A stretch of 35,833 bases of DNA from an uncultured Bacilli bacterium (GCA_947632435.1 CANRPC010000017.1:1-35833), one strand, 5' to 3'; shown: positions 1 through 35,833, counted from the first letter of the stretch. The notes: generated from the sequence alone by a model not told the origin. A program made the numbers and translations.

Positions 1-75
1 GTTGTTTATGATGGTACAGATATTCCTAAAAATTCTTTCTGTGGTTATGCTGGTTATGTTTTAAAAGCTAATTAA
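1..75 (+). CDS. C-terminal 24 residues of a gene cut by the left edge
   Basis: An open frame enters from the left edge and stops at TAA (73-75). It encodes 24 residues ending GYVLKAN. The VVYDGTDIPK stretch is weakly reminiscent of the NVYDANGNAYSL stretch at the end of the large secreted protein at 31307-33511, so this could be the tail of a related secreted protein. That is only a guess from a short match. No domain can be assigned. Confidence 0.5.
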   Translation, partial: VVYDGTDIPKNSFCGYAGYVLKAN

Positions 76-89
76 TAATTAAAATATAA

Positions 90-118
90 TTGAAAAATTG
101 TCTTAGACATATCATAAT
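90..118 (+). promoter_or_regulatory. Candidate sigma-A promoter upstream of the 208-1533 gene
   Basis: TTGAAA (90-95) and CATAAT (113-118) are separated by 17 bases. The predicted start near 125 lies just before the terminator-like hairpin at 130-163, so a transcript from here would have to read through that hairpin to reach the gene at 208. It could equally be a chance match in AT-rich DNA. Confidence 0.3.
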
Positions 119-129
119 GTCTATGAGTT

Positions 130-168
130 AAAGATAAAAATGACTATGAGCATTTTTATCTTTTTATT
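130..168 (+). terminator. Rho-independent terminator hairpin
   Basis: A perfect 13-bp stem (130-142 with 151-163, reading AAAGATAAAAATG / CATTTTTATCTTT) with an 8-base loop is followed by a T-rich tract. It would end the transcript of the partial gene at 1-75. It also lies between the candidate promoter at 90-118 and the next gene. Confidence 0.75.
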
Positions 169-207
169 TAGCTAAATTTAGCTTATGGTAGAAGGAAAAT
201 TTTATCT

Positions 208-1533
208 ATGAACATTGGAAAAGAAACCGAAACAATAGAATTTAAAAAATCAACTTCGGAATTAAAAGAAGCAATTATTTCTATTGCAAGCATTTTAAAT
301 AAGCATCAAAAAGGTATTTTATATTTTGGTGTAAAAGATAATGGTGATGTTATAGGTCAAGATATAGGAAAAGACACTTTACGTTTTTTATCAAGAGATT
401 TATCTAATTTTATAAAACCTTCATTTTATTATGAAATAAATATTCAAAATTCAAATGATGAAAAAACATTTATTGAAATAATTTTTAATGGCAAAAATTA
501 TCCTTATTCTGCTTATGGAAAATATTATCAAAGATTTGCTGATGAAGATAAGTTAATTTCTCAAGATGAATTAGAAAAATTATTTAAAAATAAAAATTAT
601 TCTCAATGGGAGATTAATGATTCTTATACCAATATTGATGATATTGATGAAGATTTATTAAAACAAGTCATTAAAAAAGGCAATGAAAATCATAGAATAA
701 ATTATACTTATAGTGATAAAAAAACTATTTTAACCAAATTAGGTTTAATTAATGACAAAAATGGTAATTTAAATAATGCTGGAAAATTTTTATTTTCTAA
801 AAATGGTCCAATTTTGTTAAAATTAGCTACTTTTGCTTCAGAAACAAAAGATACATTTTTAAAACTAAGTCATTTTCAAGGGAATATTTTTCAATGTATT
901 AATAAGGCTATGGATTATATTTCAAGTAACATTGATTGGAATGTAATTTTAGATGGTTCAATTGAAAGAAAAGAATATCCTGAAATACCACTTCTCGCGG
1001 TTAGAGAAATTGTTTTAAATGCTTTTTGTCACGGGGATTATGATTCCAATACAACCTTTCAAATAGAAATATTTAAAGATAAAGTATCAATTTATAGTCC
1101 TGGTTTATTTCCTATAGGGTATAATCCTTATGATTTTGCTTCAGGTAAAGAAGAGCCTTTAATGCTAAATCCGAAAATTATCAATGTATTATTTAAAGCT
1201 GGAGAAATAGAATCTTTTGGTTCGGGATTTGAAAGAGCATTTAAAGTTTGTGATGATAAAAAAATTTCTTATGATTTTGATAATACTAAATCTGGTTTTA
1301 GATTTATATTTTATAGACCATATGGTCATAAAAAAATTCAAGATAAAATTTCCAAAACTACTTTAGAAATTTATGAATGTTTAAAAGAAAATTATAATTA
1401 TACGGCAAAAGAATTAGCGTCTAGATTTAATAAATCTGAAAAAACAATTTATCGATCAATAAAAACTCTTAAAGAAAAAGGTCTTATTAAACGTATCGGT
1501 AGCGATTATGATGGGTACTGGGAAATAATTTAA
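208..1533 (+). CDS. AlbA_2 (Schlafen-like) domain, HATPase_c_4 and winged-helix protein
   Basis: This 441-residue protein has the layout often annotated as RecG-like putative DNA-binding/ATP-binding regulator. Residues 1-130 form an AlbA_2/Schlafen-like domain (ETIEFKKS, then GILYFGVKDNGDVIGQ). Residues 255-350 carry GHKL/HATPase_c_4-like motifs (AVREIVLNAFCHGDY, SPGLFP, ESFGSGFERAF). Residues 375-441 form a winged helix ending in EKTIYRSIKTLKEKGLIKR. The ATG is preceded by AGAAGGA. It is convergent with licD. Members of this family are common in accessory and defence regions; some are proposed transcription regulators, but no substrate is established. Two further proteins of the same architecture lie at 16645 and 18167. 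The architecture is secure; the role is not known. Confidence 0.8.
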   Translation: MNIGKETETIEFKKSTSELKEAIISIASILNKHQKGILYFGVKDNGDVIGQDIGKDTLRFLSRDLSNFIKPSFYYEINIQNSNDEKTFIEIIFNGKNYPYSAYGKYYQRFADEDKLISQDELEKLFKNKNYSQWEINDSYTNIDDIDEDLLKQVIKKGNENHRINYTYSDKKTILTKLGLINDKNGNLNNAGKFLFSKNGPILLKLATFASETKDTFLKLSHFQGNIFQCINKAMDYISSNIDWNVILDGSIERKEYPEIPLLAVREIVLNAFCHGDYDSNTTFQIEIFKDKVSIYSPGLFPIGYNPYDFASGKEEPLMLNPKIINVLFKAGEIESFGSGFERAFKVCDDKKISYDFDNTKSGFRFIFYRPYGHKKIQDKISKTTLEIYECLKENYNYTAKELASRFNKSEKTIYRSIKTLKEKGLIKRIGSDYDGYWEII

Positions 1534-1544
1534 TATTTATTTAA

Positions 1545-2357
1545 TTAATCTTTATAATAAACATCATAAAAATGATGTCCAATTTGTTCTTCTTTAGGAG
1601 GAAGTTTTAAATAATCACCATATAAAATTTTTAATATTTCGTCGTAGCCATTAGGTATCAAAAATTCTTCATTATTAAATAATTTATAACAATCTTTATT
1701 AAAATATTCTTTTTTAAAAGGTGTCATTCTTTGATCCCAACATAAACATGCTAAAAATGGAGTATCTTGATAAAGGTATTTTTGACTTAATAAATCATTC
1801 TTTTTTAATAATTTATTAATATTAACATGGCGATAATATAAATGATATATTGGAAATTTAATTATGGTTTTTAAAATGTTTTTATTTTTAACAAATTTAC
1901 CATATCCAGCATTAGCGATAATTCTATTTACTCTATTAATGCGAGGATATATTTTTTTATCTTTAGGATCAAAATTATCAAGAGGGTAGATATCAATAAA
2001 TAAACCTAATCCGTATTCTTTAGCATTAGAATATTTAACTTCGTAACGTGTATCAATAAATCTAGCAATTGTGTATATGTATTTTTCATTCGTAGAATAA
2101 TGCATAAGTTTATAAGGCAATAATTCCTTTTCGTGATCTAAACAATATTTGATAAAACATTCATAATCATTTCTTAAAACCCAAATATCAATATCATCAT
2201 CCCAAGGAATAAATCCCTCGTGTCTAATAGCCCCTAATAAGGTGCCATATGCTAAATAAAATTTTCCCTTAGTTTTTGAAAATATTTCTTTGATTTTTAA
2301 AAGAAGTTTAAAAGTTTCATTTTGAATTTCTACTTGACTCAGAATTCTTTTTCCCAT
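1545..2357 (-). CDS. licD: LicD-family phosphotransferase (cell-surface glycan decoration)
   Basis: This 270-residue protein shows the LicD signature near its N-terminus: YGTLLGAIRHEG followed by FIPWDDDIDIW. This nucleotidyltransferase-fold family transfers phospho-substituents such as phosphocholine or polyol phosphate onto surface polysaccharides and teichoic acids; the group transferred here cannot be told from sequence. The length is typical. The start at 2357 lies inside the end of the flippase gene (41-bp overlap) and is preceded by AAAGAAAGG, so the two are translationally linked. It is the last gene of the rhamnose/flippase operon. It was probably recruited to modify the polymer whose rhamnose precursor and export are encoded just upstream. 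Confidence 0.85.
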   Translation of the reverse strand: MGKRILSQVEIQNETFKLLLKIKEIFSKTKGKFYLAYGTLLGAIRHEGFIPWDDDIDIWVLRNDYECFIKYCLDHEKELLPYKLMHYSTNEKYIYTIARFIDTRYEVKYSNAKEYGLGLFIDIYPLDNFDPKDKKIYPRINRVNRIIANAGYGKFVKNKNILKTIIKFPIYHLYYRHVNINKLLKKNDLLSQKYLYQDTPFLACLCWDQRMTPFKKEYFNKDCYKLFNNEEFLIPNGYDEILKILYGDYLKLPPKEEQIGHHFYDVYYKD

Positions 2358-3798
2358 TTTTTAATACCCTTTCTTTAATTTTATTAAATTGTAAAGTTAC
2401 TATTTCTTCTTTTAAAACTAAAAGCAAACCAAAATAAATTATTAAAGTTCCTAGTATTTGTAAAACTGTTTTTAATAATGCATTTTTTAATAATGTTAAA
2501 CTTGATAAATAAATTATCACAATTATTAAGGCAAATATAACTTTAATAAAAGAAGAAAAAATTCTTTTTAATTTGAAATTCTTTTTAGCTAAGAAAATAT
2601 AAGTAATCATAACGATAAATTCAGAAATAAGTGTCGCAATAGAGGCACCTATTTCTTGATAATAATATATTAAAATCAAATTACCAACAACATTAAATAA
2701 AGCACCTAATCCAACAGCGTAAATCATTTTATTTTCATTATTCGTAACTAATAAAATACGTGATCCTAATAAATAACCTGTAGGTGCTAAAGGAAGAGCA
2801 AAAGCTAAAATTTTTAAAACTTGTGCTGATTTCAAATAACTTTCACCATATATTAAAGAACATAAATAATCTGAAGTAAAAAAGATTCCAACACATAAAG
2901 GTAATGAAAGTATTAAAATAATTTTTAAGCCTTTTGATATAAGTTCATTAAATTTATCTTTTTCTAAATTTTTATAATATAAGGTAATACGTGGCACTAA
3001 AACAATAGTAACTGTATTCAAAACTTGAATAAATATCTTATAAATCTTACTCGCATAAGAATAGTAAGTAATGCTTTCTTTACTAGCAAAAATATTTAAC
3101 ATTGTAACATCAATTAAAGAATATATTTCAATTGCTAAATTTACAAAAACTAAATAAAAAATTGGTTTTAAATGTCTTTTTAAATTTAACCCTTTTAACG
3201 TAAAATGTACAAATTTAGGGGCAGAAATAATATTAATAACATAATTAGAGGCAATACCTATAACAGTTAATAAAGCATAAATTAAATAATCTTCTTTTTT
3301 TCTTACAAAAATAATTAATAAAAGAAATGATATTGATTTAAAAATTAAATTTCTTATAGAAATAAATTTAAATTCCTCTAAACCTTCATATAAAAAAGAA
3401 TTATTTATAAAGTTTAAAGCAATAGCTATACCTGTAATTAAATATAGTTGTAAATTATTCTTATAAAGTGGAACGGAAAATATTAAAATTAAATAAGCAA
3501 TTAAAAAAACAAATGTTGAAATAGCATTAATAATAAGTAATTCTGAATACAATTTATTTAATTTGTCTTTATTTTCTCGATTTTTAGCAATTTCTCTTAA
3601 TCCATATGTCGGAATTCCTAAAAATGCAAGTATTACAAAATATTGAGCCAAATTACGCGCGGCTTCAATTTCCCCTATATCACTTACTAAAAGAATTCTT
3701 GCCACATAAATTCCTGTGATAAAAGGAAATAAGACATTTAATACTGTATAAAGAAAATAAAATATCGAATTTGATGTAATTGATTTTTGACTCTTCAT
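2317..3798 (-). CDS. wzx: Wzx-type polysaccharide flippase (MOP exporter superfamily)
   Basis: This 493-residue integral membrane protein has about 12-14 hydrophobic segments along its whole length. It begins SNSIFYFLYTVLNVLFPFITGIYVARIL and contains the typical NLAQYFVILAFLGIPTYGLREIAKN stretch near residue 60. It belongs to the oligosaccharide flippase (RfbX/Wzx, PST) group that moves undecaprenyl-linked repeat units across the membrane. AGGAAAG precedes the ATG. It lies 86 bp after rfbB and overlaps licD. No Wzy polymerase is seen in the window, so the export route is inferred from this protein and the Wzz-like protein at 13214. Confidence 0.85.
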   Translation of the reverse strand: MKSQKSITSNSIFYFLYTVLNVLFPFITGIYVARILLVSDIGEIEAARNLAQYFVILAFLGIPTYGLREIAKNRENKDKLNKLYSELLIINAISTFVFLIAYLILIFSVPLYKNNLQLYLITGIAIALNFINNSFLYEGLEEFKFISIRNLIFKSISFLLLIIFVRKKEDYLIYALLTVIGIASNYVINIISAPKFVHFTLKGLNLKRHLKPIFYLVFVNLAIEIYSLIDVTMLNIFASKESITYYSYASKIYKIFIQVLNTVTIVLVPRITLYYKNLEKDKFNELISKGLKIILILSLPLCVGIFFTSDYLCSLIYGESYLKSAQVLKILAFALPLAPTGYLLGSRILLVTNNENKMIYAVGLGALFNVVGNLILIYYYQEIGASIATLISEFIVMITYIFLAKKNFKLKRIFSSFIKVIFALIIVIIYLSSLTLLKNALLKTVLQILGTLIIYFGLLLVLKEEIVTLQFNKIKERVLKNGKKNSESSRNSK

Positions 3799-3884
3799 TT
3801 ATTAATCTTTCCTACTTATATCAATTTTACTATTTTCCAAAGTTTATGCAAATGTTATTAATATTTAAGTAAATTCTTTGTAAA

Positions 3885-4907
3885 TTAATTATTTTTATAA
3901 TGAGTTTTTAACCAATTTAAATATTCTTTTGATTCAACTTTTTTTAACCATTCTTGATTATTTAAATACCAATTAATTGTCTTTTTTAAACCTAATGACA
4001 AATCATTTTTTATTGACCAATTTAATTCTTTTTGAATTTTTGTTGCATCCATTGCATATCTTAAATCATGTCCTAATCTATCATTAACAAATTCAATTAA
4101 AGAATCATCTTTATTTAATAAATTAAGAATTTTTTTAACAATTTCTAAATTATTTATTTCTTTAGTTCCTCCAATATTATAAATAGAACCACTTTTAGCG
4201 TGTCTTACAATTAAATCAATTGCTTCACAATGATCCTCTACATAAAGCCAATCACGAACATTTTCACCATTACCATATATAGGTAATTTTTCATTATTTA
4301 AGGCCCTTTTAATCATTAAAGGTATTAATTTTTCAGGAAATTGATAAGGTCCATAATTATTTGAACATCGTGAAATACTAACATCTAGATTATATGTTCT
4401 ATGATATGCAAGAACTAATAAATCAGCACTAGCTTTAGAGGCACTATAAGGGGATGAAGCTTTTAAAGGAGTATCCTCTAAAAAAAGTAAATCTTTTCTA
4501 TTTAAAGGTAAATCACCATATACTTCATCGGTTGATATTTGATGAAATCTTTTAATACGATATTTTCTACTTGCCTCTAATAAAACTTGAGTTCCTAAAA
4601 CATTAGTTTTTATAAAAATAGTTGGATTTACAATTGAACGATCAACATGTGTTTCTGCAGCAAAATTAATTACATAATCAAATTTTTCTTTTTTAAATAA
4701 TTCAAAAACTAATTTCTTATTGCAGATATTGCCTTTGATAAATTTAAAATTAGAATTGTTTTTAATTTTTTCTAAATTCAAAAAATTACCAGCATAAGTT
4801 AAACTATCCAAACAAACAAAATCATCTTTAGGATATTTATTAACCATAATATTTAAATAATTACTACCAATAAATCCAGCACCACCAGTAATTAAAAATT
4901 TTGCCAT
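3885..4907 (-). CDS. rfbB: dTDP-glucose 4,6-dehydratase
   Basis: RfbB/RmlB carries out the second step of dTDP-L-rhamnose synthesis, turning dTDP-glucose into dTDP-4-keto-6-deoxyglucose with bound NAD. The 340-residue extended-SDR protein opens with the Rossmann motif TGGAGFIGSNY. It carries the substrate motif STDEVYGD and the catalytic YSASK (YxxxK), as well as the family-typical NNYGPYQFPEKLIPLMI. AAGGAG precedes the ATG. The Shine-Dalgarno sequence and the start lie at the very end of rfbD, with a 1-bp gap. All four enzymes of the pathway lie in one operon here, which makes the assignment very secure. Confidence 0.95.
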   Translation of the reverse strand: MAKFLITGGAGFIGSNYLNIMVNKYPKDDFVCLDSLTYAGNFLNLEKIKNNSNFKFIKGNICNKKLVFELFKKEKFDYVINFAAETHVDRSIVNPTIFIKTNVLGTQVLLEASRKYRIKRFHQISTDEVYGDLPLNRKDLLFLEDTPLKASSPYSASKASADLLVLAYHRTYNLDVSISRCSNNYGPYQFPEKLIPLMIKRALNNEKLPIYGNGENVRDWLYVEDHCEAIDLIVRHAKSGSIYNIGGTKEINNLEIVKKILNLLNKDDSLIEFVNDRLGHDLRYAMDATKIQKELNWSIKNDLSLGLKKTINWYLNNQEWLKKVESKEYLNWLKTHYKNN

Positions 4908-4908
4908 A

Positions 4909-5787
4909 TTAATTATTCTCCTTCTTATTTAAACATCTTCTTACAGCATCTTGCCAAGAAGGAAGCAAAGAAAATCCATTAATTAATAATGATTTTTTTG
5001 ATAAACGTGAATTCAATGGTCTTTTTGCTTGATTTAAAACTAATTTTTCATATTCTTTTGTAGAAACAAAATTAATTTTAACATCTAATTTTAATTCATT
5101 AACTACAAATAAAGCAAGTTCTGCCCAAGAACATATTCCTTCATTCGTGGCATGATATATTCCATATTTTTCACTTTCTATCATATTTATTAATAAATTT
5201 GCTAAATCATCAGCATACGTAGGGCTTCCAATTTGATCGGAAACAACATTTAATTCTTTTTTTCCTTGGGAAATTAATTTTAAAATCGTATTTATAAAAT
5301 TATTACCCGTTTTTGAAAACACCCAAGAAGTTCGCACAATAAAATATTTATCTAATAAATTAATTATTATATCTTCCGCGCATGATTTTGATTTACCATA
5401 AACTGAAAGAGTATTTTTTTTATCATCAATTTCATAAAAATTATTCCCTTTACCATCAAAAACATAATCGGTAGAAATAAAAACAAATTTAGCATTGATA
5501 ATTTTCGAAGCATAAGCTAAATATTTACTACCTAAAACATTTATTTTATAAACAAGTTCTTGTTCTTTTTCAGCCTTATCAACTTGAGTATATGCAGCAT
5601 TATGCATAATAACATCTGGTTTTAATTTTAATACTAATTCATTAACTTCTTCTTCATGAGAAATATCTAAATCATCTTTATCAATAGGGAATATATTTTT
5701 ATAACCTCTTTTTTTTAATTCTTGAACAATAGCACTTCCAAGTTGACCTTTGGCACCTGTAACAAGAATTTTCATTTCTTTATTCAT
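4909..5787 (-). CDS. rfbD: dTDP-4-dehydrorhamnose reductase
   Basis: RfbD/RmlD does the last step of dTDP-L-rhamnose synthesis, reducing dTDP-4-keto-L-rhamnose with NAD(P)H. The 292-residue SDR protein has the nucleotide motif VTGAKGQLGSAI, the STDYVFDG motif and the catalytic YGKSK. Its ATG follows the rfbC stop directly (TAAATG), which suggests coupled translation. Met5 (MKILVTG) is a possible alternative start that matches usual homologue starts. The operon order rfbA-C-D-B is complete. Confidence 0.93.
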   Translation of the reverse strand: MNKEMKILVTGAKGQLGSAIVQELKKRGYKNIFPIDKDDLDISHEEEVNELVLKLKPDVIMHNAAYTQVDKAEKEQELVYKINVLGSKYLAYASKIINAKFVFISTDYVFDGKGNNFYEIDDKKNTLSVYGKSKSCAEDIIINLLDKYFIVRTSWVFSKTGNNFINTILKLISQGKKELNVVSDQIGSPTYADDLANLLINMIESEKYGIYHATNEGICSWAELALFVVNELKLDVKINFVSTKEYEKLVLNQAKRPLNSRLSKKSLLINGFSLLPSWQDAVRRCLNKKENN

Positions 5788-6354
5788 TTAAAAAAAGACC
5801 TTACTTTCTTTAAAATTTTTTAGCTTTTTATCTTTATTAGATAATTTGATTTCACTTTCAATTTTAGGCCAAGATATATTTAAATCTTCATCATTATAAA
5901 TAATACCATCTTCATCTTCTGGATGATAAAATTCATCGCATTTATATTCAAAAATAGCTTCTTCACTTAAGACTAAAAATCCATGAGCAAAACCTCGAGG
6001 AATCATTAACATCTTATTATTTTCTTCACTTAAGATAACGCCTACATGTTTAGCATATGTTGGACTATTTTTTCTTAAATCAACACATACATCATACACT
6101 TCACCCTTTAATACTCTTACAAGTTTAGCTTGAGGAAAATGTTTTTGAAAATGCAAGCCTCTTAAAATACCTTTTTTTGATTTAGATTGATTATCTTGAA
6201 CAAAATCATAATTTAAACCAGCTTTTAAAAAGTCTTGTTTTTTATATGTTTCCATAAAATAGCCACGTTCATCTAAAAACTTTTTACATTCTATTATATA
6301 GACATCTTTAATTTCTGTTTCATGAAAAATAAAATTACCAAAATTTTTATCCAT
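5788..6354 (-). CDS. rfbC: dTDP-4-dehydrorhamnose 3,5-epimerase
   Basis: RfbC/RmlC is the cupin-fold epimerase acting between RfbB and RfbD. The 188-residue protein shows the family motifs DERGYFMETY, SKKGILRGLHFQ (the His-containing active-site strand), LVRVLKGEVYDVCVDLR and MIPRGFAHGFLVLSE. The length is typical. It starts 9 bp after the rfbA stop with only a weak ribosome site (AGGT) and abuts rfbD. Confidence 0.94.
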   Translation of the reverse strand: MDKNFGNFIFHETEIKDVYIIECKKFLDERGYFMETYKKQDFLKAGLNYDFVQDNQSKSKKGILRGLHFQKHFPQAKLVRVLKGEVYDVCVDLRKNSPTYAKHVGVILSEENNKMLMIPRGFAHGFLVLSEEAIFEYKCDEFYHPEDEDGIIYNDEDLNISWPKIESEIKLSNKDKKLKNFKESKVFF

Positions 6355-6363
6355 TTTATATAC

Positions 6364-7248
6364 CTAATATTTTATTTTACCTTCAGCAACATTTAATAAA
6401 TGTTTACCATAATCATTATTTTGCATCAATTTGCCTTGTTTTAATAATTCTTCTTTACTTATCCAATGATTTTTATAAGCAATTTCTTCAGGACAACATA
6501 CTTTAATTCCTTGATGCTCTTCGATAGATTTAATATAATTTGAAGCTTCTAATAAAGATTCATTAGTTCCTGCATCCATCCAAACATATCCTCGAGATAA
6601 ACTAACAACGTGCAAATTATGTTCTTCAATATATAGATTATTTAAATCTGTTATTTCTAGTTCTCCTCTTGAAGATGGCTTTAATTTTTTGGCTTTTTTA
6701 ATAACTCCTTTAGGATAAAAATATAAACCTGTTACACAATAATTAGACTTCGGTTCTAAAGGTTTTTCTTCAATATTTAAAACATTATTTTTTTCATCGA
6801 ATTGCACAACACCAAAACGCGAAGGATCTTTAACATAATAAGCAAAAATAGTCGCTTGATTATTTTCACATCTTTTAACTGCTTCTTTTAAATGTTTAAT
6901 CAATCCTGCACCATGAAATAAATTATCACCTAAAATTAAAGCACACGCATCATTTTGTAAAAAATCTTCACCAATTAAAAAAGCCTGCGCAATACCATAT
7001 GGATATTCTTGTATTTTATATTGTAAATTAATGCCAAATCTTTTTCCATCACCTAAAAGATTTTCCATTCTTATTAAATCATCTTTTGTAGAAATTATTA
7101 AAATATCTTTTATATCGCTCATCATTAAAATTGATAAAGGATAATAAAGCATTGGTTTATCATAAATTGGTAATAATTGTTTGCTTGTTACTAATGTTGT
7201 AGGATATAACCTAGTTCCAAAACCACCTGCTAAAATGATACCTTTCAT
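6364..7248 (-). CDS. rfbA: Glucose-1-phosphate thymidylyltransferase
   Basis: RfbA/RmlA makes dTDP-glucose from glucose-1-phosphate and dTTP and commits the operon to rhamnose. The 294-residue protein has the nucleotidyltransferase signature LAGGFGTRLYPTT, followed by SKQLLPIYDKPMLYYPLS, LGDNLFHG and the IEEKP motif near residue 160. It is the first gene of the rfbA-C-D-B-wzx-licD operon. No good Shine-Dalgarno sequence is seen before the ATG; the 5-prime region (7249-7867) is long, AT-rich and rich in small inverted repeats. Confidence 0.95.
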   Translation of the reverse strand: MKGIILAGGFGTRLYPTTLVTSKQLLPIYDKPMLYYPLSILMMSDIKDILIISTKDDLIRMENLLGDGKRFGINLQYKIQEYPYGIAQAFLIGEDFLQNDACALILGDNLFHGAGLIKHLKEAVKRCENNQATIFAYYVKDPSRFGVVQFDEKNNVLNIEEKPLEPKSNYCVTGLYFYPKGVIKKAKKLKPSSRGELEITDLNNLYIEEHNLHVVSLSRGYVWMDAGTNESLLEASNYIKSIEEHQGIKVCCPEEIAYKNHWISKEELLKQGKLMQNNDYGKHLLNVAEGKIKY

Positions 7249-7867
7249 AATAATTTATATTAATAAATAATTAGAAATTAAATTACTTATTAATTTTCCT
7301 TTCTAAGAGAATTAATTTTTATAATATTAATTCTATAAATTTATTTTTTAGTTTTTACTGTTTTTTAATATACTTATTATAATTTTTGAAACCTGGTAAT
7401 TATAAAGAGTTAAATATCAAACTTTAGTTGTACACCAGTCACTTGATTTCTTAACAAATCAAGATAGGATTTTTAATTACTTAGCATTTTGGAAATAATC
7501 TCAAAAATGCATAATTTGATTAAAATCAATTTTCATATTAAGTTAAGCAATTAATTTTCTTAACTATAAAAATGAAAAGAATAATAATTAAATGTCTGAT
7601 ATCGTTAATATATCGTAACAAATAATATCGTTTTCAAATCCTACTAAATTTATCTTAGCATTTAACAACATTAAAGTCATTAACTAAATTTAAATAAACA
7701 ATGATTTTTACACATTTTATAGCCATTAGCAAAATCCAAGATAAGAATAATAAATACCATATTTTTGTGTACAAAAAAATCGATTTTCAAGGCTTTTTCA
7801 TGTTTCAAATTTACAATTTTTTAAGTTAAAATATTTAAGATGAAATTTAACAAATATATCAACATTA
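7249..7867. other. Long gene-free stretch with four small inverted repeats
   Basis: No open frame of note lies in these 619 bp between rfbA and the protease gene. Four short perfect inverted repeats follow one another: CTTGATTT/AAATCAAG (7442-7463), GCATTTT/AAAATGC (7484-7510), TTGATT/AATCAA (7516-7529) and AGTTAAG/CTTAACT (7541-7565). None has a strong T tract on either strand, so they do not look like ordinary terminators. If rfbA transcription starts near 7600, they would lie in a leader of about 350 nt. The ACGATA boxes at 7600-7632 are listed separately. Confidence 0.6.
7600..7637 (-). promoter_or_regulatory. Candidate rfb-side promoter with three ACGATA boxes
   Basis: On the minus strand a TTGAAA (7632-7637) is followed by TATATT (7607-7612) at 19 bases, or GATATA at 17. 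Three copies of an ACGATA box overlap this (plus-strand TATCGTT 7600-7606, TATCGTA 7611-7617, TATCGTT 7626-7632). The same box occurs twice in the promoter of the ATPase/protease operon (11287-11315). The promoter call is weak; the box repetition is directly visible. Confidence 0.35.
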
Positions 7868-10114
7868 TTAATTTTGTAACCTATGTCTATTGGAAATAGA
7901 CAATTCATTATGTGCAAATGTTTGTTCGTCTAAAGAAGATATTATTTCTGAATATATATCATTTCCATTTGGATCTGAGATTTCTATTATTAAAAACACT
8001 TCCTGTTCATCAAAAGAGAAATTACTTCTTCCAGTACAATCAATTCTTAATTTCCAACCATCTCCAGATACTCCATTTGGATGCTTACCATGATATGACT
8101 TAATTGGATTCCATTTGAATCCATGTTCTACTTGTTGAGATTCATATTGATCTGACCATTGTTTTTCTAGTGGTATTTGTCCTTTATAACTTATTTCGTT
8201 TGTTATTTTATTAACACTATAAGTCCCAAGACTTACATCAACATTAGTTCTACAATACTCTTGGCCAAAATTACTATCTAGTTTAGGATTATACGCTAAT
8301 GTCATCTTAATATCACAATACCATTTACCATTTCTAAATAAACTTTTTGGATATGGAAAATCATAAATTTCAATAAATTCTCCTTCTTTAATTTTTGCTT
8401 TGAATATCATTTGTACTTTTGATTTTTTACACATAATAAACTCATCGACATCATCTATTGGCTTACCAAAACCATAATATTGATGCAAATCAATTTTTTC
8501 ATTATCGCATTTTATTGGTATTGTAGAATTATTAATCAATAATGCTTTTGCTAATAATAAATCTAAGTTATTTTCATCTAATTTATTATAAATATTAGCC
8601 AATATACTTGAAATTATAGGAGCAGAAAAACTTGTACCTACATTTTCAACAACATAACCATTTTCATCTAAAGACTTAACAGCATAACAAGCCATTTGTC
8701 CATATCTAGTACAATTACCACCATAATGTACAACATCTGGCTTTATTAAGAAATTAGGTCCTGGTCCCTTTCTAGAAAATGGTGATGGACAATTTACATC
8801 AACAAAGTTATTTACAGGTTTATGTGCTATTGATCCAACTGTAATTCCTAAAGCTGAATCTGCTGGTGGATTGATTCTATCTTTTATTGTATCTTTAGGT
8901 TCCCATTCACGTAATGGTATTGTTTGATAATTACCTGCAGAAATAACAAATCTAACTTCGTATTTTTCTTGAAGATAATCTAAAAAAACTCCTAAATCTG
9001 ATACTTCATCACCACATTCATAACCTGTTCCTAAAGACAAATTCCATATTTTTACCTTATCAGAATATTTATTCAATGCATCTTCAAGATATTCCATTAA
9101 AAGATTTTCTGTCAGTATACTATTGCTTTTTTTAGATGGCATTACAACAACGTTTAATAACTTACACTTATCAATATTCATTCCAAAATTATTTAATTTG
9201 TTGCCATACAATATCATTCCTGCAACAAATGTTCCATGAAAATTATCTTGATAATTATCAGGAACATAAGAGATTGTATCAAAAATCCATGGTAAAATAT
9301 GTTTATTTTTTAAAGAAATGCCTGAATCGACAACTGCAACTATTGGGTAATCAATATTTTCATCTGGATATTCAACTTCAGCATTAAATTCAAATTTATC
9401 TTTATCATCTTCATTTTTTATACTATATTTATTAAAAGTTGAAATTTCTTTAAGTGTTGGAAACTGTTTTATTTCATTGATTTTTTCTATTGTATCAATA
9501 TTTATACTATAAACTACCAAATTTTTTGAATAATTTATTTTTTTAAAATTACTATTACTAGTAACGTAATTATTAATAAAAGTGTTAATACTTCTTTCGT
9601 TCTCTTCGTCATTTTGCAAATCAAAAAATTTTAATTTAATTTTTTCATTATTTTTTATTGCATTTTGTATATTAGACTGATTGATTTTATCATCAATATT
9701 ATAATTTTCTATATTTTTAATTTTTGATATATTAACCTTTTTGCTTTTGATTTGTGTCGTTAGAATTTCATTTCTTAAATTATTTACACCATTAGAGGTC
9801 ATTTTTATATATAATTCATCTAAATGACCAGTTCCAATTATTGGATAATTTGAATTAAATAAATCTGTTGGTTTATGACTTTTTGCAATGGCCTTTTCTT
9901 TCATTGTTACTTTGATTATATTAGGAATATTTGGAAACTTTTCTTCGTTAGTTGAAATTTTTTGTATTATACATGGAAAATGCTCAACAATATCATTTCT
10001 ATAACTTTCTAGCCACTGATTATTATAATATTTTAAATCTCCGCCACCTTTATTTTTAGAATAATCTTTAGTTCTTGGACTAAAAATTATAGAAGGTAAT
10101 CTCTCTTCTTCCAT
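7868..10114 (-). CDS. ietS: Subtilisin-like serine protease of an IetAS-type defence pair
   Basis: This 748-residue S8-family (subtilase) protein has a complete catalytic triad: Asp263 in VAVVDSGIS, His293 in FHGTFVAGM and Ser495 in GTSFSAP. Oxyanion-hole Asn395 lies in SAGNY. Residues 1-240 are a polar N-terminal region without a signal peptide, so it acts inside the cell. The C-terminal 200 residues have no family I can name. The gene overlaps the AAA+ ATPase by one base (TAATG). An AAA ATPase followed by an intracellular subtilase is the makeup of IetAS, described from Agrobacterium plasmids as a toxin-antitoxin-like stability pair and later reported as anti-phage. The activity on phage here is inference. 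Confidence 0.85.
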   Translation of the reverse strand: MEEERLPSIIFSPRTKDYSKNKGGGDLKYYNNQWLESYRNDIVEHFPCIIQKISTNEEKFPNIPNIIKVTMKEKAIAKSHKPTDLFNSNYPIIGTGHLDELYIKMTSNGVNNLRNEILTTQIKSKKVNISKIKNIENYNIDDKINQSNIQNAIKNNEKIKLKFFDLQNDEENERSINTFINNYVTSNSNFKKINYSKNLVVYSINIDTIEKINEIKQFPTLKEISTFNKYSIKNEDDKDKFEFNAEVEYPDENIDYPIVAVVDSGISLKNKHILPWIFDTISYVPDNYQDNFHGTFVAGMILYGNKLNNFGMNIDKCKLLNVVVMPSKKSNSILTENLLMEYLEDALNKYSDKVKIWNLSLGTGYECGDEVSDLGVFLDYLQEKYEVRFVISAGNYQTIPLREWEPKDTIKDRINPPADSALGITVGSIAHKPVNNFVDVNCPSPFSRKGPGPNFLIKPDVVHYGGNCTRYGQMACYAVKSLDENGYVVENVGTSFSAPIISSILANIYNKLDENNLDLLLAKALLINNSTIPIKCDNEKIDLHQYYGFGKPIDDVDEFIMCKKSKVQMIFKAKIKEGEFIEIYDFPYPKSLFRNGKWYCDIKMTLAYNPKLDSNFGQEYCRTNVDVSLGTYSVNKITNEISYKGQIPLEKQWSDQYESQQVEHGFKWNPIKSYHGKHPNGVSGDGWKLRIDCTGRSNFSFDEQEVFLIIEISDPNGNDIYSEIISSLDEQTFAHNELSISNRHRLQN

Positions 10115-11253
10115 TAATTATTGCCATCACTTTCATTTAATATAGCTGAAACATAACTTTTAGATTTATCAACAAATTCACCGATAGTGGCATAACTAAA
10201 TAATTTTGCATCTAAATCTCTTAAATATTTTATTTTAACATTAGTGGAATCTTTATCATCATATGGCAAATCAATAAGATTACGTATTGATAAAAATTGA
10301 AAATAATGATTTGAAATTATATTAGCTGTTAATTCAGTTTTGTAAACAATCGCATCTATTTTTGATTTTTTTATTATTTCTTCAATATCAGATCCGCTAA
10401 AATTTTTGAATAAAATATTTAACTGATTACAATATTTTTTATAAAAATAGTTATCATTTAAAAAATATTTTATTAATTCAAATCTCGATTTTTCATTTGG
10501 TATATCAATTTTAAGTTTAAAACCAAATCTTCTCCAAACAGCTGGATCTAATAAATTCTCATGATTTGTAGCGGCAATTATTATACTTCCGTTATTTAAA
10601 TTATCTATATTTTGCAATAAACTATTTACAACTCTTTTTAATTCGCCTAATTCGTGTTCATCATCTCTAATCTTTGCAATTGCATCAAACTCATCTAAAA
10701 ATAAAATGCATGGGACTCTTTCAGCAAAATCAAACAATTGCCTAATATTCTTCGCAGTGCTCCCTAAATAAGAAGAAATTATTCCATCTAATCTAGCAAC
10801 AATTAATGGTAATTTAATCTTGCTACACAAATATTTTGCCAATTTTGTTTTTCCAGTTCCAGGTGGTCCAAAAAGCAAAATACTATTAGGGATTTGATAT
10901 CCTTCGTTAAATATTTCATTTCTACTATTATAATATTCAATAAACGTATTTATGCTTCTACAATTTTCATCGCTTAAATATATAACTTCATCAATCAATT
11001 GATTAGGATAAATCACATCAGCAATTGGCAATCTCGATTCTTTATCTACAGGTATATTTATAAAATTATTCATTATAATTTGATTTTTTTTAGAAGGCGA
11101 ATTAGAAATTATATTTTCTAGCATTTTTGCTTGCCTAATATTATTAGATTTTATTAAATTATCAATCATCAACTTAGTATAATTTATTACTTTGTCATCA
11201 TCATGTTTTAATGCACCTTCAATTATTTTATATATTTCTACTGAAAAATCCAT
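10114..11253 (-). CDS. ietA: AAA+ ATPase of an IetAS-type defence pair
   Basis: This 379-residue protein has one central AAA+ module. The Walker A is GPPGTGKT with Lys135, the Walker B is LFLDEFD with Asp187-Glu188, sensor 1 Asn lies in AATNHENL, and the arginine-finger region is DPAVWRRFGF. The N-terminal 110 residues are helical and presumably bind the partner or substrate. The closest general match is the FtsH/ClpX-like classic AAA clade. In IetAS pairs the ATPase is the partner that controls or feeds the protease; which of the two restrains the other here cannot be read from sequence. The start is backed by GGGAGAG. The operon has its own promoter (11277-11315). Confidence 0.85.
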   Translation of the reverse strand: MDFSVEIYKIIEGALKHDDDKVINYTKLMIDNLIKSNNIRQAKMLENIISNSPSKKNQIIMNNFINIPVDKESRLPIADVIYPNQLIDEVIYLSDENCRSINTFIEYYNSRNEIFNEGYQIPNSILLFGPPGTGKTKLAKYLCSKIKLPLIVARLDGIISSYLGSTAKNIRQLFDFAERVPCILFLDEFDAIAKIRDDEHELGELKRVVNSLLQNIDNLNNGSIIIAATNHENLLDPAVWRRFGFKLKIDIPNEKSRFELIKYFLNDNYFYKKYCNQLNILFKNFSGSDIEEIIKKSKIDAIVYKTELTANIISNHYFQFLSIRNLIDLPYDDKDSTNVKIKYLRDLDAKLFSYATIGEFVDKSKSYVSAILNESDGNN

Positions 11254-11276
11254 AAATACTCTCCCTATACATTAAA

Positions 11277-11315
11277 ATTATAACACTATCGTTCGCCATT
11301 TAAAATATATCGTTC
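11277..11315 (-). promoter_or_regulatory. Promoter of the ietA-ietS operon with two operator-like boxes
   Basis: A perfect TATAAT lies at 11277-11282 (minus strand), with a poor -35 (TTTTAA, 11300-11305). Two identical 8-bp boxes, GAACGATA on the minus strand, lie at 11287-11294 and 11308-11315. They are 21 bp apart, two helical turns: one sits inside the -35/-10 spacer and the other just upstream. This is the layout expected for a repressed promoter. The matching boxes at 7600-7632 suggest a common regulator. Confidence 0.55.
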
Positions 11316-11437
11316 TCAAATTTTTGCATTACGTATTTTTATTTTAAATATTTGTTTTTTTATATTAATTTTATTTATAATATTAATTCAAATTTTATCA
11401 TGATTTTTAATATTAAAATTAGTAAACATAAAATTAT

Positions 11438-11472
11438 TAAAAAAAATAGGATCCTATTTTAAAATAGATCCT
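11438..11472 (-). terminator. Rho-independent terminator of the 11495-12202 gene
   Basis: On the minus strand AGGATC-TATTTT pairs with AAAATA-G-GATCCT (one bulged G) and is followed by ATTTTTTTT. It lies 22 bp after the sugar-transferase stop and separates it from the ATPase/protease operon. Confidence 0.8.
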
Positions 11473-11494
11473 AAAAATGATTTAACATTTATAT

Positions 11495-12202
11495 TTATTC
11501 AGCACCTTTTCCTGTAATAACTACCCAAACAGATAATAAAATTAATTTTATATCGTAAAAGAAGGAACGTTTTTTAGATATATATCTTAAATCCATTTCA
11601 ATCATTTCTTCAAAAGAAGTATTACTACGGCCATGAGTTTGCCATTCTCCCGATAAACCTTGCGTAACGAGTAATCTATCGTAAGCATAACTTGGATATT
11701 GTTCAACTTCACTTGGAATTGCCGCGCGGGGACCAATAATTGATAAGTCGCCTTTTATAATATTTACAAGCTGAGGCAATTCATCTAAAGATAATTTTCT
11801 AATAAAATGACCAAATTTTGTAATTCTAGGATCATCTTTCATTTTAAAGATAATTCCACCCTTTACTTCATTTTTCTCTTTATATTCCTCTAATCTAGCA
11901 TCTGCATCTTGATACATAGAACGAAATTTATAAAACCAAAATATCTTACCACCTTTACCGACCCTTTTAGATTTATAAATCATAGGTCCTTTAGAGGTAA
12001 TTTTAACGAGTATGCCTACGATTAACATTAAAGGAGATAAAATAATTAATGCTAATAATGAACAAAAAATATCAAAAAAGCGTTTAAAAAAGGCATATAT
12101 TTTTCCACCTTTAACTTTAATGTTATGAGGCATTTGAACACATTTTAAATATTCCCCAATTTGATAATCTTGCTTAATATTCGGATTTTTTATTTCTTCC
12201 AT
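11495..12202 (-). CDS. Initiating sugar phosphotransferase (polyprenyl-phosphate glycosyl-1-phosphate transferase)
   Basis: This protein belongs to the bacterial sugar transferase (PglC/WbaP C-terminal) family, which moves a sugar-1-phosphate onto undecaprenyl phosphate to start a repeat unit. An N-terminal membrane segment (about residues 35-60, FCSLLALIILSPLMLIVGIL) is followed by KSKRVGKGGKIFWFYKFRSM, the DPRITKFGHFIRKLSLDELPQL core and GPRAAIP. I chose the ATG at 12202 because GGAGGAG lies 7 bases before it; the in-frame GTG at 12223 would put that ribosome site inside the coding region. It has its own near-consensus promoter and terminator. A paralogue follows upstream at 12529. The sugar specificity is unknown. 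Confidence 0.88.
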   Translation of the reverse strand: MEEIKNPNIKQDYQIGEYLKCVQMPHNIKVKGGKIYAFFKRFFDIFCSLLALIILSPLMLIVGILVKITSKGPMIYKSKRVGKGGKIFWFYKFRSMYQDADARLEEYKEKNEVKGGIIFKMKDDPRITKFGHFIRKLSLDELPQLVNIIKGDLSIIGPRAAIPSEVEQYPSYAYDRLLVTQGLSGEWQTHGRSNTSFEEMIEMDLRYISKKRSFFYDIKLILLSVWVVITGKGAE

Positions 12203-12280
12203 TAAAAAATCTCCTCCAATCACAATTTTTTGATATTCAAATATAACAAAATTTGTTAAGCAACTTTAAGGCACAAAATA

Positions 12281-12330
12281 GTTATAACAAAAATGTTAGT
12301 TAATGTCAAATAATTACAGAAATTTTGACA
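12281..12330 (-). promoter_or_regulatory. Near-consensus promoter with overlapping inverted repeat
   Basis: On the minus strand TTGACA (12304-12309) and TATAAC (12281-12286) are separated by exactly 17 bases, upstream of the sugar-transferase start at 12202. An inverted repeat TGTCAAA (12304-12310) and TTTGACA (12324-12330), with centres 20 bp apart, covers the -35 element and could be an operator. The remainder of 12331-12528 shows only AT-rich sequence with a weak AATAAATA/TATTTATT hairpin near 12480-12505 that might end the 12529 gene. Confidence 0.6.
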
Positions 12331-12528
12331 CTTTTAGACATTTTTTATATCTACATAATATATATTTAAGCATTAAAATTAAAAATGTTCTTAAAAAATT
12401 TAAAATTAAATAAGAAAAATTAAATTAGAAATTTTACGTTTACTAATAGCTTTAAAAAATAAAAAACCTCATAATGTATCAATAAATAGCTACTTTATTA
12501 TTTATTTTAGCCCAAAATACTCTTCAAA

Positions 12529-13194
12529 TCATTTTGCCCCTTTTTGTTTTAAAACAGCAGGAATTGTTAAAAAAAGCAATAATAAGTCATAATGTAAAGA
12601 TCTTCTAGGCAAATAAGAAAGTTCTTCTTTTTGTCTTAATCCCGAAGTATAATCAGCATCACTTCTACTTGTAACTTGCCATACACCTGTTAATCCTGGC
12701 TTTACTTTTTTTAATAATTCTTGTTCTTCTTCACTATAATTATTCGTTAATTCTTCAATTGTAATTGGTCTAGGCCCAACAAAAGATAATGAACCCGAAA
12801 GAATATTAAATAGCTGAGGTAATTCATCAAGCGATGTCTTTCTTAAAAATTTACCAACTTTTGTAATTCTAGGATCATCAACAATTTTTCTTTCTTTTTC
12901 CCAAGTTAGCATTTGTTCTTTATTTAAATATTTTTTTATATTAGCTTCAGCATCTTGATACATAGTGCGAAATTTAAAAATATCAATGGAGCATCCTTTA
13001 TAGCCAATTCTTTTATCAATAAAGAAAATTTTACCACGTGAATCAATTTTAATCGCGATTGAAATAATAAGCATGGGAATTAAAAAGATAATAATGGCAA
13101 TTAAAGCTAAAATAAAATCCATTAATCTTTTTAAAAAGCAATATATTAAGCCTCCTTTAATATTTATTTCATTTTTTAAATCTTTTTCAACCAT
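12529..13194 (-). CDS. Second initiating sugar phosphotransferase
   Basis: This 221-residue protein is in the same family as the neighbour at 11495, with the same order of motifs. An N-terminal membrane hairpin (residues 25-50) is followed by DIFKFRTMYQDA, DPRITKVGKFLRKTSLDELPQLFNILSGSLSFVGPRP and VKPGLTGVWQVTSRSD. It lies 19 bp after the Wzz/kinase-like gene, so both are probably one transcript. The ribosome site is weak (AGGTAG). Two such enzymes side by side may reflect two different first sugars or a duplication that has diverged; the two proteins differ too much to be a recent copy. Confidence 0.87.
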   Translation of the reverse strand: MVEKDLKNEINIKGGLIYCFLKRLMDFILALIAIIIFLIPMLIISIAIKIDSRGKIFFIDKRIGYKGCSIDIFKFRTMYQDAEANIKKYLNKEQMLTWEKERKIVDDPRITKVGKFLRKTSLDELPQLFNILSGSLSFVGPRPITIEELTNNYSEEEQELLKKVKPGLTGVWQVTSRSDADYTSGLRQKEELSYLPRRSLHYDLLLLFLTIPAVLKQKGAK

Positions 13195-13213
13195 ATTTAC
13201 TACCTAATAATTT

Positions 13214-14527
13214 TTATTTTAAATATATAACAAGTGATGTATTAATTTTATTTTCTTCAATGGATAACATCATATTTTTAAGATCTTTTTTATATGTGAT
13301 ATTATTTTTAACTACAATAAAATAGCCTTCAATAAAATCACGATAATTTATAAAAGATAAAGCTGTTTCAGCATCAGGAACATCAACAAAAATACATTCA
13401 TAATCAGCTTTTAATTTATCGATAAGTTCTTTTATTTTCTTATTATTTTGATGAATTAAATCATCTTTATAAATTTTACCACATGTTATAACATCTAATT
13501 TATCATTTATTTTCTTTCTTATTTGATAACAATTCTTTTCGCCATTTATATATTCACTTATTCCCTCATCTAAATTTAAATTCATAAGTTTATGTATTGT
13601 CGGATTTAAAAAATCTAAATCAATAATTAAAGTTTTTTTACTTAAAGCATTAACAAAAGCTAAATTAACTAATACTTTAGATTTATTTTCATTTTTTGAA
13701 CTTGCTAAACATGTATAAATATTGTTTTGATAATTATAATTCCTAGCCTTTTGTAAAATGGCTAAATAATTTTTTATATTTAAGGAATCAATATTTTTTT
13801 CAAAAGCCATTGTCTCATCTTTATCAATAGAATATAAAGGAGTTGATTTTACTATATTTTTTGTTACAAATTCAAAGCGAATTTTGGAATTAAATATTTC
13901 TAATAAATAAGACAAAATTATACCAAAAGCAAAAATAAGTACGACAATTTTTAAAGAACTTTTCAATGAATAATAAGATATTAATTCTTCCTTTGAAAAA
14001 TTATCATTGTAATTAGAAATGATTATTTTAGGATATATTTTTTTGGCAAAGTCATTTGTTATTTTTATCGCAGAAGATAAAATTATATATGTTTCATCTT
14101 TGCTATAACCTTGATATTTAATATTAAATGATAAATTACCATTTAAAAGAGAAAAATTAAAATTATCCATTAATTTTTTTACTGAAGGAGTTTTAAAATT
14201 TACATTATTATTTATTTTTTCTTTTTCAATTTCTTGCACTAAATCAAAATAAAAACCTTGTTCTTTATTTAAAGAATCAACAAGTGAAGAAATTTGATCT
14301 TTATATATTTTAACTTCTTGTTCATATTCAAAATTATCATTGCTAAATTGATAATCGGTATAAATAATATGATTACCAATATATCCATAATCATGTTGAA
14401 GAAAAAAATTACCAACGCCAAGTGCTAAACTAAGAACTAAAAAAATAATTATTAATTTTATTTTTCTTTTAAAAATCGCAAATATTTCATTAAATCCAAA
14501 GATAAATTCGTTTTTCCCTTTGTCCAT
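13214..14527 (-). CDS. Wzz/BY-kinase-like fusion with a degenerate P-loop
   Basis: The 437-residue protein has two membrane segments, near residues 20-40 and 190-210. They frame an extracytoplasmic domain, as in Wzz/CpsC chain-length proteins. A cytosolic MinD-like/BY-kinase domain follows (about 225-437). Walker A-prime (TLIIDLDFLNPT) and Walker B (CIFVDVPD) are recognisable. The usual Walker A GEGKS is replaced by NENKSK (Lys282, Ser283), and there is no C-terminal tyrosine cluster, only a single Tyr in VIYLK. The protein may control polymer length without phosphorylating itself. CAGGAG precedes the ATG. It heads the operon with the phosphoglycosyl transferase. The family is confident; loss of kinase activity is inference. 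Confidence 0.75.
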   Translation of the reverse strand: MDKGKNEFIFGFNEIFAIFKRKIKLIIIFLVLSLALGVGNFFLQHDYGYIGNHIIYTDYQFSNDNFEYEQEVKIYKDQISSLVDSLNKEQGFYFDLVQEIEKEKINNNVNFKTPSVKKLMDNFNFSLLNGNLSFNIKYQGYSKDETYIILSSAIKITNDFAKKIYPKIIISNYNDNFSKEELISYYSLKSSLKIVVLIFAFGIILSYLLEIFNSKIRFEFVTKNIVKSTPLYSIDKDETMAFEKNIDSLNIKNYLAILQKARNYNYQNNIYTCLASSKNENKSKVLVNLAFVNALSKKTLIIDLDFLNPTIHKLMNLNLDEGISEYINGEKNCYQIRKKINDKLDVITCGKIYKDDLIHQNNKKIKELIDKLKADYECIFVDVPDAETALSFINYRDFIEGYFIVVKNNITYKKDLKNMMLSIEENKINTSLVIYLK

Positions 14528-14606
14528 TTTAAACTCCTGAATTTCTTTTTCTTATTTTACCCATTTTTATCATTAAATACAACAACATGTTAATTGTATA
14601 TTTTAT

Positions 14607-16193
14607 CTACAAATTTATTTCTTGATAATTTTCAAGTTTAATTAAGCGATGAGAAATCATGATAATAGTCTTTTTTAAACTAGCTAAAGAAAGGACAATT
14701 TCTTGTTCTGTTTTTAAATCTAATGAAGAAGTAAATTCATCAAGTAATAATACCTTTTTATTATTTAATAGAGAAATAGCAATTAAAATTCTTTGAATTT
14801 GACCAGTAGATAAACCTTGTCCTCTTTCTTTTAATGGAGTATCTAAACCTAATGGCATTTTCTTAATATCATTTAATAAGCAAGCTTTTTTTAAAGCATC
14901 ATTTATTTTATCTTCATCTTCACAGGAACTTAATAACTTAAAATTTTCTCTAATTGTTCCAGAAAAAATAATGTTATCTTGAGGAACATAAGAGAAAAAT
15001 TTTCTTGTCGCTTTTGAAAAGGGAATTTCTTTATCTAAATATCTTAAATAGCAACGACCTTTGATAGGTTTTAAAAATCCAAGAATCATCATAAATAAAG
15101 TGGTTTTTCCTTTACCTGATTCACCTTTAAAAACTGCGACTTCTTCTTTTTTTATGCTTAAAGAAAAATTTTCTATTACTGGTTTATCTTTTTCATAATA
15201 AAAGGTAACATTTTCAAAAACAATTTCATCAAAATCTTCAATTTCTTGAATATTTTCTTCTTCTTTTTTCAAATTTAATAAATTAGTTATTCTTTCTTTA
15301 CTAGCTTTATATGAAGCAAAAGCATTTAAATATGAAGGGAAATCACTTAAAGGACCTTCTAAATATGAAACAAGTTGTAATAAAGCAGATAAATTACCAT
15401 ATCCAAATCCATCGATAAAGGCAATTGCGTATCCCCCATATGCTAAACAGATAATATATGATAAATTCATTAACCCATATATACCTGTAAAACCTATAAT
15501 TGATAATCTATTTCTTTTTTTCTTACGTTCATAATTAATATCTAATCGTTTTTTTAATTCACTAGAAACATTATTTTCGACTTCTAAAGCTTTAATAATT
15601 TTAATATTTACAAGTGATTCTTGCATAAAAGAATTAACTCTACCATCACTTTCTAAACAAGATTTAGTGTATTTTTTCATTTTTTTAGAATAGAAATATC
15701 CAATAAATGAAGCAATAATACCTAAACCAATAAGCAATAATAAAAATTTCCAATCAATTAATATTAAAGCAAATAAAGAAAATAAAAATCGTGAACACGA
15801 AGCAAAAGCATTAGGAATAATTGTTGTTAAAAATTCTTCTAAATTTCTAACATCATTTAAATAAATATTTGTTATTTCTCCTGAATGATATTTATTTATC
15901 TCTTGTATTTCTTTATCAAGCAAAACATTATGGATATTCTCTTTAAATGTTACATCTAGATATAAAATGTATCTAGCTCTTATAATTGAATAAATAGATC
16001 TTAAAATTATTTGAAATAAAACTACTCCAATTAATAAAAAGGCATAGAATAATACCATATTCTTCGTAATATTTTTAAAAGAGGAAACATAATTAATAAA
16101 ATCGCGAGTAATAAATGCGATAGAAACTAATAAAAACGAAGATATGACATTAATAATGCATAAAATAACTGTGTAAATTCTTTTTGTATTCAT
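14607..16193 (-). CDS. ABC exporter, fused membrane and ATP-binding domains
   Basis: This 528-residue half-transporter has about six membrane helices in residues 1-290, followed by a nucleotide-binding domain. Its Walker A is GESGKGKTT (Lys363), the signature is LSTGQ (461-465, a variant of LSGGQ) and the Walker B is VLLLDEFTSSLD, with a switch His in MISHRL. A homodimer is expected. Neither a peptidase domain nor a substrate-binding protein is present. It lies just upstream of the polysaccharide genes on the same strand, 79 bp away, so export of a glycan or peptide is possible but not shown. No strong ribosome site precedes the ATG. Confidence 0.85.
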   Translation of the reverse strand: MNTKRIYTVILCIINVISSFLLVSIAFITRDFINYVSSFKNITKNMVLFYAFLLIGVVLFQIILRSIYSIIRARYILYLDVTFKENIHNVLLDKEIQEINKYHSGEITNIYLNDVRNLEEFLTTIIPNAFASCSRFLFSLFALILIDWKFLLLLIGLGIIASFIGYFYSKKMKKYTKSCLESDGRVNSFMQESLVNIKIIKALEVENNVSSELKKRLDINYERKKKRNRLSIIGFTGIYGLMNLSYIICLAYGGYAIAFIDGFGYGNLSALLQLVSYLEGPLSDFPSYLNAFASYKASKERITNLLNLKKEEENIQEIEDFDEIVFENVTFYYEKDKPVIENFSLSIKKEEVAVFKGESGKGKTTLFMMILGFLKPIKGRCYLRYLDKEIPFSKATRKFFSYVPQDNIIFSGTIRENFKLLSSCEDEDKINDALKKACLLNDIKKMPLGLDTPLKERGQGLSTGQIQRILIAISLLNNKKVLLLDEFTSSLDLKTEQEIVLSLASLKKTIIMISHRLIKLENYQEINL

Positions 16194-16247
16194 ATTTGTT
16201 ATTTTAACACTTAAGAATTCTTTTTTAAATAATATAAAGTTTTTTAT

Positions 16248-16264
16248 TAATCTAAGTGCAACAA
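16248..16264. repeat. 17-bp direct repeat, left copy
   Basis: TAATCTAAGTGCAACAA is identical to 21955-21971. The two copies bracket the XRE/AlbA_2 pair, the second AlbA_2 gene of this region and the HpaII-like system. They could be an att-like footprint or ends of a lost insertion element; no integrase or transposase is present. Confidence 0.6.
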
Positions 16265-16356
16265 GTATTTATCAGTAAATCAATAATCAAACACTTTTGA
16301 TATAAAAATCATGTTTTCACACGAATATTTCAATTTACGTATTAATTTTCTTCAGA

Positions 16357-16385
16357 TTATCAAATTATGTGATATAATATATAAT
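16357..16385 (+). promoter_or_regulatory. Candidate promoter of the XRE/AlbA_2 pair
   Basis: TTATCA (16357-16362) and TATAAT (16380-16385) are spaced 17 bases apart. Two further overlapping TATAAT matches are at 16373 and 16388, so the exact -10 is uncertain. The ribosome site TGAGG of the XRE gene lies about 20 bases downstream. Confidence 0.45.
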
Positions 16386-16412
16386 ACTATAATGAATTTT
16401 TTGAGGTAAGTT

Positions 16413-16628
16413 ATGATTGCAAGTTATAAACCATTATTTAAACTTTTGATTGATCGTAATATGAAGAAAAAAGAGCTTGCTGAGCGTGCAGGAGTTAGTC
16501 TTGCTACTATTACAAAGATGGGAAAAGAAGGTACTGTTATAACGACAGATGTTCTTGTAAAAATTTCGGTAGCTTTGAACTGTGAAATCGGAGATATTAT
16601 GGAAATTGTTCCAAATGAAAATGCATAA
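16413..16628 (+). CDS. Small XRE-family (Cro/C1-type) helix-turn-helix regulator
   Basis: This 71-residue protein is almost entirely one HTH_3/Cro-C1 domain. LLIDRNMKKKELAERAGVSLATITKM gives the helix-turn-helix, followed by DVLVKISVALNCEIGDIME, as in the YozG-like group. GAGGTAAG precedes the ATG. It lies 16 bp before an AlbA_2 gene and very likely shares its transcript; it may repress its own promoter. Its codon use is richer in G and C than that of the polysaccharide locus next to it, as is that of its partner, which suggests a shared foreign origin. Confidence 0.85.
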   Translation: MIASYKPLFKLLIDRNMKKKELAERAGVSLATITKMGKEGTVITTDVLVKISVALNCEIGDIMEIVPNENA

Positions 16629-16644
16629 ATATGGAGGCTTAACA

Positions 16645-18105
16645 ATGATTGATTTTACCAATATAGAAAAATATAAAGAAAATAATCGTATTGAGGCAAA
16701 AAAGGCAGTTGGTGGTTTGCCACATAGTATTTGGGAAACCTATTCCGCATTTGCCAACACTCTTGGGGGTATTATTTTACTTGGTGTTGAAGAACTCGCT
16801 GACAAGTCTTTGCATCCTGTGGATTTGCCCGACCCAAAAAAGATAATAAAGGACTTTTGGAATATTGTAAATAACACGAACAAAGTGAGCGCAAACATTC
16901 TCTCAGACAAAGACGTAACCATTGAGAATATCAATGGTAAACACATTGTTGCTATCCGTGTTCCTCGTGCACAACGTAGTGATAAACCAGTATATATTGA
17001 TGGCAATCCTCTTTCAGGAAGCTACCGCCGCAATGGTGAAGGCGACTACAAATGTACCAAAGAAGAAGTCCAAGCAATGATGCGTGATGCCGCTATCAAG
17101 ACTCAGGATATGCTTGTACTTGAAAATATGAGACTTGATGCATTCGATTATGATAGCGTGAAGCGTTACCGTATCCGAATGAAAAATTACCGCCCAGGAC
17201 ACGTGTGGGAAGAGCTTGAAGACATTGAGTTTCTTTATAAACTCGGTGCAGTTGGAAGATCTAATGATGGGAAAATGCATCCAACCGCTGCAGGTCTTTT
17301 GATGTTCGGTTATGAATATGAGATTGTAAAAGAATTTCCTGCATATTTTCTTGATTATCAAGAGCAAGATGATTCAAACACCCGTTGGACAGATCGTATC
17401 GTGTCTTCATCTGGCAATTGGAGTGGAAATATTTATGATTTCTACTTCCGTGTTTTTAACAAAATTACACAGGATATTAAAGTTCCGTTCAAACTTGATG
17501 TTGGCGATCGAATTGATGATACACCAATACATAAGGCGCTTAGAGAAGCTCTTGCCAATTGCTTGATAAATGCTGATTATTATGGTAGACAAGGTATTGT
17601 CATAATTAAGAAAAAAAATATTATCACGTTTTCTAATCCTGGTGGTTTCCGTATCGATGTTGAAGCGGCAAAAAGTGGTGGTATTTCCGATCCTCGTAAC
17701 AGCACGCTCATCAAGATGTTTAATCTTATTGATATAGGTGAACGCGCAGGTAGCGGTATTCCAAATATCTTCAATGTTTGGAAAAAGCAAGATTGGCCTA
17801 TTCCTATTATTGACGAGAGTTTTGAACCAGATAGAATTACGTTATCGCTACTCATTGGAAAAAGTAGCGATAAAAAAGTAGCGATAAAATGTAGCGATAA
17901 AACGATAAAAAACAAATCTCAAATTCAAAAACAAGCCGTTATTAACTATTTAACCAAGAAGAGGTTTACCAAAACTACAGAAATTGCTGAATTACTTGGT
18001 GTAAAGAATGCAAGAGCACGCTGTTTGCTTGGCGAATTGGTTTTAGAAGGCATAATTGTTACTGAAGGTGAAAACAGAAACAGAATTTATAAGTTAAAAG
18101 CGTAA
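16645..18105 (+). CDS. AlbA_2, HATPase_c_4 and winged-helix protein, higher-GC cargo
   Basis: This 486-residue protein has the AlbA_2 domain first (NRIEAKKAVGGLPHSIWETYSAFANTLGGIILLGVEE), then GHKL-like motifs (ALREALANCLINADYYG, FSNPGGFRID, GERAGSGIPNIF), and a C-terminal winged helix. I chose ATG 16645 because GGAGG lies 9 bases upstream; the open frame extends 21 codons further but that part overlaps the XRE gene. The sequence has many GC-ending codons and looks close to 40% GC by eye, well above its neighbours. Together with the XRE gene it resembles a transferred regulator pair. The function is unproven. Related proteins are often found near defence genes. Confidence 0.85.
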   Translation: MIDFTNIEKYKENNRIEAKKAVGGLPHSIWETYSAFANTLGGIILLGVEELADKSLHPVDLPDPKKIIKDFWNIVNNTNKVSANILSDKDVTIENINGKHIVAIRVPRAQRSDKPVYIDGNPLSGSYRRNGEGDYKCTKEEVQAMMRDAAIKTQDMLVLENMRLDAFDYDSVKRYRIRMKNYRPGHVWEELEDIEFLYKLGAVGRSNDGKMHPTAAGLLMFGYEYEIVKEFPAYFLDYQEQDDSNTRWTDRIVSSSGNWSGNIYDFYFRVFNKITQDIKVPFKLDVGDRIDDTPIHKALREALANCLINADYYGRQGIVIIKKKNIITFSNPGGFRIDVEAAKSGGISDPRNSTLIKMFNLIDIGERAGSGIPNIFNVWKKQDWPIPIIDESFEPDRITLSLLIGKSSDKKVAIKCSDKTIKNKSQIQKQAVINYLTKKRFTKTTEIAELLGVKNARARCLLGELVLEGIIVTEGENRNRIYKLKA

Positions 18106-18166
18106 AAATAGTTATTAAAAGTGAAATAATTTATATCAAAATTTAAATATAAAAAGACTTTTAAAA

Positions 18167-19573
18167 TTATTTATGGACTTTCCATTTACCTAGTTTTTTT
18201 GAACCAACACGCTCAATAATGCCTTTATTTTTTAATTCACTAATGGCTCTAATTATTGTCGAACGTGATTTATTTGTCGTAATCATTATATCCGAAATCA
18301 TAATATTAGGATTTGCGTTCATTATTTTTAATACTTGATATGCATTATCACTTAAAGTTTCATTTAAAGTATCATTTAAAGTGTCATTTAAAGTATCACT
18401 TAATTTATATGTATTTTTAAAAATAACATTTGGTAAAGTAACAATAAAAAAATTATCTGTTTCTTCAATTATTGGATTTAGCCTATAAGGTTGATATGCT
18501 TTAATGATTTTTTTTATTCCTGTTGCATAATTTTCAATAAAATTAAATTTATTTAAAACAAATACAAGATTAGGATTTCTAAAGGATTGTCTCCCATTGA
18601 GTACATCTTTCATTGTAATGCGATAAAGGTTTCCTGGTGAACCAATTACCACCTTATCTTTAAAGAATTCTATTTTAATATCCGAAGGAAATGATGGATC
18701 AAAATGCGCAAAAGCATTAACTACTGCTTCACGCAAAGAAGGATCTGGGTAATTTTTTATTTCTTTTCTTGCTATATTAGAGCCTATTACACTTGCACTA
18801 GTTTCATTATAAATATTAACATATTCAAGAACTTGTTCTAAGATAGTAATCCAAGATCCTTTAAATTCTTTTTTAACAGCAAAATCCATCATATTATTAC
18901 GATATACTGCAAATTTTACAACATGAGGATTTTCATCACTTAAAAGATAAGCCAAATTATTAAATTTAGAATTATTATCTAATAATTTAAGCGCGGCAAA
19001 TTTTTCTTCAGAAAATTCAATTCCTTTACTTTGGGCAGCAAGCGAAAGAAATTTAAAGTGTAAGTTTTGAACAGGTGAAGTTTCTTGTTCCCAAAAAAAT
19101 TGTTTAAAAGAATACCATAATTTTTTTTCAATTGCAGGGTATTTTTTTAAATTTTGTCTATAACTTCCTACACGAACATATTCTTTCCCATTAAATGATG
19201 TAGGTTGATTAAATGCTGCGGGAATTTCCACGAAAACAATTTTTTTTAAAGCTGCATATTCAACTTCATAAATACTAAAACCTATTTTAGGTTCAATTAA
19301 ACGATTAAGCCAATTTTCAATATCTTCATTTCCCTGTTTTTGTTTTCGGTAATTATAATTTGTTCCAATAACTTCATGTGTTTTATCATCTATTCCAAAA
19401 ATCAAATATCCATAAGGTCTATTAAAAAGTGCTGCACCATTAGAAAGAGCTGATATATTTTTACCTAAATCTTGATTAGAAAGAAAATCAAGTTTAAATT
19501 CTAACCACTCTGTTTCAGTATCTTCTTTTCTTAAAATATCAATTAATTCTATTAAATAGCTATTAGTATACAT
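18167..19573 (-). CDS. AlbA_2, HATPase_c_4 and winged-helix protein with a repeated DTLN linker
   Basis: This 468-residue protein is the third of this architecture in the window. The AlbA_2 domain opens TEWLEFKLDFLSNQDLGKNISALSN and continues PYGYLIFGIDDKTHEVIG. GHKL-like motifs follow in SLREAVVNAFAHFDP and IGSPGNLYRI. The linker near residue 390-410 repeats NDTL about five times, encoded by 12-bp tandem repeats (18348-18403). A winged helix ends the protein (SRSTIIRAISELKNKGIIERVGSK). AGAGGAAA precedes the ATG. It is convergent with the 16645 gene, 61 bp away. Base composition is AT-rich like the host, unlike the XRE pair. Confidence 0.85.
   Translation of the reverse strand: MYTNSYLIELIDILRKEDTETEWLEFKLDFLSNQDLGKNISALSNGAALFNRPYGYLIFGIDDKTHEVIGTNYNYRKQKQGNEDIENWLNRLIEPKIGFSIYEVEYAALKKIVFVEIPAAFNQPTSFNGKEYVRVGSYRQNLKKYPAIEKKLWYSFKQFFWEQETSPVQNLHFKFLSLAAQSKGIEFSEEKFAALKLLDNNSKFNNLAYLLSDENPHVVKFAVYRNNMMDFAVKKEFKGSWITILEQVLEYVNIYNETSASVIGSNIARKEIKNYPDPSLREAVVNAFAHFDPSFPSDIKIEFFKDKVVIGSPGNLYRITMKDVLNGRQSFRNPNLVFVLNKFNFIENYATGIKKIIKAYQPYRLNPIIEETDNFFIVTLPNVIFKNTYKLSDTLNDTLNDTLNETLSDNAYQVLKIMNANPNIMISDIMITTNKSRSTIIRAISELKNKGIIERVGSKKLGKWKVHK
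18348..18403. repeat. 12-bp tandem repeat inside the AlbA_2 gene
   Basis: About 4.7 units of TCATTTAAAGTA-like sequence occur (units start at 18348, 18360, 18372, 18384 and 18396). Each encodes a four-residue NDTL/SDTL step on the minus strand. Unit gain or loss would keep the frame and change only linker length. Confidence 0.85.
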
Positions 19574-19648
19574 GAAATTATTTCCTCTTATCTAATTTTA
19601 ACATTTAAAAAAAATAAAATTACATACTATATATACATATATATTAAG

Positions 19649-20729
19649 TTATTTTTTATATCTAATTTGGAGATTTAAAGTAAAATAAATTTTATTATCT
19701 ATTGGATTTTTATATAATTCCAACATATGAAATCTAGAAGTACTAGGTGAATCAAGCTTTGTTTCATTTATTAAATAATTTATAACTTCTTTTCTATAAT
19801 AAATTAAATCAAGGATAACAATATTGCCATTATTTTTTATTATTACTAAACCTCCATTCACTTTTTTATTTCCATCCCATTTTTTACTTGGAAAAAAGCA
19901 AAAAGAAATTCCTTCTAAAAAATCCCCTAATTTTTTTATTGCAAAATCTTTATCCTCAAATTGATTTGAAGTTACAAATAATGAAAATAAGTCTTTGTTT
20001 CCTGTAATATATGATTGTACTAAAACATTTGCAAGATATTCTGGCATTTTGGAATCAATCATTTTTAAATTATAATTTAATGCTTCATCAACAATTTTTT
20101 CGAACTTAATTTTACCACCATGAGATTTTATAAAATTAATTCTATCTACTAATTTAGTTTTTGTATTTATTTTATTTATTCGTTTAATATATTTTTCATC
20201 TAATCCTTTAATTGAATATAAAAAATTTGTATGTCGGCTTGAATTTAATAACGTAGCAGGACTTCCTAAAGATGATTTTATGCTATATTTAAGTTCAATT
20301 TGTTTTTCTAAATGATGATCTATAATAGTTGCTTCTAAATCTTCTTTATTAAAAGATTTAGATTTTATAGTTTTTCCTCTTGTTAATTTAGCAAGAATAT
20401 CATTTACATCTTTAATTTCAAATGCTCCATTACCTCTTGGAGCATTTAAAATAGCTTCATATATTTTATGTTTATTTTCAGCTAACTCAATCTTGGATAT
20501 TATACTATCTAAATCGTTATCATATATTACCTTAATATCATTTTGATTATTTAAAGCATATTCGATTATTCCTTTAGAATTTGGATTATCAATTTTTATT
20601 TTTTTTTAAATAATATAATTCATTATTAATTTCTTTTAATTCAGAATTTCCAATCGAAAGATTTGGATGTAAAAGCATAGACAATATAGCATAAATTTCA
20701 GACCATTCTCCACGATTAAAACTGTTCAT
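19649..20729 (-). pseudogene. HpaII-like type II restriction endonuclease, frameshifted
   Basis: ATG 20729 (ribosome site GAGGAAAT, 10 bp after the methyltransferase stop) opens MNSFNRGEWSEIYAILSMLL. The frame ends soon after a run of nine A (plus-strand T run 20599-20607). Moving one base there continues without stops to 19649 and gives about 359 residues, the usual size of this family. The rebuilt product has IKSSLGSPATLLNSSRHTNF and, near its end, VNGGLVIIKNNGNIVILDL, as in RE_HpaII proteins (CCGG cutters). Eight or eleven A would restore the frame. It may be a broken gene, a phase-variable one, or a sequencing error. The family call rests on motif memory. Confidence 0.75.
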
Positions 20730-20739
20730 TATTATTTCC

Positions 20740-21621
20740 TCATTGTTTGTTAATAATTACATCAATCATTTTTTCACCAATAGCTTGAATAGCAGGAATG
20801 GCAACTGAATTTCCTAATTGTTTCATTGCGGCACTTTTTGAAACTGGGAAGACAAAGGAATCGGGAAATCCCTGCATTCTTTTTCCTTCTTTTGGACCTA
20901 TACGTCTTTCAATACCATCAACGATATAACCATCCCAATTTCTCCTATCATTAATCGGTGAATTTTTTCCACCAACTCTTAAAGTAAAACCTATTTTTTT
21001 ATCAACATGTCCTTCAAAAACATCACTCATTGTCTTTGTTAATGGAACTGGTTTAGGAAAGTTAAATAAGCTACCATTTATATCATTTCTAAAACAAATC
21101 ATATATAATCTTGGTCTGTGTTGAGGACAATTAAAATCCGATGCTTTAACAATTTGATAATACATTGTATATCCTAATTCCTCTATTGTTTTTTTTATAA
21201 TTTCGAAAGTTTTTCCACCTTGATGTGTAAAAAGTCCTCTAACATTTTCTAAAAAAACTGCTTTAGGTTTTTTTATTTTCATAATACTAGCTATATTAAA
21301 GAAAAGTGTTCCTCTTGTATCTTCAAATCCTTTCTTATTACCTGCTTGTGAAAATGGTTGACAAGGAAATCCTGCACAAATAACATCATGATTTGGTATT
21401 GAATTAGGATCTACTTTAGTTATATCTCCTGCATAAAATTCATTAGGATGACCATCTTTAAAAATTTTTGTGGATGTTGAACTAAAATTTGCTGTATAAG
21501 TTTTTCTACAATCTTCATCCCATTCCGAAGCAAAAACACATTCACCACCTAAATTATCCATCGCTATATGAAAACCACCAATTCCTGCAAATAAATCAAT
21601 ATAAGTAAATTTTTTACTCAT
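20740..21621 (-). CDS. DNA (cytosine-5) methyltransferase of an HpaII-like system
   Basis: The enzyme methylates cytosine C5 in the site of its partner endonuclease. All main motifs are present in 293 residues: motif I DLFAGIGG (9-16), motif IV GFPCQPFS with catalytic Cys87, motif VI ENVRG (125-129), motif VIII CPQHRPRLY (165-173), a short target-recognition region (about 185-245) and motif X LGNSVAIP (269-276). It is short for a C5 enzyme but not truncated. It starts 3 bp after the controller gene, with GGGAG inside that gene, and stops at TGA. A CCGG target is inferred only from the neighbouring HpaII-like gene. With the endonuclease frame broken, the cell would still methylate. Confidence 0.92.
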   Translation of the reverse strand: MSKKFTYIDLFAGIGGFHIAMDNLGGECVFASEWDEDCRKTYTANFSSTSTKIFKDGHPNEFYAGDITKVDPNSIPNHDVICAGFPCQPFSQAGNKKGFEDTRGTLFFNIASIMKIKKPKAVFLENVRGLFTHQGGKTFEIIKKTIEELGYTMYYQIVKASDFNCPQHRPRLYMICFRNDINGSLFNFPKPVPLTKTMSDVFEGHVDKKIGFTLRVGGKNSPINDRRNWDGYIVDGIERRIGPKEGKRMQGFPDSFVFPVSKSAAMKQLGNSVAIPAIQAIGEKMIDVIINKQ

Positions 21622-21624
21622 AAT

Positions 21625-21873
21625 TTATTCTCCCTTATTAGACAAAAATATTTCGCAATTAAAAGGTTCAAAAAAAGTTTTTAAAGTAATACCTAAACCA
21701 TTACAAATAGCATTTAAATTCTCAATTGTTATATTTTGTTTTCCTGATTCTATTCTTGATAAATATGTCCTATCAATATGGATTTTTTTTGAAAATTCTT
21801 CTTGATTTAAATTAGTTTGAATTATTCGTAAATCTCTAACTCTTTTTCCTATTATTTCTTTTAACATAGTCAT
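21625..21873 (-). CDS. XRE-family controller (C) protein of the restriction-modification system
   Basis: This 82-residue helix-turn-helix protein (QEEFSKKIHIDRTYLSRIESGKQNITIENLNAICNGLGIT) has the typical size and form of C proteins, which time endonuclease expression after entry into a new cell. The order C-methyltransferase-endonuclease is tight and on one strand. AAGGAG precedes the first ATG; a second in-frame ATG lies two codons on. The upstream region carries two controller-box-like operators (21906-21938), which supports the C-protein role beyond simple homology. Confidence 0.88.
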   Translation of the reverse strand: MTMLKEIIGKRVRDLRIIQTNLNQEEFSKKIHIDRTYLSRIESGKQNITIENLNAICNGLGITLKTFFEPFNCEIFLSNKGE

Positions 21874-21890
21874 ATAAAAACTCCTTAATT

Positions 21891-21938
21891 AATATATCAT
21901 TATGTGACTTAAAAGTCAATTACTGTGACTTATGAGTA
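21891..21938 (-). promoter_or_regulatory. Promoter of the restriction-modification operon with two C-boxes
   Basis: Box 1 is GACTTAAAAGTC (21906-21917) and box 2 is GACTTATGAGTA (21927-21938), 21 bp apart and each preceded by TGT. This resembles the GACT-N4-AGTC double operators of known C proteins. On the minus strand TTGACT (21914-21919) and TATATT (21891-21896) are spaced 17 bases. Box 1 overlaps the -35 and box 2 lies upstream, the usual activator/repressor layout. The transcript would begin almost at the ribosome site. Confidence 0.75.
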
Positions 21939-21954
21939 TCAATTAAGTTAATTA

Positions 21955-21971
21955 TAATCTAAGTGCAACAA
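21955..21971. repeat. 17-bp direct repeat, right copy
   Basis: TAATCTAAGTGCAACAA is identical to 16248-16264. It lies between the controller-gene promoter and the end of the 21991 ATPase gene. Confidence 0.6.
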
Positions 21972-21990
21972 ATAATATTTTTTTATCTTT

Positions 21991-23334
21991 TTAAATAAGA
22001 AAAGCCATATAATAAGGAATTGTTAAAATATTATTTGTTTCACCAATATTGCATTCTTTAAGTCTTATTAATTTGTTTACTTCAGGATATTTTATTTTAT
22101 TACTAAGAACTTCTTTCGCAGATTTAGTGTTTCCATTTTTTGCTTTTACCTCTACTAAAGTAATTTCTTTTTGATATTTTGTAATAAAATCTATTTCTAA
22201 GCCACTATCTTTTGAAAAATAATATAAAGGTTTAAAGTTTTTCGAAAAGGCATCCGCGATAATATTTTCATAGATTGCGCCTTTATAAATACCTAAATCA
22301 TTTAATAATATCTCACCTGCAGTTTCTTCATCAAGAAGCGCTACTAAAAGTCCACTATCGCATAAATATATCTTAAAAATATTGTTAATTTTATTTCCTT
22401 CTAATGGTGATTCAGGAATAGATAAATTATAACATAAGCAAATAAGTCCATAATCAACAAGCCATTGTATCGCAGCTTCATATTTTTGAATTGATGATTT
22501 TTTATCAATTTTAGAAATCATAAATTTTTTATTTTCTTTAGCTAATTGTGATGGAATTGAATCAAAAACACGATTTATTCTAGCTAATAGTTCTTTATCT
22601 ACTTTTTCTGATTCATTTTCATCTAAATGTTTTGCAAAATCATCTTTAAAACCTTCTAAAATATCTCTTTGCTCTATTCGTACTTGATTAAAATCGTTTG
22701 TTTTGATAAAAACATTTACTACCGAAGGCATTCCACCTACACATATATATTCTTTAAAATATCTTAATAAAGAAGTATGAATAGATTCAGAAATAATCTC
22801 TTTATTATCAAAACACTTTTTTAAATATTCTATAATATCCTCTTTAATCCCTTTGGCCCATAAAAACTCTTCAAAATCCATAGGTTTCATATAACAAACA
22901 TGTTCAAATCCAATTGAAACTCCACCTGAATATTTTAAATTATAACCTCTTATTCCAAGTAATGATCCTGTAGCAATTACATCAAATCTTCCATCTTCAA
23001 CTAATGGTTTTAATGCGGCTCTAGCACCTGAACATTCTTGAATTTCATCAAAAATTAATACCGTTTCAAAAGGAATAAATAAACAACCTGCTTTTTTTGC
23101 TGAAATGTTTTTAATTAATTCATCAACATTAAGATTTCCTTTAAAACAAGATTTCATATCTATTTCTACTTTAAAATTAATATATATCACATGTTTATAA
23201 TTCTCTTTTGCAAATTTATTAACAATAAATGTTTTTCCAACTTGTCTTAATCCTTTTAAAACAAAAGCCTTTTTATTTATTTTTAAATTTGCTTTCCATA
23301 ATTTTAATTGATCTTCTATTTTCCTTCTAAACAT
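21991..23334 (-). CDS. AAA_14/DUF4143-family ATPase
   Basis: This 447-residue protein has an N-terminal P-loop ATPase domain (AAA_14) with Walker A GLRQVGKT (28-35) and Walker B VLIFDEIQEC. A sensor-like ATGSLLGI and the DUF4143 C-terminal part follow. The end holds a PD-(D/E)XK-like pattern, EIDFITKY then LVEVKAKNG. This is a very common accessory ATPase family in low-GC and gut bacteria whose cellular role is not established. GGAGG precedes the ATG. Three exact 20-bp repeats at 33-bp period lie over the promoter, which suggests self-regulation. A second intact member lies at 29713 and a decayed one at 29337. Confidence 0.88.
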   Translation of the reverse strand: MFRRKIEDQLKLWKANLKINKKAFVLKGLRQVGKTFIVNKFAKENYKHVIYINFKVEIDMKSCFKGNLNVDELIKNISAKKAGCLFIPFETVLIFDEIQECSGARAALKPLVEDGRFDVIATGSLLGIRGYNLKYSGGVSIGFEHVCYMKPMDFEEFLWAKGIKEDIIEYLKKCFDNKEIISESIHTSLLRYFKEYICVGGMPSVVNVFIKTNDFNQVRIEQRDILEGFKDDFAKHLDENESEKVDKELLARINRVFDSIPSQLAKENKKFMISKIDKKSSIQKYEAAIQWLVDYGLICLCYNLSIPESPLEGNKINNIFKIYLCDSGLLVALLDEETAGEILLNDLGIYKGAIYENIIADAFSKNFKPLYYFSKDSGLEIDFITKYQKEITLVEVKAKNGNTKSAKEVLSNKIKYPEVNKLIRLKECNIGETNNILTIPYYMAFLI

Positions 23335-23344
23335 TGTATCCTCC

Positions 23345-23430
23345 AGGTTTTTACAAGCGAGTTTATACTAATATTATAGGTTTTTACAAGCGAGTTTTCA
23401 ATAAAATTTAAGGTTTTTACAAGCGAGTTT
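23345..23430 (-). repeat. Three 20-bp iterons at exact 33-bp period before the ATPase gene
   Basis: AGGTTTTTACAAGCGAGTTT occurs at 23345-23364, 23378-23397 and 23411-23430, with no mismatch. The unit is GC-richer than the spacers. The first copy touches the ribosome-binding site, the middle copy fills the promoter spacer and the third lies upstream, so a protein bound to them would block both transcription and ribosome access. Confidence 0.95.
23373..23401 (-). promoter_or_regulatory. Promoter of the 21991 ATPase gene, embedded in the iterons
   Basis: On the minus strand TTGAAA (23396-23401) and a perfect TATAAT (23373-23378) are separated by 17 bases, and those 17 bases are the core of the middle iteron. 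The start would be near 23366, giving a leader of about 30 nt that contains the whole first iteron. Confidence 0.75.
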
Positions 23431-23457
23431 TGCTAAATGTAAATGATTTCTACTTTA

Positions 23458-25422
23458 TTATAATTTTGTTACAATTTCTTGTTGATACCAAATATTTGGA
23501 GCGGTATTAGATTGAAAAGCTTGTTCAAATATTTTGTATAATTGGGCATAAGTGAAATGTTTTTGCAATATGGTTTTAATTTCACTTGTTTGACAAGATA
23601 TTATTTTCATTCCATCGACAACCTTTGATCCATCATGTGAGTAATACTGATTATTTTTTCGCATTCTAAAATCAGAAATGACATTTATATGTAAATATGT
23701 TGTTGCAAATAAACAATATGCTTCTTCTTCATGAGAAAGAAGATATTCACCTAAGTGTCTTGATACAGGTTCCATCTCCATTCTACGTTGATTTGTACCA
23801 CCTGATAATGTAGCTTCAATTAAAAGTGTATGTGCTGGATAAAACTCTGTTGCTTTATAATGATACGTTATATCTTCATGTTCACCTGATGCATGAGTAA
23901 TAGGTAGCAAATCGGAATCTAAGGATAAATTCATATATTCAAGAACTTTACCTTGTCTAAAAGAAATTTTATACCAAGCAACTGCAATAATATATTCAAA
24001 AATTGTCGGTATATCAGCATTATTTGTAACCATTTCTTGAATTTCTAAATCTCTTCTTTCTTCAAATAGTGTCATAAGTAAAATCAATTTTTCATCAGTA
24101 AACTTTTCATCAATTAATCGATTGAACCTATCATATCTTTTTTGCTCAACAAATTCTTGTACATCGTATAAATTTTTAACTTGAACATCATATAGTTCTT
24201 CAACCTTTGCAAAAAGTGCTTCATGTGTAATTTTTAATCCAGTAATAATAGGTAAATCAATATTAGAAACAAGTGTAAAATCTTTACTATATGCAAGTAT
24301 AGGTAATTGTTTAGCTATTAAATTAAAAAAGCAATTTGGAATAATGTCAAATTTAACTTTATTGTCTTGAAATAAAATAGTATCTGTTATTTTAAAATAT
24401 CTGCGGTTTAAATCAAAGTAATCAGAAAAAAGACTTTTAGCTTTGAATAAGTGTAAAAGTTTAAAAAATTCTGATCTTAACTCTATTTCATCACGACAAC
24501 AAAAAAGACTTTTTTTAATATTTAAAGCAGAATAACCTTCTTTCTCCACAGCTTTTTTAGATTTATTATTAAATAAATATTGTCTCCAAAGTGTAGCATT
24601 TTTACCACTTATATTTTTAGTAGCATAAAAAAGTTTAATAACTGATTCGTTAGAATGAGTGTTAAAAACATCTAAAATCGCTAGAAAAAGATTGTAGTAT
24701 GGTCTATCGTAATTTTTGCTTTTGCGATTCATTCCTATTTCCATGAATAAATTTTCCGAAAGATCTCCTTTTAAAAAAGTCAAATATGCTTCATAATAAT
24801 TATCCATATCCATTAAGATAGTTATAATCGTTTCATCAATTGTTAATTTTCCTCGACGAATTTCCTCGATTGCATTTAAGATATAATCTGTTTTTTTCTT
24901 ATTGATGGCAAATGGTAAAAGGTAAGTAAATTCTTCTTCTGAAAGTTCACCAAGACGATTAAGTGCAATAGCAAAAATTAAAAATGGACGAACATAATTA
25001 TTTCCATCTAATGAGCAAGATACTTTTAACATTTGTTTAAAATATATAAAACTATCTGCAGGGATTTGTAATATATTATCAGAATTAAAATTTTGTTCAT
25101 TGGAAATTTTTAATAATGCTTCACCAACTTTAGTTAAATGACGTTCATCATCAATTAATCCTAAATCAACAAGTCCAGAAGTTTTTTCACGTGCATCTTT
25201 TGCTTTTCTTAAAGCATCACCTAATATAAAATCTTTTGCTTTTAAAAAATCATAATATGCTTCTTGTAAAGGTTCATTTTCTGACCATTTTTGTGAATCA
25301 AATTTAGGATTAAGCCAAAATTCATGAAGAAAAGCGAGTTGTTTTTCAATTTTACGATTAAATTCAATCATTCTAAAACTTGTTGTTCCAAGTGACCAAC
25401 AAAAGCTTTTATAAGTGGACAT
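23458..25422 (-). CDS. AlwI-family type II restriction endonuclease
   Basis: This 654-residue protein opens with the family-typical WSLGTTSFR, followed by helical recognition domains. A nuclease domain lies near residues 530-560, where LLIEATLSGGTNQRRMEMEPVSRHLGEYLL matches the E-T-L...Q...E.EPV.RH pattern of AlwI-type enzymes. AlwI is a type IIS enzyme (GGATC, cutting outside the site); the same target here is inference. AAAGGAG precedes the ATG. It follows the double methyltransferase by 16 bp on the same strand. The length is normal and the frame intact, so unlike the HpaII-like system this one looks functional. Confidence 0.85.
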   Translation of the reverse strand: MSTYKSFCWSLGTTSFRMIEFNRKIEKQLAFLHEFWLNPKFDSQKWSENEPLQEAYYDFLKAKDFILGDALRKAKDAREKTSGLVDLGLIDDERHLTKVGEALLKISNEQNFNSDNILQIPADSFIYFKQMLKVSCSLDGNNYVRPFLIFAIALNRLGELSEEEFTYLLPFAINKKKTDYILNAIEEIRRGKLTIDETIITILMDMDNYYEAYLTFLKGDLSENLFMEIGMNRKSKNYDRPYYNLFLAILDVFNTHSNESVIKLFYATKNISGKNATLWRQYLFNNKSKKAVEKEGYSALNIKKSLFCCRDEIELRSEFFKLLHLFKAKSLFSDYFDLNRRYFKITDTILFQDNKVKFDIIPNCFFNLIAKQLPILAYSKDFTLVSNIDLPIITGLKITHEALFAKVEELYDVQVKNLYDVQEFVEQKRYDRFNRLIDEKFTDEKLILLMTLFEERRDLEIQEMVTNNADIPTIFEYIIAVAWYKISFRQGKVLEYMNLSLDSDLLPITHASGEHEDITYHYKATEFYPAHTLLIEATLSGGTNQRRMEMEPVSRHLGEYLLSHEEEAYCLFATTYLHINVISDFRMRKNNQYYSHDGSKVVDGMKIISCQTSEIKTILQKHFTYAQLYKIFEQAFQSNTAPNIWYQQEIVTKL

Positions 25423-25438
25423 TTTTTCTCCTTTAATA

Positions 25439-27577
25439 TCAATAATTTACTATTAAAACTTCATCAGTTTTTGATGTTTTGTCTTTAGTCTGATAATTTG
25501 AATTAGCGTAAGAATAATCTAAATAAATTACCCGATATTTATCAATATTTTTATTTACCCAATCGAGTAATATATTATTTTCTTTACCTTTTGAATGTAA
25601 AACATTTGATAAAGCAAATCTTATTCCTTTTTCATTTAACTTATCTAAATAGTTAAGTAATTCTTTTTCTAAATTTTCATTCCATCCGTTTTGTTCATTA
25701 TATGTAGCACAGGAAATTAAATATGGAGGATCAACATATACAAAAGTTTTTTCATTCCAAGTTTCATTTGGTAATTCTTTAAAGTCATAACTTTCAAAAG
25801 TATAATCACCACTTTTTAATCTATCAATAAACATAGAAAGTTTATCTTGCATTTTCTTATTAAAATCACGTTTGCCACTAGGTAAATTAAACTCTCCTTT
25901 TTTATTGAAACGAATTTGATTATTAAATGCATAAATTATAAGGACATATAAAGTAATATAGTATAAAGAATCATGATTCGTGCATTTATTAAAATCATCA
26001 CGTAATTTCATAAATTGAGGAGTATTATATTTTGCTAAACCATCCTCGCTATTGCATCCATAATATTCATAACCATATTTATTTGAATTAGATAAACCAT
26101 ATTTTTCAATAATATTTTCAATTAATTCAAATGTAGTTTTTTTATCATTATTCTTAAATGTATTAAACATATATTTAAGTAATGAGTTATTATCGTTAAA
26201 AATTACCTTATTGCAAGGAATATTTATTCCAACATTACATCCTCCACAAAATAAATCAACAAAACAATCTATATCTATAGGAAAGTGTGGTAAAAGTTGA
26301 GGCAAAAGCTTATATTTACCTCCAATATAATTAAGTGGAGATTGAATTAATTCTTTTTGTTTATAATCATAGCATTCACAAAGAAATAATCTTTCTTCGT
26401 TATCTTTAATATTAGATTTTCCAGCACTAAAAACACGGTAATTTTCTGAAAACACTTTTAAACGACCTTTTTGCGAAAGAATTCGCATAATATCATTATC
26501 GCTTATTTTAGCATTAGAACGCCCATTTCCTTTTTCTGCCATATTGTTATAAGAAAGAAGAATGTATTTTGCTTTAATTTTTCTAATTAAATCTTCGAAT
26601 GCTTTTACTGCATTTGAAGTACAATAATCGCTTTTTAAATTATCACGATTCATCTTTAACCCTACACCAAAAACTTTAGGTTTTTCCCACTTAGCTACAT
26701 TTTCAAGCAAATGGTATGTATCGCAATATTGGCGAGAATTATAAGGTGGATCTATATATACTAAATCTGCTTCAATATGCTCAACAAGAACATTTGCGTC
26801 CTCGTTGTAACATTGATTATTAACATTATTATTATTTGAGGCTAATGGAACACTTAACTCTAAATGTTTCTCAAATTTTTTTCCTTTAATATATGCATCA
26901 TAATGACCACATGTATTTGCTATTTTATCCATTGCATAAAGAAGTGATGTTATTAATATTGCTTTTTCACGAGTATTAATCTTTTTTTGCTGAAAATTTT
27001 TTTCAATATCTTCACGAATAAAACCTATTTTTCTACAGTCTTCTAAAGAGAAAAATGTATCGGCAAAATTTTTAGACATATAATTTTCATCTGTCGAAGT
27101 TACAGCGTTATAATAACAGATTAAATTTTGTATCTTTTCTTCATCATAATGCTCAGAGCTAAACCATGCTAAATGACAAATATAATTAGAATATAGTAAA
27201 TCATTAGTAATAAGTTTTTTATTTATAAAAGCTGATGCAACTGAACCCGTTCCTGCAAAAATATCTGCGACAGTATTTACTCCTTGACATTCTTTTAAAA
27301 CTGTTGAGTTGATAAAATTCAAAAGCTTATATTTATTTCCTAAATAACGACGATTATTAATATTAATAGTTTTAAATTTTAAAGTTTCTTTTAAAGTTTT
27401 TTCATTTTTCTTATCTAAAATTTCACGAATTTTAGAAATAGTGTTTTGATCCCATATATAACGCCCAGTTGAAGTCGTTGGAACATTAATAAGTCCATTT
27501 TTAATTAGATAATAAAAAGTTGATCGACTTAATTTGAATTCTGACAAAATTTTATTCGATGTTAAAGAAGATGCCAT
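25439..27577 (-). CDS. Fused double D12-class adenine methyltransferase with N-terminal HTH
   Basis: This 712-residue protein has three parts. Residues 1-50 form a MerR-like helix-turn-helix (TSNKILSEFKLSRSTFYYLI). The first D12 N6-adenine methyltransferase has FAGTGS (107-112) and DPPY (276-279). The second is Dam-like and has YIGGKYKLL, DLFCGG (441-446) and DPPY (616-619). Two domains are expected when both strands of an asymmetric site need methylation, as in FokI- and AlwI-type systems. I start at 27577 because AGGAG lies 7 bases upstream; the frame runs 7 codons further to 27598 but those would contain the ribosome site. It stops at TGA. The HTH probably makes it its own repressor (see 27619). 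Confidence 0.88.
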   Translation of the reverse strand: MASSLTSNKILSEFKLSRSTFYYLIKNGLINVPTTSTGRYIWDQNTISKIREILDKKNEKTLKETLKFKTININNRRYLGNKYKLLNFINSTVLKECQGVNTVADIFAGTGSVASAFINKKLITNDLLYSNYICHLAWFSSEHYDEEKIQNLICYYNAVTSTDENYMSKNFADTFFSLEDCRKIGFIREDIEKNFQQKKINTREKAILITSLLYAMDKIANTCGHYDAYIKGKKFEKHLELSVPLASNNNNVNNQCYNEDANVLVEHIEADLVYIDPPYNSRQYCDTYHLLENVAKWEKPKVFGVGLKMNRDNLKSDYCTSNAVKAFEDLIRKIKAKYILLSYNNMAEKGNGRSNAKISDNDIMRILSQKGRLKVFSENYRVFSAGKSNIKDNEERLFLCECYDYKQKELIQSPLNYIGGKYKLLPQLLPHFPIDIDCFVDLFCGGCNVGINIPCNKVIFNDNNSLLKYMFNTFKNNDKKTTFELIENIIEKYGLSNSNKYGYEYYGCNSEDGLAKYNTPQFMKLRDDFNKCTNHDSLYYITLYVLIIYAFNNQIRFNKKGEFNLPSGKRDFNKKMQDKLSMFIDRLKSGDYTFESYDFKELPNETWNEKTFVYVDPPYLISCATYNEQNGWNENLEKELLNYLDKLNEKGIRFALSNVLHSKGKENNILLDWVNKNIDKYRVIYLDYSYANSNYQTKDKTSKTDEVLIVNY

Positions 27578-27618
27578 AATCATTCTCCTATGCAACATAA
27601 TGTTTACTTCTATTGGAC

Positions 27619-27646
27619 ATTATACCATAATAATATGGGAAAACAA
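27619..27646 (-). promoter_or_regulatory. Promoter of the AlwI-like operon with a palindrome in the spacer
   Basis: On the minus strand TTGTTT (27641-27646) and a perfect TATAAT (27619-27624) are spaced 16 bases. The spacer carries a 14-bp palindrome, CCATAATAATATGG (27625-27638), a good operator for the HTH domain of the methyltransferase made from this promoter. Confidence 0.65.
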
Positions 27647-27678
27647 AGCATTTAAACAATTATATATAGCATTTTTTA

Positions 27679-27700
27679 GATGCAAATTAAAATATGCATC
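27679..27700. repeat. Inverted repeat GATGCA-N10-TGCATC
   Basis: Two perfect 6-bp arms with a 10-base spacer lie between the divergent AlwI-like operon and the AAA ATPase gene. No T tract follows, so it is more likely a protein site than a terminator. The rest of 27599-27876 is AT-rich and shows only the promoters listed. Confidence 0.4.
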
Positions 27701-27829
27701 CGATTAAAAATTTTTTTAAATTTAGAATCTAATTAGTTGTAACAAATATTTAAATTTTATGAATTAAAATATATAATTTAACTACAAATATCTATTGTAT
27801 TTTTTAAAAGATCATCTTTGGTAATATTA

Positions 27830-27858
27830 TTGTCAATGCAAATAGAAATTAATATTAG
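27830..27858 (+). promoter_or_regulatory. Candidate promoter of the 27877 ATPase gene
   Basis: TTGTCA (27830-27835) and TATTAG (27853-27858) are spaced 17 bases. The -10 is weak. The ribosome site GGGGAAG follows directly, so the leader would be very short. Confidence 0.35.
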
Positions 27859-27876
27859 AATAGGGGAAGAAAAATT

Positions 27877-29184
27877 ATGCTTATTGGTTTTAAGGTTAGA
27901 AATTTTAAATCTTTTAAGGACTTACAATATTTTTCAATGACTGCTAGTAAAGTTAGAAATAATGAAAATCACGTTATAGAAAAAAATAACCATAAAATAT
28001 TAAAATTTTCTGGTATGTTTGGTGCTAACGGTTCAGGTAAATCTAATTTAATATTAGCAATGAGTATTGTTAAAAATATAATTAAAAAAGGAATTTCATC
28101 TTTATTTAATAATCTATATTTTCGTGGTATTGGAAGTAATAAAAAAGATGATTCTTATTTTGAATATGAATTAGCACTTAATAATAAACTATATTCTTAT
28201 GGTTTTGAAATTAATATTTTAAAAAAAGAAATAGTTTCTGAATGGTTAATTGATATGACAAAAAATAAAGAGAAAAAGATTTTTGAAAGAAACTTAAAAG
28301 AAAAAACTTACTATTCAGATATTATAGACAATAAACATTCAAATTTTAGTAATTGTTTAGAAGAAATGAAATTAAATAATCAAAATCTATTTTTAAGTGA
28401 AATGGTAAGAAGATTAATTATGTCTAATAATAATGATGAATTTTTTAATGATATCTACAATGTTTTTAAATTTCTCATGCATGATACAATTATTATAAGA
28501 CCTTCAACACATAAACTATTCGATATAGATTATATAAAGCAAAAAGAAAAAATTTTAAAAGCTTTAGATATTGACATTGTTGATTATATTACTGAACTTA
28601 GTGATATTAAAAATATAAAATTAAAATTACCTGATAATAGTTTTAATAATTTAATAAACGATATTGATACTCTTTCTTTACGATATAAAAATTTAAGCTG
28701 TACATTAAGAATTGAAAATGACATATACACTATTAAAAAGCAGTCTGATAACACTTATGATGTTTGTTCATTAAAATTCATACACAATAACAATAATTCT
28801 TTTGGTGCTTATGAAGAATCTGATGGAACAATTAGGATTTTAGAATTAATTGACATCTTATTAACTAATGATAAATTATTTTTAATTGATGAATTAGATA
28901 GTAGTTTACATCCATTATTAGTTTCTGGATTATTAAAAATATTTTTAAATTCAAAAACTACTAATCAATTAATTATTACTACCAATGAAATAAAAATCTT
29001 AGATTTTAATTTAGTAAGAAGAGATGAAATTTGGTTTGCTGAAAAAAATAAAAACGGAGAATCAAAAATATTTTCATTAGAGGAATATAAAGATATTGCA
29101 AAATTTGATAAAAAAATAGATAAAGCCTATTTAGAAGGAAGATTTGGTGCAATAGCTAATATAAATTTTAATTATGAGCATTAA
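27877..29184 (+). CDS. AbiLi/RloA-like AAA ATPase (abortive-infection type), no partner gene
   Basis: This 435-residue protein of the ABC-like AAA_15/AAA_21 group starts MLIGFKVRNFKSFKD. Walker A is GANGSGKS (49-56), the signature-like stretch is ESDGTIRILELI, Walker B is FLIDELDSSLHP (Asp338-Glu339), and it ends YLEGRFGAIANI. This is the plan of AbiLi and RloA. Those proteins usually come with a TOPRIM-like second gene (AbiLii/RloB) directly downstream, which is missing here; only decayed DNA follows. The expected switch His after Walker B (TTH) is Asn (TTNEIKILD), which may lower ATPase activity. It is divergent from the AlwI-like operon. The phage-defence role comes from family knowledge only. 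Confidence 0.75.
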   Translation: MLIGFKVRNFKSFKDLQYFSMTASKVRNNENHVIEKNNHKILKFSGMFGANGSGKSNLILAMSIVKNIIKKGISSLFNNLYFRGIGSNKKDDSYFEYELALNNKLYSYGFEINILKKEIVSEWLIDMTKNKEKKIFERNLKEKTYYSDIIDNKHSNFSNCLEEMKLNNQNLFLSEMVRRLIMSNNNDEFFNDIYNVFKFLMHDTIIIRPSTHKLFDIDYIKQKEKILKALDIDIVDYITELSDIKNIKLKLPDNSFNNLINDIDTLSLRYKNLSCTLRIENDIYTIKKQSDNTYDVCSLKFIHNNNNSFGAYEESDGTIRILELIDILLTNDKLFLIDELDSSLHPLLVSGLLKIFLNSKTTNQLIITTNEIKILDFNLVRRDEIWFAEKNKNGESKIFSLEEYKDIAKFDKKIDKAYLEGRFGAIANINFNYEH

Positions 29185-29291
29185 ATTTTTACGTTAAAAA
29201 TTAATATCTCTTTCAATTAATAACATATTTATAATTAAATTGTTTAACTATAAATCTTAAATTTAACTATTTAACTTTTATCATAATTTAA

Positions 29292-29325
29292 TTGAAAGTA
29301 GCTCCGTCCACGGAGTAACTTTCAA
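29292..29325. repeat. GC-rich hairpin in AT-rich intergenic DNA
   Basis: TTGAAAGT (29292-29299) pairs with ACTTTCAA (29318-29325) and an inner CTCCG/CGGAG stem closes a TCCA loop, with one A-A mismatch and one G-T pair between. No T tract follows on either strand. It may be a weak terminator of the upstream ATPase gene or a relic of the decayed gene beside it. Confidence 0.6.
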
Positions 29326-29336
29326 CTAAATAACAA

Positions 29337-29567
29337 AAATATGAAATTAATTTTATTGTCAATCTATGATTATATTCAATCAGCTTATTATTTAGAAAAT
29401 GAAGAAAAATAAGCATCGAACGTCGTCCACTTCTAGCTACAAAAGACTTCTTTAAAAAGATTATCATAACCGATTCAAGAAGAAAATTAGCCTATGATGA
29501 TCAAGGTATAATGTATATGGGATTATATGATTTTTTACTTGATAAAAATAGTTTAAATAATCATTAA
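29337..29567 (+). pseudogene. Decayed C-terminal end of a DUF4143-family ATPase
   Basis: Three frame pieces in order read YEINFIVN (29340 on), YDYIQSAYYLENEEK (to about 29409), and SIERRPLLATKDFFKKIIIT continuing to GLYDFLLDKNSLNNH and a TAA at 29565-29567. The joined text is the typical end of AAA_14/DUF4143 ATPases, and it differs from both intact members in the window. At least two frameshifts and loss of the front part show it is dead. It probably marks a third copy or an exchange at this site before the 29713 gene arrived. Confidence 0.7.
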
Positions 29568-29576
29568 AAATATATT

Positions 29577-29668
29577 TATCACAAATAATGGAAACAAAAT
29601 ACCGCAAATTATGGAAACAAAATACCACAAATAATAGAAATTATTTACCACAAATTATGGAAATGATT
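29577..29668 (+). repeat. Four 23-bp tandem iterons before the second DUF4143 ATPase
   Basis: Copies lie at 29577-29599, 29600-29622, 29623-29645 and 29646-29668. Each has the core CACAAATAATGGAAA with few changes (copy 2 has CGC, copy 3 has ATAG). The period is exactly 23 bp with no spacer. The array ends inside the -35 of the promoter of the next gene. No homology to the 20-bp iterons at 23345 is visible. Confidence 0.92.
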
Positions 29669-29695
29669 GAATAATGTTTAATTTTTTGTTATATT
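29667..29695 (+). promoter_or_regulatory. Promoter of the 29713 ATPase gene
   Basis: TTGAAT (29667-29672) and TATATT (29690-29695) are spaced 17 bases. The -35 overlaps the last two bases of the fourth iteron, so a protein bound to the array would touch RNA polymerase. The leader is only about 10 nt and includes the ribosome site GAGG. Confidence 0.65.
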
Positions 29696-29712
29696 GCAAC
29701 TGAGGAAAAAAA

Positions 29713-30993
29713 ATGATATACAAAAAAAGAATAACTGATAAGTTGTTAGATATAAAATTAAAAGCATTTGGAGCAACATTAATTGTCGGGCCAAAAGGCT
29801 GTGGAAAAACAACAAGTGCAAAGCAAAGAGCAAAAAGCATAATTGAATTTCAAGATGAAGATAAAAGAGAAAACTATTTAACAGTTGCTAAAGAAATGCC
29901 ATCAAAACTTTTAATTGGTGAAAATCCTCGCTTATTTGATGAGTGGCAAGATGCACCAAAACTTTGGGGTGCTATAAGAAAATCTGTTGATGATCGTCAA
30001 GAAAAAGGACTTTATATTTTAACTGGTTCTTCTTCACAAATTGTTAATACTCCACATACTGGTACGATGCGTATATCCACATTAAAAATGTATCCAATGA
30101 GTCTATATGAAAGTGAAGAATCAAATGGAACAGTTTCATTATCAGAATTATTTAATAATCCAAAATCTTTTAATGATTGTACTTCAAATTTAACAATTGA
30201 CAAATTAATATTTGCTATTTGTCGTGGTGGTTGGCCTGCAAGTATATCTAAAGATGTTAGTGATTATCAACTTGAAATTGCAAAGGATTTATTTGAACAA
30301 ACTTGTAAAATAGATATATCTAAAATTGATAAAACTAAAAGAAATCCAAAATGGACAAAAACCATATTACATTCATATGCTAGAAATATCTGCACACTTT
30401 CAAATTTAAAAACAATATATAAAGATGTAATGTCAACATGTGATGTTTCTGAAAAAACAATTGCTGATTATATAAATGCACTTGAAAAATTATATATTAT
30501 TGATGATGTTTCAGCATGGTGTCCTGCAATACGTTCAAAAAGTGCAATTAGAGCAACATCTAAAAGAAATTTTATTGATCCATCAATTGCCGTAGCAGCA
30601 CTTGGTCTTTCTCCAGAATATTTTAACACCGATTTTAAAACCTTAGGATTTTTATTTGAATCACTATGTATAAGAGATTTAAAAATTTATAGTTCTACTT
30701 TAGGTGGAGAAGTTTCATATTATCACGATAGATATGGTCTTGAAGCAGATTGTGTCTTACATTTAAATAATGGTAAATATGCTTTAATTGAATTTAAACT
30801 TGGATCAAGTGAAATTGATTTAGCGGCTAAACATCTATGTGAAATAGAAAATTTAATAAAAGAATATAACAAAAAAGAAATACAATGTCCAATGCATCTA
30901 CCAGATTTAAAATTAATCATTACAGGAACTGAGTATGGATATAAACGTAAAGATGGAGTTTATGTAATTCCTATAGGTTGTCTAAAAGATTAA
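29713..30993 (+). CDS. AAA_14/DUF4143-family ATPase
   Basis: This 426-residue protein has an N-terminal P-loop domain with Walker A GPKGCGKT (26-33) and Walker B PRLFDEWQ. ILTGSSSQ follows, then a DUF4143 C-terminal half ending in a PD-(D/E)XK-like pattern (GLEADCVLHL, YALIEFKLGS). It is of the same broad family as the 21991 protein but clearly a different subgroup. It is the only gene in its transcript: a promoter with four iterons precedes it and a strong terminator follows. The function of the family is unknown. Its stable pairing with its own repeat set suggests it may bind them. Confidence 0.88.
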   Translation: MIYKKRITDKLLDIKLKAFGATLIVGPKGCGKTTSAKQRAKSIIEFQDEDKRENYLTVAKEMPSKLLIGENPRLFDEWQDAPKLWGAIRKSVDDRQEKGLYILTGSSSQIVNTPHTGTMRISTLKMYPMSLYESEESNGTVSLSELFNNPKSFNDCTSNLTIDKLIFAICRGGWPASISKDVSDYQLEIAKDLFEQTCKIDISKIDKTKRNPKWTKTILHSYARNICTLSNLKTIYKDVMSTCDVSEKTIADYINALEKLYIIDDVSAWCPAIRSKSAIRATSKRNFIDPSIAVAALGLSPEYFNTDFKTLGFLFESLCIRDLKIYSSTLGGEVSYYHDRYGLEADCVLHLNNGKYALIEFKLGSSEIDLAAKHLCEIENLIKEYNKKEIQCPMHLPDLKLIITGTEYGYKRKDGVYVIPIGCLKD

Positions 30994-31005
30994 AAAATAT
31001 TAATT

Positions 31006-31050
31006 ACCACTTTAGATTAAAAAATATTCTAAAGTGGTTTTTATTTATTT
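31006..31050 (+). terminator. Rho-independent terminator of the 29713 gene
   Basis: ACCACTTTAGA pairs perfectly with TCTAAAGTGGT (31006-31016 with 31028-31038), followed by TTTTTATTTATTT. It starts 13 bp after the stop codon. Confidence 0.9.
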
Positions 31051-31096
31051 AAATTAATCATTTTTCTTAAAACTGTATCGATTTTAAATCATTTTA

Positions 31097-31131
31097 GAAA
31101 AAAAGAGTGCATCAATTAAGACACACTCTTT
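31097..31131 (-). terminator. Rho-independent terminator of the secreted-protein/micropeptide operon
   Basis: On the minus strand AAAGAGTG pairs with CACTCTTT (31124-31131 with 31102-31109) and is followed by a T tract. It lies 23 bp after the stop of the micropeptide gene and ends that operon. Confidence 0.8.
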
Positions 31132-31153
31132 ATATTATTTTTGCAATTTAGAT

Positions 31154-31294
31154 TTATTTGGAGAAATCACCAAAATCAAAATCAAATCCCTCATCAAAAT
31201 CTTGTGCTTCTTTTACACCACCTTGTGATAATAAAATAATGTCATCAATTTTAATGTTGTCTAATACTAATTCAGGTTTAATATATTTTTTCAT
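31154..31294 (-). CDS. 46-residue micropeptide with a YxxPxL leader-like start
   Basis: ATG 31294 is preceded by GAGGTG and lies 12 bp after the stop of the 734-residue secreted protein. The peptide begins MKKYIKPELVLDNIKIDDII, passes through LLSQGG and ends in an acidic, Phe/Gly-rich tail (FDEGFDFDFGDFSK). The peptide at 34539 has the same layout and the same place after a related secreted protein. YxxPxL also occurs in leaders of some RiPP precursors recognised by RRE domains, such as lasso peptides, but no modifying enzyme is in the window. There is no signal peptide. The translation signals and recurrence make the gene credible; the function is unknown. Confidence 0.75.
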   Translation of the reverse strand: MKKYIKPELVLDNIKIDDIILLSQGGVKEAQDFDEGFDFDFGDFSK

Positions 31295-31306
31295 TTTTCA
31301 CACCTC

Positions 31307-33511
31307 TTAATTAAATTGTGCTGTTGCGGTTAAGCTATAAGCATTTCCATTTGCATCATATACATTAGCAGTTGCTTTAATTTCACCGCTAAATTCACTT
31401 GGTATACCTTTAACAATTACAGTGAAATAATAATAATTATCATAATTTTCTGGTTGGAACATTTGAGCAGCATTACTTCCATCATAATAATAGACACTTG
31501 TATAAACAGTTGTTTGATGATTTGTGGTTAATTCTTTACCATTAATTTCAACTGTAAATGTATAATAATCTAAATATTCTAATGCTTCTTTAGCAATATA
31601 TCCAATAAATCTTACAGAATCATTCTTTTCACTAACTGGATCCGTTTTACCAAATTGATATGCCATATGTACATTTGTATCAACATAATTTGTTTCAGCA
31701 TCCTCTACAAATTTTAAATTTACATAGTATAAATTATCTCCATTACCAGAAATTGTATGCTCTCCAGGTTCAATATTAAACGTAAATTTTTCTTGACTGT
31801 TTTCTTTACTAAAGGATTTTTGTTCATTATCAACAAATAAATGTCTACTTGTTTTAGAAGTTTCAGCAATAATAGTTAAAGTTCCAGATTTTACATTTTT
31901 AAATGTAAATGTACCATTCGTCATTAATGAGTTGCTTCTACTGCTACTATCACCATTCCACTTTATATCTGTACCACCAGAATGTACAAAACCGCCAAAA
32001 TCCTTTCCTTTTTGATAATCCTCATAATCATTAGAATGACTACTACTATCATAAATTACATATTCACTATAGTTTCCGTCATCTTTTACAATTTTTGATT
32101 CTGCAGCAAAATCTACTTCCATAATTTTTTGAACTGTTGATAATTTTGTCTTTTCTACTGTAATAGTGATACTTGTTGATTTTTCATTATCTGTTCCTTC
32201 ATAGATTTTTGCAGTAATTACTGCTTCACCACTTTTACCACCTAAAGTTAATTGACCTTTTTGATCAACATTTACAATTTCAGCTTTATCTGTAGACCAA
32301 CTAACTACTGGTTCAACATTTACTTCTTGACCATTTGAATTAGATGTTTCTACAGTTAATTGATCAGTTTCTTTAGAATAATCAGACCATGTAAAACTTT
32401 CTTTATTAATTTTTATGGTATCTGCATAAACAGCTTCTTCCCATTTTGCATAATAAGTTTTATTTATTGAATATGTCAAAACTAAATCACCATTTTGTAT
32501 TTCAGACCATCCAAGAAATTTGGATTCTTTTTTAGATATATCATTTGGTGCATTTACAAATTCTTTTAACAAATATGCATTATCTTGAATTTCAACTGTT
32601 GCAAAAACTTTTTTTATATTAAAAGATTCAAAATCCGAAGCAAATGTACCACCATTAGCATCAAATGTTGCATATGGAAGAGATTCCCATTTTGCATATA
32701 AAATTTTTGTATCAACTGCAGGAACAAAATTATTAAAATCCCATTTTTGTTCTTTTAAGCATTCTGGATTTTCATACCAACCCTCAACATATTTATGTTC
32801 AATAGTATCAATTATTGGTCCAGGAATAGTAATTTTTCCTGTTTCTTGATCAATGTTTTGTGAATTTGGTTTATCTACATCTTCGTTCCCGTTTAAATCA
32901 AATGTAACAGAACATTTTGCTGGAACTTTTAAAGTAAACACTATTTTTGTATAATTTATGGAATTATCACAATGTAAATAATATGTTCCTGTTGTTAAGT
33001 TTTCAGCAGTACCATTAACAACATCAGTTTTTTTTGTTGATTGTAAAGTTAAAATACCATTGCTATCATATGCATCACTTTTACTACTACTTATAGAGCA
33101 ATTTCGACTGGCAGACCCATTTGAATACATCTCAACATAAATTGATGCTGTGACATTCAACGGAACAACAAATGCAAAATATTTCTTTTTACTACTACCA
33201 CTATTCTTACTTGCACCGCCTGTATTTATTACTTTTTTATATGGCGCTTCTCCATTTTGTATTTTAAGTTCCGCAGAACGATACCAAGATGCACCTTCAA
33301 CTTCATCAATATTAACAGTTTTTTCAGGTAATACATTGTTTGCTACATCATTATATGTACTTTCATCAGCATTATCAAAAACTGTAGTAACAATAGATTT
33401 TATTCCTGCCGCCTCTGCTTTATTTACAACATTATCCTTAGGTAATACCATCTGAGTACCTACGACTCCAAGTAATGCTAAACTTAAGAGTAATATCTTT
33501 TTATTTTTCAT
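31307..33511 (-). CDS. Large secreted protein with InlB-type repeats and Ig-like domain
   Basis: This 734-residue protein has a Sec signal peptide (KNKKILLLSLALLGVVGTQ, cleavage likely after NKAEA near residue 34). A beta-rich domain (45-197) is followed by two Listeria-Bacteroides repeats (200-276 and 279-358, each ending YAKWE), a BIG2-like Ig domain (363-453), a carbohydrate-binding-like beta domain (463-603) and a C-terminal domain (604-734). There is no LPXTG, lipobox or terminal membrane anchor, so it is released or held non-covalently. AGGAGG precedes the ATG. Upstream lies a cre-like site. It is co-transcribed with the micropeptide at 31154. The signal region is nearly identical in DNA to that of the gene at the right edge. 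It is probably an adhesin or glycan binder, by inference. Confidence 0.85.
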   Translation of the reverse strand: MKNKKILLLSLALLGVVGTQMVLPKDNVVNKAEAAGIKSIVTTVFDNADESTYNDVANNVLPEKTVNIDEVEGASWYRSAELKIQNGEAPYKKVINTGGASKNSGSSKKKYFAFVVPLNVTASIYVEMYSNGSASRNCSISSSKSDAYDSNGILTLQSTKKTDVVNGTAENLTTGTYYLHCDNSINYTKIVFTLKVPAKCSVTFDLNGNEDVDKPNSQNIDQETGKITIPGPIIDTIEHKYVEGWYENPECLKEQKWDFNNFVPAVDTKILYAKWESLPYATFDANGGTFASDFESFNIKKVFATVEIQDNAYLLKEFVNAPNDISKKESKFLGWSEIQNGDLVLTYSINKTYYAKWEEAVYADTIKINKESFTWSDYSKETDQLTVETSNSNGQEVNVEPVVSWSTDKAEIVNVDQKGQLTLGGKSGEAVITAKIYEGTDNEKSTSITITVEKTKLSTVQKIMEVDFAAESKIVKDDGNYSEYVIYDSSSHSNDYEDYQKGKDFGGFVHSGGTDIKWNGDSSSRSNSLMTNGTFTFKNVKSGTLTIIAETSKTSRHLFVDNEQKSFSKENSQEKFTFNIEPGEHTISGNGDNLYYVNLKFVEDAETNYVDTNVHMAYQFGKTDPVSEKNDSVRFIGYIAKEALEYLDYYTFTVEINGKELTTNHQTTVYTSVYYYDGSNAAQMFQPENYDNYYYFTVIVKGIPSEFSGEIKATANVYDANGNAYSLTATAQFN
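33408..33490 (-). repeat. Signal-peptide-coding repeat shared with 35748-35833
   Basis: Within this stretch, 33456-33490 matches 35799-35833 at 34 of 35 bases and 33408-33433 matches 35748-35773 at 24 of 26 bases; the middle differs. The two secreted-protein genes share this start, while their mature parts are unrelated by eye, which points to copying or recombination of the 5-prime end. Confidence 0.85.
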
Positions 33512-33544
33512 AAATCCCTCCTATAAATAAGTCACGCTCAAAAA

Positions 33545-33558
33545 TGTAAGCGCTTTAC
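33545..33558. promoter_or_regulatory. Candidate cre site (CcpA/LacI-family operator)
   Basis: TGTAAGCGCTTTAC is close to the catabolite-responsive element of Gram-positive bacteria, with the central AAGCGCTT perfect and one arm off by a base. It lies 34 bp before the start of the 734-residue secreted protein, downstream of any likely promoter, where a bound repressor would act as a roadblock. It stands out in very AT-rich DNA. Confidence 0.5.
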
Positions 33559-33734
33559 TTATATTTCCAAATTATGCTTTTTTATTTGCTTTGTAAATAT
33601 GCTTTTTTTCAAAACAAAAAATTATGTGCCAAAGCACAATGCTAACTCAAAAAAATGAAATTATCATTATTTTATGGGTTTTTCGGTGGTTTTTTTGATG
33701 TTTTTTGACACCAAAAAATTTTTAATTTTCAGCA

Positions 33735-33755
33735 TTATTATACTACGTATAATAA
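33735..33755. promoter_or_regulatory. Inverted repeat holding back-to-back -10 elements
   Basis: TTATTATAC (33735-33743) and GTATAATAA (33747-33755) form a perfect 9-bp inverted repeat. Each arm contains TATAAT, one for each strand. The -35 for the plus strand is poor. It lies 48 bp before the lipoprotein gene at 33803. Another short palindrome, GTGC-CAAA-GCAC, lies at 33625-33636. The rest of 33512-33802 is AT-rich without a gene. Confidence 0.4.
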
Positions 33756-33802
33756 ACAGCAAAATTTAAAATACTAAAAAACATAAAATTTAAGGAGCAA
33801 AT

Positions 33803-34162
33803 ATGCAAAAGAAAAAAATTTTTATCTTAGGAATTTCACTCTTACTACTATTTTCTTGTACTAATAAAGAAAATTCTTCATCAAGTAATTCATCTTCAAA
33901 AGAATATGAATCAAGTTTATCTACTAAAAGTGAAAATGAAGAAAATAATTCATGTATAGAATCATATTCATTAAGTGATACCACAACTAAAGAAAATAAT
34001 TCTTTATCTTCTTCAACTTCAGAAGAGATAACTTCTAGTAATTATTCAACATCACTTCAGGAAACAAGTTCTAATATTTCATCAACATCAAAAGGTGGAT
34101 TAGATGTAAATTCTACTTCCCTAGATAGTGGTATATGGGAACCGCCTGTAATTGTAGGTTAA
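33803..34162 (+). CDS. Small Ser-rich lipoprotein
   Basis: This 119-residue protein has a type II signal peptide ending in the lipobox LFSC (Cys19). The Cys is followed by TNKENS and a long, low-complexity Ser/Thr/Glu/Asn region, then a short non-repetitive tail, SGIWEPPVIVG. TAAGGAG precedes the ATG. The first residues after the Cys are the same as in the convergent lipoprotein at 34252, so the two are paralogues. The disordered stretch looks like a surface spacer that would hold the short C-terminal tail away from the membrane. No known domain is seen. Confidence 0.8.
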   Translation: MQKKKIFILGISLLLLFSCTNKENSSSSNSSSKEYESSLSTKSENEENNSCIESYSLSDTTTKENNSLSSSTSEEITSSNYSTSLQETSSNISSTSKGGLDVNSTSLDSGIWEPPVIVG

Positions 34163-34203
34163 TAAATATTTAAAAATATATTTATATTTTTCCAATAAAA
34201 AAA

Positions 34204-34252
34204 GGATTGAATACTTTAGCTATTTTTAACTAAAATTTCAATCCTATTTTTT
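34204..34252. terminator. Bidirectional terminator between convergent lipoprotein genes
   Basis: GGATTGAA (34204-34211) pairs with TTCAATCC (34237-34244). The stem is flanked by an A run on the left and a T run on the right, so it can end transcripts from both strands. The right T run reaches the stop codon of the 34252 gene. Confidence 0.85.
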
Positions 34253-34536
34253 TATACTTTTGGAAACCAACTTATAGTTTCTTCTTCACTTGTAATACTT
34301 ATACTTGATTCACTACTTGTTTCTAGTTTAGATGATGAAGTTAATTCATCTTCACTAGTTGTAACTGAAGATGATGTACTTGAATTATCTTCAGTTATTA
34401 ATGTTGTAACTTCAGATGAAGAAGTATTTGAACTATCTAAATTATTACTTGAACTAGTTTTACTATTTTCTTTATTTGTGCATCCTAGTAATAACATTAA
34501 TGTTAAACTTATTACTAAGAATATTTTTTTAGACAT
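34252..34536 (-). CDS. Small Ser/Thr-rich lipoprotein, last gene of the second cassette
   Basis: This 94-residue protein has lipobox LLGC (Cys19) followed by TNKENS, identical to the 33803 lipoprotein. A Ser/Thr/Glu low-complexity stretch follows, and the tail is ETISWFPKV. Like its paralogue it ends in a short Trp/Pro-containing tail. Its ATG lies 2 bp after the stop of the 34539 micropeptide gene, so the two are surely co-transcribed and probably translationally coupled; no strong separate ribosome site is seen. Confidence 0.82.
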   Translation of the reverse strand: MSKKIFLVISLTLMLLLGCTNKENSKTSSSNNLDSSNTSSSEVTTLITEDNSSTSSSVTTSEDELTSSSKLETSSESSISITSEEETISWFPKV

Positions 34537-34538
34537 TT

Positions 34539-34688
34539 TTATTTGAATAATCCACCAAATAAACTACCAAAATCAGTTTGACCCATTGCTTGATCAGGAT
34601 CAATGGCATTTAAAACAGAAGTCATTAATACTTCATTTATTTCAACATCATTTAAAATTAATGATGGTTTTACATATATTTTTTTCAT
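34539..34688 (-). CDS. 49-residue micropeptide with a YxxPxL leader-like start
   Basis: ATG 34688 follows GGGAGAG and lies 18 bp after the stop of the secreted-protein gene at 34707. The peptide begins MKKIYVKPSLILNDVEINEV and ends FGSLFGGLFK. It matches the 31154 peptide in start motif, length, an acidic ID/NE pair near residue 17, and a Phe/Gly-rich end, although most other residues differ. That is what one expects of a conserved leader and a variable core, or of a fast-evolving small protein. It sits between a secreted protein and a lipoprotein in one operon. No signal peptide or membrane segment is present. Confidence 0.72.
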   Translation of the reverse strand: MKKIYVKPSLILNDVEINEVLMTSVLNAIDPDQAMGQTDFGSLFGGLFK

Positions 34689-34706
34689 AAATTAATCTCT
34701 CCCAAA

Positions 34707-35833
34707 TTAAGCATTTAAACTATTAATATAACTTTGATATTGTGTAAGCATTTCTTTATCATTTTCTGTTAAACCAAGATCTGTTGATTTATTAATGTAA
34801 TCAGCAACAACACCACTAATTGATCTACTTTTTGAACCACTAGGTTGTTCATCAATAGTAAATGAAACAGTTATTTCAACATCATATTTAGTTATATTAG
34901 TTAATACAAAATCAATATCATAAGAATTACTTTCACCAGTTTTACTTGGTGTTTCTTTTAATTTTGACTTATCTAAAGTGATTGGTCTTGAATCTGAATT
35001 TGGAGCTGTTTGAGCTGAAAAATTAATAGTTCCTAAAGTAGTTTTATCTTCTAAATTATCAATATAAGTTTTTAAAACTGGAACACTAAATCTTAAACAC
35101 GCTGAAGAATTTTCAAAAGAATATTTTATACCTGCATCATCATTAATAGAAGTAACTCCAGTTAAACCTAACTCAAACATTACTTCTTTATTTGCATAAA
35201 CTTCTTGTGTTGGTTCAGTAGATTCAACACTATAAGTAATTTTTAATCGTTTTATTGCACATTCTATACTTTGTGAACCTGCCAAAAAATCAATTTTAAA
35301 TTGACCGTCTATTGATGTATCAATTTTTTCCTTGTCATATATAAGAGTATAAGGTTTATTATTAGTCAAACTAGTTGGTGCGTTACTAGTACCAAAATCG
35401 TATACTGTAAATTTTTTTTCATATTGGTTCCATTACTTGAAAAATTCATATCTTTACACATTTCTGTTTCACCAATATGAATAGTAAATTTTGGATTAGA
35501 TGAATTATTAACGTAGTAATCAAATTCAAATTTTTCAATATTTTTAAAAGATTCCTTTGTTGTTAATATATAATGCTTACTTGATTTAATCCATTTTAAA
35601 TGTAGATAATTTGAATTTGGTGAGCCAAAATAACTTCCAGATTCAACTGAAGCAGCAAGTTCTTCCTTAGGAGCAGCATCTATTTCAAAATTATTTAATA
35701 AATCATCTTCTGTATTAAAATAAATTTCTTTAGTTTCTAATTTTTCTGCCGCCTCCGCTTTATTCACAACATTTTGATAACTATTCATTCCTATAGAAGT
35801 ACCTACGACTCCTAGTAATGCTAAACTTAAGAG
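34707..35833 (-). pseudogene. Second secreted protein, frameshifted and cut by the right edge
   Basis: The frame enters at the right edge in the signal peptide (LLSLALLGVVGTS, then VVNKAEAA), nearly identical to that of the 31307 protein, and runs on as a beta-rich secreted protein. At a run of eight A (plus-strand T run 35412-35419) the frame shifts. Reading nine A continues KKFTVYDFGTSNAPTSLTNN and runs to the stop at 34707, giving about 375 residues within the window. Without the change it stops at 35366. No named domain is seen in the mature part and there is no C-terminal anchor. It may be a real break, phase variation or a sequencing slip. It heads the operon with the 34539 and 34252 genes. 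Confidence 0.75.
35748..35833 (-). repeat. Signal-peptide-coding repeat shared with 33408-33490
   Basis: This is the right copy of the near-identical 5-prime coding stretch of the two secreted-protein genes. It is cut by the window edge, so the true length of the duplication cannot be seen. Confidence 0.85.

Follow-up and report, generated by a model that had tools for sequence, protein, structure and literature searches.

Linear Polyphosphorylated Peptides (LPP) are the closest described relatives of the peptides analyzed here (Popov et al., Nat Commun 17:6633, May 2026, PMC13381572). According to the main text of that paper the LPP precursor, LppA, is encoded in the enzyme cluster and has a leader of the pattern YxxPxVLxHQxIxFETxxS with a Tyr-Ser spacing of 18. 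The closing Ser of LppA (S3) is phosphorylated by LppK, and the leader is removed by LppS together with LppB, which binds the YxxP motif; the cut precedes S3. LPP clusters have been found in capsule loci, deletion of LppN in Bacillus subtilis caused no detectable change, and the role of the peptides is given there as unknown (PMC13381572). Their phyletic distribution is described as patchy in the literature.

The paeninodin and pseudomycoidin lasso peptide systems likewise combine an RRE (B1), an HprK-like kinase, a nucleotidyltransferase and an exporter; in pseudomycoidin the nucleotidyltransferase PsmN has been linked to a hexose on phospho-Ser. The SynChlorMet system comprises the kinase-like ScmC (TIGR04249) and the PqqD-like ScmD (TIGR04248).

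In this work we have analyzed contig 17 of an uncultured Bacilli bacterium (GCA_947632435.1), a stretch of 35,833 nucleotides referred to below as the window, together with the rest of the host genome and its relatives. The window carries two cassettes of a secreted-protein gene and a small peptide gene with a YxxPxL leader, which probably belong to an LPP-type system with a single set of enzyme genes and with precursor genes at many places in the genome.

Two cassettes at the end of contig 17

Precursor peptide 1, which is LppA-like (31154-31294, minus strand, 46 aa), starts with MKKYIKPEL, in which Y4xxP7 corresponds to the predicted RRE-binding motif, and ends in an acidic aromatic core, QGGVKEAQDFDEGFDFDFGDFSK. 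Its invariant Ser is Ser23 (codon 31226-31228), the predicted phosphorylation site. The gene lies 12 bp behind that of secreted partner protein 1 (31307-33511, minus strand), a product of 734 aa with the signal peptide MKNKKILLLSLALLGVVGT, whose C-terminal domain is weakly shared with other secreted proteins of the same genome. The gene of small Ser-rich lipoprotein 1 (33803-34162, plus strand, 119 aa; lipobox LLFSC, short tail with the end WEPPVIVG) and the start of secreted gene 1 are 291 bp apart.

In the second cassette, precursor peptide 2, also LppA-like (34539-34688, minus strand, 49 aa), starts with MKKIYVKPSL and has its invariant Ser at position 24 (codon 34617-34619), with the core VLNAIDPDQAMGQTDFGSLFGGLFK. 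It is separated by 18 bp from the gene of secreted partner protein 2 (34707-35833, minus strand), which is truncated by the contig end and reads as two ORFs (35366-35833 and 34707-35369), with the frame interrupted at an A8 tract (about 35414-35421). Small Ser-rich lipoprotein 2 (34252-34536, minus strand, 94 aa; lipobox LLLGC, tail end ISWFPKV) begins 2 bp past peptide 2 and is a paralogue of lipoprotein 1. Ribosome-binding-like sequences, GAGGTG and GGGAGAG, are situated shortly 5' of peptides 1 and 2, respectively. A sequence-only reading of the window had described this layout: secreted genes with near-identical signal regions, each followed within 12-18 bp by a peptide of 46-49 residues, one of them with a lipoprotein 2 bp further on and the paralogue on the opposite strand. 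This layout was borne out, the truncation and the interrupted frame of secreted gene 2 being corrections to it, and the signal-region DNA, near-identical in the two window genes, was found in a third copy on contig 21.

Searches of the window proteins against Pfam and NCBIfam assigned the peptides, the secreted proteins and the lipoproteins to no family above cut-off. For the structural model of the secreted-protein C-terminal domain (pLDDT 68) nothing in the PDB matched with an E-value below 5e-3, and the modelled fold is probably a beta-sandwich.

Putative precursor peptides in the host genome and its relatives

Profile searches of the whole host genome (1.68 Mb, a gut Bacilli-type assembly) detected ten YxxPxL peptides, on contigs 1 (two), 2, 3, 5, 13, 17 (the two described above), 26 and 40; a control search with the reversed pattern gave zero matches, and the set thus exceeds what chance would produce. 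Nine of the ten adjoin a secreted-protein gene, usually at a spacing of 11-20 bp and usually with the peptide downstream. The peptide at 75 kb of contig 1 precedes its secreted gene and that at 88.4 kb of contig 2, the tenth, is an orphan. Many cassettes also carry a small lipoprotein whose lipobox is followed by a Ser/Thr-rich linker and then by a short tail, e.g. VELPWLRYE, LEFPPIH or the above-mentioned WEPPVIVG. The modular cassette postulated from the window is supported.

In an alignment of 41 peptides only two positions are invariant, the Pro of YxxP (P7) and one Ser (S23). The distance from Tyr to this Ser is exactly 19 residues in 54 of 56 distinct peptides, and the leader middle of the host-type peptides reads [DEN][IV][IL]xxS. 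The part after the Ser comprises 12-28 residues (median 20.5) with a median net charge of -3 among the 56 peptides; it contains an aromatic residue in 51 of them and no further Ser in 23. By analogy with LppA this Ser, situated where leader and core meet, is the likely phosphorylation site. The idea that it serves only as the P1 residue of the peptidase was considered and set aside, since in LPP the phosphate is placed on the closing Ser (S3) and cleavage occurs ahead of it, although the Tyr-Ser spacing there differs by one.

The pairing with secreted proteins was quantified in a set of 56 distinct peptides from the host genome and relatives (MAG-like data), all with wide flanking sequence, signal peptides being called by a simple rule. 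Within 150 bp of 46 of these peptides there is a same-strand gene for a predicted secreted protein of at least 400 aa, against a background of 11.6% for non-secreted ORFs at the same loci (Fisher 2e-27, kinship ignored). Gene ends, broken frames or a spacing barely over the limit account for several of the ten exceptions. The order of the two genes reverses between clades and the adjacency is kept. At eight loci from distant families (L262, L263, L265, L267, L271, L273, L274 and L276) a single run comprises the enzyme genes together with those of the peptide and the secreted protein, in the first three of them in the order kinase, RRE, peptidase, exporter, NTP transferase, secreted protein, peptide, lipoprotein. 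A lack of conservation beside secreted proteins in related genomes, which had been named beforehand as an outcome that would overturn the modular arrangement, was not what the relatives revealed.

The earlier reading had also likened the leader to those of RRE-dependent peptides, and the distribution of the peptides agrees with this. Ten of the 18 genomes of the family contain peptides; an RRE was detected in nine of these and in none of the eight others, and the single peptide genome without RRE is 65% complete. Among the 279 genomes of the order, peptides occur in 29, an RRE in 37 and both in 22, i.e. an RRE accompanies 22 of 29 peptide genomes vs 15 of 250 others (Fisher 4e-17, kinship ignored). 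The discordant genomes comprise 15 with an RRE and no detected peptide and seven with a peptide and no detected RRE, four of the latter being just 64-69% complete. Within the host family, two of the three genomes in the host genus and six of the eight in a second genus (g4) lack both elements, and the pair therefore seems to have been gained or lost jointly more than once.

Recent duplicates of the cassette occur on contigs 13, 26 and 40, and the likeness and position of the small ORFs might be by-products of such duplication, the ORFs not being precursors at all. We hold this to be very improbable, as the leader pattern, the exact spacing and the adjacency are kept over many families of the class and the peptides co-occur with the RRE.

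Predicted modifying enzymes, exporter and relation to LPP

The single RRE of the host genome, a discrete protein of 97 aa (PF05402, PqqD; 45.5 bits), is encoded on contig 18 in a run with a kinase (275 aa) and a peptidase (143 aa). The kinase is barely recognized by its sequence; its structural model (pLDDT 92.9) matches HPr kinase/phosphatase best in the PDB (E 6e-7), followed by PEP carboxykinases, which have the same fold. Its homologues (n=18) share an invariant H, a GK[ST]TH-type Walker motif and the N-x-DK and P-x-x-GK positions. The kinase occurs widely in gut Firmicutes, with at least 581 related loci, and a plasmid search with a kinase yielded three weak matches. The peptidase belongs to the archaeal/SipW type (PF00717, 35 bits, above cut-off; TIGR02228, 47.2 bits, slightly below the cut-off of 51.85), and the GxSMxP, LHR and GD motifs with the Ser, His and Asp residues are invariant in 15 sequences. 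An NTP transferase (NTP_transf_5, PF14907; 110 bits) is encoded on contig 5, with a cassette at a distance of about 3.5 kb. In relatives the genes of an ABC exporter and an NTP_transf_5 protein come after the trio and complete an operon of five genes. In the host the set is divided among three contigs, which counts against the LPP-type reading.

The window itself encodes an LppD-type ABC exporter (14607-16193, minus strand) in a capsule/exopolysaccharide locus, its neighbours being, by eye, sugar transferases, a Wzz/tyrosine-kinase-like protein, RmlABCD-like genes and a flippase. It is 42.8% identical over 528 aa (full length) to the exporter of a five-gene operon in a relative (G007, locus L114) and 49.5% identical over 420 aa to that of another (G172, L122); a generic exporter (L086) reaches 31% for comparison. 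The RRE protein, peptidase and ABC exporter whose co-occurrence had been proposed as a check were all found. The view that the window is devoid of machinery fails for the exporter and holds for the RRE, kinase and peptidase, which are encoded elsewhere in the genome.

The system shares with LPP an HprK-like kinase beside a discrete RRE, a SipW-like peptidase, an NTP transferase and an MsbA-like exporter. Common to both are also an N-terminal-proximal YxxP leader ending in a conserved Ser, the lack of B2 and the link to capsule loci. On the strength of the five-enzyme match and the closing Ser, the host system is by its sequence features of the LPP type. It differs from LPP in that the precursors, up to ten per genome, are mostly provided in trans, from other contigs or far from the enzyme genes, and none of the ten host peptides was found in the neighbourhood of the kinase-RRE-peptidase trio; several relatives match LPP in this respect. 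Nearly every host-type precursor adjoins a large secreted protein, often with a small lipoprotein, and the cores are of about 20 aa vs 45 aa in LPP. The host-type leader lacks HQ and FET, i.e. the HQxIxFET middle, and has a spacing of 19 instead of 18; the system is therefore classified as a variant and not as a plain member of LPP, and the LPP cut site is not transferable to it.

A YxxPxL leader, a PqqD-type B1 and a kinase could also denote a lasso peptide system, and the best NCBIfam matches of the RRE are indeed lasso PqqD models, far under their cut-offs. The B2 leader peptidase (PF13471) was above cut-off in none of the 279 genomes of the order, the host included, with a SipW-like peptidase present in its place, and no cyclase or macrolactam synthetase (Asn-synthetase-like) was seen in any of the operons that were read completely (L262, L263, L114 and L115 among them). 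A lasso identity, rejected on account of the missing B2, is extremely improbable. The kinases of relatives also match ScmC of SynChlorMet beside a PqqD-like protein; however, the match is weak (E 4.5e-9, 36 bits vs the 125 needed), most loci lack the radical SAM pair and the precursor is a different one.

The claim that no described system has this makeup has to be given up for the enzymes and the leader logic, which are those of LPP (PMC13381572). It may still stand for the association with secreted proteins and lipoproteins, since the main text of the LPP paper uses none of the terms lipoprotein, surface, extracellular or secreted. Relative to that text the scattered in-trans precursors, the secreted-protein pairing and the leader without the HQxIxFET middle are new. 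The cassette observation has proved real and larger than first claimed, and its interpretation as a modular surface or signalling system is partly supported.

Proposed pathway and role of the peptide

The cassette would be expressed as a single transcript, as its gene order suggests, giving the secreted protein, a precursor of 44-49 residues and often the small lipoprotein. By analogy with LppB-LppA and lasso RREs, the contig 18 RRE would bind the YxxP leader, and the adjacent HprK-fold kinase would add at least one phosphate to the invariant junction Ser, as LppK does to S3 of LppA. The NTP transferase may attach a sugar or nucleotide, PsmN being the precedent. The SipW-like peptidase, with its observed Ser-His catalytic residues, would then remove the leader near the invariant Ser, and the ABC exporter would release an acidic, aromatic phosphopeptide of about 20 residues. 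Taken jointly, these steps from gene order to export are very likely correct.

In a further step, suggested by the conserved adjacency, the peptide and the protein encoded next to it may work jointly at the cell surface, the peptide as a ligand, a cofactor or a glycan- or metal-binding subunit and the lipoprotein as a membrane tether. We give joint action with the neighbouring secreted protein an even chance; the adjacency could reflect shared timing alone.

A small peptide with a dedicated exporter, in many cassettes directly followed by a lipoprotein, would also suit a signal or pheromone controlling the surface-protein genes, or a kin-targeted toxin accompanying them, with the lipoprotein as receptor or immunity protein, and the patchy occurrence of LPP fits this as well. 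However, up to ten cores per genome, most with a different large secreted protein, would be odd for one signal or toxin, Pfam and NCBIfam found no sensor domain in the lipoproteins, which consist of a Ser-rich linker and a short tail, and no dedicated regulator recurs next to the cassettes. Such a function is rather improbable.

The NTP transferase, with PsmN as precedent, and the position of the window exporter among capsule genes, paralleled by the capsule loci of LPP, raise the question of whether the phospho-Ser is a sugar acceptor, so that the peptide would prime, cap or carry a capsule/exopolysaccharide glycan and link it to the surface protein. This seems unlikely, as most host cassettes are distant from capsule genes and the LppN deletion reported for B. 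subtilis had no detectable effect (PMC13381572).

Joint action of the peptide with its neighbour remains the preferred reading. Its broadest form, that in this class a trans-acting pathway of phosphorylation, cleavage and export equips a phase-variable repertoire of surface proteins, each with a matched phosphopeptide that is a structural part bridging the secreted protein, the tethering lipoprotein and/or the capsule, is a tentative and still doubtful proposal. The pairing hints at what LPP-class peptides might do, and its tightness across the class offers, for LPP, the first concrete partner to test. With ten host precursors and none found beside the trio, precursor mining that is confined to the enzyme cluster would overlook the majority of them.

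Poly-G/C tracts, which are rare, were seen at several cassettes; they fit phase-variable surface structures and may partly represent assembly errors. The same pairing of peptide and secreted protein was also observed in some Clostridia and in an Acholeplasmatales MAG (L229, L152).

Cassette duplication and lipoprotein pairing

Two cassettes of the window's genome (L029:5087-5940 and L030:2706-3532) have almost identical leaders and lipoproteins and share a Sel1-like neighbour of 153 amino acids, and differ in their peptide cores and secreted proteins. We regard them as products of a recent duplication in which the parts conferring specificity have diverged. A small Ser-rich lipoprotein gene directly follows that of the secreted protein, with no peptide between them, at L028:729-3078 and likewise in L007/L012 (contig 21), so pairing of the two proteins can occur without the peptide.

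Homopolymeric runs at cassette genes

In this genome of 27% GC, G/C runs of at least 8 were counted in cassette-bearing and control stretches; the former contained five in 181 kb (all 9-10 long; 0.03 expected), whereas the latter contained one in 320 kb. Runs noted were G9 at L010:9638, G10 at L028:4229, C10 at L030:5567 and L013:11392, C9 at L012:403 and L289:29, C7 at L033:3494 and, in a relative, C9 at L134:8681. Several are located 30-130 bp ahead of a cassette gene or inside its 5' coding part, and this pattern suggests phase variation by slipped-strand mispairing. The reading frames of two secreted-protein genes break exactly at homopolymers, A8 in the window (35414-35421) and G10 at L028:4229, representing either a phase-off state or an assembly error. 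The orphan YxxP peptide (L033:3332-3463, minus strand; 43 amino acids, C-terminal end GDGGEIDAGETGWE), which has no secreted-protein neighbour, is preceded 31 bp upstream by a C7 run (L033:3494).

Enzyme gene variants and other window genes

Two genomes from family f31 encode a radical SAM protein (L274:8962-9924, minus strand; L276:3437-4399, plus strand) immediately next to the kinase and RRE genes, possibly a variant of the Linear Polyphosphorylated Peptides (LPP) system with a different modification. Another relative encodes the kinase fused to the RRE in a single protein with a C-terminal PqqD match (L264:3716-4744), which supports joint action of the two. At window positions 7868-11253 and 20740-27598, inspection by eye pointed to possible defence genes: a subtilase-like protein adjoining an AAA ATPase, together with a methyltransferase for cytosine and others for adenine, the latter accompanied by AAA proteins.
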